64,000 bases of DNA from Desulfurobacterium thermolithotrophum DSM 11699 (lineage in GTDB: Bacteria; Aquificota; Aquificia; Desulfurobacteriales; Desulfurobacteriaceae): assembly GCF_000191045.1 (NCBI RefSeq), contig NC_015185.1:1477969-1541968 (forward strand), written 5' to 3'. Shown here piece after piece: positions 1 to 64,000 of the stretch. How positions within the stretch are numbered: position 1 is the first letter of the stretch; each line of letters opens with the position of its first letter. Under the pieces are notes generated by a model. It was not told where the DNA came from, did no database searches, and saw only the letters and a program-made list of their open reading frames with translations. The position numbers were made by a program, and so were the translations under genes.

Positions 1-71
1 ATAAGCTGAAAAAGCTGGAAGTTGACTACGGTCAAGGATACTTCTTCGAAAAACCTAAACTTATCGTGTAA
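1..71 (+). CDS. C-terminal end of an EAL-domain protein (partial)
   Basis: Only the last 22 codons of a gene entering from the left edge are present, read from base 3 to a TAA at 69-71. The tail contains YGQGYFFEKP, which matches the usual C-terminal end of EAL-type cyclic-di-GMP phosphodiesterase domains (consensus around GQGYxFxKP). The rest of the protein lies outside the window, so domain order and activity cannot be judged. hisF starts 17 bases downstream on the same strand. The family call is inference from a short motif. Confidence 0.6.
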   Translation, partial: KLKKLEVDYGQGYFFEKPKLIV

Positions 72-88
72 AAGAGAGGTAGCTTGAT

Positions 89-844
89 ATGCTCGCAAAG
101 AGGATCATTCCCTGCCTTGACGTAAAAGAAGGAAGGGTGGTTAAAGGAGTTAACTTTGTAAATCTAATAGATGCTGGTGATCCAGTTGAAAACGCAAAAG
201 TTTATGACGAACAAGGAGCTGACGAGCTTGTTTTTCTTGATATAACTGCAAGTTATGAAAAGAGAAACATAATGATAGATGTTGTAAAGAGGACTGCTGA
301 AGAAGTTTTTATGCCACTGACTGTTGGAGGTGGTGTTAGAACTCTCGAGGACATAAGAAATCTTTTAAATGCTGGAGCAGATAAAGTTTCAATAAATACA
401 GCAGCTGTAAAAAATCCGGATTTAATATATGAGGGTGCAAAGCTTTTTGGTTCTCAGTGTATAGTTGTTGCCATAGACGCAAAACGAAAAGGTAATTCAT
501 GGGAAGTTTACATACACGGAGGAAGAACTCCAACAGGAATTGATGTTATTGAATGGGCAAAGAAGGTTGTAGACCTTGGAGCAGGTGAAATTCTTCTAAC
601 TTCAATGGATAAAGATGGAACAAAATCGGGTTACGATATAGAATTAACAAGAACAATTTCTGAGGCTGTTTCTGTTCCTGTTATTGCCTCAGGTGGAGCA
701 GGAACAAAAGAACATTTTTATGAAGGATTTGTTTATGGAAAAGCTGATGCAGTTCTTGCAGCTTCAGTTTTTCACTTTAAGGAGATTTCTATCCCTGAGT
801 TGAAGGAATATTTGAAAGAAAAAGGAGTTCGAGTAAGAATATAA
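89..844 (+). CDS. hisF: Imidazole glycerol phosphate synthase, cyclase subunit HisF
   Basis: HisF makes imidazole glycerol phosphate and AICAR from PRFAR, using ammonia channelled from the glutaminase subunit HisH. It acts in cytoplasmic histidine synthesis. The 251-residue product has the normal length for this (beta/alpha)8 barrel. Both catalytic aspartates are visible: Asp11 in [14 protein letters not shown] and Asp130 in VVAIDAK. The phosphate-binding segments VGGGVR and ASGGAG are also present. The ATG follows GAGAGGTAG. No other his gene is in the window, so histidine genes are scattered in this genome. Identification is secure. Confidence 0.97.
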
Positions 845-908
845 ACTTGAAAGAAGTTAAACTGCAACCTAAAATTACATCTAACTTTTATCTGTTGGAG
901 GCAAACGA

Positions 909-1502
909 ATGCTCACAGAAGATCAGATAAAGGAAATATTTTTAAAAGCAGATGCCTTCCTTGAAGGACATTTCCTTCTTTCAAGTGGTCTTCATAGTCC
1001 TTACTATCTTCAGTGCGCAAAGGTTCTTCAATATCCTGAGTATTCAGAAGTTCTATGTAAAGAACTCGCAAGAAGAATAGAAAATCTTGAAGTAGAGTAC
1101 AACCTTGTAATAGCTCCAGCAATTGGTGGAATTATTGTTTCCTACGAAACTGCAAGACACTTGAAAGTAAGAGGAATTTTTGCAGAAAGGGTTAATGGAA
1201 ATTTAACATTAAGGAGAGGCTTTAAAATAGAAACTGGCGAAAAAGTAGTTGTAGTTGAAGATGTTGTAACAACAGGAAAGTCTACAAAAGAAACGATAGA
1301 AGTTGTTAAACAACACGGTGGAGAAATTGTTGCTGTTGGAAGTCTTGTTGACAGAAGCGGCGGTAAAGTAGATTTTGGAGTTCCATTTGTAACTTTATGG
1401 CAACTGGAAGTCCCCGTTTATGAACCAGAGTCTTGTCCTTTATGCAAGGAAAGTAGGATACCTCTTGTAAAGCCTGGAAGCAGAAATATTCCACTTAAGT
1501 AG
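909..1502 (+). CDS. pyrE: Orotate phosphoribosyltransferase PyrE
   Basis: This enzyme transfers ribose 5-phosphate from PRPP to orotate, giving OMP in de novo pyrimidine synthesis. The 197-residue protein carries the type-I PRTase PRPP-binding motif VVVVEDVVTTGKST at about residues 113-126 and the N-terminal substrate loop LSSGLHSPYYLQ. A C-terminal CPLC pair (CPLCKESRIPLVKPGSR) is typical of the thermophile-type PyrE clade. The ATG at 909 has GGAGGCAAACG just upstream. It lies 12 bases before the prenyl synthase gene and is probably co-transcribed with it. pyrD is also in the window, at 15337-16245 on the other strand. Confidence 0.95.
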   Translation: MLTEDQIKEIFLKADAFLEGHFLLSSGLHSPYYLQCAKVLQYPEYSEVLCKELARRIENLEVEYNLVIAPAIGGIIVSYETARHLKVRGIFAERVNGNLTLRRGFKIETGEKVVVVEDVVTTGKSTKETIEVVKQHGGEIVAVGSLVDRSGGKVDFGVPFVTLWQLEVPVYEPESCPLCKESRIPLVKPGSRNIPLK

Positions 1503-1513
1503 GTGGTTCTTAG

Positions 1514-2488
1514 ATGAAGATATTTAAGCCATTTGAAGTGATAAGAGAAGAACTTGAAAAAGCTGAAGAGTGTTCAAGGGAGCTCCTCAATTCTAACGTC
1601 AGGCTCGTCCTCACAGCCGGTGGTTATATTCTTGATAGTGGTGGAAAGAGAGTAAGACCAGGACTCACAATCATTTCTGGAAAACTTGTAGAAGCTCCTC
1701 TTGAGAGGCTTATCCCCGTTGCAACGGTTATGGAGTATATGCACACAGCTACTCTCCTTCACGATGATATCGTTGACGGTGCAAAGCTGAGGAGAGGAAG
1801 GTTATCAGCAAATGAGGTCTTTGGAAACGACGTTGCAGTCTTAGTTGGTGACTACATGTTTGCAAAAGCCATTTACATTCTGGCAGTTTACGGTGGAGAT
1901 AAGGTTTTAAAGGTTGCAGCCCAGACTGTTCAGGAGATGGCAGAGGGAGAACTCCTTCAGCTTGAAAAGATTGGAGATATCAATCTCACAGAGGAAGAGT
2001 ATTTTGACATAATTTACCGAAAAACTGCTTCACTCCTCTCAACCTGCTGTGAAGTCGGTGGAATCGTTGGCGAAGCAAGGGAAGAGGAAAGGAAAGCCCT
2101 TAAAAACTACGGTAAATTCATCGGTTACGCATTTCAGCTTGTTGATGACGCCTTTGACTACATATCTGATGAGAAAACAATTGGAAAACCTGCTGGAAAT
2201 GACATTAGAGAGGGAAAGGTAACCTATCCTCTCCTTTCAGCACTGAAAAAAGCAACAGAATCTGAAAAAGAGAGAATTTCCCAGGTTCTATCAACTGTTG
2301 AACCAACTAAGGAACAAATTGAATCTGTAAGACAATTTGCATTTGAAAAAGGCGGAGTTGAAGAAACAATCAAACTTGCAAGAGAATACGTAGAAAGAGC
2401 AAAAGAAGTTCTCAACGTCTTTCCAGAATCACCTTTAAGAAAAGCTCTATTCGAAATTGCAGACTTTATTGTTGAAAGAACCAGTTAA
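1514..2488 (+). CDS. Trans-polyprenyl diphosphate synthase
   Basis: The enzyme condenses isopentenyl diphosphate with allylic diphosphates to make the isoprenoid tail of quinones. Both aspartate-rich motifs are intact: DDIVD at residues 84-88 (FARM) and DDAFD at 211-215 (SARM). The GGKRVRP lid motif is at about 43-49. Small residues before the first motif (Ala79, Thr80) suggest a long product, as in heptaprenyl/octaprenyl (IspB/HepT-like) synthases. A menaquinone tail would fit the mqnC gene at 20129-21208. The 324-residue length is normal for the family. The exact chain length cannot be read from sequence, so no symbol is given. Confidence 0.93.
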   Translation: MKIFKPFEVIREELEKAEECSRELLNSNVRLVLTAGGYILDSGGKRVRPGLTIISGKLVEAPLERLIPVATVMEYMHTATLLHDDIVDGAKLRRGRLSANEVFGNDVAVLVGDYMFAKAIYILAVYGGDKVLKVAAQTVQEMAEGELLQLEKIGDINLTEEEYFDIIYRKTASLLSTCCEVGGIVGEAREEERKALKNYGKFIGYAFQLVDDAFDYISDEKTIGKPAGNDIREGKVTYPLLSALKKATESEKERISQVLSTVEPTKEQIESVRQFAFEKGGVEETIKLAREYVERAKEVLNVFPESPLRKALFEIADFIVERTS

Positions 2489-2500
2489 AAGAGGTAACTT

Positions 2501-3715
2501 TTGCAACTTCCCCTCTTCGATTGGTTGGCTCTCCTTTCTTTTCTATTCACCTTTATCTTGCTTTCAAACCGTAAACTGGAAAGGAGCAGACTCTGGACAG
2601 CTTTAGTAACCCCTCTTGCTTCCATAATAGGAAGCGGTTATCTGATCTCCGCTCCTCTCCTCTACCACATTGCAGGGACTAACGCATGGATATTCATGGC
2701 TTTCATAGTTTTTCTTGCCTACCTGATAGGGGAGGCCATCAGATTTAACATACTTCACGAAGAGTCTATCTTAATAAAAGATAAAAAAGAGAAGCTGGAA
2801 AAGCTCATTTCGGAAGTTGAAAGTTTTTCAAACTTGGCACTCGCTTTTGCATACTTTATCTCGGTAGCTTTTTACTTAAGACTCCTTTCCTCCTTTATAT
2901 TCTCCGGCTTTTTGGAGAGGAATGAAGCCTTAGAGAAGGCAATGACTTCTATTCTTCTCCTATTCATAGGAACTGCAGGTTATCTCCGAGGGCTAAACTT
3001 TTTGGAGTTCCTTGAAAAGTATGCTGTAGCCGTAAAGCTTTCAGTAATAACCGGTTTTCTCACAATCTTACTCTTTTTCAACATCCAACATGAGTTTGCC
3101 TACGAACCGGTCAACAAAACATTTTCCTTCGGAACCCTCCAGATTTTGGGAGGAATCCTTCTTATCGTTCAGGGTTTTGAGACCTCAAAATATTTAGGAG
3201 AAAAGTACTCCTCTACCGAAAGGATAAAAAGCATGAAGGTAGCTCAACTGATTTCGGGATTCATCTATGTGAGCTTCATCTTCCTGGTTACTCCTCTTCT
3301 TCACACGTTGAACATTAACAAGATTGACGAAACCGCAATAATTGCTCTTGCATCCTCCCTTTCTTTTATCATGGGAGTCTTAATAAGAACGGGACCTTTG
3401 ATGAGTCAGTTCAGTGCGGCAGTTGCCGATACCATAGGCGCAGGGGGACTGATCTCCGCCGAAACGAAGGGGAAAATAACCTCGAGGGCAGCTTATCTCC
3501 TTCTCTCCTTAACGGACATCCTTTTAATCTGGATTCTCAACGTTTTCGAAGTTATAAATTACGCCTCCAAAGCTTTTGCATTTTACTATCTTTTGCAGAC
3601 CGTAATTGCAATTACCATCTCCATAAGAAAAAGAAAAATCCTACATGCAGCACTTTTCATCTGTGTCTCTTTCATTCTCATCTTCATCGTGACAATGAGC
3701 AAAAGCGCAGAATAA
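2501..3715 (+). CDS. Multi-pass membrane protein, APC-like fold suspected
   Basis: A 404-residue, strongly hydrophobic protein with roughly 10-11 predicted membrane spans. It starts at TTG 2501, six bases after GAGGT. A glycine-rich IIGSGYLISAPLL segment near residue 42 resembles the broken first helix of APC/LeuT-fold carriers, and a second GSG-less but helix-breaking stretch lies near IGAGGLIS at about residue 307. A charged loop (residues about 88-105) follows the third span. I do not recognise a named family. Its 3' end overlaps the end of the convergent RND transporter gene by 32 bases. Transport is plausible, the substrate is unknown. Confidence 0.6.
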   Translation: MQLPLFDWLALLSFLFTFILLSNRKLERSRLWTALVTPLASIIGSGYLISAPLLYHIAGTNAWIFMAFIVFLAYLIGEAIRFNILHEESILIKDKKEKLEKLISEVESFSNLALAFAYFISVAFYLRLLSSFIFSGFLERNEALEKAMTSILLLFIGTAGYLRGLNFLEFLEKYAVAVKLSVITGFLTILLFFNIQHEFAYEPVNKTFSFGTLQILGGILLIVQGFETSKYLGEKYSSTERIKSMKVAQLISGFIYVSFIFLVTPLLHTLNINKIDETAIIALASSLSFIMGVLIRTGPLMSQFSAAVADTIGAGGLISAETKGKITSRAAYLLLSLTDILLIWILNVFEVINYASKAFAFYYLLQTVIAITISIRKRKILHAALFICVSFILIFIVTMSKSAE

Positions 3716-6700
3716 GAAGCTTCACCTCTTCAATAAACGAAACCAGAACAGGAACAAAGACAAGAGTCATAAACGTTCCAATAATAAGTCCTCCAATTGC
3801 AACAACCGCTAGTGGAGCAAGCCTCTCAAGTCCCAAAGCCCAACCAAGAGCTATAGGGATCATCCCCACAGATGTTCCAAAAGCTGTCATAAGAACAGGG
3901 CGAGTTCTGATTTTTATACTATCCAAGATAGCTTCGCTGAGCGGTCTTCCTTCATTTCTTGCCTTTTGTATGAAATCAATAAGAAGGATAGAATTGTTTA
4001 CAATAACTCCAGCAAGAAGAATCATTCCCATAAAAGAAGGCATACACTGAGGTTTTCCTGTAATCAGAAGAGATATTGCAGCTCCTATAACTGAAAGAGG
4101 AATGGCTGCCAAGATAGAAATTGGATAGGTAAAAGAGCCAAAAACTATAACTAGAGAAAAATAAAGAATAATAATTCCTATTGCAAGAGATTTAAAAAGC
4201 CTTGAAAAACTTTCCTGCATTTGCTTTATTTCTCCTTCGTGGGATACACCATAACCTGCTGGAAGTTTTAAAGACTTCTCTAAGGGATTTACCTGCATTT
4301 GGAGAAAAGTTGTTGGTGCTGTTGCTCTATAACCTTGAATATCTAAGACATTTAATAAATCTTGATGAGTAATAACATTCTGAACATTTTGAGACTTAAA
4401 GGTTGCAAAATAAGAAAGAGGTATGAAACCTTTTTTTGTAGGAATTGGTATTGATTTAAGTTGATCTACAAAACCTCTTTCATCTTTTGGAAGAATTACT
4501 CTTATTACCATTCCATTTTCCATCGGAACAACAAAGGAAGAAACTGGGATACCTTTAACGTATTCACCAACATAGTTTGCTATCTCAAGAGGCGTTAGAC
4601 CATAAAGACTTGCTTTGTTTGAATCAATTTGGAAGATATACTCTTTTTTATCCATATACCAACTTCGAGAAACAGAAGTTAAACCTTTTACTTTATACAT
4701 AAGAGAAAGTAGTTTATCTCCAAGTTTATTGAGAACTTTCGGATCTTTCCCGTAAATCATTTCATCTATGGTTGCTTTAATAGAAGAAAGTGGCGTTGCA
4801 CCAAAGTCCATAACATTAACATACCTTAAACCTGGAATTTGACTAAAAGATTCTCTCAACTTTTCTTCTATCTGCCATATTGTTTCTTTTCTATGGAATC
4901 TATCAATAAACTGAATCTTTATCTCTATCTGCTGTGGAAGTTTTCCACTTCCAAAGGAAAGAACTCCTGGTTCTGAACCAATGGTTGATGAAACTCTTAA
5001 AACGTATGGCATTGAATAAACGATTTTTTCCATTTTCGAAAGTATTTCTTCTGTTTTCTCAAGCGAAGTATTAGGATCTGTTTCTGCTCTAACAATTACA
5101 AGTCCTGTATCCATAGGAGGCATTAGGTCTCTACCAACAAGAGGCATTACGTTTTTCATAGTAAGCACAAAGAGAATAACTGCTAAAAAGAGAAATGATA
5201 CCTTTTTTAAAGAACTACTTAGAACCGAACTAACAACTGAAGCGTAAAAGTTACCCGTCTTAAAGACAAGTCCTTTAACGAAAAAGCTGTAAACCTTCCT
5301 TTCAAGAAAGTTTTTGTCCGGCGTTTTTTTAAGAATGTATGGGGTTACCATTGGAAGCAAAGTTATTGAAACAATGTAAGAAACTATAAGAGCAATTATG
5401 AGAACGAGAGCTAAAGGCTTTAAAATTTTTTCAACATATCCTCCAATGAAAACGATTGGAAGAAGCATCACAACAGTAGTAAAAGTTCCGCTAAAGTCAG
5501 CAAGCATTACTTCTTTTGTTCCATCAATAGTTGCTCTCCATATATCCTTCTTTAGCTCAAAGTAATGTCTTTCAATACTTTCAACAATTACAACTGCATC
5601 ATCTGTTAGCATTCCAAGAGCAAGGATAACAGCAGTTAGTGTAACAATGTTGAGGTTAAATCCAAAGAGCCACATAAGACCAATTGTAACAAGGCACGTT
5701 ACCGGAATAGAAAAGAAGGAGACTATAAGCATCCTGATATTTGCAAGGAAGAGAAATATTACAAAAAGGGTCATTAAGATTGCATCTCTTAGGGCTTCAA
5801 ACATGTTTTTATTGGAGAGTTTGATCATCCACTCCTGAGTATCAGCAATTTCAAAGTTTAGCTGCGGATAGAGTTTTTTAAGTTTAGGAAGAAAATTCAT
5901 TACAGATTCAATAGCTGGAAGCTCATAACCCTTCGGAGAACGTAGAATACTTATTCCAATTGCTGGCTTTCCATTTCCGTGATATGCAGAAAGTCTATCT
6001 TTATAACCCCAATCCACCTTTGCAACATCTTTCAGCTTTATGTTTGGAGCAATGTATATATTTTTTAGTTTCTCTATCCTATCTACTTCATCTTCAAGTT
6101 TTAAAACTACAAGACCCTCTTTGTTTATAGTTAACCCGATAGGAACGTTTTTGTTGTTCTCCCTTATGGCTTTGGCAAGTTGATAAAAAGAAATGTTATA
6201 TTTTGCAAGTTTTAAATAGTCTGGATAAATTCTTATCTCACGTTTGTATCCACCAAAGATTTCCACGTCTGAGACGTTGGGAAGGTTTAAAAGTCTGTCC
6301 TTTATCTCGTTTTCTGCAATTTCTCTAACCTGAGCAAGTGAAAGACCACTCCTCTGTTTAGGAGATACTGCAATGACCATTACAGGATTTGTTGCATCGG
6401 TTACTTTGTAAACCTGTGGAGGAAGGATATCGTTTGGAAGGAAGGGTAAAACCTTTGAGAGCTCATTTGAAACATCAGTTGCTGCTGCATCTATCCCTTT
6501 TTCGTATTCAAACTCAACAGTAACTACAGAAACTTCATCCTTTGAAATAGACCTAACCGTACGGACGAGATCAAGGGTTTTCATTCTCTGTTCAATTGGT
6601 CTTGTTATATGAGAGGCGACGTCTTCCGCTGAAGCTCCCGGTTCAACTGTAACTATTGCAATCTGAGGTCTATTTGCATCTGGAAAAAACTTTCTTGGAA

Positions 6701-6797
6701 TTTCTTTAAAGCCGATTAATCCAATGACGCAGAAGAAAAGAAGTATTGCCAATATCGCATGAGGTTTTCTTACGTACCATTCAATTATCTTATCCAT
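3684..6797 (-). CDS. RND efflux transporter, AcrB/HAE type
   Basis: This is the proton-driven inner-membrane pump of a tripartite efflux system. The 1037-residue length, the two repeats of one span plus large periplasmic loop plus five spans, and the TM4 acidic pair in ALGMLTDDAVVIVE are all family hallmarks. The start is placed at ATG 6797 (MDKIIEW), eight bases after GGAGG. It overlaps the last bases of the adaptor gene, and an upstream ATG at 6821 would give eight extra residues. The outer-membrane and adaptor genes precede it in the same operon. Substrate is not evident; the neighbouring ArsP-like permease hints at metalloids or toxic anions, as inference only. Confidence 0.93.
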   Translation of the reverse strand: MDKIIEWYVRKPHAILAILLFFCVIGLIGFKEIPRKFFPDANRPQIAIVTVEPGASAEDVASHITRPIEQRMKTLDLVRTVRSISKDEVSVVTVEFEYEKGIDAAATDVSNELSKVLPFLPNDILPPQVYKVTDATNPVMVIAVSPKQRSGLSLAQVREIAENEIKDRLLNLPNVSDVEIFGGYKREIRIYPDYLKLAKYNISFYQLAKAIRENNKNVPIGLTINKEGLVVLKLEDEVDRIEKLKNIYIAPNIKLKDVAKVDWGYKDRLSAYHGNGKPAIGISILRSPKGYELPAIESVMNFLPKLKKLYPQLNFEIADTQEWMIKLSNKNMFEALRDAILMTLFVIFLFLANIRMLIVSFFSIPVTCLVTIGLMWLFGFNLNIVTLTAVILALGMLTDDAVVIVESIERHYFELKKDIWRATIDGTKEVMLADFSGTFTTVVMLLPIVFIGGYVEKILKPLALVLIIALIVSYIVSITLLPMVTPYILKKTPDKNFLERKVYSFFVKGLVFKTGNFYASVVSSVLSSSLKKVSFLFLAVILFVLTMKNVMPLVGRDLMPPMDTGLVIVRAETDPNTSLEKTEEILSKMEKIVYSMPYVLRVSSTIGSEPGVLSFGSGKLPQQIEIKIQFIDRFHRKETIWQIEEKLRESFSQIPGLRYVNVMDFGATPLSSIKATIDEMIYGKDPKVLNKLGDKLLSLMYKVKGLTSVSRSWYMDKKEYIFQIDSNKASLYGLTPLEIANYVGEYVKGIPVSSFVVPMENGMVIRVILPKDERGFVDQLKSIPIPTKKGFIPLSYFATFKSQNVQNVITHQDLLNVLDIQGYRATAPTTFLQMQVNPLEKSLKLPAGYGVSHEGEIKQMQESFSRLFKSLAIGIIILYFSLVIVFGSFTYPISILAAIPLSVIGAAISLLITGKPQCMPSFMGMILLAGVIVNNSILLIDFIQKARNEGRPLSEAILDSIKIRTRPVLMTAFGTSVGMIPIALGWALGLERLAPLAVVAIGGLIIGTFMTLVFVPVLVSFIEEVKLLILRFCSLSR

Positions 6798-7965
6798 CAA
6801 AAGCCTCCGATAAAACCACACTTCCCCTTCTCATAACTTCAAGGAGTTTGCTCTCTCTGCCGACTATTACTTTTGTCCCTTCTTGAAGGTTAGAGGAGAT
6901 AATTGCTTTATCCTTTACTGTTTTAAGTACTTTTATCTTAACGGGTTTTACCTTATTATTCTGTTCAACAGATAAAACATAATCTCCATTTTTTAGATGA
7001 AGAATGGCATATATAGGAACAATTTGACCTTTATAAGGTTTTCCAAGAACCTTAACAGATACATTTTCAAAAGGTTTTATCTTTTCTGATTTGTTAACTT
7101 TTATCTCAGCAATGTAAAGAAAATTTTCGTTTGCAGAAGGGTAATACTTGACCAGTTTTCCAATTTTCTTTTCACCCTTAAAAACAGGACTATCAATTGG
7201 AATTTCTTTCGCATCTTCTGGGGGAATATTTATTAAAATTTTAAAACCATACTTAGGATAATAGACTTTTATTATCGGTTTTCCTGGAGTTGCTAAACTT
7301 CCTTCATATGCAAGAACTTCTGAAACAACTCCATCGTCAAGAGCTCTAATTTCCGTATACTTAAGTTGAGATTTAAGAGCTTCTATTTTTTTCTCTATTG
7401 AAGAAATAGCCGACTTAAGCTCTTTCCATTTTGCCTTTATGCTTTCTACTTTTGATTCAGCAATAGCAAGTTGATTTTCTACTTTTTCAACTGCTACTTT
7501 TGGAACAGCTCCTTTTTCATAAAGAAATTTTTCTCTATTAAACTCCTCTTTGGCATTTTTTAATGCAATTTCTGCTGCTCTGAGTTCTGCTCGTAGTCCA
7601 GGAATAAGGTTTTCTTTTGCTCTTTTTTCTTCTTCAAGAGCAGAAATGTTACTTTTGATTTCAGAATCATCTATTTTTGCAAGGAGCTCTCCTTTCTTAA
7701 AAAAATCTCCTTCGCTTTTATAGACTTTTAAAACTGTTCCATAAATTTTTGTTGAAATTGTGGCATGTTTATATGGTTGAAAAGTTCCAATATAATTAAA
7801 TTCTTCTTGGAGCTCTCCACTTTTAATAGTAGTCCACTTTACAGAAATTGGATAAATCTTAGGTGGAGGAATTTTTGAAATTTCCTCTTTTTTCTTCTTT
7901 ATGGCAGTAACTCCAATGAGGACTAAACCAACAATTATTGCAATGAATAGTATTTTTGTTTTCAT
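6790..7965 (-). CDS. RND periplasmic adaptor (HlyD/AcrA family)
   Basis: This membrane-fusion protein bridges the RND pump and the TolC-like channel. The 391 residues begin with one membrane segment (ILFIAIIVGLVLIGVTAI) and a short linker. A split lipoyl/barrel-sandwich domain follows (YIGTFQPYKHATIST, and TEIRALDDGVVSEV after the hairpin), divided by a long alpha-helical coiled coil at about residues 85-195. A beta-barrel and a membrane-proximal domain complete it. ATG 7965 overlaps the TolC stop in a TAATG arrangement, indicating translational coupling. The stop overlaps the pump start. Confidence 0.92.
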   Translation of the reverse strand: MKTKILFIAIIVGLVLIGVTAIKKKKEEISKIPPPKIYPISVKWTTIKSGELQEEFNYIGTFQPYKHATISTKIYGTVLKVYKSEGDFFKKGELLAKIDDSEIKSNISALEEEKRAKENLIPGLRAELRAAEIALKNAKEEFNREKFLYEKGAVPKVAVEKVENQLAIAESKVESIKAKWKELKSAISSIEKKIEALKSQLKYTEIRALDDGVVSEVLAYEGSLATPGKPIIKVYYPKYGFKILINIPPEDAKEIPIDSPVFKGEKKIGKLVKYYPSANENFLYIAEIKVNKSEKIKPFENVSVKVLGKPYKGQIVPIYAILHLKNGDYVLSVEQNNKVKPVKIKVLKTVKDKAIISSNLQEGTKVIVGRESKLLEVMRRGSVVLSEAFDG

Positions 7966-9233
7966 TATTCTTCCTCCATTAAAGCCTTAATTCTCCTTCT
8001 ATCACTTTCCCATCTATAATAAGAAGCTCTTAGTTCTGCCTCTGTGAGAAATCTTTTTGACTTTGCAAGAAGAAGATGGTCTACATCTCCTTTGCCACTT
8101 TCATACTTTAGTTTTTCTATTCTCTCAACTTCCTTTGCAAGTTCTAACTTCTTTTTTAGAGTTCTTATCTTAGACTGAATAGAACTCAAATCAGCAATTA
8201 CATTTGCCAACTCTTTCTTAAGCTCTAGTTTTGATGTTTCATATTCTTTTTCTTTTGAAATCTTTCTCAGTTTAGCACTCAAGATATCGTTCTTTTTCCT
8301 TCCAAACTCAAAAATTGGAAGCTGAAAATTTAAAGATATTGTCCCAAAACCTTCATTTTCTTTAGAGTCAAAGCCGTAATTTCTTGTGTAGAAGGCGTCA
8401 AGCTTCACTTTTATTCCATACTTTCCTTTTTCTGTATTAACTTCCTTCAAGGAAACTTTAACTTCTTTTTCTTTAGCTTTAATTAGGTGGTTTCTCTCAA
8501 GAACTCTAAGATAAAGATTTTTTAATAGATATTCTTTTTCCTGATAGTTAATTATTACAGGTTCAATTTTCTTTATCTTCTTCCCAACCAAAGTTTCAAG
8601 AGCTGTAATAATTGCACTCTTTTTAGCTTTAATTTCATCTATCTTAGACTGAACATCTTCAACTGAATATTCAACCTTTAGAAGGTCAACTTTTGCAAAC
8701 TTTCCAACCTTTATTCCAGCTTTGACATTTTCTTGAAGTTTAAGAAGGCTCTCTCTGTAGGATTTCAGAGCTTTTTCTGTTTCGGAAAGAGAGAGGTAAT
8801 TTAAATAAAGTGCATCAACGTTATATTTTATCTGCCACTGTGTTGCTGTTTCTAAGTTTTTAAGTATTTCAGCCTGGAGCTTAGCAATTTCCACTTTTCT
8901 TGAAATATTTCCTCCAAGATAAAGAGGCACTGAATAAGAAATGCCATATGAAAACTTTTGACTATCAAAAGGTAAAGAGTTCAAAGGACTTGGCATGTGA
9001 GACATAGGAACTAATATGTTGTTTCTGTTGTAATGAGTAAAACCAGCAATAACATCTACTTCTCCTAATCTCAAAAGCTTTAAAGATTTACTTTTCTTCT
9101 CCAAAGATTTTGCCTGAAGTTCAATAGCTTTTAGTTTTGGATAGTTCTTGATAGCAAGATTTTCAGCTTCTTGTAGTGTAATAGCATAGACCGAAAGAGG
9201 TAAAAAAATGAAAAAAATTAGTAAGCCCCCCAT
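7965..9233 (-). CDS. TolC-family outer-membrane efflux protein
   Basis: This is the outer-membrane channel of the tripartite pump. The 422-residue protein has an N-terminal signal peptide (GLLIFFIFLPLSVYA) followed by LQEAENLAIKNYPKL, the classic start of an OEP repeat. Two long helical coiled-coil repeats follow, with aromatic-rich beta segments such as YGISYSVPLYLGG and GTISLNFQLPIFEFG. It is the third gene of the five-gene minus-strand operon, 11 bases after the permease, and is coupled to the adaptor gene. The family assignment is firm. Confidence 0.9.
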   Translation of the reverse strand: MGGLLIFFIFLPLSVYAITLQEAENLAIKNYPKLKAIELQAKSLEKKSKSLKLLRLGEVDVIAGFTHYNRNNILVPMSHMPSPLNSLPFDSQKFSYGISYSVPLYLGGNISRKVEIAKLQAEILKNLETATQWQIKYNVDALYLNYLSLSETEKALKSYRESLLKLQENVKAGIKVGKFAKVDLLKVEYSVEDVQSKIDEIKAKKSAIITALETLVGKKIKKIEPVIINYQEKEYLLKNLYLRVLERNHLIKAKEKEVKVSLKEVNTEKGKYGIKVKLDAFYTRNYGFDSKENEGFGTISLNFQLPIFEFGRKKNDILSAKLRKISKEKEYETSKLELKKELANVIADLSSIQSKIRTLKKKLELAKEVERIEKLKYESGKGDVDHLLLAKSKRFLTEAELRASYYRWESDRRRIKALMEEE

Positions 9234-9244
9234 TTTTCCTCCAA

Positions 9245-10204
9245 CTAATTAAGAAAAAAGTTGAAAAAGTATCCAACAAAAATAATCGATACACCAACTA
9301 TAGATGCAAAAATTACTATGAGCCTTGTTTTCATAATCTGCTTAAGTATTAGAAATTCTGGAAACGAAAGTGCCGTTGTAGCCATCATAAATGCAAGAGC
9401 TGTCCCTATTGGAACTCCTTTATTAACAAGAGCCTGAATAACTGGCAAAATACCGGCTGAATTGGAATAAAGGGGAATTCCTAACAAAACTGCTAAAGGT
9501 ACGGACCAAATATTCCCTTTTTTCATTATATTTTCTATTAAACTTTCCGGTACATAACCGTGAATAAATCCTCCTATTGCTATAGCAACAAGAATGTATA
9601 ACCAAACTTTGCTTAGTATTTCCTTAACTGTACTCCACGCAAACTTTACTCTTTCATCAATAGATAAGGAACGTTCTTTCTCTTGGTGTTCTATTTTTAT
9701 CTCAAAAACGTAGTCTGCAATTAGAGAACGAGGATTTATAGTATCAATAAATATTCCAGCAATAACCGCAACTACTAAACCTAAAGTAATGTACAAAAGA
9801 GTAGCTTTCCATCCAAAGATTGCTAAAAGCAATCCTATAGCTATCTCGTTTACCATTGGTGAAGCTACCAAAAAACTAAAGGCTGATCCAATAGGTATTC
9901 CTGCTTCCACAAACCCAATAAACATTGGAACTGCAGAACAGGAACAAAAAGGAGTAAAAACACCAAGAAAAGCCGCAAGAGGATATGAAAAGGTTTTGTA
10001 CCTTGAGAGAATCCTTCTTGTTTTTTCAAGGGGAAAATAACTTCTTACAAAAGAAATCAAAAATATTATCACCACTAAAAGAGTAAAAATTTTCAACGTA
10101 TCGTAAATAAAAAAGTGTATAGCTTCAGTAAGACGCTCTCCAGCCTTTAAATTAAGTAGATTGTAAACAACCCAATTTGCCAATAACTCGTGAATCCTGA
10201 ACAT
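9245..10204 (-). CDS. ArsP/DUF318-type permease (UPF0718-like)
   Basis: An eight-span-type membrane protein of 319 residues. It has the duplicated core typical of this permease family: FTPFCSCSAVPMFIGFVEAGIP at about 83-104, with a CxC cysteine pair, and GIPLYSNSAGILPVIQALVNKGVP in the second half. Family members with experimental data export trivalent organoarsenicals, but many are uncharacterised. It starts three bases after the thioredoxin-like gene, and such permease/CxxC-thioredoxin pairs are recurrent in bacteria. A hydrophilic loop at about 165-190 separates the halves. The efflux role is family-based, the substrate is inference. Confidence 0.85.
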   Translation of the reverse strand: MFRIHELLANWVVYNLLNLKAGERLTEAIHFFIYDTLKIFTLLVVIIFLISFVRSYFPLEKTRRILSRYKTFSYPLAAFLGVFTPFCSCSAVPMFIGFVEAGIPIGSAFSFLVASPMVNEIAIGLLLAIFGWKATLLYITLGLVVAVIAGIFIDTINPRSLIADYVFEIKIEHQEKERSLSIDERVKFAWSTVKEILSKVWLYILVAIAIGGFIHGYVPESLIENIMKKGNIWSVPLAVLLGIPLYSNSAGILPVIQALVNKGVPIGTALAFMMATTALSFPEFLILKQIMKTRLIVIFASIVGVSIIFVGYFFNFFLN

Positions 10205-10207
10205 GAA

Positions 10208-10450
10208 TTATTCCTCAATAAGTTCTTTAAGCTGATCTAAGGTTGGTAGAGGTTTACCAGCATGCTTTACTTTTCCATCAACAACCAAAATTGGAGTTGT
10301 GAGAACACCACATTTTGCTACTTCTTTAAAATCAACAACTTTTTCCACCTTAGCATTAAGACCAAAGTTTTTTACTGCATCCTTAACTAGCTGAAAGAGA
10401 GCTTCACAGTTTGCACAGTTAACAGCGCTAATAACCTTAACTTCTTTCAT
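10208..10450 (-). CDS. Small thioredoxin-like redox-active disulfide protein
   Basis: An 80-residue protein of the redox-active disulfide protein 2 (glutaredoxin/thioredoxin-fold) type. It has an N-terminal beta strand, the CxxC site NCANCEAL and the cis-proline segment TTPILVVDGKV. The start is ATG 10450, preceded by AGGAGGAACT; the frame is open further upstream, but that extension falls inside the IS110 element. It heads the permease/efflux operon. Proteins of this type are usually encoded beside DUF318 permeases and may deliver or reduce the exported ligand (inference). The IS110 left end lies only about 10 bases upstream of its start. Confidence 0.85.
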   Translation of the reverse strand: MKEVKVISAVNCANCEALFQLVKDAVKNFGLNAKVEKVVDFKEVAKCGVLTTPILVVDGKVKHAGKPLPTLDQLKELIEE

Positions 10451-10463
10451 AGTTCCTCCTATG

Positions 10464-10479
10464 AAAGATGTCAACCCCC
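10464..10479. repeat. Left subterminal inverted repeat of the IS110 element
   Basis: AAAGATGTCAACCCCC on the plus strand. It matches the right-end copy (11768-11782, inverted) at every position except one extra A before the C run. The transposase stop codon lies inside this repeat. Confidence 0.65.
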
Positions 10480-11571
10480 AACACAGAGGTTGCATTTATT
10501 TTCAACAAAATCCATAAATTGCCTTCTCTCTCTCAAAACTGCGAACATTACTTTAACCAATTTCCTCGCCGCAGCTATCAGCGCTTTCTTCTTCTCTAAA
10601 CCTTTCTTAACTAACCCTTCGTAAAATCTTTTAACTGAATTGTCTAACTTGCTGTTCAATAACGCTCTCGTAGCCTGGATAATCTTGTTCCTCGTTCTGC
10701 TGTCCCCTTTCTTTGTTATCCTTCCATTTCTAACTTCGTCTCCACTGCTATTAACACGAGGAACAAGTCCAAAATAAGCCGCTACCTTGTCTCCGTTTTC
10801 AAACCTCTCTTCGTTACATACGGCAGATATAAAGGCTATAGCTACTATATCTCCTACTCCAGGTATGCTTTTTAGAAGTTCTACTTTTCCCTTAAGCTCC
10901 TCATCTTCTCCTATAAAACTCTTGATATCTTCTTCTGTCTCTCTTATCTTATCTGTTAAGTATTCTATTGTTTCTATTTGCCTCCATATCGTTTCTCGTA
11001 ATGACGGAGGCACTTTCTTCTTCGTTTCTTCCTTTATCCTTTCCATCCCTTTCTTCGTGGTGAGTTCTCTCTTGTTTGTCTTTATCCCATATTCAAGCAA
11101 TAGGCTATGAAGTCTGTTAATTACCCCTTTTCTCATATCTACAAAGCTATCTCTCTCTTTCATCTTTATCCTTAGCTCTTTTTCTTTTCTCGTCGGGACG
11201 TAAACTGTCGGAAGTAAGCCCATTTCATAGTAAATGGCTATCGTTTCTGCATCTATCCTGTCGTTTTTAGCACTGTTAACACCTTTTAGAATGTTCTTAA
11301 ATTTGTTAGTGTTAACGTAAGTTATTTCATCAACGCAGTTCCTTATCTCCTCCGTAAAAAATGTTACTCCTGTTAAGGTTTCTACCGCAACTTTTACTGA
11401 ATATCCTTTTTTCCTAAAAGTTGTTAGGTGATTTTTAAATTTCTCTAACTCTTCTGCTTCGTACTTCTTGGTATTAAGTATCCCTGTCAGACAATCTAAA
11501 TAAGCTGCTGTAAAGCTGTTTTTGTGGTAGTCCACTCCGACATACAGTGTTTTCTCTACCTTCTCCTTCAT
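10471..11571 (-). CDS. IS110-family transposase (DEDD recombinase)
   Basis: A 366-residue transposase. The RuvC-like DEDD acidic residues are visible in YVGVDYHKNSF, VAVETLTG and KNDRIDAETIA. The C-terminal Tnp20 domain has the helix-hairpin segment SIPGVGDIVAIAFIS and the conserved serine in RVNSSGDEVRNG. The start is ATG 11571, after GGGGGTAGAG. An upstream in-frame extension to 11778 is judged non-coding because it runs through strongly structured sequence. Modern work shows that IS110 recombinases are guided by an RNA encoded in the element's end; a candidate lies directly upstream. It looks intact, with no stop or frameshift. Confidence 0.93.
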   Translation of the reverse strand: MKEKVEKTLYVGVDYHKNSFTAAYLDCLTGILNTKKYEAEELEKFKNHLTTFRKKGYSVKVAVETLTGVTFFTEEIRNCVDEITYVNTNKFKNILKGVNSAKNDRIDAETIAIYYEMGLLPTVYVPTRKEKELRIKMKERDSFVDMRKGVINRLHSLLLEYGIKTNKRELTTKKGMERIKEETKKKVPPSLRETIWRQIETIEYLTDKIRETEEDIKSFIGEDEELKGKVELLKSIPGVGDIVAIAFISAVCNEERFENGDKVAAYFGLVPRVNSSGDEVRNGRITKKGDSRTRNKIIQATRALLNSKLDNSVKRFYEGLVKKGLEKKKALIAAARKLVKVMFAVLRERRQFMDFVENKCNLCVGG

Positions 11572-11575
11572 CTCT

Positions 11576-11773
11576 ACCCCCTGATATGTTTTGTGTTTTG
11601 CAACCTCTGCTTCGGAACTATTCCCATACTCCAATACGGCGCTTCCCGCCACTATAATTAGCCGGCAGGAGGCATCGGCTAATCTCCACGCACGGGGCTT
11701 ATTCCCCAGGGAAAAATCCAGCCTCCTGCCTTTAAAGGTTGCCTCTTTACTATAGTCCCGAATTTCAGGGGGT
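11576..11773 (-). ncRNA. Candidate IS110 bridge RNA / structured leader
   Basis: The non-coding end of the IS110 element upstream of its transposase holds several perfect inverted repeats: 11576-11584 with 11765-11773 (9 bp), 11600-11606 with 11736-11742 (7 bp), 11664-11673 with 11721-11730 (10 bp), and 11657-11664 with 11676-11683 (8 bp). The first two are nested and would close the whole RNA. The last two share bases, so they are alternatives or a loop interaction. The GC content is clearly above that of the surroundings. Position, size (about 200 nt) and structure fit a bridge RNA. The outer stem also covers the transposase ribosome-binding site. Function is inference. Confidence 0.6.
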
Positions 11774-11782
11774 GACATCTTT
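11768..11782. repeat. Right subterminal inverted repeat of the IS110 element
   Basis: The reverse complement reads AAAGATGTCACCCCC, matching the left copy at 10464-10479 apart from one missing A. It partly overlaps the outer stem of the structured leader. Confidence 0.65.
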
Positions 11783-11820
11783 TATATCATCTCCTCTAGC
11801 TCGGATTCTATGTACTTGCA

Positions 11821-11849
11821 AAATTAAAACATATATATTATTTTGTCAA
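11821..11849 (-). promoter_or_regulatory. Strong sigma-70-type promoter reading leftward
   Basis: On the minus strand, TTGACA (11849-11844) is separated by exactly 17 bases from TAATTT (11826-11821). It points into the IS110 element and beyond it to the thioredoxin/permease/efflux operon, which it probably drove before the insertion. It lies in the divergent gap before the plus-strand operon containing an ArsR gene; the AT-rich spacer could hold an operator, but I see no convincing palindrome. Confidence 0.6.
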
Positions 11850-11900
11850 TAATCAAAACGTTGTTCTTCGTAAAGAAAGAGTAAAGAAAGGGAGGTAGAA

Positions 11901-12641
11901 ATGATTGGCGAAAGTTATTTGGAAATAGGGTTAGTCTCTTTTATCACTTCATTTATCTTTGGGCTTGGGGGACTTGGTTCAGCAGTTGCTCTCATTCCGA
12001 TTTTAGTGTTTCTAGGAATTCCTTTTTCTATCGCAAGACCTACTGGACTTTTTACAAACTTTGTTTCTACTTTCTCTGCAACACTTCATAATCTTAAAAA
12101 AGGAGTAGTAGATTTTAAACTTGCCCTTCCAATAGCTATTACAGCCATACTTGCTGCACCACTTGGTGCTTATTTTTCTCACTTTGTTTCAGAGAAAGTA
12201 GTTGGAATAGCCTTTACTCTCTTTCTCTTTTTTGCAGGAACAATGATTTACATACCAAAAAAGGAGCTCTTTAAAGAAAAGTCATCTATTACTCTGCCAG
12301 TTCTTACAGGCTTAGTTGCAGGATTTACCTCTGGATTCTTAGGAGTTGGAGGTGGTGGTTTAATATCTCCTATTCTTATAGTTGCAGGATTTAACCCCAA
12401 GAAGATAGCAACTGTTACTGCTTTTGCAGTTTCTCTTTCATCATTTACAGGTTTTCTGACTTACTTGAAAATGGGAAGCGTTGATTGGAGTATAACTTTA
12501 TTAGCAGCATTTCCTGCCGGTATTGCAGGTTACTTAGCAGCCTTTATTGGACATAAATATCTTAAACCTCAACATCTAAAGAAAATACTTGGAGTGATAT
12601 TTTTCCTCCTTGGAATAAAGTTTTTAATGAAGCTTATTTAA
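11901..12641 (+). CDS. TauE/SafE-family membrane exporter
   Basis: A 246-residue integral membrane protein with about eight spans. It has the internally duplicated, glycine-rich repeats of the TauE/SafE (DUF81) family: FIFGLGGLGSAVALIPILVFLG in the first half and GFTSGFLGVGGGGLISPILIVAG in the second. Members export or import small sulfur-containing anions such as sulfite or sulfoacetate. The ATG at 11901 follows GGGAGGTAGAA. It heads a plus-strand operon with rhodanese and ArsR genes, which supports a role in sulfur-compound handling (inference). Confidence 0.88.
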   Translation: MIGESYLEIGLVSFITSFIFGLGGLGSAVALIPILVFLGIPFSIARPTGLFTNFVSTFSATLHNLKKGVVDFKLALPIAITAILAAPLGAYFSHFVSEKVVGIAFTLFLFFAGTMIYIPKKELFKEKSSITLPVLTGLVAGFTSGFLGVGGGGLISPILIVAGFNPKKIATVTAFAVSLSSFTGFLTYLKMGSVDWSITLLAAFPAGIAGYLAAFIGHKYLKPQHLKKILGVIFFLLGIKFLMKLI

Positions 12642-12665
12642 TACACTAATTTTAAGGAGGTCGTC

Positions 12666-13049
12666 ATGCTGAAAGAAAAAATCATGAAGATGGACATTGA
12701 ATTTCTAGCTTCAGGAGGACACAAGATAGGAGTCGATAAGTTCATAGAACTGTGGAAAAGTGGCAAAGCTATAATGCTTGATGTCAGATTTAAAGAAGAA
12801 GTTAATCTTTGTAGCTTTAACTTTGGAATTAATATTCCCCTTGACCAACTTCCTCAAAACCTTGACAAAATTCCAAAAGATAAACTTGTTGCAACTTTTT
12901 GTCCTGAAAAAATAAGAGCAACTTTAGCCTATGCTTATCTTATAAGCGAAGGCTTTGAGAATGTTAAAATTCTCGCTACTAGTGCTGCAGACCTTGCAGA
13001 TAAAATTAGACCCGGACTTATTAGAAAGTTAAAGGAATCTGATAGATGA
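12666..13049 (+). CDS. Rhodanese-like sulfurtransferase domain protein
   Basis: A 127-residue single-domain rhodanese. Visible family elements are the N-terminal LDVRFKEEV (the usual DxR), IPLDQLPQNLDKIPKDK, and an active-site loop with the cysteine in FCPEKIRA at about residue 79. The loop sequence differs from the usual CxxGxR, so substrate use may differ. The start ATG follows AAGGAGGTCGTC. It overlaps the ArsR gene as ATGA. Beside a TauE-like exporter and an ArsR regulator it probably handles sulfane sulfur or sulfite (inference). Confidence 0.8.
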   Translation: MLKEKIMKMDIEFLASGGHKIGVDKFIELWKSGKAIMLDVRFKEEVNLCSFNFGINIPLDQLPQNLDKIPKDKLVATFCPEKIRATLAYAYLISEGFENVKILATSAADLADKIRPGLIRKLKESDR

Positions 13050-13405
13050 AAAAATTTGCGGAAGTTCTTAAAACACTTGGTGAAGAAAACCGTCTAAGAA
13101 TCTTTAAACTCCTTCAAGAAAGACCTGCCTATGTCTGTGAAATAGCAGCAGTTCTTGGCCTTTCTATGGGAACAGTATCATCCCATCTTTCAAGGCTTAA
13201 ATACCTTGGAATAGTAAAGGATGAAAAAGAAGGCATTAAAATTAAGTATTCTTTATTAGAACCTACTGAGCCTGAGATAAAAGCCTTTATTCGGTTTTTA
13301 AAAGAAATTGGTGAAGATTGGGAAACTATCAAGAAAGATAGAGAAAGTCTTAAGAGAGTAAAGCCAGAAGATGTTTGTAAAAAACTTAAAACAGAACAGT
13401 TTTAG
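13046..13405 (+). CDS. ArsR/SmtB-family transcriptional regulator
   Basis: A 119-residue winged-helix repressor: LGEENRLRIFKLLQERPAYVCEIAAVLGLSMGTVSSHLSRLKYLGIVKDEKEGIKIKYSL shows the helix-turn-helix and wing in the standard order. A cysteine in YVCEIA sits where metal- or persulfide-sensing members carry theirs, and a second cysteine (DVCKKL) lies near the C-terminus, so a two-thiol sensor is possible. It overlaps the rhodanese gene by four bases. Likely targets are its own operon and the divergent promoter at 11821-11849. The ligand is unknown. Confidence 0.9.
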   Translation: MKKFAEVLKTLGEENRLRIFKLLQERPAYVCEIAAVLGLSMGTVSSHLSRLKYLGIVKDEKEGIKIKYSLLEPTEPEIKAFIRFLKEIGEDWETIKKDRESLKRVKPEDVCKKLKTEQF

Positions 13406-13430
13406 AAATTCAGCTTAAGGAGTGTCCATT

Positions 13431-14100
13431 ATGAAGAATTTACTTCCTGCAAAAGTTATCAGAGAAATTCTCATAGGTAATGATGATTTTGTAAATTCAA
13501 AGGGAAAGGAGTTTTTTGAAGAACATATTGAAACTCAAAATCCTGTTGTAACTCTTTTAACATGTTCAGATGCAAGAGTTCAACCAAAGATTTTTTTTTG
13601 AGGATATGATTGATAAAGTTTTTGTAGTTAGAAATATTGGAAATCAAATTGAGAATTCCAAAGGTTCTGTTGATTATGGCATTTTTTACTTGAAGACTCC
13701 TGTTCTTTTTATTCTTGGCCATGTTAATTGTGGAGCTATTGGTACATTTTTAAAAGGTTATGAAAAAGAATTAGAAAGTATAAGAAATGAACTAGACCAT
13801 TTACATATTCCCCTATCAAAAGTAAATAAGTCAGAATCTTTTTTAAAAACGTGGCTTGAGGGAGTTGAAAAAAACGTTAATTGGCAAGTTCAGATAGCTC
13901 TTGAACGTTATAAAAACTACGTAGAAGATGGTAGGTTGGTTGTAGTTGGTGGAATTTACGATTTTGCAAATACTTACGGAAAAGGCTACGGCAGAGTTGT
14001 AATCATAAATATCAATGGTGAAACTGATAGCAAGAAAATACAGGAAAGTGAAGCTTTAAGGTTAATTCCAAATGATTTAAGGAAAAAAATAGTAATTTAA
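13431..14100 (+). pseudogene. Beta-class carbonic anhydrase, frameshifted at a T9 run
   Basis: Beta-carbonic anhydrase interconverts CO2 and bicarbonate at a zinc site. The first frame (ATG 13431, after TTAAGGAG) encodes MKNLLPAKVIREIL through the zinc-ligand and dyad motif CSDAR. It then stops at TGA 13599-13601, immediately after nine T residues (13591-13599). Skipping one T restores the frame: FFEDMIDKVFVVRNIGN, then FILGHVNCGAIG with the zinc His and Cys. All zinc ligands are present across the two parts, giving about 222 residues. The lesion may be a sequencing error, a true mutation, or tolerated by slippage on the homopolymer. Confidence 0.85.
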
Positions 14101-14101
14101 A

Positions 14102-14121
14102 AGGGCTCCAATAGGAGCCCT
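14102..14121. terminator. Bidirectional intrinsic terminator
   Basis: A perfect 8-bp stem AGGGCTCC / GGAGCCCT with an AATA loop separates the convergent carbonic anhydrase and mtnP genes. The T tract is better on the minus-strand side (TTTAAATT) than on the plus side. Confidence 0.75.
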
Positions 14122-14125
14122 AAGA

Positions 14126-14980
14126 TTAAACCCTATCTTTGATTATTAGTTCAAGTCTTTTTCTAATTTCATCTGTAATGTATTCAGGTTTAGTCTGTAT
14201 AGCGCCAACAAGTGCCGTTCTTGCTGGAGAATTCTCAAGGTCTTCAGGTTTAAGAGTTTCTATAACTCTTTTTAGCATCTTTTTAGCATTTTCTATGTTT
14301 TTAGCCATTGTTGCAAGGACTTTTTCAACACTAACCTCTTCTCCCTCTTTCCAGACATCATAATCTGTTGCCAGAGCCACTGCTGAGTATGGAATTTCAG
14401 CTTCTCTTGCAAGCTTAGCTTCTGGAATGTTTGTCATTCCAATTACATCAACTCCCCAGCTTCTATAAATTTTGGACTCAGCTTTTGTAGAAAACTGAGG
14501 CCCTTCTATGCATATGTAAGTTCCTTCTCTATGAACAGGAATTCCTTCTTCTTTGCAGGCGTTGTAAATGATTTCGTTTAAAAGCTCGCAGGTAGGTTTA
14601 TCAAATGCAACATGAGCAACAATTCCGTTTCCAAAGAAGGTTGAAGGTCTGTTCTTTGTCCTGTCAAAATATTGAGTAACAATTACAAAGTCTCCAGGTC
14701 TTATTTCCTCTTTCATAGAACCAACAGCACTAACAGAAATTATGCAGTCAACTCCAAGCATTTTAAAACCGTAAATGTTTGCTCTATAAGGAACTTCGGA
14801 CGGAAGGTAAACGTGTCCTCTACCGTGTCTTGGAAGAAAGTAGACATCTTTTCCTGCAAGCTTACCGTGAATGTAATTATCAGAAGGTCTTCCAAATGGT
14901 GTTTCAAGAGAAATCTCTTCAACATTTGTAAGCCCTTCAATGTTGTAAAGTCCACTTCCTCCAATAACTCCTATTTTCAT
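14126..14980 (-). CDS. mtnP: S-methyl-5'-thioadenosine phosphorylase
   Basis: Phosphorolysis of methylthioadenosine to adenine and methylthioribose 1-phosphate, part of methionine salvage. The 284-residue product has the PNP/MTAP family features: IGVIGGSGLYNIEG for phosphate binding, PRHGRGH, EGPQFSTKAES, and the base-binding MTNIPEAKLAREAEIPYSAVALATDYD. The presence of N and D in this segment supports methylthioadenosine over inosine as substrate. It overlaps the preceding small gene by four bases. Confidence 0.93.
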   Translation of the reverse strand: MKIGVIGGSGLYNIEGLTNVEEISLETPFGRPSDNYIHGKLAGKDVYFLPRHGRGHVYLPSEVPYRANIYGFKMLGVDCIISVSAVGSMKEEIRPGDFVIVTQYFDRTKNRPSTFFGNGIVAHVAFDKPTCELLNEIIYNACKEEGIPVHREGTYICIEGPQFSTKAESKIYRSWGVDVIGMTNIPEAKLAREAEIPYSAVALATDYDVWKEGEEVSVEKVLATMAKNIENAKKMLKRVIETLKPEDLENSPARTALVGAIQTKPEYITDEIRKRLELIIKDRV

Positions 14981-15285
14981 TCTCTTCCCCCGTCCTCTGT
15001 CTTCTTCTCTTCAACTCCTTTAACTCTTACTATTGTTCCCATTCCCCAAACATTAACAACCATTTCTCCGTCTTCATCAGCAGCATGTGTAATCTGTATA
15101 GTAATATTTTTAACACCGTTAGCTTCTAATTGTTCAGCTTGCTGTTCAAGCATTGAAACAACTCTCATTACAGGATCAATTGGGAGCTCTCCATTAAACC
15201 AAGTCTTCATCTTCTGCTGAGCAAAAGCATAAGCAATGTTTACAATTTCGTGCTCGTGTGGAATTTCTCCGAATGAAAGAATCAT
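14977..15285 (-). CDS. Conserved hypothetical protein, faintly YbjQ-like
   Basis: A 102-residue soluble protein encoded directly upstream of mtnP and overlapping it by four bases. The ATG follows CAAGGAGGAGAAC. The first half is helical (HEHEIVNIAYAFAQQKMKTWF). The second half, LEQQAEQLEANGVKNITIQITHAADEDGEMVVNVWGMGTIVRV, has the helix-strand-strand-strand pattern and glycine placement of YbjQ/PF01906 proteins, but the likeness is weak. I cannot name a function. Coupling to mtnP suggests a shared condition rather than a shared reaction. Confidence 0.7.
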   Translation of the reverse strand: MILSFGEIPHEHEIVNIAYAFAQQKMKTWFNGELPIDPVMRVVSMLEQQAEQLEANGVKNITIQITHAADEDGEMVVNVWGMGTIVRVKGVEEKKTEDGGRE

Positions 15286-15324
15286 GTTCTCCTCCTTGAA
15301 TTGAAAAGTTTTTCTAGAGAAAAA

Positions 15325-15352
15325 ATTATATCAGTATTAATTTTCTCTTAAA
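15325..15352 (-). promoter_or_regulatory. Possible promoter for the small gene and mtnP
   Basis: On the minus strand TATAAT (15330-15325) is preceded, 16 bases upstream, by the poor -35 match TTTAAG (15352-15347). It sits at the end of pyrD and reads into the gene at 15285. The -10 is perfect, the -35 is weak. Confidence 0.4.
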
Positions 15353-16245
15353 TCTCCCACAAGCTCAGAAATATGAGAGTAACCCATTTCTTTTAGATAG
15401 TCTTCTAATCCTTTTACTATTTCTTCAACTGCTTTTGGATTAAAGAAGTTGGCAGTTCCTACTTGAATAGCAGAAGCACCAGCAAGGAAAAATTCAACTG
15501 CATCTTCCCAAGTGGAAATCCCTCCTATTCCAATAACGGGAATCTTTACGGCCTTTGATACCTGATAGACCATTCTAACTGCTACAGGTTTGATTGCAGG
15601 ACCTGAAAGACCTCCAAATTTATTCTTTATCCTTGGCTTTCTCTTGTAAATGTCTATTGCCATTCCAAGAAGTGTATTGATAGCTGAAAGGGCATCAGCT
15701 CCAGCACTCTCTACAGACTTTGCAATTTCTACTATATCTGTAACGTTCGGTGAAAGTTTCACTATTACAGGCTTGTCAGTACTCTTCTTTACTGCTTCTG
15801 TAAGCTTTGCAGCTTCAACAGGGTCAACACCAAAGGCAAGTCCACCCTTTTTAACGTTTGGACATGAAATATTTAGCTCTACAGCATCTACTCCAGGAGC
15901 ACCTTTTAGCTCTTTTGCAACAGCCATATACTCTTCAATTGTTGAGCCGTAAATGTTTGCAATCACTTTTGTTTTATACTTTTGGACCTCCGGAACAATT
16001 TTCTCAATAAAATACTTAACTCCTGGATTTTGAAGACCTATTGCATTAAGCATTCCACAGGGAGTTTCCCAAATTCTTGGAGGTTCGTTTCCCTCCCTCG
16101 GGTTTATAGAGAGTCCTTTCACGCAAACTGCTCCAACTTTATTTAGATCAACGAAAGAAGCATACTCAAGTCCAAAACCAAACGTCCCAGACGCTGTCCA
16201 AACAGGATTTTCAAATTCCACTCCAAATAATTTTACCTTTAACAT
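15337..16245 (-). CDS. pyrD: Dihydroorotate dehydrogenase, class 1B catalytic subunit
   Basis: PyrD oxidises dihydroorotate to orotate, the step before PyrE. The 302-residue TIM barrel has ASGTFGFG, the active-site cysteine in ELNISCPNVKKGG, and FMN-binding VIGIGGIS and GASAIQVGT. A cysteine base and this length mark class 1, and class 1B enzymes normally need the PyrK flavin/Fe-S subunit, which is not in this window. The start is ATG 16245, overlapping the rlmD stop as TGATG; a GTG one codon upstream is possible. Confidence 0.93.
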   Translation of the reverse strand: MLKVKLFGVEFENPVWTASGTFGFGLEYASFVDLNKVGAVCVKGLSINPREGNEPPRIWETPCGMLNAIGLQNPGVKYFIEKIVPEVQKYKTKVIANIYGSTIEEYMAVAKELKGAPGVDAVELNISCPNVKKGGLAFGVDPVEAAKLTEAVKKSTDKPVIVKLSPNVTDIVEIAKSVESAGADALSAINTLLGMAIDIYKRKPRIKNKFGGLSGPAIKPVAVRMVYQVSKAVKIPVIGIGGISTWEDAVEFFLAGASAIQVGTANFFNPKAVEEIVKGLEDYLKEMGYSHISELVGDLREN

Positions 16246-17543
16246 CACTTCACCTTCCTCAAGAAAGCTATTGTTTCAACATGGTAAGTTTGGGGAAACA
16301 TATCTATAAGTTTAGCCCTTTCCATATTTATTCCATATTGATGGAACAAAGCTATATCTCTTGCTAAAGTAGAAGGATTACAAGAAACATAAACTATCTT
16401 CTTAAGTCGTGGAAGATTTGCCAGCTCTCTTACTACTCTTTGGCTCAAACCACTTCTTGGAGGATCAACCACAACAAAATCTGGATTGTGATTTTTTACA
16501 ATATCTAATCCTTCCTCTGTTTCCCTACAGTAAAAATTTACACTTCTTAAGCCATTTATATCCTTATTGTAAAGAGCATCACTAATTGCAGAAAAATTTG
16601 CTTCAACTCCAAAAGCTCTATGAACATACCTTCCTACTGGAATTGTTAGCGTTCCAACTCCACAGTAAAGATCCCCTGCTAAATTATATTGATGTTCCAT
16701 TGCTGCTTTAGAAACTTTATCTATAAGATTAAAAACTTGAAATCTATTTACTTGAAAGAAAGAATCTGCACTTACTCGAAACTTAAATTTACCTACTGTC
16801 TCATACGTAAAATCTCTTCCAAAAAATTTTATTCTTTCCGGATAACCATCTGAACAAACCTTGTATATTCCAAATCCTACAAGATTTACCTCAAGAATTT
16901 TTCGAACATCCTCGGTAGTTAAATTAACTTTTTTAAACTTGCCTGAATAAACAATTTTCAATAAGACTTCATTTTTTGATGAAGAGTAAATATGAAACTC
17001 TGAAGGCTCCGTAGGAAGTTCTTCTAAAAGTCTTTTTAATTTAGGCATTATATCCTGAATATCTTCTTTTAGGAGAAAACACCTCTCTATATCAACTACC
17101 TGATGACTTCCTTTTGCAAAGAAACCAACTTTTCCGTTTTTTACCTTCAGCTGAGCTCTATTTCTATAATTCCAGCCAGATTCAGAAGGAATAACTTCAT
17201 CAATATTAGGTTTTTTTATTCTTCCGATCTTCTGAAGATTTTCTTCCAATATATTTCTCTTAAACTTTACTTGAGCTTCGTATTCAATATGCTGCCAATC
17301 GCATCCTCCACATTTACCAAAATAAGGACACTTTGGCTTTATTCTTGACTCTCCAGACTCAAGAAGTTTTTTAACTATTGCTTCACTATACCCACTTTTT
17401 CTTGAAACTTCTTCTACTAAAACAACATCTCCAGGAACTGTTTGAGGAACAAAAATTGTTCTACCGTTATATCTCCCAAGACCTTTACCACCATATACAA
17501 GTTTTTCTATCTTAATCTTAAACAGCTTCTCCTTCTGTTTCAA
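16245..17543 (-). CDS. rlmD: 23S rRNA (uracil-5-)-methyltransferase, RlmD/TrmA family
   Basis: A SAM-dependent RNA m5U methyltransferase of 432 residues. It has an N-terminal TRAM domain (about 6-60), an Fe-S cysteine cluster in CPYFGKCGGCDWQH (C at about 72, 78 and 81), the SAM-binding LAGDLYCGVGTLTIPVG, and DPPRSGL and VYVSCNPSTLARD with the catalytic cysteine. The cysteine cluster and TRAM domain fit RlmD/RumA better than TrmA; RlmC-type specificity cannot be excluded. It is coupled to pyrD. Confidence 0.9.
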   Translation of the reverse strand: MKQKEKLFKIKIEKLVYGGKGLGRYNGRTIFVPQTVPGDVVLVEEVSRKSGYSEAIVKKLLESGESRIKPKCPYFGKCGGCDWQHIEYEAQVKFKRNILEENLQKIGRIKKPNIDEVIPSESGWNYRNRAQLKVKNGKVGFFAKGSHQVVDIERCFLLKEDIQDIMPKLKRLLEELPTEPSEFHIYSSSKNEVLLKIVYSGKFKKVNLTTEDVRKILEVNLVGFGIYKVCSDGYPERIKFFGRDFTYETVGKFKFRVSADSFFQVNRFQVFNLIDKVSKAAMEHQYNLAGDLYCGVGTLTIPVGRYVHRAFGVEANFSAISDALYNKDINGLRSVNFYCRETEEGLDIVKNHNPDFVVVDPPRSGLSQRVVRELANLPRLKKIVYVSCNPSTLARDIALFHQYGINMERAKLIDMFPQTYHVETIAFLRKVK

Positions 17544-17631
17544 AGATTTCCTCCTTACAAAACCAAAATTTGCTACAATTATATCTAACCATTCTTAGAA
17601 ATTTGGTATTATAAAAATAAGTTTGAATAAC

Positions 17632-17693
17632 ATGGAGGAAGGTAATGAAGATAAAAACAAAAATGGAGGAAGGTAATGAAGATAAAAACAAAA
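17632..17693. repeat. Perfect 31-bp tandem duplication over a ribosome-binding site and start
   Basis: Bases 17632-17662 and 17663-17693 are identical and each contains GGAGG, an ATG (17645 and 17676) and the next five codons (KIKTK). Because 31 is not a multiple of three, the first ATG opens a different frame that encodes about 23 residues and ends just inside the chemoreceptor gene. The second ATG starts the chemoreceptor. A recent duplication is likely. Confidence 0.95.
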
Positions 17694-19508
17694 CTAGTAG
17701 TTTCATTAGTAGTTGAGGTTTTAATAATATTTTTCTTAACAGAATTTATTCACTTTAAATTGGAAGAATTCAGGTCTTCTAATAACTTAGCTAGAACTAT
17801 ATCTAAGATAGAAAAAGATGTTGTTGAAACTAAAAATCTTCTCTTGTTGAAAAATGAAAATAGTCAAAAAGAAATCTCTTCTCAAATTGGAAAAATTATT
17901 GAAGAAGATTTAGCAAAATTATCTGAATTTAACAATCCAAAAGCATCAGAAGCTTATTCTATCTTGCTTTCTACAATATCTGAAATTAAAAAAACAAATA
18001 TTGATCCAAAAATTTTAATAAGTGAGCTTACCCAAAAAGAAAAAGCTTTAGAAAAGCTCAGATTTAAAGTAGAAAAAGAAACCGATAACATCCTAGATTT
18101 TTTAAGTTTTTTTGTAAGAATTCTTCCTTTATTTAGTCTCATAATTATCGGAATAGGTGCCCTAAGTTCTTATAGAGCTATTGTTATGCCAATACAAGCA
18201 ATGACAAGAACAATGAGAGAAATTGAACAAGGAAAGCTTACAAAGAAACTTTCTTTAAATAAAGATGACGAACTTGGACTCTTAGCTGCTGAATTTGATA
18301 AGTTCATATCGTGGATAAAGAGTACTTTTGAAGAACTTGAAAAATTATCTGCAAAAGTATCTACAGATGCAAGTATTCTTATAATGGAGCTCTTTAATAC
18401 AGACCTTAAGAATAATGATATTAGAGAAAAGTTCATAGAACTTTCAGTTTCTTCAGAAGTCTTAGCAAATTCAATTTCTGATGTAAATAGGTTAATAAAC
18501 ACAGCAAGCAAAGAAGTAGAAGATGTTGATTGCGAAACCTCAAGAGGAGCGCAAATAGTCTCTAAATCTGTAAATGACGTTCAAGAACTTGCCGATAAAG
18601 TCATAAAACTGAGATCTAAAATCGAAGAACTTCAACAAGGTTCTAACAAAATTCAGAATGTTGTTGAAACTATTAAAAATATTGCAGATCAAACCAATCT
18701 TCTTGCTTTAAATGCAGCAATCGAAGCAGCAAGAGCTGGAGAAGCAGGTAGAGGATTTGCTGTTGTAGCTGAAGAAGTACGGAAACTGGCTACAAGAACT
18801 GTTAGTTCTGCAGAGGAAATTGGAAACATTGTTAATGATATTATCTACATGATAGAAGAATTTTCTCAAGACCTTGAAGAAAGAGCAAACGAAGCAATGA
18901 AAGTAAAAGGGGAAATGGCTAAAACAGAAGAAGTCCTAGTTAAAATACGTTCTAAAGTTGAATCTCTTTCTGAAGTTACAGATAACATTCTCTTTTCTCT
19001 TAAACAGCAACTAGGAGCATTAGACACTGTAAGGGAAAACGTATCTTCTATTAATGACGAAATGCAAAAGTTCAATAAAGTCTTTGAAAGATTAGAAGAT
19101 AGAATTTATAGAACGAAAGCATCTGTAAAGTCTGTACACGAAAATATTTCAAGATTCGACATCGGAAAGTTAATAACTATTATTAAAGGTATGGAACTTT
19201 TCTCTGACTGGGTAGCCAAATTGCCAATGGCAAAAGAACTTGGTCAGCAAATACTTCAGTTTGATGATTCAGAAATAAAAATTTGGCTTCAAAAAGAATT
19301 GAAAAATCTTCAGGCAGAAGGTATAACAGAATTAGCAAACCAACTAGAAACAGTAATTGAAAGTTGTTTTAAGATATCAAAAGAAATTATATCTTCCATT
19401 GATAACAAGGAATCTTCTGTAGATAAAAAATTCCATGAATTAGAAAACAAAGTAATGGAAGTTGCAAGTTTATTTGAAGAACTTCTCAAAAAGGTAGAAA
19501 ATGGTTAA
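17676..19508 (+). CDS. Methyl-accepting chemotaxis protein
   Basis: A 610-residue chemoreceptor. Spans are at about 7-24 and 144-165, with a mostly helical, charged 120-residue periplasmic sensor between them. A HAMP domain (about 168-220) follows, then a long cytoplasmic coiled coil with the highly conserved tip [22 protein letters not shown] (about 350-371). An additional C-terminal helical extension of about 100 residues, rich in ELF..W and EL motifs, follows the usual end and may be a partner-binding domain. The ligand is unknown. It overlaps the PilZ gene by eight bases. Translation starts at the second of two duplicated start regions. Confidence 0.93.
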
Positions 19509-20142
19509 AAATAAACGATACGACGGTATATACTTCCAAGAAGTAAATTGTAAACTTGGATTAAAAGCTTTTAAGGTTCCTATGTTCTTTAGTTTTAAAG
19601 TAGTGGATTTAGAAAATAAGCAATTTATTGCAAAAAAATTTACACCTCCGGGAATAAATAATCTTATTGAAAAAAAGGAGTTTTTATTAATTAAAGAGGA
19701 AACAGAAAATGGTAATTTAGTGTTAATAAAAGCTTTAGCAACAAAATCACTAGAAGATGATTCCTTAATCATAGAACTAGTGGGAAAACCCAAAGAAGAA
19801 AAAAGATTTTTCAATAGATATACTTTTTGCCCCGAATATGCAGGTAAGTTTAAGGCTTTTAAAGATAGTAACTACTTAGGGGATGTCTATATCCAAGACA
19901 TAAGCTTGAAGGGGATAAACCTTATTACATCTACTCCAGAGTTTAAAAATTTAGAAACAGGAACAAAGCTGACAATTGTACAGAAAACCCAAATACTTAG
20001 AGTAGAAGTTGTAAGAATTCAAGGAAAGAGAACTTTTATATCTCTTGGATGCAAAATAGAATATTCCAGCTTTAGTATTATAAATTTTATTTTTAAGCAC
20101 TATGTGGAATTTATCAAAGAGCTCCTTTTTAAAAATACCTAA
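19501..20142 (+). CDS. PilZ-domain c-di-GMP-binding protein
   Basis: A 213-residue protein with an N-terminal YcgR-like beta domain (about 1-95) and a C-terminal PilZ domain. Both c-di-GMP contact motifs are visible: RFFNR (RxxxR, residues 102-106) and DISLKG (D/NxSxxG, 133-138). Such proteins tune flagellar motors or pili in response to c-di-GMP. Its coupling to a chemoreceptor gene supports a motility role. The window also begins with an EAL-domain fragment. The 3' end overlaps the convergent mqnC by 14 bases. Confidence 0.82.
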
Positions 20143-21208
20143 TTTTTCTATAAAGAGTATCTCTCTGACAAGGTTTATATCCAGCATCTTTTATAAGCCT
20201 TACAATTTCTGAAAGAGGAAGTTTATAGCTTACTCCAGCAGCAGCAACAACGTTTTCTTCAATCATTAATGAACCAAAATCATTTGCACCAAATTTTAAG
20301 GCTACCTGTGCCATCTTTCCGCCTTGAGTGACCCACGAAGCTTGGATGTTATCAATATTATCCAGGTATATTCTTGAAACTGCCAAAACTCTTAAGTACT
20401 TTTCTCCACTTGCTTTCTCCGTTACTTCCTTTCCTAGTTCTGTATTATTAGGCTGATAGCTCCAAGGAATAAAAGCCGTAAATCCTCCTGTTTCATCTTG
20501 CAATCTTCTTATAACTCTTAAATGCTCTACAATATCTTCATCTGTATCGATACTTCCAAACATCATTGTCGCTGTTGTCCTAAGGCCTAATCTATGTGCT
20601 GTTTTATGAACATCTAGCCACTCTTTCGTTTTTGTTTTATTTGGAGCTATCCTCTCTCTTACTCTATCACTCAATATTTCCGCTCCACCTCCAGGAATAG
20701 AACCAAGACCAACTTCCTTTAGCCTAATCAATACTTCTTCAACTGAAAGATTTGAAACTTTCGAAATATGAGTAATTTCTGGAGCTGAAAATCCATGGAT
20801 GTGAATTTGAGGAAACTCGGATTTTATAAATCTTATTAAATCTTCATAAAACTCTATATCAAGATCTGGATGAAGTCCCCCTTGAAGAAGAATAGCTGTC
20901 CCTCCAAGATTGATTGTTTCCTGTATTTTTTTTCTCAAAGTATCTTTATCTATAACGTAAGCATCAGGAGATTCCTTATCCCTATAAAAAGCACAAAAAC
21001 GACACTTACAGATACAAACATTAGTGTAGTTGATGTTTCTATCTATAACAAAAGTAACTTCTTTTGCACTATGCTTTTTATTTCTAATGTAATTTGCAAG
21101 TTTTCCAAGAGTTAAAAGATCAAACTTTCCAAGCAGCATCAATGCTTCTTCTTCAGTGATTCTTCTTCCAGTTATAACTTTTTCTATGATATCCATCTCC
21201 TTCTCCAA
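20129..21208 (-). CDS. mqnC: Cyclic dehypoxanthinyl futalosine synthase MqnC
   Basis: A radical-SAM enzyme of the futalosine route to menaquinone. It cyclises dehypoxanthinyl futalosine. The 359-residue product has the radical-SAM motif CICKCRFCAFYRDKE (CxxxCxxC, about residues 60-67). It also carries LLQGGLHPDLDIEFYEDLIRF, HGFSAPEI, SIPGGGAEIL and GGFTAFIPWSYQP, which follow the MqnC pattern more closely than MqnE or CofH. The protein length is normal for the family. No other mqn genes are in the window. It implies menaquinone-based respiration. Confidence 0.9.
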   Translation of the reverse strand: MEKEMDIIEKVITGRRITEEEALMLLGKFDLLTLGKLANYIRNKKHSAKEVTFVIDRNINYTNVCICKCRFCAFYRDKESPDAYVIDKDTLRKKIQETINLGGTAILLQGGLHPDLDIEFYEDLIRFIKSEFPQIHIHGFSAPEITHISKVSNLSVEEVLIRLKEVGLGSIPGGGAEILSDRVRERIAPNKTKTKEWLDVHKTAHRLGLRTTATMMFGSIDTDEDIVEHLRVIRRLQDETGGFTAFIPWSYQPNNTELGKEVTEKASGEKYLRVLAVSRIYLDNIDNIQASWVTQGGKMAQVALKFGANDFGSLMIEENVVAAAGVSYKLPLSEIVRLIKDAGYKPCQRDTLYRKIRYF

Positions 21209-21254
21209 AGACTATAATTAACAGATAAGCTAAATAAAATTATAGAGGTAAACT

Positions 21255-21935
21255 TTGAACTGTCCATTATGTGGTGGCAGTGGTTGGATTATAGAAAATC
21301 TAAATGGTCAACGCAAAGCGGTAAGGTGTAGATGTCAATTTAAAAATTCTATATCCATTTTCTTGAAATCCTCAAAAATCCCTGTTAGATATAAAAACTG
21401 TAAGTTTTCAAATTTTAAACCTAAAACTGCAACTCAATTGAGAGCTCTAAAAGAGTGCGAAGATTTCTTCTATACTTTTCCTTTCATCGAAAAGGGACTT
21501 CTTTTATACGGAACACCAGGCACAGGAAAAACTCATCTTGCAACAGCAACTCTTAAAAATATCATAACTTACAAAGGAGTAAGAGGTATTTTTTGTGACT
21601 TTAGAAACTTACTAATAGACATTAAAAGCACATTTGAAACCAGCGAATCGAGTACTGAAATCCTCGAAACAGTAATGAGAGCTCCTCTTCTTCTTCTTGA
21701 TGATGTTGGAGCAGAACGAAATACCGATTGGGCAAAGGACATACTTTCAACAATTATTAACTACAGATACGTTAATAGTTTGCCAACAATAATAACAACC
21801 AATCTACGATTTGATTTACCCACGGAAGAAAGTTTTTCTTCAAAGTTTGACGAAAGAACAGAATCAAGAATTTACGAAATGTGCAAAATCATAAAGGTGG
21901 AAGGCGATGACAGAAGGAAAGAAAGTTGCATATAA
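21255..21935 (+). CDS. DnaC/IstB-like AAA+ ATPase with N-terminal zinc ribbon
   Basis: A 226-residue helicase-loader-type ATPase. An N-terminal cysteine cluster, CPLCGGSGW with CRC about 15 residues later, probably binds zinc. Then come Walker A YGTPGTGKTHLA, Walker B LLLLDDVGAE, and the sensor IITTNLRF. The start is TTG 21255 with GAGGTA upstream. Bacterial DnaC/DnaI-like proteins load the replicative helicase, but similar proteins also serve IS21-type elements; no transposase is adjacent, so a chromosomal replication role is more likely. It overlaps nadK by 29 bases. Confidence 0.83.
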   Translation: MNCPLCGGSGWIIENLNGQRKAVRCRCQFKNSISIFLKSSKIPVRYKNCKFSNFKPKTATQLRALKECEDFFYTFPFIEKGLLLYGTPGTGKTHLATATLKNIITYKGVRGIFCDFRNLLIDIKSTFETSESSTEILETVMRAPLLLLDDVGAERNTDWAKDILSTIINYRYVNSLPTIITTNLRFDLPTEESFSSKFDERTESRIYEMCKIIKVEGDDRRKESCI

Positions 21936-22794
21936 GAACATCGGCTTAATTGCAAATCCTATTAAGCCTAAAAGCGGAGAGGGAATAGAAAGAATTATAG
22001 AAAAACTGAAAAGTTATCCTGTAAGACTTTATACAGATGAAGAAACTTGCAAATTAACGGGAAAAGAATGCAAACCTTACGTAAAGATAGTAGATAGATT
22101 GACACTACCAGATAAAGTTGATGTAATTCTTGTTCTTGGAGGAGATGGAACTTTTTTGACAGTTGCCAAACTAGTAGATAAAAAACCTGTTCCTCTTCTT
22201 GGAATTAACTTTGGAACACTTGGCTTCTTAACGGAAATTCCAATTGACGGAATAGAAGAAAGTCTTGAAAAACTTTTAAAAGGAGAGTTTATAGTAGAAA
22301 ACAGACCCGTAATAAGAGTAAAAATTTTAAGGAAAAATGGGCACATATCTATCTATAGGTGCGTTAATGAAGTTGCCATAAAAAGAGATACTCTTGCAAG
22401 AATAATAGAAATTGAAGTTGAAGCTGATGGAGAATACGTAACAACCTTTAGAGGCGATGGAGTAATAGTAGCCACTCCTACAGGCTCAACTGCTTACTCT
22501 CTTTCTGCAGGAGGTCCAATTTTAATGCCAACTTTAAGTGCAATGCTATTAACTCCTATATGTCCCCACACTTTAACTTTAAGACCTCTCGTTCTTGAAG
22601 GAAGAATATGTCTATCTGCAAAACTTAAGACAGAAAGCGAAACAGTAATGGTAATTTTTGACGGTCAAGAGGGAATAGAACTTCGAAAAGGAGATGTTAT
22701 AGAAATAACCCGTTCTCCTTATGACCTCCTTATACTGAGAGATCCAAAAAAATCCTACTACCAAACCTTAAGGGAGAAACTAAAATGGGGATAA
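21907..22794 (+). CDS. nadK: NAD kinase
   Basis: Phosphorylates NAD to NADP. The 295-residue protein has the GGDGTFL motif (residues 78-84), the catalytic asparagine region CVNEVAIKRD, and TPTGSTAYSLSAGGPI. These are the standard PPNK order. It overlaps the preceding ATPase gene and the following beta-propeller gene, so the whole run from 21255 appears to be one transcript. Confidence 0.95.
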   Translation: MTEGKKVAYKNIGLIANPIKPKSGEGIERIIEKLKSYPVRLYTDEETCKLTGKECKPYVKIVDRLTLPDKVDVILVLGGDGTFLTVAKLVDKKPVPLLGINFGTLGFLTEIPIDGIEESLEKLLKGEFIVENRPVIRVKILRKNGHISIYRCVNEVAIKRDTLARIIEIEVEADGEYVTTFRGDGVIVATPTGSTAYSLSAGGPILMPTLSAMLLTPICPHTLTLRPLVLEGRICLSAKLKTESETVMVIFDGQEGIELRKGDVIEITRSPYDLLILRDPKKSYYQTLREKLKWG

Positions 22795-23576
22795 CAGCAG
22801 GAATTGTTGCCGCTTTCACACTCATTCTTCTTTTTAACCTTAATCAAGGATTGAAGTATCCTGAAAGTAGCCAGTGTTATAAAGGAAAACTTTATATTTC
22901 AAATATAGGTAATCCTTTACCAGATAAAAAAGATGGAAACGGTTACATTACTTTGGCAGATCTTAAAGGAAATATCCTTAAGAGAGAATTAATTTCCGGA
23001 CTTAATGCTCCAAAAGGAATTTCGTTTGCAGATGGAAAGCTCTTTGTAGCAGATATAGACACTGTAGTAGTTGCTAATCCACAAAATGGCAAAATTTTGA
23101 AGAAAATCAAAATTCCTCAAGCACGATTTCTCTACGACACAGCTTATGACGGGAAAGGCCATGTATATGTTAGCGATACACAAACAAATACTATATACAG
23201 AATAGATACAAAAACTTACAAAGTATCTTTGTTCATAAAAAGCTCTGAACTTCAAGGACCAAAAGGAATTGCTTTTACTCGTAGTGGAAAGATGATAGTA
23301 GCAAGTTGGGGTGGTGGAAAAATAATCCAAATAGAACACAACAAATTTAAAACCTTAACTACTGGTTTAGTTAATCCTAACGGAGTTATTGTTCTTGACG
23401 ATAACACTATACTGATTTCAGATTTCTCTGCCGGAGCAATCTACAAACTAAAAAATGGTAGAATTGAAAGGCTAACTTTAAGTTCAGCTCCAGCAGATAT
23501 TGGCTATTGTAAGGATAAACTGTTCATTCCTGAACCTTTTTTAAATAATGTTAAAGTATTTGAGTTGAAAAGATGA
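22785..23576 (+). CDS. Membrane-anchored NHL/SMP-30-like beta-propeller protein
   Basis: A 263-residue protein with an N-terminal hydrophobic segment (ITAGIVAAFTLILLFNL), probably an uncleaved anchor or signal. Repeated four-strand blades of the NHL/SMP-30 type follow: APKGISFADGKLFVADIDTVVV, GHVYVSDTQTNTIYRIDTKT, PKGIAFTRSGKMIVASWGGGKI and PNGVIVLDDNTILISDFSAGAIY. About five or six blades can be counted. The substrate is unknown. It is coupled at both ends, to nadK and rapZ, which says little about its job. Confidence 0.75.
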   Translation: MGITAGIVAAFTLILLFNLNQGLKYPESSQCYKGKLYISNIGNPLPDKKDGNGYITLADLKGNILKRELISGLNAPKGISFADGKLFVADIDTVVVANPQNGKILKKIKIPQARFLYDTAYDGKGHVYVSDTQTNTIYRIDTKTYKVSLFIKSSELQGPKGIAFTRSGKMIVASWGGGKIIQIEHNKFKTLTTGLVNPNGVIVLDDNTILISDFSAGAIYKLKNGRIERLTLSSAPADIGYCKDKLFIPEPFLNNVKVFELKR

Positions 23577-24454
23577 AAGAAAAAGAAATACTCATAATAA
23601 CTGGAGAATCTGGAGCAGGTAAATCCAGCGCAATGAAGCATCTTGAAGATTTAGGTTTTTATTGTATAGATAACATTCCTCCCGACCTTATTCCAAGTCT
23701 CATTAGGCTCATCGAGGATAATCCTGAAATTGAGAAGGCCGCTCTTGTTATAGACATAAGAAATCCGGGATTTAGAAATGCCTTTCCTTCAATACTTGAA
23801 AAATTAAAAAAACAATTTGCAGTACAGGTTTGGTATTTCACAGCCGATAAAGATATTCTTATTAAAAGATTTAGTGAAACGCGAAGACCTCATCCGTTTG
23901 AAAAGTATGAACCTGAAAAAGGACTCGAAGAACTCATAGAGGAAGAAAAAGAAATATTAAAACCTATGAAACAATACGCAGACATAATAATAGATACATC
24001 CAAAATGACAATTCATGAGCTAAAAAGATTTATAAAAGGTTTAATATCCGGAGAAAAACCTCGATTAAAAATAACTTTTTTATCCTTTGGTTTTAAATAT
24101 GGAATTCCAACTTCAGCAGATAATATTTTTGATGTTAGATTCCTTCCCAATCCTCATTTCATTCCCAAATTAAGACCAAAAACAGGAATGGACAAAGAAG
24201 TAGTTGACTACATAATGCAGTTTGATGAAAGTAAAAAAATCTTAGATTTAATTTTAAAACTTGTAGAATTTTTAATACCAATGTACGAAAAAGAAGGTAA
24301 GGCCTACATTACTTTCGCTATTGGCTGTACTGGGGGACAGCATAGATCTATAGCACTTGCAGAACTCCTTGCATTTCAAACTCATGAAAAATTTCCAGAG
24401 TATGAAATTTACGTTGAACACAGAGAGAAAAATGTTAGAAGGAGGATTTCATGA
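23573..24454 (+). CDS. rapZ: RapZ-family nucleotide-binding protein (YvcJ-like)
   Basis: A 293-residue P-loop protein. The Walker A motif GESGAGKSSA is at residues 11-20, followed by FYCIDNIPPDLIP. The C-terminal domain has FLSFGFKYGIP, DVRFLPNPHF and IGCTGGQHRS, all diagnostic of the RapZ/YvcJ family. In E. coli RapZ is an RNase E adaptor controlling GlmS via small RNAs; in other phyla the role is less clear. It overlaps its neighbours as ATGA on both sides. Confidence 0.93.
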   Translation: MKEKEILIITGESGAGKSSAMKHLEDLGFYCIDNIPPDLIPSLIRLIEDNPEIEKAALVIDIRNPGFRNAFPSILEKLKKQFAVQVWYFTADKDILIKRFSETRRPHPFEKYEPEKGLEELIEEEKEILKPMKQYADIIIDTSKMTIHELKRFIKGLISGEKPRLKITFLSFGFKYGIPTSADNIFDVRFLPNPHFIPKLRPKTGMDKEVVDYIMQFDESKKILDLILKLVEFLIPMYEKEGKAYITFAIGCTGGQHRSIALAELLAFQTHEKFPEYEIYVEHREKNVRRRIS

Positions 24455-24978
24455 AGAAAAAAGTCATCGTCTGTGGCCCCTACAATGCAGGAAAAACTAC
24501 CTTCATAAAGAATATAAATCCTCAAGAATTCATAGGAACTGAAGAAAGAGAATTCGATGTAGAAAATCTAATAGAAAAAGAAACAACAACTACTGTTGGA
24601 ATAGAAATGAACTTTTCGAAAAAGGAAACTCACCAATTTTTGTTTTTTGGATTACCAGGACAAGAAAAATTTGACTTTATCTGGGAAATAATAGGTGAAA
24701 ATTTTGACGGAATTCTCTTTCTTCATCCTGCGTATGAAGATGTCAGAAAATTAAAGTTTTACGTCGATTTCTTTTCTAAAACAAATTCCTTTTCAAAAGC
24801 TTTTAAAATGATACTTATTACTCATTGCGATGAGGCAAAAATCAATAATTTTAAAACTTTTAAGCAATTTGGATTTCCTGTAAAGACAATAGATCCAAGA
24901 AAGAAAGAAGAAGTATCTGAAATTATTAATTTCATAACAAAAATTTTTAACGGAGATTTGTATGTTAAAAATCTTTAA
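24451..24978 (+). CDS. Small Ras-like GTPase of conservon (CvnD)/MglA type
   Basis: A 175-residue GTPase. G1 is GPYNAGKTT (9-17), G2 lies in TTTTVGIEM, G3 reads FFGLPGQEKF (66-75) and G4 is probably THCDEAK. The G3 lacks the usual aspartate, but the FG-x-PGQ form is characteristic of the bacterial CvnD-like group, which works with roadblock/LC7 partners. The next two genes and the one after hmd encode roadblock-like proteins, so the pairing holds here. The ATG follows GGAGGATTTC and overlaps rapZ as ATGA. It probably acts as a cytoplasmic switch; its input and output are unknown. Confidence 0.82.
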   Translation: MKKKVIVCGPYNAGKTTFIKNINPQEFIGTEEREFDVENLIEKETTTTVGIEMNFSKKETHQFLFFGLPGQEKFDFIWEIIGENFDGILFLHPAYEDVRKLKFYVDFFSKTNSFSKAFKMILITHCDEAKINNFKTFKQFGFPVKTIDPRKKEEVSEIINFITKIFNGDLYVKNL

Positions 24979-25438
24979 AAAGAAAGATAAAGAAAAAATA
25001 AAAAATCTCCGCGAGTACTTGGAAAAAAAGTGTACTGAAATTGAGGCAAGTGGATGGATTGCAACAGCAATATTTTCATCTGATGGATTGAAAATCTTTT
25101 CCAAGCATAAAAATAAAAACTACAATGTAGATAAAATCTACCCTTATGCTATCAAACTCTTTCAAACAGCTTCCAAATTTCATCAAAAAGCAGAACCTGG
25201 TCTAAAAATAGGAGGATTTGAACCTCCAAGAGCTCTTGTTTGTCAGCTAGATACAAAAGAAATTATCCTTATAATGAAAGGATATTCTCGTAAACTTGAT
25301 TTCTTTCTTATTTATATTGCTGATCCAGGACTATCTGTATTCTTTTCAATAGACAAAAGCATAAAGAAACTTAAACAGTGGCTATTTGATGTAAGTCAGA
25401 CAATTGATGATTTAATAACTATAAGGGAAAGGAAATGA
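24962..25438 (+). CDS. Divergent roadblock-like protein
   Basis: A 158-residue soluble protein. After a lysine-rich N-terminus it shows alternating strands and helices: GWIATAIFSSDGLKIFSK, a helix around PYAIKLFQTASKF, ALVCQLDTKEIILIMKGY, and FFLIYIADPGLSVFFSID. This is the order of a roadblock/LC7 fold (strand-strand-helix-strand-strand-strand-helix), but the similarity is too weak for a firm call. It overlaps the GTPase gene by 17 bases and the next gene by four, so it is probably a partner or regulator of the GTPase. Confidence 0.6.
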   Translation: MLKIFKKKDKEKIKNLREYLEKKCTEIEASGWIATAIFSSDGLKIFSKHKNKNYNVDKIYPYAIKLFQTASKFHQKAEPGLKIGGFEPPRALVCQLDTKEIILIMKGYSRKLDFFLIYIADPGLSVFFSIDKSIKKLKQWLFDVSQTIDDLITIRERK

Positions 25439-26118
25439 GTTTCAAAGAGCTCTTGCTAAACCTACTAGGAACAAAAAGTAAATGGTCTATTGTTGTAGAA
25501 ATTGGAGATAGACAAGGGATTATACATATTCATGGAGGCAAAATTATAAAAGCAAAAATAGAAGGAGAAGAAAATTTATCAGGAATCGAAGCTATCAAAT
25601 TTCTTATTTCTCGAGAAAATGAAATAAAAGATGTTAATCTTTTACCTTTTGATAAACTTATAGAAAAAGAAATTAATATAGATCAAATGGAGTTTTTTTC
25701 CTTAATTTCTGGAAGTACTGAAAAGTCTTCGGAAAATAGAAAATTAAAAATTAATCAGGAAGAAACAATAAATGAACTAGAAAAAGAAATTCCCATACTG
25801 AAACTTTTAGAAAAATATTTTCACAAAGAAAATATTCAACTTATCTATTCTTCTCAGGGAAGCATTTTTTCAAATTTAGAAGAATCCAAAGAGATCAAAA
25901 ATATAGTTCAAGCATATCTTGAAATATTCAGAAATTCTCTTCAGTATGAAAATATTATTTTTCATTTTTCTAACTCTTTTGGAATTTTCCTTATAAAAAA
26001 GGAAAAATTTCTATTAATTCTAATCGATAACAGTGAACTTTCCAATTTTGGTCTTGATGAACCAGAAATATTAGAAAATTTAAATCAATTTCTGGAAAAA
26101 GATGATTACATTCACTAA
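25435..26118 (+). CDS. DUF4388-like protein with a second roadblock-like domain
   Basis: A 227-residue protein. The first 85 residues (SFKELLLNLLGTKSKWSIVVEIGDRQGIIHIHGGKIIKAKI) resemble the DUF4388/PATAN-type domain seen in bacterial signalling proteins beside GTPases. A charged linker of about 35 residues follows. The C-terminal part (ILKLLEKYFHKENIQLIYSSQGSIF ... GIFLIKKEKFLLILIDNSEL) has a roadblock-like pattern. It closes the GTPase module; a promoter and hmd follow within 50 bases. Both domain calls are by pattern. Confidence 0.6.
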   Translation: MSFKELLLNLLGTKSKWSIVVEIGDRQGIIHIHGGKIIKAKIEGEENLSGIEAIKFLISRENEIKDVNLLPFDKLIEKEINIDQMEFFSLISGSTEKSSENRKLKINQEETINELEKEIPILKLLEKYFHKENIQLIYSSQGSIFSNLEESKEIKNIVQAYLEIFRNSLQYENIIFHFSNSFGIFLIKKEKFLLILIDNSELSNFGLDEPEILENLNQFLEKDDYIH

Positions 26119-26138
26119 ACGTTGGATTATTGTATAAT
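26111..26138 (+). promoter_or_regulatory. hmd: Promoter for hmd and the hcg genes
   Basis: A perfect TATAAT at 26133-26138 is preceded by TTCACT at 26111-26116 with a 16-base spacer. It lies across the end of the DUF4388-like gene and 28 bases before the hmd start. This suggests that hmd-hcg can be transcribed independently of the GTPase genes, although read-through is also likely because no terminator intervenes. Confidence 0.6.
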
Positions 26139-26165
26139 GTTAAAAACTCTATAAAGGAGAAAAAA

Positions 26166-27239
26166 ATGAGGGTTACCGTCTATGGTTTTGGAAGTCTTAA
26201 TTATTACTCAAATAAATTAAACGTTCCTGAAAAGTTAGGGGGTGAACCTCCTTATGGTGGCTCTGCAATGGCAGTAGAATTTGCAAAAGCAGGGCACGAT
26301 GTCACTCTTTCTGATCCTAATATAGATAAAGTACCAGATGAAATAAGAAAAAAAGTCGAAGATGCTGGAGTTAAACTTACAACTGATGATATAGAAGCTG
26401 CAAAAGAAGCAGAAGTAGCAATCTTATTTACTCCTTTTAGAGGAGGAGTAACTTTTAAAATAGCAGAAACTATTCTTCCTTATCTTGTTGAAAATGCAGT
26501 AATCTGTACTACGTGTACCATGTCTATACTCGTTCTTAATTCTTATCTTCAGAACGCTATTTTCCTAGAAGGAAGAGAAGATATAGGTTTTTCAACCATG
26601 CATCCAGCTGCAATTCCTGGAACTCCTCAACATAAACACTATTTAATTGCAACCAATGAACTTTTAAGAAAACCAATAGTAACAGAAGAACAGATAGAAA
26701 AACTTAAAAAACTTGCTACTGATACAGGAAAGGAAGCATACCTTCTTCCAGCAGAACTTGTATCTCCTGTAGGCGATATGGGTATAGTAACAACAGCCAT
26801 TGCCTTCGCAGGAGCAATTGAATACTACAAAGTTTCAAGAGATATTCTTAAAACAAAACGTTCTATGACTGAATTTCAGATTGCTCAATCACTTCAAGTT
26901 ATTTCAAGTTTAGTTACAAAATACGGATTAGAAGGACTCATAAAACTTCTTAATGTAGACGCAATGAAAGCTTCTCTCCAATCGATGATTTTAGACAAAA
27001 ATGAACAACCTCTTACAGTTACAGCAAGTAAACTCCTTGAAAAGATAGAAGAAACAATTCCAGAACTAATAAAAGAAGCAGAAAACTTTTCTCCTTCTGA
27101 ACCTACCTATACATCAGCTCCTTCCCCTATGCTTGTTGAACATATGGAAGACCTTGTAGGTGATGATGTTCTAAAAGGTATTTTAAGAGAGTCATGGAAA
27201 AAGTTTTATGAAAATGTTTCAGAAAGAAATAAAGAATAA
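26166..27239 (+). CDS. hmd: [Fe]-hydrogenase paralogue, HmdII type
   Basis: Hmd enzymes carry the FeGP (iron-guanylylpyridinol) cofactor and transfer hydride from H2 to a methenyl pterin. The 357-residue protein opens with a Rossmann strand, VTVYGFGSL. It has the iron-ligand cysteine region VICTTCTM (Cys117), the following histidine motif STMHPAAIP, and the C-terminal helical domain beginning SPVGDMGIVTTAIAFAGAIEY. It is shorter than archaeal Hmd, and Tyr14 appears to replace the His14 of the catalytic enzyme, as judged against the archaeal sequence from memory. ATG 26166 follows AAAGGAG. HmdII of Desulfurobacterium has been described as using folate-type substrates; here a sensory or slow folate-linked role is inferred. 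Confidence 0.9.
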   Translation: MRVTVYGFGSLNYYSNKLNVPEKLGGEPPYGGSAMAVEFAKAGHDVTLSDPNIDKVPDEIRKKVEDAGVKLTTDDIEAAKEAEVAILFTPFRGGVTFKIAETILPYLVENAVICTTCTMSILVLNSYLQNAIFLEGREDIGFSTMHPAAIPGTPQHKHYLIATNELLRKPIVTEEQIEKLKKLATDTGKEAYLLPAELVSPVGDMGIVTTAIAFAGAIEYYKVSRDILKTKRSMTEFQIAQSLQVISSLVTKYGLEGLIKLLNVDAMKASLQSMILDKNEQPLTVTASKLLEKIEETIPELIKEAENFSPSEPTYTSAPSPMLVEHMEDLVGDDVLKGILRESWKKFYENVSERNKE

Positions 27240-27268
27240 GTTTTTTAACCATCTAATGGAGGGATATT

Positions 27269-27649
27269 ATGGCTAGCAAAAGAGAAAAGTTAGAGGAAAT
27301 ACTTTCAGATCTTGCCGATTCTCTTGGCTCTGATATGCTTGGCGCATTAATAGCAACACCTGACGGGCAAGTAGTTGCTTCAACAATGTTAAAAAGTAAC
27401 TTGAGTGCTGAAAAGCTAGCTGCTATGTCGGCAGCCGTTGTTGGTACATCTGAAAGACTTTCAAAAATTGTTGAAGCAGGAGATTTCCAAGACGCTTTAG
27501 TTAGATGTTCAAACCAAAATATTCTATCCAAAAAAGCTGGTAGGAGAGCAATATTGGTTTGTGTAATTAAATCAGGAGCAAATATTGGTCTTTTGAACAT
27601 AGAGGTAGAAGATGCAATTGAAAGAATTACAGCCGTTTTGGGAATGTAA
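27269..27649 (+). CDS. Roadblock/LC7-domain protein
   Basis: A 126-residue single-domain protein with a clear roadblock/LC7 signature: an N-terminal helix (KLEEILSDLADS), GALIATPDGQVVAS, a long helix KLAAMSAAVVGTSERLSKIV, and the strand pair ILVCVIKSGANIGLLNIE. Such proteins are homodimeric partners or activators of MglA/CvnD-type GTPases, and one such GTPase is encoded 2.3 kb upstream. It lies between hmd and hcgA with no gap large enough for a terminator, so it is co-transcribed with the cofactor genes. It begins at ATG 27269 after GGAGGGATATT. Confidence 0.9.
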   Translation: MASKREKLEEILSDLADSLGSDMLGALIATPDGQVVASTMLKSNLSAEKLAAMSAAVVGTSERLSKIVEAGDFQDALVRCSNQNILSKKAGRRAILVCVIKSGANIGLLNIEVEDAIERITAVLGM

Positions 27650-27655
27650 ATTTTC

Positions 27656-28525
27656 ATGATTGAAATCACATCAACTATACATGTAAGTAATTACTGCTCT
27701 TTTGAGAGAAAATGTGCCTACTGTGGTTTTGCAGTAGGCACATCTACGGAAGGATATTTTTTTCTTACAGAAAAAAAGGAAAAGGAAATTATAACAGCAG
27801 CAAAAATTATTGAAGAAAGTGGAATAAGAAGAGTTAGCATTTCTGCAGGATATGGTAATTTTTATAAAGTTTTAAAAGCTTTAGAGTTAGTAAAGAAAAG
27901 CACTTCACTAAAAGTTTTAATAAATATAGGTGGAGATTTGAATAGAGAGCGAATTCGTATGTTAAAAAAAGCTGGAGTTGATACAATTTGTTGTAATCTT
28001 GAAACTACCAATAAAAACCTTTTTAAGAAATTAAAGCCAAGTGATTCTTTCAAACATCGTTTACACGTTTGTTATCTGGTAAAGGAAGAGGGAATTGAAC
28101 TTTCAAGTGGAATTTTAGTAGGTATAGGAGAAACTGAGAAAGATAGAGAACAACACATTGAAATCTTAAAAAAACTTGAACCGGAAGAAATTCCCGTAAT
28201 GCGTTTTATGCCGTATAAGGAAACTCCTATGGAAAGTGTTCCACCAGCTTCTTTGAAGCTTCTAATATATGTAATAAAAAAGGTAAAAAAAGAAATTAAA
28301 AGCCTTAAACGATTAACTGTTCCATTTCCTACAATTTCAAAGGAAGACTTAATTTCCGTTATAAATGCCGGTGCTACAAATATTGCTACTGTCGTTCCCC
28401 AAAAATATCCCCTTTTAATTAAGGGAGTTGGCTCTCCCAAAGTTGGTATACTTGAAGAGATTCTTGAAATCCTTAAAAGACACGGAATAGAAACAAATGT
28501 TAGAAGAGAAGTTAGAACTTTTTAA
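27656..28525 (+). CDS. hcgA: HcgA, radical SAM enzyme of FeGP cofactor synthesis
   Basis: A 289-residue BioB-like radical-SAM protein. It carries the unusual cluster motif CX5CX2C (Cys14, Cys20, Cys23 in YCSFERKCAYCGF) that distinguishes HcgA from ordinary CX3CX2C members. Then come SISAGYGNFYKVLKALELV and GILVGIGETEKDREQHIEIL. HcgA is thought to act in pyridinol-ring formation for the FeGP cofactor. It starts seven bases after the roadblock gene and overlaps the next gene by 29 bases. Confidence 0.9.
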   Translation: MIEITSTIHVSNYCSFERKCAYCGFAVGTSTEGYFFLTEKKEKEIITAAKIIEESGIRRVSISAGYGNFYKVLKALELVKKSTSLKVLINIGGDLNRERIRMLKKAGVDTICCNLETTNKNLFKKLKPSDSFKHRLHVCYLVKEEGIELSSGILVGIGETEKDREQHIEILKKLEPEEIPVMRFMPYKETPMESVPPASLKLLIYVIKKVKKEIKSLKRLTVPFPTISKEDLISVINAGATNIATVVPQKYPLLIKGVGSPKVGILEEILEILKRHGIETNVRREVRTF

Positions 28526-29690
28526 AAATGCTTTTTTGGAATCTTTGGTAGGAAACAGAAAAGGAGATAAACCAGAAGAAACAGCTCTTTTAAGAGAAAG
28601 AATATTAAAAGGAAAGATAGGTATAGTTACAAATAATAAGAAAAAGTTTACCATTGCTAAAAAAACTATCTCTCTTTTTGGAATAAAAAATATTTCGCAG
28701 ATTGAAATTCCAACTGAAATTTTTGATTTAACAGAAATTCCTACGCTTTCAAAAGCTTTAGCAGGAAGATTTTTCAAAAACTGTAACTTTTATGTAGCAC
28801 GAGGAAGACTTGGAGCTCCAGGTTCTGGGGCTTTAACTATAATGATAGATGAATTTGGTCATGTAATTTCTGCAGTAACTTCTCCTCCACATCATCTTCA
28901 CAAGTTTAGTTTAGAAACTTCTGTCTTTCTTGATATTTTTAGACTTTTAAAAAGATTGGGCTTTACGCCTTCTCATAACGGTATAACCAAAAGAACAAAA
29001 ACAGTTTATTCTTCTTTAACACCTTTAAAAATTGCTGAAAAAATTTCAGAAAAGAAGTCTATACCTTTAAAGAATATTAGAGGAAAAAAACTTTTAATAG
29101 TTGGTGGCTACCTTGACGGTATATTCTTTGCTTCTATCTTGAAAGATCAATTTGAAAAAATTCATATCTTTGATATTGAAAACTCAGTTTTAAAGCTTGC
29201 CGAGCTTTTAGGTTTAAAGTCCTTTCTTCCCGAGAAAGAGTTTGTATATGATGTAATTTTGGATCTTACAGGTTTTGGCGGCGCCATTTGTAGAGATGGA
29301 AAAGTTTCTAACTTCAAAGGAAAAATGATAATTTCTGAAGTAGCTTCAGGAGTGCAGGAATTTCCTAAAAACGGTAAACCTCACTTTCTTTTAAAATTAA
29401 AGAAAGGAAAGGCAAATACATCGGGAACAATGACATTAACAGTAAAAACTGTTCGAGAAAGTGCCGCGAAAATAGAAGAAATTGAAGGTGTTTTATACGC
29501 TGTTCCTCAACTTTTCTTTGCCGAATCACTACTATTTAATGTAAAAAGTGCAGAAAGTTTTTATGAGCTAATGGAAATACCAGCTCTTACCGTTTCTTGT
29601 AAGACAGAAACTTCTCTAAGAACAGAAGATATAGACAAAAAAATAACGGAGGTGATAGAAAACTTTGAGTTTGAATTGGAAAGAGTTTGA
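28497..29690 (+). CDS. Fused HcgB-HcgC, FeGP cofactor guanylyl- and methyltransferase
   Basis: A 397-residue protein that appears to join two hcg products. Residues about 1-170 (KGKIGIVTNNKKKFTIAKKT, ARGRLGAPGSGALTIMIDEFGHV, SPPHHLHKFS) match the general pattern of HcgB, the pyridinol guanylyltransferase. Residues about 180-397 begin with KKLLIVGGYLDGIFFASIL, a Rossmann SAM site, and contain VYDVILDLTGFGGAICRDGKV, as in HcgC, the pyridinol methyltransferase. Archaea encode these as separate genes. Together with the other six genes this completes hcgA-G. The start at ATG 28497 lacks a strong Shine-Dalgarno and overlaps hcgA, suggesting coupling. Confidence 0.75.
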   Translation: MLEEKLELFKNAFLESLVGNRKGDKPEETALLRERILKGKIGIVTNNKKKFTIAKKTISLFGIKNISQIEIPTEIFDLTEIPTLSKALAGRFFKNCNFYVARGRLGAPGSGALTIMIDEFGHVISAVTSPPHHLHKFSLETSVFLDIFRLLKRLGFTPSHNGITKRTKTVYSSLTPLKIAEKISEKKSIPLKNIRGKKLLIVGGYLDGIFFASILKDQFEKIHIFDIENSVLKLAELLGLKSFLPEKEFVYDVILDLTGFGGAICRDGKVSNFKGKMIISEVASGVQEFPKNGKPHFLLKLKKGKANTSGTMTLTVKTVRESAAKIEEIEGVLYAVPQLFFAESLLFNVKSAESFYELMEIPALTVSCKTETSLRTEDIDKKITEVIENFEFELERV

Positions 29691-30366
29691 ATCGTTTTTA
29701 AACGATTTAGTACCTAAAACTTTAGCTCTACCTGAAGACTTTTATGGATGGGTTAATAAAAACCGTCCTAAAACCATTGAACAAGTAGCTGTTGTAGTAG
29801 ACTTTATACCAAACAGAATTCCACTTGAAAAATTTGACGTTGTTATTTCTCATCATTTTCCTTCCTTTATTCCTAAAGTTCCTGTTTTTGTAGTCCATAC
29901 TCCTTTAGATAGGATAGATTGGGGGTGTAACTTTCAATTGGGAAAGGGATTAAACATCAAAAATTTATCCTTCATAGATAAGAAACGGTTAGGAATGAAA
30001 GGAATACGCAAAGTAAATACGTTTAAACTCTTAGAGGAAGTTTCTAAAAAGCTTAATGCAAAATATTTAAGATATTTCTTTCCAAAAGAAGAAATCGAAA
30101 CCATAGCTATCTTTAGTGGTTGTGGACTTAACTTTTTACCTTTCATAGAAAAAATAGAAAAAGAAAAAGTTAACCTTGTCATTTCAGGAGATCTAACTCA
30201 CCATGTTGCCTGTCGGCTTAAAAGCTTAAACATTGGATTTATAGACATTTCACACTACAAAAGCGAAGTTCCAGGAGTGAAAGAACTGACAAAAAGGATT
30301 AATCAAATTGTAAATGCGGAGTTTGTAGATGTCGGAGAAGCGTATTTTAACGTTTGCTTCTGTTGA
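29665..30366 (+). CDS. hcgD: HcgD, Nif3-like iron protein of FeGP synthesis
   Basis: A 233-residue Nif3-family protein. Metal-binding elements are visible: ISHHFPSF (about 55-62), SGDLTHHVA (about 172-180) and the terminal VDVGEAYFNVC with its glutamate. HcgD is proposed to deliver iron to the FeGP precursor. It starts at TTG 29665, preceded by GGAGGTGAT at ideal spacing, and overlaps the preceding gene by 26 bases and hcgF by 38. Being in the cluster separates it from the generic GTP cyclohydrolase-like Nif3 proteins. Confidence 0.87.
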   Translation: MSLNWKEFESFLNDLVPKTLALPEDFYGWVNKNRPKTIEQVAVVVDFIPNRIPLEKFDVVISHHFPSFIPKVPVFVVHTPLDRIDWGCNFQLGKGLNIKNLSFIDKKRLGMKGIRKVNTFKLLEEVSKKLNAKYLRYFFPKEEIETIAIFSGCGLNFLPFIEKIEKEKVNLVISGDLTHHVACRLKSLNIGFIDISHYKSEVPGVKELTKRINQIVNAEFVDVGEAYFNVCFC

Positions 30367-30844
30367 ATGCTTTACTCACTGCGAAATTGGTATGACCATC
30401 CACAAACGCTCTGCACCTTATGTAAAAAATAGATGGAACATAGCAGTTGTCTTTTCTTCATTTTTACCTTCAATAAATATCGCTAAAAAACTTTTTAATG
30501 TAAATCTTCCTTCACCGAATAAAGAAATAAACGGAATTAAAATTTACAACGAAGAAGGAGATACAGAAGTTTCTCTTGTTCTCTCTAAGCACATTAAAGC
30601 TTTGCTTAACGTAGATATAACCATTGCTTCAAGTGCTGGAGAAGGAAGAGGAGCTGTTGTTGTAAGATTTAAAAACAAATGTTTCTTAGTTCGTTCACTC
30701 TTTTCCATTCCTTCTTTTGAAAAAGCAACAGAAAAAGATATAAAAAGAAGAAAATACTCGGCAAAAAAAAGAACTATACGTCTTATTGAAAGCCTTATAT
30801 TCAACAATCCATTACCTACTTTTGTAGAGGAAATAGATGGATAA
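30329..30844 (+). CDS. hcgF: HcgF, UPF0254-family FeGP biosynthesis protein
   Basis: A 171-residue member of the UPF0254/HcgF family. The N-terminal segment FASVECFTHCEIGMTIHK matches the family consensus, including the cysteine (Cys14 here, Cys9 in the archaeal protein) that takes the cofactor precursor as a thioester. The glycine-rich SSAGEGRGAVVVRF is also typical. HcgE, encoded next, activates the precursor carboxylate that HcgF accepts, so adjacency fits the pathway. ATG 30329 has GGAG seven bases upstream and lies inside hcgD. Confidence 0.87.
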   Translation: MSEKRILTFASVECFTHCEIGMTIHKRSAPYVKNRWNIAVVFSSFLPSINIAKKLFNVNLPSPNKEINGIKIYNEEGDTEVSLVLSKHIKALLNVDITIASSAGEGRGAVVVRFKNKCFLVRSLFSIPSFEKATEKDIKRRKYSAKKRTIRLIESLIFNNPLPTFVEEIDG

Positions 30845-31520
30845 AGTAGCGATACTTGAAAGAAAACTTGTACCTTCTGGTAAGGTTATTCTCTTAGGAG
30901 CTGGTAGGTTAGGAATAAGAGTTTTTGAACGCCTTATAATGGTTCACAGAGGGGGATTTTATAACTTAACTGTCTTCGATGGTGGAAGAGTAGAAGAGAA
31001 TGATTTTTATCATATTATGAAGGGAGCTTTTTTAGGAGAAAATAAAGCTTCATTTTTAAAAAGAATTTTTTCAATACAAGACAATTCTTACAAAAAAATT
31101 GTTGCAATTCCTGAAGACTTTTCCTTTTCTATACCTCAAAAAAAAGAAATAGAAACTGCAGACATTGTTATTTCAACTATTGCCGGCGGAAATACTCTTC
31201 CTCTTATCTCACAGATTGCCAATTACTGTGTATCAAAAAATATTCCGTTTATAACAACAAATGGAGTGTTTGGTTTTGGAAATGAAAAAATAAAAGTTTT
31301 TCATTCTTTAAATAATGTAACAGAAGGACCTGCTCTTTTTTTAAAAAATGAAAATTTTCCATCAAATTCTCCTCTTGTTACCTTTGTTGGGACAGGAAAA
31401 TTAATAAAAGACGGATTACCTATAACACCTATGAACCTTGATAGAATCGCTGATGAAATAGTATTAGAATCACTAAAAAAGTACTATATGGAGAGAAAAA
31501 ATGAAAGAACTAATATATAG
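30837..31520 (+). CDS. hcgE: HcgE, ThiF/E1-like adenylyltransferase
   Basis: A 227-residue E1-like protein. The nucleotide-binding VILLGAGRLGIRVFERL is at about residues 18-34, followed by LTVFDGGRVEENDFYH, a ThiF/MoeB-type acidic loop. Unlike ThiF it has no CxxC zinc pair or obvious catalytic cysteine, which is also the case for archaeal HcgE. It adenylylates the carboxylate of guanylylpyridinol before thioester transfer to HcgF. It overlaps its neighbours by 8 and 20 bases. Confidence 0.87.
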   Translation: MDKVAILERKLVPSGKVILLGAGRLGIRVFERLIMVHRGGFYNLTVFDGGRVEENDFYHIMKGAFLGENKASFLKRIFSIQDNSYKKIVAIPEDFSFSIPQKKEIETADIVISTIAGGNTLPLISQIANYCVSKNIPFITTNGVFGFGNEKIKVFHSLNNVTEGPALFLKNENFPSNSPLVTFVGTGKLIKDGLPITPMNLDRIADEIVLESLKKYYMERKNERTNI

Positions 31521-33024
31521 AACCATTCAAGGAGATATTAACTCTCAATACATTCTTTATAAAAAAGCAAAAGAAGAAATTCAAAAACTTTTTGAAAATA
31601 TCAAAAAGCTAAGTGACGGAGAATTAATTGCACTCGGACAACGGTTTAAAGAATTTCCATTTGGATGTGACCTAAACGAAATTATGGTTGATGTTGTAAG
31701 CTTAAAACAGGAAATAGATGAAATCCGAGGAGGATTTCGTCTTGTTGATAGATTAGGTTTTCCCATACATGTCTGCTCTTACGTTGTTGCCGAACTTGCA
31801 GAAAGAGAAGGAAAAACTCCCTTAGAGTTAATGAAAGAATTGAGAGCTCTAACATCTATGCCTATTGATATTGACCATTTTGGACAGTTTGGACCCATGA
31901 GATACCCTGAAGAAATAGCCAAATGTCCGGCATACTGTTATCGTTCCGGAAAACCATTTAACGGCTGTCCACGGGGAAGAATACACAAAAGACTAATAGA
32001 AAAGGAAAGGTGCTTTGCTAAAGAAAAAGAAGGCTGGTCAGAACTTGTTCAATCAATAAGTGTTAGCCTAATGGCTTTTCAAAAGAACACTGTTCACGCT
32101 GCATCTCCAGAAGAAACTTTAAAAGTAATCGATTTTGCAAAATCAAAGAAAAAGGGTGTTGGTGCAATAATCTGTGTAGGAAACGGAAAAGATGAATTAC
32201 TAAGAGGTTTAAAAGCCTGTATTAAACATAGTATTGACGAAATAGTTATTGAAGGTGGACCTTACAACACAGCACCTAACAGAGTACGAGCTTTTGGTGA
32301 AACAGTTGTTATGGCAAGAATCATTGCTCCTGGAAAAATAGTAGCAACAAATGGCCAATATGAAGATGAGCTCCGATTTGGACTCAAATGTGGTTTAAAC
32401 AGTGTAATAAGTGGATTTCCAGGCAATCATCACGCTTACATGTCAGGTTACAAACCAGAAAAAGCTACTATAGATAGATTTGGTTTACCAAAAATCATAG
32501 AGCTAATGGCTCAAGAATTAAAAGATTCTCCCTTTCCTATCCCTGCAGACAGAGAAAGTGCAATTGTAATAGCAAAATCTGCAAAGTTTCTCGGAAAAGA
32601 AACCATTTACCCAAATGGAAAATTAGGAGATATTTACATAGGAGACGCTCATTGGTTTTTACTTCTTAACTCTCCATTAGCTCAAGGTATAAATATTAAA
32701 TGGTCTCTTGAACTTTTAACTGAATTTATAAGAAAAAATAAGTTTAAAAAAGTAGGTTTGTTAGGAGGACGTTTTATCGCTTGGGGAATAGCAAAAGCTA
32801 TAGATCCTTTTGTCAAAGAAATACTTGTAAGCGATAAAGACAAAAGAATAGAAAATACAACTGTTAAAGTCTTTAAAGAGTATCTTTCTTCAAAAATAAC
32901 ACGTTGTAATGGTAATGACGATATGTGTATTAAGAATTCAGAGATAACAGTCTTATGTTCTTTTATTCCGTCTTTTATAAGAAAGTTTAAAGGAATACAA
33001 AAAGTTATTACTCTTGAAAGTTAA
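31501..33024 (+). CDS. hcgG: HcgG, FeGP cofactor biosynthesis protein
   Basis: A 507-residue protein matching HcgG in length, position and general features. The N-terminal half has a conserved SMPIDIDHFGQFGPMRYPEEIAKCPAYCY region with CPAYCYRSGKPFNGCPRGR cysteines. The middle is TIM-barrel-like (GAIICVGNGKDELLRGLKAC, IVIEGGPYNTAPNRV). The C-terminal part is a fibrillarin/Rossmann-like segment, FKKVGLLGGRFIAWGIAKAID. HcgG is implicated in late cofactor steps, including the acyl and CO ligands. It ends the cluster; its stop overlaps the convergent hydrolase gene by four bases. Confidence 0.87.
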   Translation: MKELIYRTIQGDINSQYILYKKAKEEIQKLFENIKKLSDGELIALGQRFKEFPFGCDLNEIMVDVVSLKQEIDEIRGGFRLVDRLGFPIHVCSYVVAELAEREGKTPLELMKELRALTSMPIDIDHFGQFGPMRYPEEIAKCPAYCYRSGKPFNGCPRGRIHKRLIEKERCFAKEKEGWSELVQSISVSLMAFQKNTVHAASPEETLKVIDFAKSKKKGVGAIICVGNGKDELLRGLKACIKHSIDEIVIEGGPYNTAPNRVRAFGETVVMARIIAPGKIVATNGQYEDELRFGLKCGLNSVISGFPGNHHAYMSGYKPEKATIDRFGLPKIIELMAQELKDSPFPIPADRESAIVIAKSAKFLGKETIYPNGKLGDIYIGDAHWFLLLNSPLAQGINIKWSLELLTEFIRKNKFKKVGLLGGRFIAWGIAKAIDPFVKEILVSDKDKRIENTTVKVFKEYLSSKITRCNGNDDMCIKNSEITVLCSFIPSFIRKFKGIQKVITLES

Positions 33025-33641
33025 CTATACTTTAAAACGGTCAAATGATCGGCTTCGGGAACTACTTTTAATGTGCACTTTTTTGTAATTTTCCAAAACT
33101 CAAATGCTCCTTTTAATCCAGTAACAAAATCCTTTTCTCCAACAATAACAGTTACCGGAAGAGTTATTCTTTTTATGTATGGAGTAAGGTCAAACCAAGT
33201 AAAACTCTCTAAAAGCTCTATTGTTTTTTCACGGGAAAACTCTGGAATATTCCACCTTTCTTTTGAACAGAGATTTCTAAAGTAATAAACAGTTCCAAGA
33301 AAGTCTTTTTTTAGCTTTCTAAGAAATTTCTTAACAACTGTTTCAGGTTGAGAAACTACAGAAAAAGAAATAGTAGGTGCATAAAGTACTAACTCTTTAA
33401 CTTTTTGGGGATAAAAAACAGCAGTTAAAGCAGCAACAGAAGCTCCTAATGACCAACCAATAAGAGTAGAGTCAAAAGGTATGAATTCTCCTACTTCTTT
33501 TGAAAGGTTTAAGATGTCTGTAGATTTAAACGGAGAAATTCCATGTCCAGGTAGAACTAAATGAACTGCTCTCTCAAAAGAAGAAATAGACCAGATGGAG
33601 CTATCAAAGCTCCATCCGTGAAGAGTGAAAACTTTATCCAT
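33021..33641 (-). CDS. Alpha/beta-hydrolase, BioH-like
   Basis: A 206-residue single-domain alpha/beta-hydrolase. It has an oxyanion-hole HGW (residues 8-10), the nucleophile elbow GWSLGAS (Ser at about 64), the acid in VIVGEKDF and the base in ADHLTV. Size and the HGW/GWSLG pair resemble BioH-type pimeloyl-ACP methyl-ester esterases, but no biotin genes are nearby. It begins four bases before the protease gene ends and may be co-transcribed with it. Ester hydrolysis is likely, the substrate is not known. Confidence 0.8.
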   Translation of the reverse strand: MDKVFTLHGWSFDSSIWSISSFERAVHLVLPGHGISPFKSTDILNLSKEVGEFIPFDSTLIGWSLGASVAALTAVFYPQKVKELVLYAPTISFSVVSQPETVVKKFLRKLKKDFLGTVYYFRNLCSKERWNIPEFSREKTIELLESFTWFDLTPYIKRITLPVTVIVGEKDFVTGLKGAFEFWKITKKCTLKVVPEADHLTVLKYS

Positions 33642-33645
33642 ATCA

Positions 33646-34950
33646 CTATGCCGCTTTCTTCTGATCTGGTTTTCTTTGTTTCATCTGTTGGAATAAATAA
33701 AACTCTTTAATAACCTCGATAGCTCTTCTTAGCTGGTTATCTATTCTCTTTTCTCTTTCCTTCCTTATTTCCTCTGTTTTTTCTGGATGTTCTTCTATTT
33801 CTTTTGCATCTTCCTTTAGCTGTTCTATGTCTTCTTTAGAAAGTTTAACCTCAATATCAGGTTCTATTCCTTTTCCATCTATACATTCGTTGTTTGGCAT
33901 GTAGTATTTTGCAGTTGTTATCTTTACAGCGTATCCCATTTCAAGTGGATAAAGAGTTTGAACAGAACCTTTTCCAAAAGTCTTTTCGCCTACGACGATA
34001 GCTCTATCGTTATATCTAAGAGCTCCTGTAAGAATTTCAGCAGCACTTGCAGTACCGCCATTAACAAGCATAACAACAGGAATACCAAGAGGAAGAATAG
34101 GATCATTAGTAGAATAGAACCTCTTAATGCTATCAGGAATTCTTCCCTTCGTATAGACGATAAGAGCTCCTTTCGGAAGGAAATAATCGCTTATTGAAAC
34201 AGCAGAATCTAAAAGTCCTCCAGGATTATTTCTAACGTCAACAATAACACCTTTTAACTTTTTATCTTTTACAAGTTCTTGAAGAGCTTTCTTAAACTCT
34301 TCCACTGAGTTTTTCTGGAACATTGTAAATCTTATATAACCTATGTCTCCTTTGAGCATTCTATACTTAACACTTTGAATCTTTATTATTGCTCTTGTGA
34401 TTGTAAAAGGTTTTGGTTCTGACCAACCTTTTCTCCATATCCAGATAGTTATTTTTGTCCCTGGTTTCCCTCTCATAAGTTTTACAGCTTCCATTAAAGT
34501 CATATCAGGAGTAACTTCTTTTTTCTCTATCTTCACTATAACATCTCCGGCCTTAATTCCAGCTTTGTAAGCCGGAGTATCCTCTATAGGAGCAATAATC
34601 ATGAGCTTTCCATCTTTTGTCTTTGTTATCTGAATTCCTAATCCTCCAAACTCTCCTTGAGTTTCTACTTCAAACTCTTTAAGCTTATCAGGAGTAAAAA
34701 GAGTAGAGTGAGGATCGAGCTTTCCAAGCATTCCTTGAATAGCACCTTCAAAAAGTTTCTTAGGAGTTACAGGCTCAACGTACCTATCTTTAACAAGCTG
34801 GTAAACTTCTGTAAAGAGACGAATGTATTTTACTTCCTTTTCTTCAGTCGCTTTTCCCTCTGAAACCGCAGAAAGAGAAACTTTCCCTAAGGAAAAAATA
34901 AAAGTAATAAGTAGTGAAAAGAAAAGTACTGACTTAAATGCTTTCTTCAT
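33646..34950 (-). CDS. S41-family C-terminal processing peptidase CtpA
   Basis: A 434-residue periplasmic serine protease. It has an N-terminal signal segment (SVLFFSLLITFIFSLGKVSLS), the PDZ region GGLGIQITKTKDGKLMIIAPIEDTPAYKAGIKAGDVIVKIE, and the S41 core. The catalytic serine is in NGGTASAAEIL and the catalytic lysine in GEKTFGKGSVQTL, with QTLYPLEMGYAVKITTAKYY beyond. A charged helical tail of about 60 residues follows. It overlaps the transketolase subunit gene by four bases. Confidence 0.92.
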   Translation of the reverse strand: MKKAFKSVLFFSLLITFIFSLGKVSLSAVSEGKATEEKEVKYIRLFTEVYQLVKDRYVEPVTPKKLFEGAIQGMLGKLDPHSTLFTPDKLKEFEVETQGEFGGLGIQITKTKDGKLMIIAPIEDTPAYKAGIKAGDVIVKIEKKEVTPDMTLMEAVKLMRGKPGTKITIWIWRKGWSEPKPFTITRAIIKIQSVKYRMLKGDIGYIRFTMFQKNSVEEFKKALQELVKDKKLKGVIVDVRNNPGGLLDSAVSISDYFLPKGALIVYTKGRIPDSIKRFYSTNDPILPLGIPVVMLVNGGTASAAEILTGALRYNDRAIVVGEKTFGKGSVQTLYPLEMGYAVKITTAKYYMPNNECIDGKGIEPDIEVKLSKEDIEQLKEDAKEIEEHPEKTEEIRKEREKRIDNQLRRAIEVIKEFYLFQQMKQRKPDQKKAA

Positions 34951-35885
34951 CTTTTCCTCTCAAGAACTTTTTTAACCTTTTCAATTATTCCCTTTTCATC
35001 AAGCTTATAGTAGTGTAAAAGCTCCCATCCTTTTCCGGACTGTCCAAAAATATCAGGAGTACCAACTCTTTCCATTGGAACTGGATAGTTTTCAACAAGA
35101 GTTTCCGCAACAGCAGAACCAAGTCCTCCAATTATCGAATGCTCTTCAGCAGTAACAACTGCCTTTGTCTTTGATGCGGATTTAACTAAAAGCTCGGAAT
35201 CTATAGGTTTAACTGTAGGCATATGAATAACTTCAGAGGAAATTCCTTCTTTTTCCAATAGTTCTGCAGCAAGAAGAGCAAAGTAAGTCATAACTCCATT
35301 TGAAACAATAGTCACGTCCTCTCCTTCTCTTAAAACAACCCCTTTTCCTAATTCAAAATTATAGTTCTTATCAAAAATTCTTGGAAACTTTTCTCTACTA
35401 AGTCTAACATAGAAAGGACCATCTGTGTAAGCTATTGTTCTTACTACCTGTTCAGTCTCTATATCATCTGCTGGAACAATTACTCTCATGTTTGGAATGT
35501 TTCTCATGTTTGCAACATCTTCTAAAGCTTGATGACTTGCTCCATCTTCACCAACTGTAATTCCACCGTGAGTACATACAACTTTTACATTTAATTCGGG
35601 ATAACAAACTGTCTGTCTTATTGCCTCCCAAGCTCTACCAGTTGCAAACATAGCAAAAGTACTTACAAAAGCTATCTTTCCAGTAGTTGCAAGTCCTGCA
35701 GCAACGTTTACCATGTTGATTTCAGCAACTCCCATATTGAAAAATCTATCTGGAAAAACTTTTGCAAACTTGGAAGTTTTCGTAGAACCAGAAAGATCAG
35801 CATCCAAAACAACTATTCTTTCATCTTTTTTCCCAAGCTCCACTAAAGTATCACCGTATGCATCTCTAAGACTAACTTTTTCCAT
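34947..35885 (-). CDS. Transketolase, C-terminal (pyrimidine-binding) subunit
   Basis: A 312-residue half-transketolase containing the pyrimidine-binding domain and C-terminal domain. Visible are DADLSGSTKTSKFAKVFPDRFFNMGVAEINMVNVAAGLA, with the glutamate that activates thiamine diphosphate, and THGGITVGEDGASHQALEDVANMR. Its partner, encoded at 36918-37781, carries the diphosphate site. Split transketolases are common in archaea and some deep bacteria, where the two genes are normally adjacent; here a DUF3800 gene intervenes. The ATG follows AAGGAGGTAAA. Confidence 0.93.
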   Translation of the reverse strand: MEKVSLRDAYGDTLVELGKKDERIVVLDADLSGSTKTSKFAKVFPDRFFNMGVAEINMVNVAAGLATTGKIAFVSTFAMFATGRAWEAIRQTVCYPELNVKVVCTHGGITVGEDGASHQALEDVANMRNIPNMRVIVPADDIETEQVVRTIAYTDGPFYVRLSREKFPRIFDKNYNFELGKGVVLREGEDVTIVSNGVMTYFALLAAELLEKEGISSEVIHMPTVKPIDSELLVKSASKTKAVVTAEEHSIIGGLGSAVAETLVENYPVPMERVGTPDIFGQSGKGWELLHYYKLDEKGIIEKVKKVLERKR

Positions 35886-35930
35886 TTTACCTCCTTGACA
35901 TTAAAAGTAATCTATTATAAGTTATTTAAT

Positions 35931-35981
35931 AGCAGGCAAGGGGCCCCATGCGCCCCAGGTCCTATGTGCCATTTGCCTGCT
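35931..35981. repeat. Large compound hairpin at the DUF3800 gene's 3' end
   Basis: AGCAGGCAA (35931-35939) pairs perfectly with TTGCCTGCT (35973-35981). Inside, GGGGC (35940-35944) pairs with GCCCC (35952-35956). It covers the last codons and stop of the DUF3800 gene. It lacks a T run on either side, so it is not a standard terminator; it may limit transcription or stabilise the message between the two transketolase parts. Confidence 0.7.
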
Positions 35982-36900
35982 CTTTCTTCAATGTTTCCAT
36001 CATAGCTCTAAAGCCAGATAAGTAAAAATCTCCAAACATAACATCAAAAGCTTTTTCTCTATAACACAGAAAAGTTACAATACTTTTTGTCTTGGAAAGG
36101 AAGAACAAAAAATCTTCTGCAATTGCTTTAAACAACTTTCCTTTGTCAACAAAAAAACCTTTAGTTTCCTGAAACTCTAAAGCAATATTAAACAAAAATA
36201 GAACAATATCAGAAAGTTGGTTAAATACAGAAAAGCTTGAATTAACATAATGAATATTGTCAATTACTGCATAAATTTGACTTTCAAACTTATATTTAAG
36301 AGATATTATAGGTTCAAAACTATACTCACCAAACCTATTAAGCTTTTCAAAGTAAACCCTTCTTATTAAAAAGGAAAGCTTAATCCCTCCCTTCCTTCCA
36401 GTAAGGTTATTTCTATTTAAAAGTTCCTTTATACTCTTAATATCCTTTTCTAGCTCATCAGCTATTACAAGTCCATATTTACCTCGCTGCAATAGAAAAC
36501 TATCAAGAGCATAAAAAAATGCGTAAATAGCAGAAGCTATCTTTTCCAAATCAGACTTAAACAGATTAGTATCCTTGTAGACCAATCCTAAAATTAAAGG
36601 AACATTAAATTTTGCTAGAAGCTGCAAAACTTCTTTAAAAAATTCTTTTTTCTTTTCAAAATCTAAATCTTTAAACTGTTTTCTTCCATAAAAAATATCT
36701 CCAGTATGAATTTCAGTCTCATATATATTATTAATCCCCAAAATTTCTTTACACATAGATTTAAAAGCATTCTCAATTAAATGGTGTTTTTCTACTTCTA
36801 CAGCAAGTCCTCCATAAAGAAAACAAGGACCATCACGGTAAAAACCTTCTTCATTTTTCTTAAGCTCCTTTCCACTTTCATCTGTATAGACAAGAAACAC
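35962..36900 (-). CDS. DUF3800-family protein
   Basis: A 312-residue protein with the DUF3800 opening VYTDESGKEL at residues 4-13. A later acidic pair in LVIADELEKDIKSIKELL recalls the nuclease-like acidic sites of this family, which is often found in mobile or defence islands and is thought to be RNase H-like. The start is taken as GTG 36900, after GGAGGAAGGAG; an upstream in-frame ATG (36987) lies inside the transketolase gene and is less likely. The gene sits between the two transketolase halves and looks like an insertion. Function is unproven. Confidence 0.8.
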   Translation of the reverse strand: MFLVYTDESGKELKKNEEGFYRDGPCFLYGGLAVEVEKHHLIENAFKSMCKEILGINNIYETEIHTGDIFYGRKQFKDLDFEKKKEFFKEVLQLLAKFNVPLILGLVYKDTNLFKSDLEKIASAIYAFFYALDSFLLQRGKYGLVIADELEKDIKSIKELLNRNNLTGRKGGIKLSFLIRRVYFEKLNRFGEYSFEPIISLKYKFESQIYAVIDNIHYVNSSFSVFNQLSDIVLFLFNIALEFQETKGFFVDKGKLFKAIAEDFLFFLSKTKSIVTFLCYREKAFDVMFGDFYLSGFRAMMETLKKEQANGT

Positions 36901-36917
36901 TACTCCTTCCTCCAAGG

Positions 36918-37781
36918 TTATACAATCCCTCCAAGTTCTTTTAAAGCTTCCTTGAGTAAGTCTGGTGGTAGAGCTTTTCCATGCCACTCAGCTCTGTTTT
37001 CCATAAAGGAAACACCCTTGCCTTTAACAGTTTTAGCAACAATCATTGTTGGTTTGTACTTTACCGTATCTGCTTCGTCAAGAGCTCTCTTTATTTCTTC
37101 AAAATCGTGACCGTTTATTTCTATGACATGCCAACCAAAAGCCTTCCACTTTTCCATTGCAGGATATATTGACATAACTTCATCAACTGGACCATCAATT
37201 TGAAGATTGTTGTTATCAAGAATTACACAGAGATTATCAAGGTTATAGTGAGATGCTGCCATTGTTGCTTCCCAAACACTTCCCTCTTGTGCTTCTCCAT
37301 CACCAATCATGCAGTACACTTTACTATCAAGCTTGCTAAGCTTTAATCCAAGCGCCATTCCAACAGCAGCACCAATTCCATGTCCAAGAGATCCTGTGTT
37401 TATCTCAACTCCAGGAGTCTTATTCATATCCGGATGTCCCTGAAGATCTCCGTCAAGTTTTCTGAACTCATTTAGTTTTTCAAGAGGAAAATATCCAGTT
37501 CTTGCAAGAACTGAATAAAGTGCAGGACAAACATGACCTTTTGAAAGAACAAACCTGTCTCTCTTTTCCCACTTTGGATTTTCGGGATTGTGTCTCATTT
37601 TGTAGTAGTAGAGGGTAACAATTACATCTGTGGCAGACATTGCACCACCAGGATGACCTGAATTCACGGCAGAAGTCATTTTTAAAATGTCCTTTCTAAC
37701 TTCTCTAGCAATTGCTCTTAGCGTAACTTCGTCAATATCTCTATTTCTTTCTAAGAAAAACGTTGGTTCAAATCTAATCAT
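36918..37781 (-). CDS. Transketolase, N-terminal (diphosphate-binding) subunit
   Basis: A 287-residue half-transketolase. Evidence includes SAVNSGHPGGAMSATDVIVTLYY, DRFVLSKGHVCPALYSVLA, the GSLGHGIGAAVGMALG loop, and the thiamine-diphosphate motif MIGDGEAQEGSVWEATMAASHYNLDNLCVILDNN (GDGx24-26NN). It acts with the subunit at 34947-35885 in the pentose phosphate and sugar-interconversion pathways. The ATG follows TAGGAGGTC-type sequence, and argH ends 21 bases upstream. Confidence 0.94.
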   Translation of the reverse strand: MIRFEPTFFLERNRDIDEVTLRAIAREVRKDILKMTSAVNSGHPGGAMSATDVIVTLYYYKMRHNPENPKWEKRDRFVLSKGHVCPALYSVLARTGYFPLEKLNEFRKLDGDLQGHPDMNKTPGVEINTGSLGHGIGAAVGMALGLKLSKLDSKVYCMIGDGEAQEGSVWEATMAASHYNLDNLCVILDNNNLQIDGPVDEVMSIYPAMEKWKAFGWHVIEINGHDFEEIKRALDEADTVKYKPTMIVAKTVKGKGVSFMENRAEWHGKALPPDLLKEALKELGGIV

Positions 37782-37802
37782 TTTTAGACCTCCTAAAATC
37801 CT

Positions 37803-39188
37803 TTAAAATCCTTCTTCCTCTTTAATCTTCCTTATCTCGGATAAAACCTGTTCCTTGGCAGTCCCACCTATTATATTCCTGCTGTTAACAGAACCTTCCA
37901 CACTCATAAGCGAAAGAACATCTTCATTAAATTTATCCGAAAACTGTTTGAACTCTTCAAGCGTTAAGTTTTCAAGACTCTTTCCTTTGTTAAGGCAATA
38001 AGCCACAAGCTCTCCAACTATTCTATGAGCCTCTCTAAATGGAACTCCTTTTTTAGCAAGATAGTCAGCTACATCAGTTGCAAGAGAAAAACCTTTTTTA
38101 GCTTGCTCTTTCATCCTTTCTTTTCTTGGTTTCATTCCTCCTACAATTTTTGCGTTAACTTTAAGAGCAAGCTTTACTGTATCTATTGCATCAAATAGAG
38201 GTTCTTTATCTTCTTGCAAATCTCTATTGTAGGTTAAAGGAAGTCCTTTAAGAATTGTCAAAATTGCCATCAAATCTCCATATACTCTTCCTGTTTTACC
38301 ACGAGTGAGCTCTGAAACATCAGGATTCTTCTTTTGAGGCATAATTGAACTACCTGTACAAAAAGCATCCGGGAGCTCTATAAATCCAAATTCTTCTGTT
38401 GACCACAAAACAAGTTCTTCAGAAAGCCTTGAAAGATGCATCATAACCATCGCACAGTTAAAAATCGTTTCAGCAATAAAGTCTCTGTCACTAACAGCAT
38501 CCATACTGTTTCTTGTTACATCAGTAAAACCAAGCAGTTTAGCAGTAAACTCTCTATCCAACGGATAACTTGTACCCGCAAGTGCAGCAGAACCTAAAGG
38601 CGAAATGTTAACTCTTTTTAGAGTATCTTTGAACCTTTCAGCATCCCTTTTAAACATATGGTAGTAAGCAAGCATGTGGTGAGCATAAAGAACTGGCTGT
38701 GCAATTTGAAGATGAGTATACCCAGGCATAACAACGTCTAAGTTTTCTTCAGCCTGTTTTACAAAGGCTTTCCTTAATTTTTCAAGAAGCTTTAAAATTT
38801 CTTCTATTTCATGTCTTACGTAAAGCCTTACATCTGTTGCAACTTGGTCATTCCTTGATCTTCCTGTATGAAGTTTTCCTCCAACAGAACCTATTTTCTC
38901 CGTTAGCCTTTTCTCTACATTCATGTGGACATCTTCAAGCTCTGTCTTCCACTCAAAACTTCCCCTTTCAATTTCCTCAAGAATCTCATTTAAACCCTCA
39001 ATAATTTTTTCTGCTTCCTCTTTTTTTAAAATTCCTTGTTTTTCAAGCATTTTGACATGAGCAATACTTCCAGCTATGTCAAAAGGTGCAAGTCTTTTAT
39101 CGTAAGAAACAGACTCTGTGAATTTCTCAACTAACTCATCTGTAGACTCTTTAAACCTTCCACCCCAAAGCTTTTTCCCTTCTGCCAC
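37803..39188 (-). CDS. argH: Argininosuccinate lyase
   Basis: Final enzyme of arginine synthesis, splitting argininosuccinate into arginine and fumarate. The 461-residue product starts [14 protein letters not shown] and carries the superfamily signature [12 protein letters not shown] and the THLQIAQPV active-site region. It also has [14 protein letters not shown] 39188 is chosen because GGAGG lies at proper spacing. Longer in-frame starts lack one and would extend the protein beyond the family norm. It diverges from guaB. Confidence 0.95.
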
Positions 39189-39226
39189 AATTGCCTCCTT
39201 TAATTTGCGCAATTCTATCAAACAAG

Positions 39227-40748
<1,522 letters not shown>

Positions 40749-41303
40749 TTAACGGCTCCCTTCGGGGAGCTTTTTTTTATCAACAATTATTCCATAAAGA
40801 GAGAGTGCCTCTAAAAATTCTCTGTTTATTTTGTTTCTCCACCTGTTCAAAGCTATCTGAAAACTTGAAGGTCTCTTAGGTTTGTAAAGTAATGGCATCC
40901 CTGCTTCCTCTGGAAGTCTATTTCCTTTTTTCTGATTGCATTCATTACAACAAGTCACAAGATTTGTCCAGCTCCATGTTCCACCACGACTTTTTGGAAG
41001 AACATGGTCAATAGTAGCATTGTTATCCTTTACAATTTTCCCACAATAAGCACAAGTAAAATTATCTCTTATAAAAACAGCTCTTCTTGTTGGAGTAGGC
41101 GACTGCCAGTGTCTTAAAAGGACGGGAATTCTGATAACAAGAGGAGCTGGATAGTCCATAGTTGGAGAAGAAAGTTTTATACTTTTATAATACTGCAGGA
41201 CTTCACATTTATTAAGAAGGTCAAGAATAAAAGCTTTCTTGTGGGAAAAAATGGAAACAGGAGTATAGGTTCTGTCAAGAACCAAAACAGGATGTAGTTT
41301 CAT
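40749..41303 (-). CDS. HNH endonuclease
   Basis: A 184-residue HNH protein. CAYCGKIVKDNNATIDHVLPKSRGGTWSWTNLVTCCNECNQKKGNR carries both zinc CxxC pairs and the HNH residues: DH, then N, then the terminal part. The N-terminal 65 residues (VLVLDRTYTPVSIFSHKKAFILDLLNKCEVL) match the common chromosomal HNH family found in many bacteria next to housekeeping genes. The biological target is unknown. Its last codons overlap the guaB terminator hairpin. An AT-rich TATAAT lies in its leader, near 41330. Confidence 0.88.
   Translation of the reverse strand: MKLHPVLVLDRTYTPVSIFSHKKAFILDLLNKCEVLQYYKSIKLSSPTMDYPAPLVIRIPVLLRHWQSPTPTRRAVFIRDNFTCAYCGKIVKDNNATIDHVLPKSRGGTWSWTNLVTCCNECNQKKGNRLPEEAGMPLLYKPKRPSSFQIALNRWRNKINREFLEALSLYGIIVDKKKLPEGSR
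40755..40778 (+). terminator. guaB: guaB intrinsic terminator
   Basis: GCTCCC (40755-40760), a TTCG tetraloop and GGGAGC (40765-40770) are followed by eight T residues. It begins six bases after the guaB stop and lies inside the last codons of the convergent HNH gene. Confidence 0.93.
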
Positions 41304-41361
41304 TTTCCAATCTCCTAAAGGTTAAACTATTATATATTCCAGAATTTCAAAAGGAGCAATT

Positions 41362-42096
41362 ATGGAAAACTTGCTAAAAGTCTTAAAAGAATTCTCAAAA
41401 GAAGATATAGAAAAGCTTGAATCATTTGATAGACAGTACAAAGCACTTGAGAAACTTCATAAAGAAATAAAGAATCCGCAAGATTTCCTTAAACTTGTCG
41501 TAATCAACGCGCTTATGTCCTATCAGCTTCAAATGAAGGGAGAAAAGTATTGGGAAACCTTTTCAGAATTTTTCTCAGAAAGTCCTGAAATCGAAAGATT
41601 TGAAGAGTTTATTAAGACTAACAACAAGCGGTTCTTAAATGCAAAACTTAAAAGATTACATAAGGTTATAAAATGTGTTAAAAAACTCTTTTCAAACTAC
41701 TCTCTAACGGATCTGGGTAAAGATTTAACAATTCTAGTGAAAGAACTTTCAAAGTGCCTCAATCAGAAAATAGACAGCAAAACAGTTGTCTTTGCTGCAA
41801 AGATGTTTATGTACGGCTACCGTATAGCATTTGGTAAAAATCCAGAGAAACTGGAAGAAATAGCAATTCCAATAGATTCAAGACTTTCAAAAATAAGTTC
41901 TGATAAAAACTTTTGGAAAAAGCTTTCCGAAAAATCTAGAATACCTCAAATAAGACTTGATGCAGTTTTGTGGATACCGATGGGACTGGAAGAAAGTTCC
42001 TTGAAAGAACTTCCAGAGAAACTTAAATTTAAGCTCAGGAGGATTACAGAGCTTGTTAAGAAAAAGAATAGCTCTTGTAACAGCTTGCGGAAATAA
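41362..42096 (+). CDS. Archaeal-type 8-oxoguanine DNA glycosylase/lyase (AGOG)
   Basis: AGOG removes 8-oxoguanine from DNA and cleaves the abasic strand. The 244-residue protein shows the family core DSKTVVFAAKMFMYGYRIAFGKN followed by EIAIPIDSRLSKIS. Lys140 and Asp172 fall at exactly the catalytic positions remembered for the Pyrobaculum enzyme. The helical N-terminal half and the HhH-like arrangement agree. AGOG is mostly archaeal but occurs in thermophilic bacteria. It is first of a five-gene operon with a helicase, a nuclease and a DpdA-like protein and overlaps the second gene by 44 bases. ATG 41362 follows AAAAGGAG. Confidence 0.85.
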   Translation: MENLLKVLKEFSKEDIEKLESFDRQYKALEKLHKEIKNPQDFLKLVVINALMSYQLQMKGEKYWETFSEFFSESPEIERFEEFIKTNNKRFLNAKLKRLHKVIKCVKKLFSNYSLTDLGKDLTILVKELSKCLNQKIDSKTVVFAAKMFMYGYRIAFGKNPEKLEEIAIPIDSRLSKISSDKNFWKKLSEKSRIPQIRLDAVLWIPMGLEESSLKELPEKLKFKLRRITELVKKKNSSCNSLRK

Positions 42097-42478
42097 AAAA
42101 GAAGAAACTCCACAAAAAGCGTGGAAGCTATATAAGTCTGCAAGAGTAAGACACCTTTATAGACGTTCAAAAGAACTAAATCTTCCATTTTTTATTATCA
42201 GTGCAAAGTATGGTCTTATAAGTGCTGATGAGGTTATAGAACCTTACAACGCAGTTATGACAGATGAAAAGTGCGAAGAACTGAAAGAAAAGATACTGTC
42301 TAAACTGAAAGACTTTGACGTTATCATATACTATAGGGGTGGAGCTCGGAAAACCTACTTAGACTGTATTTCTGAAGTTGCTAAAGAGCTCGGAAAAGAG
42401 TTAATAGTTTTTGGTTACGGAAATATGGGAGATATAGGAAAGTTAGCAGATATTTTGGAAGAATACGGGGAAAGATAA
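42053..42478 (+). CDS. DUF6884/YaaA-like protein
   Basis: A 141-residue protein of the DUF6884/YaaA-like group. It has an N-terminal strand with a cysteine (ALVTACGNKK), AWKLYKSARVRHLYRRSKEL, then FFIISAKYGLISADEVIEPYNAVM. The SAKYGLI and DEVIEPY elements are diagnostic. Such proteins occur in phages and in islands with nucleic-acid-modifying enzymes; YaaA relatives bind DNA and limit oxidative damage. The TTG start at 42053 follows AGGAGGATT with a 9-base gap. It precedes the helicase gene by only four bases. Activity is inferred from family and context. Confidence 0.75.
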   Translation: MLRKRIALVTACGNKKEETPQKAWKLYKSARVRHLYRRSKELNLPFFIISAKYGLISADEVIEPYNAVMTDEKCEELKEKILSKLKDFDVIIYYRGGARKTYLDCISEVAKELGKELIVFGYGNMGDIGKLADILEEYGER

Positions 42479-42482
42479 GACC

Positions 42483-44681
42483 GTGGGGGAATTTTTAAAT
42501 ATGTTGTCATCGGAAGAGTTCTTTTTGTCAGTTGAGAAATTTTCTGAAAAAAAATTAAATGATAAACAGAAAGAAGCGATAATTTATACAAAAGGTCCTC
42601 TCAAAATTATTGCCGGTCCAGGTTCTGGTAAAACGGAGGTTTTAGTCCTTAAAGCTCTGTATCTGATAACTGTAAAAGGAGTAAATCCAAAATCCATATT
42701 TTTAGTTACTTTTACAAGAAAAGCATCCGAAGAATTCCTTTCAAGATTTGTAAACTATGCAGGAGCTCTAAAAGAAAAACATCCGGAACTCTCTTTTGAA
42801 CCCTACGATATCTACTCCGGAACTCTCCATTCCTTAGCCATAAGAATAATGGACGAATTCCAGTACAGTAAATTTGAAAAATACAGACTCCTTGGAGATT
42901 TTGAAAGAGAAATCTTCATATTCAAGAACTTTTGCAGAATCATAAAATCTCCCAAGCTTTTATCATTTTTTAGTTTTTTTGAGGATGAAGAGAAAACCAA
43001 AGAGAAAAGTGAGGAGGAACTTCTACATGATAGGCTTTCCCTTCTCTCTTTCCTGTTTGACTTTATTCCACAAAATCTTATTCTCTCAAAAAAGTTAGTA
43101 AAAGAAAAAGGCTATGATAATAATAGTAGAGTTCGCTTGATCGCTGGTAAACTTTACAGGAAATATACTGATTTACTTGCAAAAGAAAATTACATAGACT
43201 ATACACATATAGAATGGCTTTTTCTTCAGTTTTTAAATTCAAATTCAGAAGAAAGTAAACTTTTCATTGAAGGTGATGGCACAGAATACTTTCCAGGAAT
43301 TAGATATATTTTAGTTGATGAATATCAAGACACAAATCCCTTAGACGAAAAAATCTACTTTACCTTAGCCAAGAGAAGTAAAAACCTTACGGTTGTTGGA
43401 GATGACAATCAGTCTCTCTACCGTTTTAGAGGAGCCGTCGTTGACTGCTTTATAAACTTTGAAAAGTCATGTAAAGATATTTTAGGTGAAAAAGCAGTTA
43501 GAGTAGAACTCCTTAAAAACTATAGATCGGACAAACAGATAGTAGCCTTTATAAACTATTTCCTGAAGAAACACAAAGAGTACAGCGATTATAAATCTGC
43601 ATGGAAGAAACTCTCTATTGAGAAAAAAATCCTCTTTTCTTCAGGAATTGAGGTCTATAAAACAACAGAAAACTCCGTAATAGAGATAGAGGGAGATGAA
43701 GAAGAACTGGCAGAAAAGTGCTACTATCTCGTAAAGGAACTAAAAAGTAGAGGTATTATTTCTAAATACTCTGATGTTGTTCTTTTACTCCCGAGCACAC
43801 GAGAAGACAAATTTGCAGGAGAAATTAGACAAACTTTCGAGAAAAAAGGAATTCCCGTTTACAACCCAAGAGCAAAATCCCTTATTTACCAAAAAGAAAT
43901 TGGCGTAATGCTTGGAGCTCTCCTTAATATCCTTCCAGAAGAATCTAATATTCCAAACAGCTTGAAAGAGACCATCTCCTTCTGGAAAGAAACATTTGAA
44001 AGAGAAAGCTCAGAAGAGTTAAAAAAGAAAGTAAAAGAACTCTCTTCTACCATCAACCCGGAAAATCTCAATATTTTGGAACTCTTTTACCAGCTTCTAT
44101 CCTATGAACCACTCAAAAGTTTTAAAGAGAACATCTTAACCTCTGCAAATCTTGCAAGGTTGAGTCAGCTCATTTCATCATTTTCACAGATGGTGGAAGA
44201 AAGAAATTCTTTAATCTCAGAGTTCTTCAGAACTTTTCTTTTTATTCTGTCAACTAAAAGTGCAGACCTTCAGGAAGTAAAAGAAGTTCCTCAAGATATG
44301 TTTCCGATAATGACAATCCATCAGTCAAAGGGACTTGAGTTCCCAATCGTTATCGTTGGAGATCTTGACAACATCTCTGGAGACTGGAAACTTGGAAAAA
44401 TGGAAGAACTCTTTGAAAGGTTCCTTAAAAATTACACAAAAGGATTTAGCTGGGAAAGAAACACCTTAGATGCTGTAAGGAAGTTTTATGTAGCTTACTC
44501 AAGGGCTCAATACTGCCTCATAATTCTCAAAAAGAAAGAAGTTGAACCTTATAGTGATAGAAGACCATGGAAAACAGCTGCATTTCCGGGATTTAATCTT
44601 AATTGGCACAAAACATTCTCTAAAAAATTTCAGAGGAAAATAAAAGATGACGAAAGACCCAAAAATAAAAAGACTTCTTGA
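42483..44681 (+). CDS. UvrD/Rep-like superfamily 1A helicase
   Basis: A 732-residue helicase. Motif I is AGPGSGKTEVL (44-54) and the Q-motif LNDKQKEAI precedes it. Motif II is LVDEYQDTN, followed by GDDNQSLYRFRGA (motif III). LKNYRSD (IV), TIHQSKGLEFPIVIV (V) and VAYSRAQYCLIIL (VI) follow in order. It is shorter than AddA and lacks a fused nuclease domain, but the next gene encodes an Fe-S nuclease, so the pair resembles a split AddAB/RecB. GTG 42483 is used; ATG 42501 is a possible later start. It probably works in DNA end processing or repair. Confidence 0.9.
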   Translation: MGEFLNMLSSEEFFLSVEKFSEKKLNDKQKEAIIYTKGPLKIIAGPGSGKTEVLVLKALYLITVKGVNPKSIFLVTFTRKASEEFLSRFVNYAGALKEKHPELSFEPYDIYSGTLHSLAIRIMDEFQYSKFEKYRLLGDFEREIFIFKNFCRIIKSPKLLSFFSFFEDEEKTKEKSEEELLHDRLSLLSFLFDFIPQNLILSKKLVKEKGYDNNSRVRLIAGKLYRKYTDLLAKENYIDYTHIEWLFLQFLNSNSEESKLFIEGDGTEYFPGIRYILVDEYQDTNPLDEKIYFTLAKRSKNLTVVGDDNQSLYRFRGAVVDCFINFEKSCKDILGEKAVRVELLKNYRSDKQIVAFINYFLKKHKEYSDYKSAWKKLSIEKKILFSSGIEVYKTTENSVIEIEGDEEELAEKCYYLVKELKSRGIISKYSDVVLLLPSTREDKFAGEIRQTFEKKGIPVYNPRAKSLIYQKEIGVMLGALLNILPEESNIPNSLKETISFWKETFERESSEELKKKVKELSSTINPENLNILELFYQLLSYEPLKSFKENILTSANLARLSQLISSFSQMVEERNSLISEFFRTFLFILSTKSADLQEVKEVPQDMFPIMTIHQSKGLEFPIVIVGDLDNISGDWKLGKMEELFERFLKNYTKGFSWERNTLDAVRKFYVAYSRAQYCLIILKKKEVEPYSDRRPWKTAAFPGFNLNWHKTFSKKFQRKIKDDERPKNKKTS

Positions 44682-45567
44682 TGGACTTTCGGAATTTGTA
44701 AGAGAAAGGGAAGTTCCCCTTACTCAGAAGGAAAAAAGAATAAAAAATAGATACACAATTACAGGAGATATAATTTCTTACTCTATCTGCCCAAGACAGT
44801 ATGGCTTTTACAAATTTCTCGGCTATGCTCCCTCAAATCCCACGCAGGAATGGTATGGAAGTATCATTCATAGATTCTTAAAAAGAGCTCATCTGTTCTT
44901 TCTAAAAACAGGAAGGGTCGTAAACGATGAAGAGATAGAGAGGATTTTCTACCTAATAGAAAAATCAATGGAGGCAGAAGGGGTAAAAGCTACAAACAAA
45001 AAGGTCAAAGAAAGTGCTATAAAAGTTCTTCAAAAGTTCTGTAGCATTGAAGGAGAAGAGTTTTTTAAGTCTATAATTGAAGCAGAGCTCCGTCTCATAA
45101 AGGAACTTGACAACTTTATCCTTTACGGAATAATTGACGTCCTTAGAACAGAAGGAGAAAAAATAGAGATATGGGACTACAAAGGAATGGAAAAACCCGA
45201 TGAAACAACCCCTTATGGAAGAGAAAAACTAAATAGGTACAAAAAACAGATGTACGTTTACGGTTTTCTTTCTAAGGAAAAAACTGGAACATTTCCAGAT
45301 AAAGCAGTCCTTTACTTTATGAACGAGCTCCTTAAAGGAAATTTAGAAAAAGCCCATTTCATTATTGACTTCCGGAAAGAAGAAATTCAGAATGAAGTTG
45401 AAAACTTTATAGAAGAATTCAAAAAAATAGTGGAAGAAATAGAAGAATCCCAGAAGACAAATAACTGGAGACTTCCGAAAAACATAGATAAAAATACCTG
45501 TAAACAGTGCGATTTTAGATGGGACTGTCCAAAATTTCTATCACTTAAAGAAGAGCAAGTGATATAA
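44647..45567 (+). CDS. PD-(D/E)XK nuclease with Fe-S cluster (RecB/Cas4-like)
   Basis: A 306-residue nuclease. A first cysteine lies in YSICPRQYGFYK, followed by WYGSIIHRFLKRAH (the conserved histidine). The core is LYGIIDVLRTEGEKIEIWDYKG, with the D and DxK-type residues, and YKKQMYVYGF helps form the site. C-terminal cysteines CKQCDFRWDC complete a likely 4Fe-4S cluster of the AddB/Cas4 sort. It overlaps the helicase gene by 35 bases, implying a helicase-nuclease complex. No CRISPR array or cas1/cas2 is in the window, so a Cas4 role is unlikely. Confidence 0.85.
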   Translation: MTKDPKIKRLLDGLSEFVREREVPLTQKEKRIKNRYTITGDIISYSICPRQYGFYKFLGYAPSNPTQEWYGSIIHRFLKRAHLFFLKTGRVVNDEEIERIFYLIEKSMEAEGVKATNKKVKESAIKVLQKFCSIEGEEFFKSIIEAELRLIKELDNFILYGIIDVLRTEGEKIEIWDYKGMEKPDETTPYGREKLNRYKKQMYVYGFLSKEKTGTFPDKAVLYFMNELLKGNLEKAHFIIDFRKEEIQNEVENFIEEFKKIVEEIEESQKTNNWRLPKNIDKNTCKQCDFRWDCPKFLSLKEEQVI

Positions 45568-45611
45568 TCGTCTTCTAATTTTTCTAGAGCTTTCAAAAGC
45601 GAGTCGATAAA

Positions 45612-46904
45612 ATGAAATACTTTTTACCATACTGGGAAGATTGGGTTCACGCCGATTTTGACCCTATAAGTGATACCTATTCAAAAGGTGGATTTAAAAA
45701 CTCTATATTTGCTCATGAACTTTTAGAGACTACTCCTTACGACGGTATTCTCGTTAGTCTTGGGATGTTTAAATTAAAGCTTAAGCTAATAAAGAGAAAT
45801 GGTAAACCTTCAATTAGGGGATATCAAAATATCAAAAAGTATCTGAGAGTTCCGGAAAACTTTCCAGTAATTGGAGACTGTGGAGCTTTTACTTACGTTA
45901 ATGAAAAAGAACCTAAAATTTCTGTAGAAGAAGCTATTTATCATTACGAAAGTTTAAAGTTTGACTACGGAATTTCTGTTGATCACATCTGTTCTGAAAC
46001 TATTGTTGTAGAAAAAGAAAAAGTAAAACTCTTTTCTTTCAAAGAAGCTAAGGAATCTAAGGATAAGATAAAACTTTTTCTTTCTGAAAAAGAATTAGAA
46101 CTTAGAAGACAAACGAGCATAGAAAACGCCTGGAATTTCCTGAAGTTATCAAAGGGAAAAAACTTTATTCCCGTTGGAGCCGTTCAAGGCTATACAATAG
46201 AAACTTACTTAGACAGCGCTAAAAAACTCATAGACTATGGATATGAGTACTTAGCAATTGGCGGACTTGTTCCAAGAAAAACAGAGTTTATATCAGAGCT
46301 CCTTGATAGACTCTATAAAGAATTTGATACAGAGAAAATAAAGATTCATCTGCTTGGAGTTTTGAGAGAAGAGCTCTTAACAAAAATGATAAAGTACAAC
46401 ATCTACAGTTTTGATAGTGCTTCTTACTACAGAAAGGCTTGGCTTAGAGCTGCTCAAAATTACTTAGGAGTAGATGGCAAATGGTACGCTTCTATAAGAG
46501 TCCCTGACTGCCATAACATAAGACTTCGAAAAAAGATACTGAGCTCTGGATTAAGCTTTCCTGCTATCGAAAAAATGGAACAGAAAATTCTTAAAGGTTT
46601 GAGAGATTACGATAAAGGTACTTTAAAGGAAGTTGATTGCCTCTTAGAAGAAATTATGAATTACGATAAACTTTTTTTTAGAGATGACTTTAAAGAGGAA
46701 AAATACTCAAAACTTTACAAAGAGCTCCTTGAAAGTAGAGTCTGGAAGGAGTGTAGCTGTGAAATATGCTCTAAGTTGGGTATAGATGTTGTTATATTTA
46801 GAGGAAGTAATAGAAACAAACGAAGAGGTTTTCATAATACTTTAATGTTCTACAGGAAATTTAGAGCTCTCTTAGAAAAACAACCTACAAAGGTTGTTTA
46901 TTAA
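45612..46904 (+). CDS. DpdA-like 7-deazaguanine (tRNA/DNA-guanine) transglycosylase
   Basis: A 430-residue TGT-superfamily protein. The opening MKYFLPYWEDWVHADFDPIS resembles DpdA proteins, which insert preQ0 into DNA. The acidic catalytic candidates are Asp89 in IGDCGAF and Asp268 in SFDSASYYRKAW. The zinc site is Cys381, Cys383, Cys386 and His408 (CSCEIC then RGFHN), the standard TGT arrangement. It is too divergent for the tRNA queuine enzyme. DpdA systems usually include helicases, nucleases and other modification/restriction proteins, as seen upstream here. preQ0 synthesis genes are not in the window. Substrate (DNA vs tRNA) is inference. Confidence 0.82.
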   Translation: MKYFLPYWEDWVHADFDPISDTYSKGGFKNSIFAHELLETTPYDGILVSLGMFKLKLKLIKRNGKPSIRGYQNIKKYLRVPENFPVIGDCGAFTYVNEKEPKISVEEAIYHYESLKFDYGISVDHICSETIVVEKEKVKLFSFKEAKESKDKIKLFLSEKELELRRQTSIENAWNFLKLSKGKNFIPVGAVQGYTIETYLDSAKKLIDYGYEYLAIGGLVPRKTEFISELLDRLYKEFDTEKIKIHLLGVLREELLTKMIKYNIYSFDSASYYRKAWLRAAQNYLGVDGKWYASIRVPDCHNIRLRKKILSSGLSFPAIEKMEQKILKGLRDYDKGTLKEVDCLLEEIMNYDKLFFRDDFKEEKYSKLYKELLESRVWKECSCEICSKLGIDVVIFRGSNRNKRRGFHNTLMFYRKFRALLEKQPTKVVY

Positions 46905-47698
46905 TCTTCTTTGCTCACAACACCAAGAATGTCCTCTTCTTTCACTTTATCATCTTCCATGATTTGTGAAAGCAGAACCAAAAACTCTTTATTACCTTTC
47001 GGACCTCTTGGTTTTGAAAGAGTCAGATTCTCAGGATAAAGTCCAATTTCCCGTGAAAAGTTCAAAATTTTTTCTATTGCTTTTTTATGAAGCTCCGAAT
47101 TTCTTATTACCCCTTTTCCTCTATCAACCTCTTTTTTAGTTAACTCAAACTGTGGTTTTATTAAAGCAACAATTTTCCCTTCTGACTTTAAAAACTGCTT
47201 TACTACAGGCAAAATCTTTGTAAGTGAAATAAAAGAAACATCAATAACTATCAGATCAACCTTTTCAGGTATTTCTTTTTCTGTTAAATACCTTGCATTA
47301 AACTGTTCAATTGAAATTACCCTTGGATCGTTCCTCAGTTTCCAGTCAAGCTGGCCTTTTCCAACATCCACAGCGTAAACTTTTTTAGCTCCGTGCTGCA
47401 AGAGACAATCGGTAAATCCACCGGTGGATGCTCCAATGTCAAGACAAGTAAAACCTTCTACTTTGAGTTCAAACTCTTTTATAGCAGTTTCAAGTTTTAA
47501 ACCACCTCTTGAAACGTAAGGAATATCATCCCCTTTAATTTCTATAACAGCGTCGGGAAGAACCGACGCCCCAGCCTTATCAACTACTTGCCCGTTTACC
47601 AAAACCTTTCCAGCCATTATGAGAGCTTTTGCCCTTTCTCTACTCTTTACCAGTCCCTTTTCTACAAGAAGTTTATCTAAACGTTCCTTCTTGCTCAT
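46901..47698 (-). CDS. tlyA: TlyA-family rRNA methyltransferase
   Basis: A 265-residue protein with an N-terminal S4 domain (RLDKLLVEKGLVKSRERAKALIMAGKVLVNGQVVDK) and an FtsJ-like Rossmann methyltransferase (FTCLDIGASTGGFTDCLLQHGAKKVYAVDVG). VIDVSFISLTKILP and ALIKPQFEL complete the site. In several bacteria TlyA 2'-O-methylates 16S/23S rRNA cytidines, giving capreomycin sensitivity; older annotation calls it haemolysin A. It converges on the DpdA-like gene with a four-base overlap. Confidence 0.93.
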   Translation of the reverse strand: MSKKERLDKLLVEKGLVKSRERAKALIMAGKVLVNGQVVDKAGASVLPDAVIEIKGDDIPYVSRGGLKLETAIKEFELKVEGFTCLDIGASTGGFTDCLLQHGAKKVYAVDVGKGQLDWKLRNDPRVISIEQFNARYLTEKEIPEKVDLIVIDVSFISLTKILPVVKQFLKSEGKIVALIKPQFELTKKEVDRGKGVIRNSELHKKAIEKILNFSREIGLYPENLTLSKPRGPKGNKEFLVLLSQIMEDDKVKEEDILGVVSKED

Positions 47699-47718
47699 AT
47701 TCCCCTTCTTGAAATTTC

Positions 47719-49002
47719 TTAATTTAACAATCTCATTATATCGTTGTAGAAAACAATAATCATAAGAAACGCAAGGATTGCAAATCCAACCTGTTGAAAT
47801 CTTTCCCTAAATTCCATTGAAAGAGGTCTTCTCCTTATCATTTCTATAAGAAACATCAAGATAAGTCCACCATCAAGAACTGGAAGAGGAAGAAGGTTAA
47901 AATAACCAAGCTGAAGACTTATAAAACCCATAAAATAGAGGAAATTTGACATACCAGCTTCTGCTGCCTTTCCTGCAACTTCAGCAATCATTATAGGACC
48001 ACCAAGACTCTTCATAGAAGCCTGTCCTGTTATTAGCTTATAGAGAAATGCAAAGAAAAGGGAAGTTTCTGCTTTAAATTCTTCAACTCCTTTCTTTATT
48101 GCCTCTATAAAAGGATATTTAACAAATGTCATGTCCATTTTTGGAACAATACCAATGGTATAACGTTTAAATTTGTCGTTAAACTGAGGAGTAACAGAAA
48201 CTACAACCCTTTTATCTTTTCTAAGAACCAAAATTTTCAAAGGTTTTCCATCACTTTTACCAATTATTTTTACAACTTGTTCCCAGCTCACTATGTCTTT
48301 TCCGTTAATTGAAAGAATTATATCTCCCGGCTTAAGTCCTGCTTTTTCAGCAGGTGAACCGGAAACAACCTTTCCAATTATTGGCTTTATAGCAGGAACA
48401 ACATCAAGAGTACCAATCCCATTTTTCTCCTCAACTCCTGTATGAACTTTTAAATCCAAAACTTCTCCATTTCTTTTTACTTTAAGAAGTAAATCTTTAT
48501 TTGGATTAAGAGCTACAATCTGTGTAAAGTCTTTCCAGTTTTTTACAGGTTCTCCGCCAGCAGAGATTATTACATCCCCAGGTTTTAGAGGAATTTTTTC
48601 TGAAAGAACTGTCCCAACCTTTGCCATTTCAAGTTGATATGTAGGAACGTAACGGCCTATAGAAAACGTAAAAGCAAAAAAAGCAATTGCAAGAACAAGA
48701 TTCATTATAGGTCCAGCAAGTGCAATAATTATTCTCTGCCATGGAGGTTTAGCATAAAAGTCATAAGGATTTTTTGCAGGTTCGTCTGGATTTTCTCCTG
48801 ACATTTTTACGTATCCGCCAAGAGGAATAAGACTAATTGTGAACTCTGTATCCAAGCAGTTAAACTTAAAAAGTTTAGGTCCAAAACCAATAGAAAAAGT
48901 TTCTACTTTAACTTTGAAAAATCTTGCTGCAAGAAAATGACCGAGCTCATGAACAAAAATAAGAACTCCCAAAGCTATAATGAAGTAAAGAAGTGTTTGC
49001 AT
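47719..49002 (-). CDS. rseP: Site-2 zinc protease RseP
   Basis: An intramembrane metalloprotease of 427 residues. The zinc motif HELGHFLAARFF (HExxH) is in the first span, and LLPLPVLDGGLILMF carries the third zinc ligand. Two PDZ-like segments (AKVGTVLSEKIPLKPGDVI and VVSGSPAEKAGLKPGDIILSINGKD) lie between. In E. coli RseP cleaves anti-sigma factors and signal-peptide remnants. No sigma/anti-sigma pair is in the window. The ATG follows AAGGAGGTTA. Confidence 0.94.
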   Translation of the reverse strand: MQTLLYFIIALGVLIFVHELGHFLAARFFKVKVETFSIGFGPKLFKFNCLDTEFTISLIPLGGYVKMSGENPDEPAKNPYDFYAKPPWQRIIIALAGPIMNLVLAIAFFAFTFSIGRYVPTYQLEMAKVGTVLSEKIPLKPGDVIISAGGEPVKNWKDFTQIVALNPNKDLLLKVKRNGEVLDLKVHTGVEEKNGIGTLDVVPAIKPIIGKVVSGSPAEKAGLKPGDIILSINGKDIVSWEQVVKIIGKSDGKPLKILVLRKDKRVVVSVTPQFNDKFKRYTIGIVPKMDMTFVKYPFIEAIKKGVEEFKAETSLFFAFLYKLITGQASMKSLGGPIMIAEVAGKAAEAGMSNFLYFMGFISLQLGYFNLLPLPVLDGGLILMFLIEMIRRRPLSMEFRERFQQVGFAILAFLMIIVFYNDIMRLLN

Positions 49003-49057
49003 ATAACCTCCTTTCTCTAATTTGTTAGCGTTAATGCAATGTTATAATCTACTCATA

Positions 49058-50002
49058 TTAATAGGAAAATACAATTGACTTAAGAGCATCCTCTCCAGAA
49101 ACTTCTCCTCTTTTTACAGCAAATTCTTTTTCGTGAAGTGTTTTTAAAAGGAAAAGGAGCTCTAAAAGTTTTTTCTTTTGCAAAATAGCTTTATATTTTT
49201 GTAAAACTTCTCTTGGAAGTTTTACCTGAATTCCATTTGCTAAACTTATGATTTGTCTTAGCTGAGTTTGTAAAAGTCCTATAATGGATAAAGGCTCTCC
49301 ACCACAATTAAGAAGAATCTCTACTTGTTCTAAGAATTTTCTCCTATTTCCCTCAAGCAGAGGAAAAATCAGTTCAAAGACATTTACTTTACCACTTGAA
49401 AAGAGGAGAAGCTTTACAGATTCGGGAGTAAGTTCGTCCGGATACAAAATTAGTTTATCTGTTTCGTTTCGAAGTTCCCTTAAATCTGTCCCAACAGTCT
49501 CAACTATAAGTTTTAAAACTTCTGGAGTTATTTTTTTCCCAGCAGAATCAAACTTCTTCTTAAGCAGTGAATAGATTGCTTTTTCTGAATACCTTTCAGA
49601 AACAACAGTAGCATCAATAAATTTTTGGATTGCCGAAAATAACTCACTTTTAAGCTTCTTATAGTCAAGTTCTTCCATAGAAACAAGAATAAACTCATCA
49701 AAAGTTTTAATAGTATTTAAAAACCTTTCCTTGTCTACTTTCTTTCTTAAAACTTCGTTTAGTCTTTCTACGTTCAAAACCACTGGAACCGGCGATTTTC
49801 CAAAAAGAGAAGTCCCTGTAAAGTTGAAAAAACTATCGATATTTTCATCAACGTAAAACTTTTCGATATCTATTACTTCAGAAACTTTCTTTAAAAACTG
49901 CTCAGTAAGGTAAGCTTCCTCTCCATGAATTAAAACTTTTTTAAAAGGAAGTTTCCCTGTCTTTAACTGTTTTAAAACATCTTGTACTTTAACTACCTTC
50001 AT
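49058..50002 (-). CDS. holA: DNA polymerase III delta subunit
   Basis: A 314-residue clamp-loader delta subunit. It has an AAA+-like fold without a functional P-loop: KVLIHGEEAYLTEQFLKKV at the N-terminus, IVETVGTDLRELRNETDKLILY in the middle, and the C-terminal collar domain LLNCGGEPLSIIGLLQTQLRQIISLANGI. DNA sliding-clamp loading is its role. The start overlaps the ferredoxin gene's 3' end by 14 bases, so replication, redox and membrane genes form one odd operon. Confidence 0.88.
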   Translation of the reverse strand: MKVVKVQDVLKQLKTGKLPFKKVLIHGEEAYLTEQFLKKVSEVIDIEKFYVDENIDSFFNFTGTSLFGKSPVPVVLNVERLNEVLRKKVDKERFLNTIKTFDEFILVSMEELDYKKLKSELFSAIQKFIDATVVSERYSEKAIYSLLKKKFDSAGKKITPEVLKLIVETVGTDLRELRNETDKLILYPDELTPESVKLLLFSSGKVNVFELIFPLLEGNRRKFLEQVEILLNCGGEPLSIIGLLQTQLRQIISLANGIQVKLPREVLQKYKAILQKKKLLELLFLLKTLHEKEFAVKRGEVSGEDALKSIVFSY

Positions 50003-50546
50003 CTACCTTTACTTTAACCAGTTTTATAGATTTTGGAGTTGTCGGACATGCATGAATACATCTACCACAACCAAGACAATGTTTTTCATGAAACTCTGGA
50101 TGTGTAAAGTCTATTAGAGTTATAGCTTTATCCATTTGAGGACACGACCAATAACAAGTTTGACAAAATACACTTTGAAATGCAACACACTTACTCTTAT
50201 CTAGTCGTGCTACATATTTAAACTTTTGGAGATTTTCTTTCTTCAATGCTCCTGAAGGACAGACATTAATACAGGAATAACACATTTCGCAAAAGTTATT
50301 TTCAAAATTCATAAAAGGAGTATCAAGAACTATTGGATTCATCCCTTTCACTTTATCAAGAACTCCTGTTTGACAGGCTTCAACACATTTTCCACACTTA
50401 TCACAGAGTGAAACAAAAGTATCCTCATCAAGACTTCCAGGCGGTCTTATAAATTCTTTGTTAGGCTTAGATACCTCATATGTAAATTCGGCAGCAGCCC
50501 TTGCAACAGAATCAGCAAGTAGTTTAAAAAATCTTCTTCTGCTCAT
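49989..50546 (-). CDS. NapG-like polyferredoxin with a Tat signal
   Basis: A 185-residue protein with four 4Fe-4S cysteine groups. The groups start CDKCGKCVEACQTGV, CEMCYSCINVCPSGA, CVAFQSVFCQTCYWSCP and CLGCGRCIHACPTTP. The N-terminus SRRRFFKLLADSVARAAAE carries a twin-arginine motif, so it is probably exported or membrane-attached, like NapG/MauN-type electron carriers. No nitrate reductase genes are adjacent, only holA and a YqaA-like gene. The natural electron donor and acceptor are unknown. Start at ATG 50546, overlapping the upstream gene as ATGA. Confidence 0.85.
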   Translation of the reverse strand: MSRRRFFKLLADSVARAAAEFTYEVSKPNKEFIRPPGSLDEDTFVSLCDKCGKCVEACQTGVLDKVKGMNPIVLDTPFMNFENNFCEMCYSCINVCPSGALKKENLQKFKYVARLDKSKCVAFQSVFCQTCYWSCPQMDKAITLIDFTHPEFHEKHCLGCGRCIHACPTTPKSIKLVKVKVDEGS

Positions 50547-51124
50547 GGCAATCTACCCTTTTTATATCTTCTATAAACAAGAAATCCAATAATTAAGAAC
50601 ACACCTACTACAGTAAAAAGAATGTTTAGATTGTGAAGAACAAAATGCTTTACTTGAGCTCCATAAAAGTAAAAAAGAGCTGCTTCTGAGAAAAATCTCA
50701 AACCTCTTCCAATAATCGAAAAAACTATTAACTTCTTTAAGCTTGCAAAAAGAATTCCAGAAGTCACAGTAAAAACTTTATAAGGAATAGGAGTAAAACC
50801 AGCAAGAAGAACAATTAAACCTTCGTATGACTCATAGAGTCTATGAACTTTTTTAACCTTATCCTCACCAAACAGCTTAAAAGCTAAAGGTTTTCCACCA
50901 AAATACCCAAGATAATAGCCCCCAACACCTCCAAAAGAAGAAAAAAGAGTAGCTATGAAAGCGTAGAGAAAAGCATTCTGCGGATCTGCTACGCAGAGCG
51001 TAATTAAAAGAACGTCAGGAGGTATAGGAAAGAAAATAGCTTCAATAAAAGCATTAAACGCAAGTCCATAAATCCCGTACTTTAAAGCAAAATCTTGCCA
51101 ATACTGTAAAGAAAGAATTTCCAT
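50543..51124 (-). CDS. YqaA/DedA-superfamily membrane protein
   Basis: A 193-residue SNARE-associated-type (VTT/DedA) membrane protein. Family features are FNAFIEAIFFPIPPDVLLITLCVADP, GGVGGYYLGYFGGKPLAFKLFG and AGFTPIPYKVFTVTSGILFASLKKL, with about five membrane segments. The E-PIPPD and FTPIPYK elements are the conserved re-entrant motifs. Family members are linked to lipid scrambling or carrier recycling, but YqaA itself is uncharacterised. ATG 51124 (MEILSL) is used; a TTG four codons upstream lacks a Shine-Dalgarno. Confidence 0.85.
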   Translation of the reverse strand: MEILSLQYWQDFALKYGIYGLAFNAFIEAIFFPIPPDVLLITLCVADPQNAFLYAFIATLFSSFGGVGGYYLGYFGGKPLAFKLFGEDKVKKVHRLYESYEGLIVLLAGFTPIPYKVFTVTSGILFASLKKLIVFSIIGRGLRFFSEAALFYFYGAQVKHFVLHNLNILFTVVGVFLIIGFLVYRRYKKGRLP

Positions 51125-51129
51125 TTCAC

Positions 51130-51885
51130 CTACCAACTATAGTTTTGAAGCAAAGAAAGAGCTCTATAATCTGTAAGATCAAGATGAATTGGTGTTATAG
51201 AAATGTAGCCATTTTTTATAGCCCAGTAATCTGTACCAGGTTCTGTCTTCCAGTTAGGTTCTTCACCGCCAATCCAGTAATAAACTCTTCCCCAAGGATC
51301 CTTTCTTGCTTCAAGTTTTTCGGTATAAGCCTTTCTACCCTGTCTTGTAATTTTTATTCCCTTTATTTCCTTGTATGGAAGATTTGGAATATTAACGTTA
51401 AGGCAGCAATTTTCAGGAATTCCTTGTTCGTAAGCCTTTAAAACAATTTTCTTTGCCCACTCTCCAGCAGAATCCCAGTGAAAGTTTTTAAAAGCAGCAA
51501 GCGAAAATGCTATAGACGGAATTCCAAGCAAAACTCCTTCCATTGCTACTGAAACAGTTCCTGAATATGTGATATCCTCTCCAAGATTAGGTCCTTTATT
51601 AATTCCACCGATAATCATATCAGGCTTTTGACCTTTCATTATTGCATGAACACCTATATAAACACAGCTTGTAGGAGTTCCATCAACAGCATACCAGTTT
51701 TCATCCACTTTCTCACATCTTAAAGGTCTATGTAGAGTCAAAGCCCTTCCAACAGCACTTTTTTCTCTGTCTGGAGCTACAACAATAACATCTGCAAATT
51801 CAGAAAGCTTTTCGTATAAAATTCTTAACCCTTCTGACCTTATACCATCATCGTTTGAAAGAAGAATTTTCAATCTCTTATCCAT
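51130..51885 (-). CDS. surE: 5'/3'-nucleotidase SurE
   Basis: A 251-residue SurE phosphatase acting on nucleoside monophosphates. The metal-binding NDDG at LLSNDDGIRSEG, DREKSAVGRALTL, VDGTPTSCVYIG and GINKGPNLGEDITYSGTVSVAMEG all match. The start is ATG 51885, which overlaps the stop of the small membrane protein gene as TAATG with GGGGGA upstream; longer in-frame starts are less likely. Genomic context gives no further clue to its physiological substrate. Confidence 0.94.
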   Translation of the reverse strand: MDKRLKILLSNDDGIRSEGLRILYEKLSEFADVIVVAPDREKSAVGRALTLHRPLRCEKVDENWYAVDGTPTSCVYIGVHAIMKGQKPDMIIGGINKGPNLGEDITYSGTVSVAMEGVLLGIPSIAFSLAAFKNFHWDSAGEWAKKIVLKAYEQGIPENCCLNVNIPNLPYKEIKGIKITRQGRKAYTEKLEARKDPWGRVYYWIGGEEPNWKTEPGTDYWAIKNGYISITPIHLDLTDYRALSLLQNYSW

Positions 51886-52130
51886 TATCCAGTTTCCCCC
51901 AAAAAGACCCATCTGATTATACCTACAATTTCAACAATTCCATAGATTATAGAACTCACCATAATTCCATACTGCTTTGTTAAATATCCGTAAGTTGCAT
52001 AAAGAACAGAAGCTATCAGAGCAACAGGAAAACCAACTTGTGGGAAACCAACAGCAGTAATCAAAAGAGCAACAATACCGGTTATAGAAGCTGTTATTTC
52101 AAGAGACTTTTGAAATTTAGTCCTTTCCAA
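51885..52130 (-). CDS. Small three-span membrane protein
   Basis: An 81-residue protein with about three hydrophobic spans: ITASITGIVALLITAVGF, VGFPVALIASVLYATYGYL, and YGIMVSSIIYGIVEIVGIIRWVFL. The last part, YGYLTKQYGIMVSSIIYGIVEIVGIIRW, faintly recalls half of a PnuC-type nicotinamide riboside transporter or a SemiSWEET-like unit. No motif is decisive. It is translationally coupled to surE (TAATG), so it may be relevant to nucleotide or nucleoside handling (inference). The ATG at 52130 has AGGAG upstream. Confidence 0.65.
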   Translation of the reverse strand: MERTKFQKSLEITASITGIVALLITAVGFPQVGFPVALIASVLYATYGYLTKQYGIMVSSIIYGIVEIVGIIRWVFLGETG

Positions 52131-52217
52131 ATTCTACTCCTTTAAATTTTTTAAGGATTAAAATATAGGTAAATTCCTTTAAATTCTAGGTATCTTAAAA
52201 CTTTACAGAGGTTAGAC

Positions 52218-53252
52218 ATGGAAAAGTTTAAACTAACAACAACTGTTAGAGCTTCTGGCTGAGGGGCAAAATTGAGCCCGGTCGGGCTTGAGAAAGTTTT
52301 AAAAAATCTCAATGTACCAAGGGATAAAAATGTTTTAATTGGAATAGAAACAGCAGAAGATGCCGGTGTTTATAAGTTAACAGAAGATATTGCTCTTGTT
52401 CAAACTGCAGATTTCATTACGCCGGTGGTAGATGACCCCTTTGTTTACGGTCAGATAGCCGTTGCCAATGCACTTTCAGATGTTTACGCAATGGGAGGAA
52501 AACCAGTAACTGCAATAAATCTTGTTATGTTCGCAAGTTGTAAGGTACCCATGGGATATTTATCAAAAATCCTTGAAGGTGGAGCAGATAAACTCAAGGA
52601 AGCTGAAGTTTCCCTAATTGGTGGACATACAGTCGATGATCTTGAGACAAAGTACGGTTTAGCAGTTACAGGAATCGTCCATCCAGAAAAAATCATCAAA
52701 AATTCAACTGCAAAACCTAATGATGTCCTTATCTACACAAAACCTCTTGGAATTGGTGTTCTTACAACTGCAATAAAGGCAGACATAGCAAAAGAAGAAG
52801 AGGTAGAAGAAGTATCAAATGTAATGACAACTCTTAACAAGTATGCCTCAGAAGCTATGGTAGAAGTTGGAGTAAGTGCTTGTACAGATATAACAGGTTT
52901 TGGATTCTTGGGACACTTATACGAAATGATAAAGTATAGTAAAGTTGGCGCTGAGATTTACACAGAAAACTTACTCTTTCTAAAAGGTGCAAAAGAGTAT
53001 ACCTCTATGGGACTTCTTCCAGCAGCTACTTATGAGAATATTGACTATGTAGGTGATTTTGTCGAATTTTCTGAATCTGTTGATGATGATGAGAAGATGC
53101 TCCTTTACGATCCTCAAACTTCCGGAGGACTTTTAATAGCAGTTCCAGAAGAAAAGGCAGATGAACTCATAGATAAACTTAAAGAAAAAGGAGTTAAATG
53201 GATCCAAAAAGCTGGTAAGATTATTGATGAAGAAAAAATAAAAGTTTTTTAA
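52218..53252 (+). CDS. selD: Selenide, water dikinase SelD with in-frame UGA (selenocysteine)
   Basis: SelD makes selenophosphate, the selenium donor for selenocysteine. The gene starts at ATG 52218 (MEKFKLTTTVRASG) and codon 15, TGA at 52260-52262, occupies the catalytic Cys/Sec site, followed by GAK with the catalytic lysine. Downstream the 344-residue product has normal SelD features: VQTADFITPVVDDPFVYGQIAVANALSDVYAMGGKP, GGHTVDDLETKYGLAVTG and the C-terminal YDPQTSGGLL. The SECIS-like hairpin after the UGA supports decoding as selenocysteine. This implies selA, selB and selC elsewhere. A start at TTG 52272 would delete the active site. Confidence 0.95.
52260..52288 (+). promoter_or_regulatory. 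selD: UGA codon and bacterial SECIS hairpin of selD
   Basis: TGA at 52260-52262 is followed 12 bases later by AGCCC (52275-52279), a GGTC loop and GGGCT (52284-52288). The GGUC apical loop matches the GU-containing loop that SelB recognises in the E. coli formate dehydrogenase SECIS, and the UGA-to-hairpin distance is also about right. Confidence 0.85.
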
Positions 53253-53263
53253 GAGGTTGCTCT

Positions 53264-54562
53264 GTGAAAAAGATTGCTGTAATTAGTCTTGGATGTCCTA
53301 AAAATTTGGTTGATACGGAAAATATTGTTGGACTTCTTAAGGCAACTGGTAACGTTGTTTTTGTTGATAATTTAAAAGACGCTGACATAATAATCGTAAA
53401 TACTTGTGGTTTTATTCAACCAGCGAAGGAAGAATCAATAGACGAAATTCTTAATGCAATTGAGGAAAAAAAGGAAAGTCCTGAGAAAAAAGTTGTAGTC
53501 GCAGGCTGTTTATATCAAAGATACAAAGAGGAACTAAAAAGGGAGCTCCCTGAAGTTGATGTCTTCATCGGAGTTGACGAAATAGAGAAAAGCGTTGAAA
53601 AGATTCTAAACCAGAAGATTGCGGTCCAAAAACCTTATCTATTAAGGGAAATCCTTACTCCTCCTCACATTGCTTATCTGAAAATCTCAGAAGGTTGCTC
53701 CAATGCTTGCACCTACTGTGCAATTCCACTCATTAGAGGAAAACTTAAAAGCAGACCGATAGAAGAAGCCGTTGAAGAGGCTAAAAGGCTTGCAGATAAG
53801 GGAGTAAAGGAGCTCTACGTCATAGCTCAGGATACAACTGCTTACCTATACGATAAGGGAGAAAAAGAAGGACTTGTTAAATTACTTGAAAAGCTTGAAA
53901 AAATTGAAGGAATAGATTGGATAAGATTAATGTACACTTATCCTTCTCACATTTCTGATTCTCTCATTGATTTTGTGGCAAATTCAGAAAAAGTACTAAA
54001 GTACTTTGACGTTCCTTTTCAGCACATTAACAACAAAGTTTTGGCTTCTATGGGAAGGAAATACACAAGAAAAGATGCAGAAGTCTTAATTGATAAGTTA
54101 AGAAACAGAATACCTGACATTACGCTAAGAACCACCTTTATTATTGGATTTCCCACCGAAGGAGAAAGGGAATTTGAAGAGCTCTTATCCTTCATTAAGG
54201 ATATTGAGTTTGACTGGGCAGGTTTTTTTAAGTATTCAAGAGAAGAAGATACAGCAGCCTATAAACTGGGAGACATTCCTGATGAGGTAAAAGAATCAAG
54301 ACTTAACTTAATCGAAGAAGTTCAGTATTCAATTTATGAAAAGAAGCAAATGCAGTTACTAGGAAAAGAATTTGATTTAATTGTTGATTCACCTTCAGAA
54401 GAAATGCCCGGATTTGTTGAAGCAAGAAGCTACAAAAATGCTTACGAGATAGATGGAATAGTTTACCTAAAAGGTAATTTCAAACCTGGAGAAATTGTTA
54501 AAGCAGAAATTACAGCCTTAGCAAGTAGTGTTGACCTAATTGGGGAACCAATAAATATTTGA
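53264..54562 (+). CDS. rimO: Ribosomal protein S12 methylthiotransferase RimO
   Basis: A radical-SAM methylthiotransferase of 432 residues. The UPF0004 domain has the cluster cysteines in LGCPKNLVDTENI, NTCGFIQPAKEES and VAGCLYQRYKEEL. The radical-SAM motif is CSNACTYCAIP, and a C-terminal TRAM domain (about 365-432) follows. RimO rather than MiaB is favoured by LGCPKNLVDTE and IPLIRGKLKSRP. The start is GTG 53264 after AAGAGGTTG, 11 bases after selD. Confidence 0.94.
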   Translation: MKKIAVISLGCPKNLVDTENIVGLLKATGNVVFVDNLKDADIIIVNTCGFIQPAKEESIDEILNAIEEKKESPEKKVVVAGCLYQRYKEELKRELPEVDVFIGVDEIEKSVEKILNQKIAVQKPYLLREILTPPHIAYLKISEGCSNACTYCAIPLIRGKLKSRPIEEAVEEAKRLADKGVKELYVIAQDTTAYLYDKGEKEGLVKLLEKLEKIEGIDWIRLMYTYPSHISDSLIDFVANSEKVLKYFDVPFQHINNKVLASMGRKYTRKDAEVLIDKLRNRIPDITLRTTFIIGFPTEGEREFEELLSFIKDIEFDWAGFFKYSREEDTAAYKLGDIPDEVKESRLNLIEEVQYSIYEKKQMQLLGKEFDLIVDSPSEEMPGFVEARSYKNAYEIDGIVYLKGNFKPGEIVKAEITALASSVDLIGEPINI

Positions 54563-54611
54563 TAGTCAATAGTTAATTCAAATTTAAAGGAATAGACTGA
54601 GGAGAAGAAAA

Positions 54612-55826
54612 ATGAAGCAACAGTTTAAGGTAAATAAAACTTATGAAGAGATAAACGAAAAAATTAGGAAAGGTGAGGCAGTAGTTGTTACTGCTGAAGA
54701 AATGATAGAGATAGTTGAAGAGCTCGGTGTGGTAAAAGCAGCAGAAGAAGTTGACGTAGTTACAACAGGTACTTTTGGCGCAATGTGTTCTTCTGGAGCA
54801 TTTTTAAACGTTGGACACACAAAGCCTCGTATGAAAATGGAAGAAATTTACCTTAATGGAGTTCCTGCTTACGGAGGAATAGCAGCTGTTGACCTTTACA
54901 TTGGAGCTACAGCACTTCCTGAAAATGATCCAAGAAACGAAGTTTATCCAGGAAAATTTGAATATGGTGGAGCTCACGTAATAGAGGAACTTATAGCCGG
55001 AGAAGACATCGAGCTTGAAGCTTATGCCTATGGAACAGACTGTTATCCAAGAAGAGAAATTAAGAAACTCATAAACATAAAAACAATAAATGAAGCAATT
55101 CTCTGCAGTCCAAGAAATGCCTACCAAAACTATAATGTTGCAGTTAACAAATCTTCAAGAACTATCTATACATATATGGGAACTCTTAAACCAAACTTTG
55201 GAAACGCTACTTATTCAAGCGCAGGTCAGCTAAGTCCTCTTTTAAATGATCCTTTTTTTGAAACAATAGGAATTGGAACAAGAATATTCCTTGGTGGTGG
55301 TGTAGGATATGTTGCATTTCACGGGACACAACATGCACCCTTTGGAGTAAAAAGAAATAAAAAAGGACAACCAACTGGCGGTTCAGGAACTTTAATGGTT
55401 GTTGGAGATATGAAGCAAATGTCCACAGATTTTATAAAGGCAGCTTCTATCTTAGGATATGGTGTTTCAATGTTTGTTGGAATAGGTATTCCTATTCCGA
55501 TACTCAATGAGAGAATCGCTTACTATACATCTGTTAAAGATGACGAAATATTTGCTCCTGTTATAGATTATTCTGTTGATTATCCTTCAGGAAATGCAAA
55601 ACCGATTAAGTATGTAAGCTACGGAGAACTCCGAAAAGGCTTTATTGAAATAGACGGAAAGAAAGTTCCTTCTTCACCACTTTCTTCTTACTATAAAGCA
55701 AGAGAAATAGCAAACATACTAAAAGAATGGATAAAGAATGGAGAGTTTGAGTTATCTAAACCAGCTGAAACTCTTCCAGCTCCTGAACCAGACGTTAAAA
55801 TTGAATACGATGAAAGAAAGGAGTAA
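54612..55826 (+). CDS. DUF39 homocysteine-biosynthesis protein (aspartate-semialdehyde sulfurtransferase)
   Basis: A 404-residue member of the HcyBio/DUF39 family, which in methanogens converts aspartate semialdehyde and sulfide to homocysteine. Key cysteines lie in TGTFGAMCSSGAF (about 58) and YAYGTDCYPRREI (about 143). Other conserved segments are AFLNVGHTKPRM and FLGGGVGYVAFHGTQHAP. The bacterial form here lacks the archaeal CBS and ferredoxin domains, so its electron donor is likely separate. It is four bases before thrB, placing it in the aspartate-semialdehyde/homoserine branch. ATG 54612 follows GAGGAGAAG. Confidence 0.85.
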   Translation: MKQQFKVNKTYEEINEKIRKGEAVVVTAEEMIEIVEELGVVKAAEEVDVVTTGTFGAMCSSGAFLNVGHTKPRMKMEEIYLNGVPAYGGIAAVDLYIGATALPENDPRNEVYPGKFEYGGAHVIEELIAGEDIELEAYAYGTDCYPRREIKKLINIKTINEAILCSPRNAYQNYNVAVNKSSRTIYTYMGTLKPNFGNATYSSAGQLSPLLNDPFFETIGIGTRIFLGGGVGYVAFHGTQHAPFGVKRNKKGQPTGGSGTLMVVGDMKQMSTDFIKAASILGYGVSMFVGIGIPIPILNERIAYYTSVKDDEIFAPVIDYSVDYPSGNAKPIKYVSYGELRKGFIEIDGKKVPSSPLSSYYKAREIANILKEWIKNGEFELSKPAETLPAPEPDVKIEYDERKE

Positions 55827-55829
55827 GTC

Positions 55830-56723
55830 ATGAAATTCAAAGTTTCTGTTCCAGCTTCAACCAGTAACCTTGGTCCCGGATTTGATGCTCTTGGACTAGC
55901 ACTAACTCTTTACAATGAATTTATCATTGAACCTTCAGACTTTTATTCTGTGGAAATAGAAGGAGAAGGTGCTAACGAACTTCCAAAAGATGAGAAAAAC
56001 CTCTTTCTAAGAGCTTATAGAAGTACAATGGAATATTTAGGACTAAACCAGCCAATAAAGGTAAAGCTTATAAATAGAATTCCTTTAGGGAGAGGACTTG
56101 GAAGTTCTGCAACAGCAATAGTTGGTGGAATTCTTGCAGCTGAAAAAATATCTGGAAAAGAGCTCTCACTTCCAGAAGTTATTGACGTTGCCTTTAAGTT
56201 TGAACCCCACCCAGATAACGTTCTACCAGCTTATACTGGAGGATTTGTTGTAGCAGCAACGAATGGAGATCTTTCCTATGTAAAACTTGACTTCCCAGAA
56301 GAATTAAAAGTTATCATTGTCGTTCCTGAGTTATTCCTATCAACTGAAGAATCAAGATCAGTTCTTCCAAATAGCTATACTAAAGAAGATGTAATCTTTA
56401 ACATCCAAAGAGTTGCTCTTTTCTTAGGAGCTCTTCAGAAAAAAGATTTTGGACTTCTTAAAGAGGCCGTAAAGGATAGAATTCATCAGCCGTATCGTTG
56501 CGACCTTATACCGTCTTTTTGGGAAATACTATCAGAAGGATATAAGGCTGGTGCTTACGCAGTTTACCTTTCTGGAGCTGGAAGTTGCATAGGAGCTTTA
56601 GCAGATAAAAACTTTGATGAAATAGGAAAGGCTATGTGTAACGTATTTGACGCTTTGGGAATTGAATCTAAATATATTGTTTTGGATGTTGATAAAGAAG
56701 GAGCAAGAATAGAAAAAGTTTAA
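55830..56723 (+). CDS. thrB: Homoserine kinase
   Basis: Phosphorylates homoserine for threonine (or O-phosphohomoserine) synthesis. The 297-residue GHMP kinase starts FKVSVPASTSNLGPGFDALGLAL. It has the ATP loop IPLGRGLGSSATAIVGG at about 89-105 and the C-terminal AVYLSGAGSCIGAL. It follows the DUF39 gene by three bases, so homocysteine and threonine genes are co-regulated. Length and motifs are standard. Confidence 0.95.
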   Translation: MKFKVSVPASTSNLGPGFDALGLALTLYNEFIIEPSDFYSVEIEGEGANELPKDEKNLFLRAYRSTMEYLGLNQPIKVKLINRIPLGRGLGSSATAIVGGILAAEKISGKELSLPEVIDVAFKFEPHPDNVLPAYTGGFVVAATNGDLSYVKLDFPEELKVIIVVPELFLSTEESRSVLPNSYTKEDVIFNIQRVALFLGALQKKDFGLLKEAVKDRIHQPYRCDLIPSFWEILSEGYKAGAYAVYLSGAGSCIGALADKNFDEIGKAMCNVFDALGIESKYIVLDVDKEGARIEKV

Positions 56724-56795
56724 GAAACTTGACCTTTTGGGTTCTATTGGTATAAATTTACCTCTCACTCTCTAACATTGTGCGGAGGTAGTAAA

Positions 56796-57101
56796 ATGTA
56801 TGCTGTTATAAAAACAGGCGGGAAGCAGTATGTAGTTGAGCCTGGTCAGGTTTTAAAGGTTGAAAAACTCAACCTACCTGAGGGCTCTAGTGTTGAGTTC
56901 GAAGCACTCATGGTAAGGGATGACAACGGAGTAAAAGTTGGTGAAGAAGCAAAAGGTGTAAAAGTTAAGGCCACAGTTGTAAGACACGGTAAAGGTAAGA
57001 AGATAATTGTATTCAAGTACAAGGCCAAGAAACACTACCAAAGAAAGTACGGTCATCGTCAGCACTTTACAGAGCTCCAGATTAATGAAATCGTAAGCTA
57101 A
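56796..57101 (+). CDS. rplU: 50S ribosomal protein L21
   Basis: A 101-residue L21 with [25 protein letters not shown] at the N-terminus and [28 protein letters not shown] near the end, both highly conserved 23S rRNA-binding segments. ATG 56796 follows GCGGAGGTAGTAAA; an in-frame GTG-type upstream start is not needed. It is co-transcribed with rpmA 13 bases downstream, the usual L21-L27 pair. Confidence 0.97.
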
Positions 57102-57114
57102 TTGGAGGTTTGTC

Positions 57115-57369
57115 ATGGCACATAAAAAAGGTATGGGTTCTACAAAAAACGGAAGAGATTCAATTGGTAAAAGGTTAGGAGTTAAAAGACACGACGGTCA
57201 AATTGTAAAAGCTGGACACATTCTCGTAAGACAGAGAGGAACTTCCATTCATCCAGGACTCAACGTTGGAGTTGGAAAGGACTACACACTTTTTGCTCTA
57301 AAAGATGGAGTTGTTAAGTTCGAAACAAGAAGAAACAAGAAGTTTGTAAGCGTATATCCTCTTCAGTAA
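57115..57369 (+). CDS. rpmA: 50S ribosomal protein L27
   Basis: An 84-residue L27. It starts [48 protein letters not shown], the conserved N-terminal arm that reaches toward the peptidyl-transferase centre. There is no N-terminal extension needing cleavage. It ends the operon; an intrinsic terminator follows 8 bases later. Confidence 0.97.
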
Positions 57370-57376
57370 TTTATTT

Positions 57377-57394
57377 CCCCGCTTTTTAGCGGGG
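57377..57394. terminator. rpmA: Terminator after rpmA
   Basis: A perfect 7-bp stem CCCCGCT / AGCGGGG with a TTTT loop lies between the convergent rpmA and the DUF4010 gene. The flanks are T-rich (TTTAGTCTATTTTT on the plus side, AAATAAATTACT on the minus), so it mainly serves rpmA. Confidence 0.85.
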
Positions 57395-57406
57395 TTTAGT
57401 CTATTT

Positions 57407-58672
57407 TTATAGAATTAAGAGTAAAATTCCTATTCCTAATATTTCTCCACTAATTAAAGCAATAAACCCCGGAGTTACTAACTTAAAAAGTTCCTTACTT
57501 CCCATAAAAATTGTCAAAAGCCATTTAAGCAAAGTATTAATGGTTGCTGCTAAGATAATAGAAATAACACCTGTTAAAAGAGTAATTTCATCTCCCTTAA
57601 AAAGCTTTAAAACAGAAAGAGTTATCGCATCTACATCAGAAAGTCCAGAAATTGCAGCAATTAAATAAAGGCCGTAATCTCCAAGATACTTAAGAGTAGT
57701 CCTAGATATAAAAAGTATAAATGCATAAAAAGCACCAAACTTTATAGCATTAGAAAGTTCATAAGGGTTTTTTATCTCGACTTTTGTAACTTCCTCTCTT
57801 TCAAGACTGGATATTCTGTATGCAAAAAAGATGCCTATAAGAAAGGCTGTCAAAAAAGGTATCACTAAATACTCAGTAAACTTTAGATTAACAATTCCCG
57901 CGATAAAAATTATTCTCGGAAACATAATTGCAGAAGCACTGATAATACCAGCAGCATATTCGTGTAATAAGAGCTTATTCGTTTTAGAAAGGGAAGAAAA
58001 GGTTGCAGCAACAGCAGTGCTTGAAACAAGTCCCCCAAGTAAACCAGCAAAAAGAATCCCTCTCTCTCCAAAAACTTTTGTTAGGAAATAACCTAAAAAA
58101 TCAAGAGTTGATATTACTACAACCATTGTCCAAACTTCGCGAGGATTAACACCATAAAAGTTTTTATCAGGAAGAAGCGGATACAAAATAACAGTAACAG
58201 CTGCAAATTTTAAAAAGGCAAAAAGATCTTCCACTGTAAGATTCTTTACAAAATCGTGCATTTGCTCCTTAAAGGTAAGAATAAAAAGAACGGTTACAGC
58301 AATTGCAGAGGCTAATTGGAGTTCTTCCTTATAGCAGAGAATTCCTATTAAAAATGTCAAAAGAGCAGAAATTTCAGATGTAAGACCTGGTAATTTTTCA
58401 AATACCTGTGCAATGACCAAAAGTGCTGAAAAAGCAAAAAAAACTACGTAAAGAAGAGGACTTCCAAAGTAGGTAGCAATATGAGATGAAAGAGTTCCAA
58501 GAAGAGCTATCAAAATAAAAGTTCTAATTCCTCCAAACGTAAGAGTCCCTTCTTTTTGCTTTTTAAACTCCCTCTCTATTCCTACGAGTCCACCAAGAAT
58601 TGCAGAAACGAAGTAAGGCTCATAAAGCTTCCAGACTTCAGAATTTATAAGCTCCTTTAAGAAATCAACCAT
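57407..58672 (-). CDS. MgtC/DUF4010-family membrane protein
   Basis: A 421-residue protein with about 11-12 spans. The N-terminal MgtC-like domain contains FVSAILGGLVGIEREFKKQKEGTLTFGGIRTFILIALLGTLSSHIA, typical of the family. The DUF4010 half begins around YPLLPDKNFYGVNPREVWTMVVVISTLDFLGYFLTKVFGERG and includes LLGGLVSSTAVAATFS. The function is uncertain; MgtC relatives affect magnesium or membrane homeostasis. It overlaps aroE by eight bases. Confidence 0.88.
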   Translation of the reverse strand: MVDFLKELINSEVWKLYEPYFVSAILGGLVGIEREFKKQKEGTLTFGGIRTFILIALLGTLSSHIATYFGSPLLYVVFFAFSALLVIAQVFEKLPGLTSEISALLTFLIGILCYKEELQLASAIAVTVLFILTFKEQMHDFVKNLTVEDLFAFLKFAAVTVILYPLLPDKNFYGVNPREVWTMVVVISTLDFLGYFLTKVFGERGILFAGLLGGLVSSTAVAATFSSLSKTNKLLLHEYAAGIISASAIMFPRIIFIAGIVNLKFTEYLVIPFLTAFLIGIFFAYRISSLEREEVTKVEIKNPYELSNAIKFGAFYAFILFISRTTLKYLGDYGLYLIAAISGLSDVDAITLSVLKLFKGDEITLLTGVISIILAATINTLLKWLLTIFMGSKELFKLVTPGFIALISGEILGIGILLLIL

Positions 58673-59513
58673 AAATTTCCTCTTCTAAAACTCTTCTCAT
58701 AACCTCTACAGGAGCTTTTTTTTCTGTCCAGATTTCAAAAGCTATTGCTCCTTGATAAATAAGCATTCCCAATCCATTAACAATTTTACAGCCTTTTTCC
58801 TTTGCAGCTTTTAATAAGAGCGTTTCTGCCGGATTGTAAATTATGTCAACAACAGTTATTCCTTCAGGAATTAGAGAATAGTCAAAAAGCAAAGGATCGT
58901 CTGGTTTCATTCCAACAGAAGTAGTATTGATAATTATGTCTGTGTCCTTTAAAAGAGTTGCAACTGAATCTTCTCTTAGAGGAAAAACTAAAACGTTTCC
59001 TCGTTTTCCAAGGAGCTCTCCTACTATTTTTCCTTTTGAAAAATTTCTATTCACTATATTCAAAAACTTAGCTCCACCTTTTAAAACTGCATAACCAACA
59101 GCTCTTGCAGCTCCACCAGCTCCAAACATAGTTATCTTTTTTCCTTTAAGCTCAACACCTTCTTCTATAAGAGATTTAAGAAAACCATCAGCATCTGTGT
59201 TGTAACCGGTAAGCTTACCGTCTTCGATTTTTACAGTATTAACAGCCCCAAGAAACTCTGCATCTTCATCCACAAAATCAAGGTACTCAATAACATTTTC
59301 TTTGAAAGGAACAGTAACATTAAATCCTTTAACGTTAAGAGCTCTTAGACCCCTTACAGCTTCTCCTAAATTTTCTGGCTCTACCTCAAAAGGAACGTAA
59401 ACTGCATCTATTCCAAGAGCCTTAAAAGCAGCAGTTTGCATAAGAGGAGAAAGAGAATGTTTTACAGGATATCCAATGATTCCATAAACAAAAGTTTTCC
59501 CTGTTAGTTTCAT
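58665..59513 (-). CDS. aroE: Shikimate dehydrogenase
   Basis: Reduces 3-dehydroshikimate with NADPH in aromatic amino-acid synthesis. The 282-residue product has YGIIGYPVKHSLSPLMQTAAF for substrate binding, NVTVPFKENVIEYLD with the catalytic lysine, NTDADGFLKSL with the catalytic aspartate, and ITMFGAGGAARAVGYAV for NADP. It starts at ATG 59513. The 210 bases upstream hold no gene I can support; they contain the hairpin at 59572-59607. Confidence 0.95.
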   Translation of the reverse strand: MKLTGKTFVYGIIGYPVKHSLSPLMQTAAFKALGIDAVYVPFEVEPENLGEAVRGLRALNVKGFNVTVPFKENVIEYLDFVDEDAEFLGAVNTVKIEDGKLTGYNTDADGFLKSLIEEGVELKGKKITMFGAGGAARAVGYAVLKGGAKFLNIVNRNFSKGKIVGELLGKRGNVLVFPLREDSVATLLKDTDIIINTTSVGMKPDDPLLFDYSLIPEGITVVDIIYNPAETLLLKAAKEKGCKIVNGLGMLIYQGAIAFEIWTEKKAPVEVMRRVLEEEIYG

Positions 59514-59571
59514 ATCTACTCCCGGGTTTTAATCTTTAGTTAAAGGAAATTGTAATAAATCCCTAAAGTAG

Positions 59572-59607
59572 AGATTCTTTTTTTTTAAAGAAAACAAAAA
59601 AGAATCT
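59572..59607. repeat. AT-rich 12-bp inverted repeat between aroE and tRNA-Asp
   Basis: AGATTCTTTTTT (59572-59583) is perfectly complementary to AAAAAAGAATCT (59596-59607), with a 12-base loop. The gap between aroE and the tRNA genes is otherwise without visible signal. The hairpin could slow transcription from the tRNA operon on the minus strand, but the stem is weak and no stronger terminator is visible. Confidence 0.5.
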
Positions 59608-59723
59608 TTGAAACAAACGTTTAAAGCAGAAACTTCCGAAGGAACTAAAGAGGTTTTTTAGAATGAGAAATGAAGTTAGTATGGAGATTGAAAGAAATTT
59701 TCAAGGATTAAGATTTGATTAAA

Positions 59724-59802
59724 TGGCGGGGACGACGGGACTCGAACCCGCGACCTCCGGCGTGACAGGCCGGCGTTCTAACCAGAGCTGAACTACGTCC
59801 CC
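59724..59802 (-). tRNA. tRNA-Asp (anticodon GTC)
   Basis: The minus strand folds as a complete cloverleaf. GGGGACG/CGTCCCC acceptor, D arm GTTC...GAAC, anticodon stem CCGGC/GCCGG with loop CTGTCAC (anticodon GTC), and T arm GCGGG TTCGAGT CCCGT. The discriminator is G, and CCA is encoded. It is 79 bases long because of an 11-base D loop. It is five bases downstream of tRNA-Val and probably co-transcribed. Confidence 0.96.
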
Positions 59803-59807
59803 TAAAA

Positions 59808-59883
59808 TGGTGGGCGGAACAGGGATCGAACCTGTGACCTCCAGCTTGTAAGGCTGGCGCTCTCCCAGCTGAGCTATCCGCCC
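59808..59883 (-). tRNA. tRNA-Val (anticodon TAC)
   Basis: A canonical 76-base tRNA on the minus strand. Acceptor GGGCGGA/TCCGCCC, D arm GCTC...GAGC, anticodon stem CCAGC/GCTGG with loop CTTACAA (anticodon TAC), and T arm ACAGG TTCGATC CCTGT. Discriminator A, and CCA is encoded. It is first in the tRNA-Val/tRNA-Asp transcript. Confidence 0.97.
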
Positions 59884-59897
59884 AGTTGACGATAGGT

Positions 59898-59926
59898 AAT
59901 ATAGGAAGTATCAGGACTAATGTCAA
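59898..59926 (-). promoter_or_regulatory. Promoter of the tRNA-Val/tRNA-Asp operon
   Basis: On the minus strand TTGACA (59926-59921) and TATATT (59903-59898) are separated by 17 bases, with tRNA-Val starting 14 bases after the -10. Nearly consensus, as expected for stable RNA. The IS transposase reading frame runs into its -35 element. Confidence 0.85.
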
Positions 59927-60921
59927 TAGTTTTTCAAAAAAAAATTTTTAAAACCTGAGAGTGTTTGAAAAATCATCCAGACAAAGAACAAAACTCCCAT
60001 GTTAAAGAGGATAAACTTAGCTAAAACAAACAGTTGAGCTATATGAAAGCTCTTTGTTTTCTCGTAACTTCCAACATCCTGCTTAACTTCTCCAAAAATA
60101 CTCTCTATCAGTCCTCTAAACCTGTAAATTTCATCAGATTCTAAAAGCTCTTTGCATTTAAGCCTAATCTCAGATTTAATTCCCTTCCTTAATGTTTCTC
60201 TCACCTTTATGTAAGGCTTTAAGCCTACTAACAGAACAAGCTCAATAAACTTAATGCTGTCATAAGCTTTGTCTCCTAAAAATGGCTTTCCTTTCAAAGC
60301 TCTCCATATAAATCCCCTTTCGTTTAACCACCTAACTATTTTCTCTCCAAGTTTCACTTCCGAAGCGTAACTCTCTCCAGGTAATGCAGTAAGAATGAAC
60401 CTTTTTCCATCTTTTAGATGAACGCTTAATACAACAACTTTAACGTGGCTTTTTACCTCCTTTATCTCTTTGCCTCTTAGAATTTTCAATGGATAAATCT
60501 CATTGTATTTGAAGCCAGTTCCATCTATTATCAGAAATCTTAGTTCTTTATGATACTTCCCTAAGAGTCTTCGAGAGACAAAGTTCAGAAAATCTACAAG
60601 GAGAATGGAAGGTAGTTGCTTGAGTCGGTAATAATAGGTTGAAAAATCAGGAATATTCTCTCTTCCAAATATCTGAACTGCCAAATATTCAAGGTCTCTG
60701 AATGATAGGTTCCAGGCTACTTGGAGGAAAAGAAGGGTAAGAATTATCTCGTCAGGGTATTTCTTGGGTCTTCCTCTTTTGGTTTTAAAAGGATATAAAT
60801 ATACCAGTACAGCCTGTCCTCTCCGGTTCATGTATGTTTTTGATAGGTTGAGTACTTTGTGGAAATTTAGTCTTTTCGCTTTCATACCGGAGAGGATAGG
60901 CTTTTTTCTTAATTTTGGCAA
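59923..60921 (-). CDS. DDE transposase (IS4/IS5-like)
   Basis: A 332-residue DDE transposase. The catalytic triad is Asp in RFLIIDGTGF, Asp in PFLGDKAYDS, and Glu in RGLIESIFGEVKQDVGSYEK. The N-terminal part has the RGRPKKYPDEIILTLLFLQVAWNLSFRDLEYL helical segment common in IS5-like proteins. The TTG start at 60921 has no clear Shine-Dalgarno; ATG 60885 is an alternative. The frame continues through the left inverted repeat and ends 34 bases into host DNA, so about the last eleven residues are encoded by the flank. No internal stop is seen. Confidence 0.9.
   Translation of the reverse strand: MPKLRKKPILSGMKAKRLNFHKVLNLSKTYMNRRGQAVLVYLYPFKTKRGRPKKYPDEIILTLLFLQVAWNLSFRDLEYLAVQIFGRENIPDFSTYYYRLKQLPSILLVDFLNFVSRRLLGKYHKELRFLIIDGTGFKYNEIYPLKILRGKEIKEVKSHVKVVVLSVHLKDGKRFILTALPGESYASEVKLGEKIVRWLNERGFIWRALKGKPFLGDKAYDSIKFIELVLLVGLKPYIKVRETLRKGIKSEIRLKCKELLESDEIYRFRGLIESIFGEVKQDVGSYEKTKSFHIAQLFVLAKFILFNMGVLFFVWMIFQTLSGFKNFFLKNY
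59948..59956. repeat. Left copy of the 9-bp target-site duplication
   Basis: TTAAAACCT, directly abutting the left inverted repeat; repeated exactly at 60937-60945. Confidence 0.92.
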
Positions 60922-60936
60922 TTTTCAAACACCCTC
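59957..60936 (-). mobile_element. 980-bp insertion sequence with 9-bp target duplication
   Basis: The element is bounded by 15-bp imperfect inverted repeats, GAGAGTGTTTGAAAA at 59957-59971 and the inverse of GAGGGTGTTTGAAAA at 60922-60936 (one mismatch). The flanking 9-bp direct repeat TTAAAACCT defines both ends exactly. It contains one transposase gene. It lies 30 bases upstream of the tRNA promoter's -35. Intact repeats and open frame indicate a recent insertion. Confidence 0.93.
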
Positions 60937-60945
60937 TTAAAACCT
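60937..60945. repeat. Right copy of the 9-bp target-site duplication
   Basis: TTAAAACCT, directly abutting the right inverted repeat; identical to 59948-59956. Confidence 0.92.
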
Positions 60946-60972
60946 TGCCAAAAAACGATAAATTGTTATAAC
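60945..60972 (+). promoter_or_regulatory. Possible promoter of the DUF2062 gene
   Basis: TTGCCA (60945-60950) and TATAAC (60967-60972), 16 bases apart, precede the DUF2062 start by 12 bases. The -35 begins at the last base of the target duplication, so the IS insertion would have left it intact. Confidence 0.4.
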
Positions 60973-60984
60973 ATTGTATCTGTT

Positions 60985-61464
60985 ATGAAGAATAGGATAA
61001 AGAGAGCCTTTTCTATCAAGTTTTACATAAAGAAGTTATTAGAATTAAGAGATAAACCAGACGAGACTGCTAAAGGTCTTGCTCTTGGTGTTTTTATTGG
61101 CTTTTTGCCAGTTAATGGATTTCAGGTTCTTATTGCCGTTACAATAGCAACTCTTACACGTGTAAGCAAAGTGGCTGCCGCAATAGGAACTCATGTCACA
61201 AATCCCTGGACAACAATTCCTGTTTTGATTATCGATTATTATGTCGGATGTTTTCTTCTTGGGAAAAAACCATGTCTTCTCAATATTAACTTTAGTTCGT
61301 TTCAAAGCATAATTTCGTGCGGAAAAGAAATAATTGTTCCAATGTTTGTAGGTGGTGCTTTCTTAGGAGCTATCTTTTCTGTTCTTTCTTATTTTGGGAT
61401 AAAGAAACTTTTGAAAAAAGAGGCAAACATAATAAAAAATTACGTTAAAAAAGTTAGAAAGTAG
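60985..61464 (+). CDS. DUF2062-family membrane protein
   Basis: A 159-residue protein with about three hydrophobic segments. KPDETAKGLALGVFIGFLPVNGFQVLIAVTIATLTRVSKVAAAIGTHVTNPWTTIPVLIIDYYVGCFLLG has the GxxIGFLPxxGxQ and GTxVTNPWT signatures of DUF2062. The function is unknown; relatives are often fused or adjacent to glycosyltransferases, which is not the case here. ATG 60985 has no strong ribosome-binding site. It ends one base before the stop of the convergent nuclease gene. Confidence 0.85.
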   Translation: MKNRIKRAFSIKFYIKKLLELRDKPDETAKGLALGVFIGFLPVNGFQVLIAVTIATLTRVSKVAAAIGTHVTNPWTTIPVLIIDYYVGCFLLGKKPCLLNINFSSFQSIISCGKEIIVPMFVGGAFLGAIFSVLSYFGIKKLLKKEANIIKNYVKKVRK

Positions 61465-61465
61465 A

Positions 61466-62272
61466 TTAATAATTTGCTACTTGACATATATGCCTAAAAT
61501 CACACCATCGACAGTTGGATTCACAAGGAGAAGGAATAAGTTCACTGAAGCTCTTACCAAGAAGTTCTCCTTCAATATTTTCAATTATAGGTAAGAGCCT
61601 CAGTTTAAAGAGCTTAAGATCATTCTCAGTAAAAATAAATCTGTTAACTGTTCCGTATCTAACATTGTGAACTTCAAGGGCAAACCTTTTAAACTCTGGA
61701 AACTTAACATTAGCAAGAAGAGCATACCAGCGAAGCTGAGTTTTTATTTTGTTGTTAAAATTCTTGCTTCTGCTGGTCTTGTGATCAACAATGTAAAGAG
61801 TGTCTCCCTTAGAGAAGACAAAATCTAATTTTCCTCTTAAAAAAACTCTTTCTGAGCAAAAATCGGAAAGAAGATTGAAATCTTTGTCAACAGCAAGTTC
61901 TAATTCTGAAGCAATAAATTTGCTTTCAGAAGCTCTCCTTAGCTGTCCATTTACATATTTAAGTATATTTGGAAAAAACTCTGCAATTTTATTAACTTCT
62001 GCCAAAGGTTCTTCTCTTTTGAAAGTTTCTGCAAAGTAGAAAAGAAGATCTCTACTAAGAGGTCTTTCTCTTTCAAATACTGCATTCAACGCATTTTCAA
62101 GAACAAAGTGAACCCCACTTCCAAGAACAAGAAAGTCTGCTCTTTCTAAGGGTTCCTTCTTTTCTACATAATTCCAGTAGAATTCATACTGACATCTTTT
62201 CGCTTTCTGAACCTTAGAAAAAGACCAAGGACGAAGGTGCTTTATTTCAATCCTGTTCTCTATTAATTCCAT
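61466..62272 (-). CDS. PD-(D/E)XK nuclease, RecB/Cas4-like with Fe-S cysteines
   Basis: A 268-residue nuclease distinct from the one at 44647-45567. A first cysteine lies in VQKAKRCQYEFYWNYV, followed by GSGVHFVLENAL (His). The catalytic core is VFLRGKLDFVFSKGDTLYIVDHKTSRS, then TQLRWYALLANV. C-terminal CESNCRWCDFRHIC completes a probable 4Fe-4S site. This is the PF12705-like RecB-nuclease architecture. It overlaps proS by 26 bases, an uncommon pairing. No helicase or cas gene is adjacent, so its partner is unknown. Confidence 0.83.
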   Translation of the reverse strand: MELIENRIEIKHLRPWSFSKVQKAKRCQYEFYWNYVEKKEPLERADFLVLGSGVHFVLENALNAVFERERPLSRDLLFYFAETFKREEPLAEVNKIAEFFPNILKYVNGQLRRASESKFIASELELAVDKDFNLLSDFCSERVFLRGKLDFVFSKGDTLYIVDHKTSRSKNFNNKIKTQLRWYALLANVKFPEFKRFALEVHNVRYGTVNRFIFTENDLKLFKLRLLPIIENIEGELLGKSFSELIPSPCESNCRWCDFRHICQVANY

Positions 62273-63977
62273 TCTTTCCTCTTACGAGCTCTCCAATCTT
62301 TTCTACTACCTTATTTACAGCAATTTCGAACCGCTCTCCTGTTTTTCTAACTTTTATTTCAACAACTCCTTCTCCTGCTTTTTTCCCAACTATAATTTGA
62401 TAAGGAATACCTATAAGGTCTGCATCCTTAAACTTAAATCCAGGACGAGCATTTCGATCATCAATAGCAACATCAAAGCCATTTTTCTGAAGTTCATCGT
62501 AAATATTTTCAGCAGTTTCAATAATTTCTTCTTTTTTTACGTTAACAGGAATAACTATTACTTCAAAAGGTGCAATTTCTACCGGCCAGATTATTCCATT
62601 TTCATCATAATTTTGCTCTACAGCCGCAGCCATCACTCTTGTTACACCAATACCGTAACATCCCATAACCATAGGCTTTTCCTTTCCATCTTCGTCAACG
62701 AACGTAGCATTCATAGCTTGGCTATATTTAGTACCAAGCTTGAAAATGTGTCCAACTTCTATTCCTCTTTTTTCTATGAGAGGAGCTGCGCACTTTGGAC
62801 AAGGATCTTCTCCTTTAACTTCAGCAAAGTCTACAAATTCCGTGACTTCAAAATCTCTTTCCCAGTTCACATTTTTAAGGTGATAATCTTTTTCTCCAGC
62901 TCCAGCAACAAAGTTAACCATAGAAACAACCGAGTAATCTGCATAAACAGGAATTTTTAATCCTACCGGTGAAAGAAAACCTTTCGGTTGTCCTGTGAAC
63001 TTTTCTATCTCTTCATCAGTTGCAAGTCTGAGTTTGCTACCTTTAAAGAAGTTCTTTACTTTGAGTTCATTTACTTCTCTGTCTCCTCTAATAGCAATGG
63101 CTATAGGTTTTTCATCAACAATATAAACAAGGAGCTTTAAAATATTTTCTGGAGAAATTCCAAGAAATGCTGATACCTCTTCAATTCTTTTAACATCTGG
63201 AGTATGAACTTTTTCTACACTCTTAAAGTTCTCTTTTCTGCTTTCTGGAACTTTAGGCTCTTTTTGCTCTGCTTTTTCGGTACTTGCAGCATAGCCACAC
63301 TTTTCACAATAGACAAGTTTCCCTTCTCCTGTATCAGCTATAACCATAAATTCATGAGAAAACTTTCCGCCAATTTCTCCAGTGTCTGCTTCAACAGCTT
63401 TAAAAACAAGTCCCATCTTCCTAAAAATTCTCGAGTAAGTTTCATACATATTCCAGTATTCTCTTTCAGCATCCTCGTTGGAAGCATGGAAAGAATAGGC
63501 ATCTTTCATTATGAATTCTCGAGCTCTCATCAGACCAAAACGAGGACGAATTTCATCTCTAAATTTCCTTCCAATTTGATAAAGATTTAGAGGAAGGTCT
63601 TTATAAGACTTAACTTCTTTTCTAACAAGGTCTGTAATCATTTCCTCAGCTGTAGGCCCAAGAGCATAATCCCTGTCGTGTCTATCTTTAAACTTTATCA
63701 TCTCCTTTCCATATACATCCCATCTTCCGCTTTCTATCCAAAGTTCTGCTGGATGCATAATCGGCAAGATAACTTCCTGAGCTCCAGCTTTATTCATTTC
63801 CTCTCTAATAACTTTTTCAATCTTTAAAAGAACCTTAACTCCAAGAGGCAAAATATCATAAAGACCTGAGGCCTTTTTTCTGATAAAACCAGCGCGAATC
63901 AATAACTTATGACTTGGAATTTCTGCATCTGCCGGTGATTCTTTCATAGTCGGTATAAACGCTCTTGAAAATCTCAT
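62247..63977 (-). CDS. proS: Prolyl-tRNA synthetase
   Basis: A 576-residue bacterial-type class II synthetase. It starts MRFSRAFIPTMKESPADAEIPSHKLLIRAGFIRKKASGLYDILPLG. Motif 2 is QIGRKFRDEIRPRFGLMRAREFIMKDAYSFH. The editing (YbaK-like) insertion domain follows at about 225-385, and motif 3 lies in MVMGCYGIGVTRVMAAAVEQNYDENGIIWP. The C-terminal anticodon-binding domain contains DDRNARPGFKFKDADLIGIPYQIIVG. The start ATG 63977 follows CGGAGGAGCC. Confidence 0.96.
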   Translation of the reverse strand: MRFSRAFIPTMKESPADAEIPSHKLLIRAGFIRKKASGLYDILPLGVKVLLKIEKVIREEMNKAGAQEVILPIMHPAELWIESGRWDVYGKEMIKFKDRHDRDYALGPTAEEMITDLVRKEVKSYKDLPLNLYQIGRKFRDEIRPRFGLMRAREFIMKDAYSFHASNEDAEREYWNMYETYSRIFRKMGLVFKAVEADTGEIGGKFSHEFMVIADTGEGKLVYCEKCGYAASTEKAEQKEPKVPESRKENFKSVEKVHTPDVKRIEEVSAFLGISPENILKLLVYIVDEKPIAIAIRGDREVNELKVKNFFKGSKLRLATDEEIEKFTGQPKGFLSPVGLKIPVYADYSVVSMVNFVAGAGEKDYHLKNVNWERDFEVTEFVDFAEVKGEDPCPKCAAPLIEKRGIEVGHIFKLGTKYSQAMNATFVDEDGKEKPMVMGCYGIGVTRVMAAAVEQNYDENGIIWPVEIAPFEVIVIPVNVKKEEIIETAENIYDELQKNGFDVAIDDRNARPGFKFKDADLIGIPYQIIVGKKAGEGVVEIKVRKTGERFEIAVNKVVEKIGELVRGKNGINREQD

Positions 63978-64000
63978 GGCTCCTCCGTAATTTTTGCATT

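Follow-up and report, generated by a model that had tools for sequence, protein, structure and literature searches.

What HmdII, the paralogue of the [Fe]-hydrogenase Hmd, does in the cell is a long-standing question, to which proposals range from a scaffold or a sensor to a function linked to tRNA. The vent bacterium Desulfurobacterium thermolithotrophum DSM 11699 raises this question in a pointed form: why does a bacterium that lacks Hmd keep the whole biosynthetic pathway of the FeGP cofactor for an almost inactive protein? The window considered here is the entire analyzed stretch of 64,000 nucleotides (contig NC_015185.1, positions 1,477,969 to 1,541,968), and the following features are relevant to the question (window positions):

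24451–24978, + strand: Ras-like small GTPase (MglA/Arf-like), with P-loop GPYNAGKT and switch II GLPGQ; weak family scores
24962–25438, + strand: orfX, roadblock/LC7-fold protein (AlphaFold2 and Foldseek)
25435–26118, + strand: orfY, probable C-terminal roadblock-like domain (predicted model, weak Foldseek matches)
26166–27239, + strand: hmdII, FeGP-binding Hmd paralogue (identity to PDB 6huy, TIGR01724, residues)
27269–27649, + strand: roadblock/LC7 (Robl_LC7) protein between hmdII and hcgA (PF03259, 1.4e-10; roadblock/MglB matches in the PDB)
27656–28525, + strand: hcgA, radical SAM protein, synthesis of the pyridinol precursor (TIGR03957, rSAM_HmdB, 8.2e-98)
28497–29690, + strand: fused hcgB (guanylyltransferase)–hcgC (methyltransferase), a single reading frame of 397 aa (PF11576, 3.2e-57; PF06690, 2.2e-38)
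29665–30366, + strand: hcgD, NIF3-type protein, proposed iron delivery (PF01784, 6.2e-28)
30329–30844, + strand: hcgF, thioester carrier (PF06787, 3.8e-51)
30837–31520, + strand: hcgE, ThiF-like adenylyltransferase, homologous to archaeal hcgE (PF00899, 3.6e-8)
31501–33024, + strand: hcgG (HcgG/HmdC), formation of the CO/acyl ligand (PF10113, 1.7e-167; TIGR03958, 5.7e-164)

The protein encoded at 26166–27236 matches TIGR01724 (hmd_rel; E 5.7e-109) and Pfam HMD (5.9e-33). It passes the subfamily models TIGR01724 and NF009208 with 364 and 384 bits (cut-offs 167 and 258, respectively), but fails the Hmd equivalog model TIGR01723 (84.5 bits, cut-off 341.45). Judged by these cut-offs, the “hmd” gene of the window is the paralogue HmdII, as the first-pass annotation had supposed. 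At the position of the catalytic His14 of Hmd, it carries a tyrosine (Y14); every one of the 65 aligned HmdII proteins has this Tyr, whereas the 22 Hmd proteins all have His. The Fe-ligand cysteine (Cys176 in Hmd) corresponds to C117 and is retained in 61 of 66 HmdII proteins, including all 12 from bacteria. A whole-genome scan found this single HMD gene and no Hmd besides HmdII, and a genome-wide search for methenyl-H4MPT cyclohydrolase (Mch), which recovers the gene in three control archaea, found none, in agreement with the earlier impression that a methanogenesis context is missing.

A new discovery of a bacterial Hmd is ruled out: the protein is 100% identical (357/357 residues) to PDB 6huy from the same organism. 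The initial remark that an HmdII from Desulfurobacterium had been described was thus correct, but what we have here is not a further case; it is the very protein that was published. The cluster is therefore already known, including the activity of its HmdII and the FeGP extracted from it. Native M. jannaschii Hmd reaches 350 U/mg, and the specific activity of DthHmdII, 8 mU/mg, is tens of thousands-fold lower (PMC7460606), while FeGP from DthHmdII reconstitutes M. jannaschii Hmd to 42 U/mg (PMC7460606). A title cited in the same paper names tetrahydrofolate derivatives as DthHmdII substrates (Watanabe et al., 2019). The tests suggested at first, i.e., for the Fe cofactor and for H4F/H4MPT substrates, largely exist in print.

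The hcg genes account for the remainder of the run. All seven hcg functions claimed alongside hmd between 26166 and 33024, with hcgB and hcgC fused, lie where they had been placed and pass their family models; hcgA–hcgG are complete, no reading frame is interrupted, and the diagnostic residues are intact, which bears out the notion of a bacterium with a full FeGP set. The abstract of the 2019 study on DthHmdII by Watanabe and colleagues reportedly also names the Desulfurobacterium hcgA–G genes. The CX5CX2C motif of HcgA (C14, C20, C23) is present in 24 of 24 sequences, HcgD has the conserved residues H63, H64, D82, H197 and E201, and C14 is the sole invariant cysteine of HcgF. The family matches of hcgD and hcgE are at the broad superfamily level only (NIF3 and ThiF, respectively); archaeal genes inside hmd–hcg clusters match both. 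The hcgB–hcgC fusion is common to the window and its relatives, while archaea have two genes. This set would make FeGP in D. thermolithotrophum; reactivation of MjaHmd with FeGP extracted from DthHmdII is published (PMC7460606).

The first-pass annotation gave the order of hmdII and hcg correctly, but overlooked the roadblock gene inside the run (27269–27649), one of three Robl_LC7 matches in the genome. It also passed over the genes directly 5′ of hmdII (24451–26118), a Ras-like GTPase and one or two roadblock-fold proteins. Together with the roadblock gene inside the run, these are the most telling on function. The GTPase has weak matches to Pfam Roc/Arf and an Arf-like match in the PDB (3.5e-6); a clear NKxD motif was not found in it. 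A Pfam search with OrfX gave no match; its AlphaFold2 model (pLDDT 81) yielded 74 Foldseek matches at E ≤ 0.001, with MglB, Ragulator and Roadblock3 at 7e-6 to 4e-4. In the model of OrfY (pLDDT 73, pTM 0.47), residues 120–221 follow the order alpha-beta-beta-alpha-beta-beta-beta-alpha, and roadblock proteins are matched at an E of about 1e-2 only, which is suggestive of a C-terminal part that may be roadblock-like.

Does the roadblock gene belong to hmdII or to hcg? Across 136 Aquificota genomes, HcgG was confined to Desulfurobacteriaceae, where 10 genomes from four genera encode it. Among 22 sampled Desulfurobacteriaceae genomes, hmdII was present in eight and not found in 14; four of the eight carry a second copy. 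A same-strand roadblock gene lies directly 3′ of all 12 hmdII genes, including the four second copies, which are 57–60% identical to the window HmdII and have no adjoining hcg. Conversely, a relative of the same genus (G121) has hcgA–G, with hcgBC split by a frameshift, and neither hmdII nor a close roadblock homologue was found in its genome, which ties the roadblock gene to hmdII rather than to hcg. Together with the hcg-free second loci, this rules out a link to hcg instead. The GTPase, orfX and roadblock genes stay together without hmdII in four Desulfurobacteriaceae (G115, G117, G118, and G134), so that the GTPase may be all that the roadblock protein serves. In genus g3, the GTPase gene is located apart from hmdII. 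A pan-genome scan of contigs relied on two peptide patterns (21 loci), so that other bacterial phyla may carry such genes as well.

The same pairing recurs in methanogens. In Methanococci, 22 of 47 hmdII genes have a same-strand roadblock gene no more than 1 kb away (18 of 29 genomes; about 0.05 expected), and in Methanobacteria 8 of 27 do (8 of 17 genomes; about 0.04 expected); approximately half of the hmdII genes in Methanococci and two thirds in Methanobacteria have no adjoining roadblock gene. Among the Methanococci, 27 of the 29 genomes that encode HmdII have a strong roadblock match, compared to none of the seven that do not; among the Methanobacteria, a roadblock match is present in 17 of 17 HmdII-encoding genomes and in 4 of the 103 others. 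The binomial values for linkage and the Fisher values ignore the shared descent of the genomes and hence overstate independence; the p-values should therefore not be taken literally, and sturdier evidence comes from the fact that the pairing recurs in three lineages and, in bacteria, at two loci. In Methanococci, hmdII is usually followed by the gene of a GTPase of some 155 residues and then by the roadblock gene; the GTPase adjoins hmdII at 15 of 29 inspected loci, two of the 15 being truncated or frame-shifted. Overall, the archaeal roadblock gene may lie upstream or downstream of hmdII. Genes of the sensor type (FIST, V4R) flank some archaeal hmdII genes. Between the GTPase of the window and the archaeal HmdII-linked GTPases, the relationship is a distant one (profile–profile probability 98%, E 2.7e-13). 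A curated GTPase alignment was used, with the rows of an iterated HMM that had drifted into HcgD left out. A survey of prokaryotic small GTPases noted, without assigning a function, an MglA group almost confined to methanogens (PMC4316618), which may include the archaeal GTPases found near hmdII.

Phylogenetic trees separate bacteria from archaea with full support for both HcgG and roadblock proteins, with the bacterial HcgG proteins in one clade (100% support). The 12 bacterial hmdII genes likewise form one clade (100% support) with two paralogue groups; in the HmdII tree, however, branches are long and the backbone is not resolved, so that it fixes neither the place of this clade nor the donor and direction of transfer. 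The roadblock genes of the hmdII-less G115, G118 and G134 nest inside the hmdII-linked group with moderate support, which suggests that hmdII was lost in these three genomes.

What, then, might HmdII do? The retained Fe-ligand cysteine, the replacement of His14 by tyrosine, an activity far below that of Hmd, and the neighboring genes together argue for a sensor. Most likely, and with slightly better than even confidence, HmdII is an FeGP-bearing C1 sensor that would feed a GTPase/roadblock switch, for which we infer the physical complex, the ligand, the signaling direction, and the output. The Hcg proteins would synthesize FeGP and deliver it to HmdII, which might change its state upon binding FeGP and the C1 carrier tetrahydrofolate (H4MPT in archaea). 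This state could be read out by the roadblock/LC7 protein and the Ras-like GTPase encoded by the adjoining genes, by analogy to MglA/MglB or the Streptomyces conservon modules. A sensor role was proposed earlier, without a known partner (PMC7460606), and the neighboring genes are a plausible output for it. What the sequences themselves show is which genes are present, that the active site is altered, and that the genes adjoin each other repeatedly in both domains; adjacency of genes, however, is not interaction of their products. Further points against the sensor reading are the many archaeal hmdII genes with no adjoining roadblock gene, the GTPase/roadblock sets that persist without hmdII, the separate location of the GTPase gene in genus g3, and a bacterial GTPase that is distant from the archaeal one and has no clear NKxD motif. 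The broader proposal of a cross-domain module, in which FeGP-carrying HmdII would report the status of the C1 carrier, and perhaps of H2, to roadblock protein and Ras-like GTPase, is more tentative and has a little less than an even chance.

Alternatively, HmdII could be a slow metabolic enzyme that uses FeGP and H2 to hydrogenate methenyl-THF and thereby feeds the THF C1 branch of an H2-dependent autotroph. The cofactor is real, given the reactivation of M. jannaschii Hmd (PMC7460606), and THF-type FolD and methylene-THF reductase have been reported in Desulfurobacteriaceae (PMC5441870). Moreover, this very protein was published with tetrahydrofolate derivatives, and its slow activity on them, as far as the title of that study tells (Watanabe et al., 2019), counts against the sensor reading. 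Nevertheless, an enzymatic role is unlikely in view of the 8 mU/mg, the tyrosine in all aligned HmdII proteins, the 14 of 22 family genomes that show no hmdII, and a FolD that already performs the same step; it would also leave the roadblock/GTPase linkage unexplained.

Even less probable is that the adjacency is a positional relic, with roadblock protein and GTPase working without HmdII and HmdII acting elsewhere, e.g., on prolyl-tRNA synthetase or tRNA. ProRS and HmdII do associate in M. jannaschii (PMC4394549), and four genomes keep the GTPase/roadblock set without hmdII, but a relic would hardly account for a pairing shared by three lineages and, in bacteria, by two distinct hmdII loci, for its differing archaeal arrangements, or for the co-occurrence of both genes by presence and absence, and the nesting of roadblock genes from hmdII-less relatives is consistent with hmdII loss. 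The least credible of the three has HmdII act as an FeGP assembly scaffold or as a store, with an operon that would make or hold the cofactor: hmdII does head the hcg operon, archaeal HmdII binds FeGP (PMC3087415), and Goldman et al. proposed a scaffold role (reported in PMC7460606), yet methanogens without HmdII make active Hmd, Hmd activity in M. maripaludis is independent of hmdII (both PMC3087415, PMC7460606), the D. thermolithotrophum genome has no Hmd to supply, and the second hmdII of genus g3 stands without adjoining hcg genes.

If the sensor reading is true, HmdII gains its missing function, and the retention of a whole FeGP pathway by an Hmd-less bacterium for an almost inactive protein is explained. 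In any case, the conserved genomic tie in both domains names the roadblock protein and the Ras-like GTPase as candidate partners of HmdII. The link itself, i.e., an HmdII gene often located beside molecular-switch genes in both domains, looks new: no open-access paper treating roadblock and HmdII together was found, although a subscription journal may carry such a report. Goldman et al. (2009) mention neither roadblock, dynein, GTP nor operons, and the main text of a 2025 chemostat study of strain HR11 does not mention Hmd.

Compared to known systems, the gene is no different from that of the published D. thermolithotrophum HmdII (PDB 6huy/6huz; Watanabe et al., 2019), which comes from the same gene cluster; its roadblock/GTPase context is unmentioned in the open-access papers searched. 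The archaeal HmdII/HmdIII proteins (M. jannaschii 4yt2/4yt4, 48% identical to the window HmdII; MTH1512, MTH504) share Tyr14, the FeGP cysteine and often an adjacent roadblock gene, but occur alongside a true Hmd and H4MPT, with hcg apart from hmdII and hcgB and hcgC unfused. [Fe]-hydrogenase Hmd has the FeGP-binding fold, the C-terminal HMD domain and the Cys ligand in common with HmdII and differs by His14 and by activities of at least 350 U/mg, in line with the failed equivalog cut-off. Finally, the MglA/MglB and Streptomyces conservon modules, like the window, have the genes of a Ras-like GTPase and a roadblock/LC7 protein at the same locus as a sensory partner, which in the window would be HmdII. 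In the window, however, the GTPase is of a divergent Arf/MglA-like type, and this partner would be a metallo-cofactor dehydrogenase paralogue instead of a kinase or polarity protein, by which a hydrogenase-derived sensor would join the inputs of prokaryotic small-GTPase systems.

In Methanothermococcus single-cell genomes, three to four paralogues of hmdII, which encodes the FeGP-binding paralogue of [Fe]-hydrogenase, lie in tandem arrays:
L070, 6110-11017, hmdII tandem array
L076, 8863-12210, hmdII tandem array
The L070 member at 8721 has Tyr where the Fe-ligand Cys is expected. In an HmdII-like clade of Methanococci (loci L079, L080, L081, L134), Asp or Ser replaces this Cys, a substitution that makes it improbable that FeGP would be held in the usual way. 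Two Euryarchaeota MAGs (L082, L083) encode highly diverged HmdII-like genes, near which no roadblock gene was found.

One genus carries a second pair of hmdII and roadblock genes, and the biosynthesis genes also occur without hmdII in G121, of the same genus as the window organism:
L049, 9283-14375 (also L047, L051), second hmdII-roadblock pair
L058, 5462-14738, hcgA-hcgG without hmdII
Upstream of the second pair, on the same strand, are kinase-like, unknown and GlnE/GlnD-like nucleotidyltransferase genes (all three loci). The G121 hcgBC fusion carries a frameshift; a [NiFe]-hydrogenase-like gene pair and a chemoreceptor-like gene adjoin its hcg genes.

Elsewhere, the window contains:
10471-11778, IS110-type transposase gene
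20129-21208, minus strand, CofH/MqnC-type radical SAM gene, upstream of the hmdII-hcg cluster
62247-63977, class II tRNA synthetase that includes an editing domain
The radical SAM gene probably serves menaquinone rather than F420 synthesis. The synthetase is probably of the prolyl type; prolyl-tRNA synthetase (ProRS) was reported to be bound by M. jannaschii HmdII (PMC4394549), but in the window ~35 kb separate this gene from hmdII.
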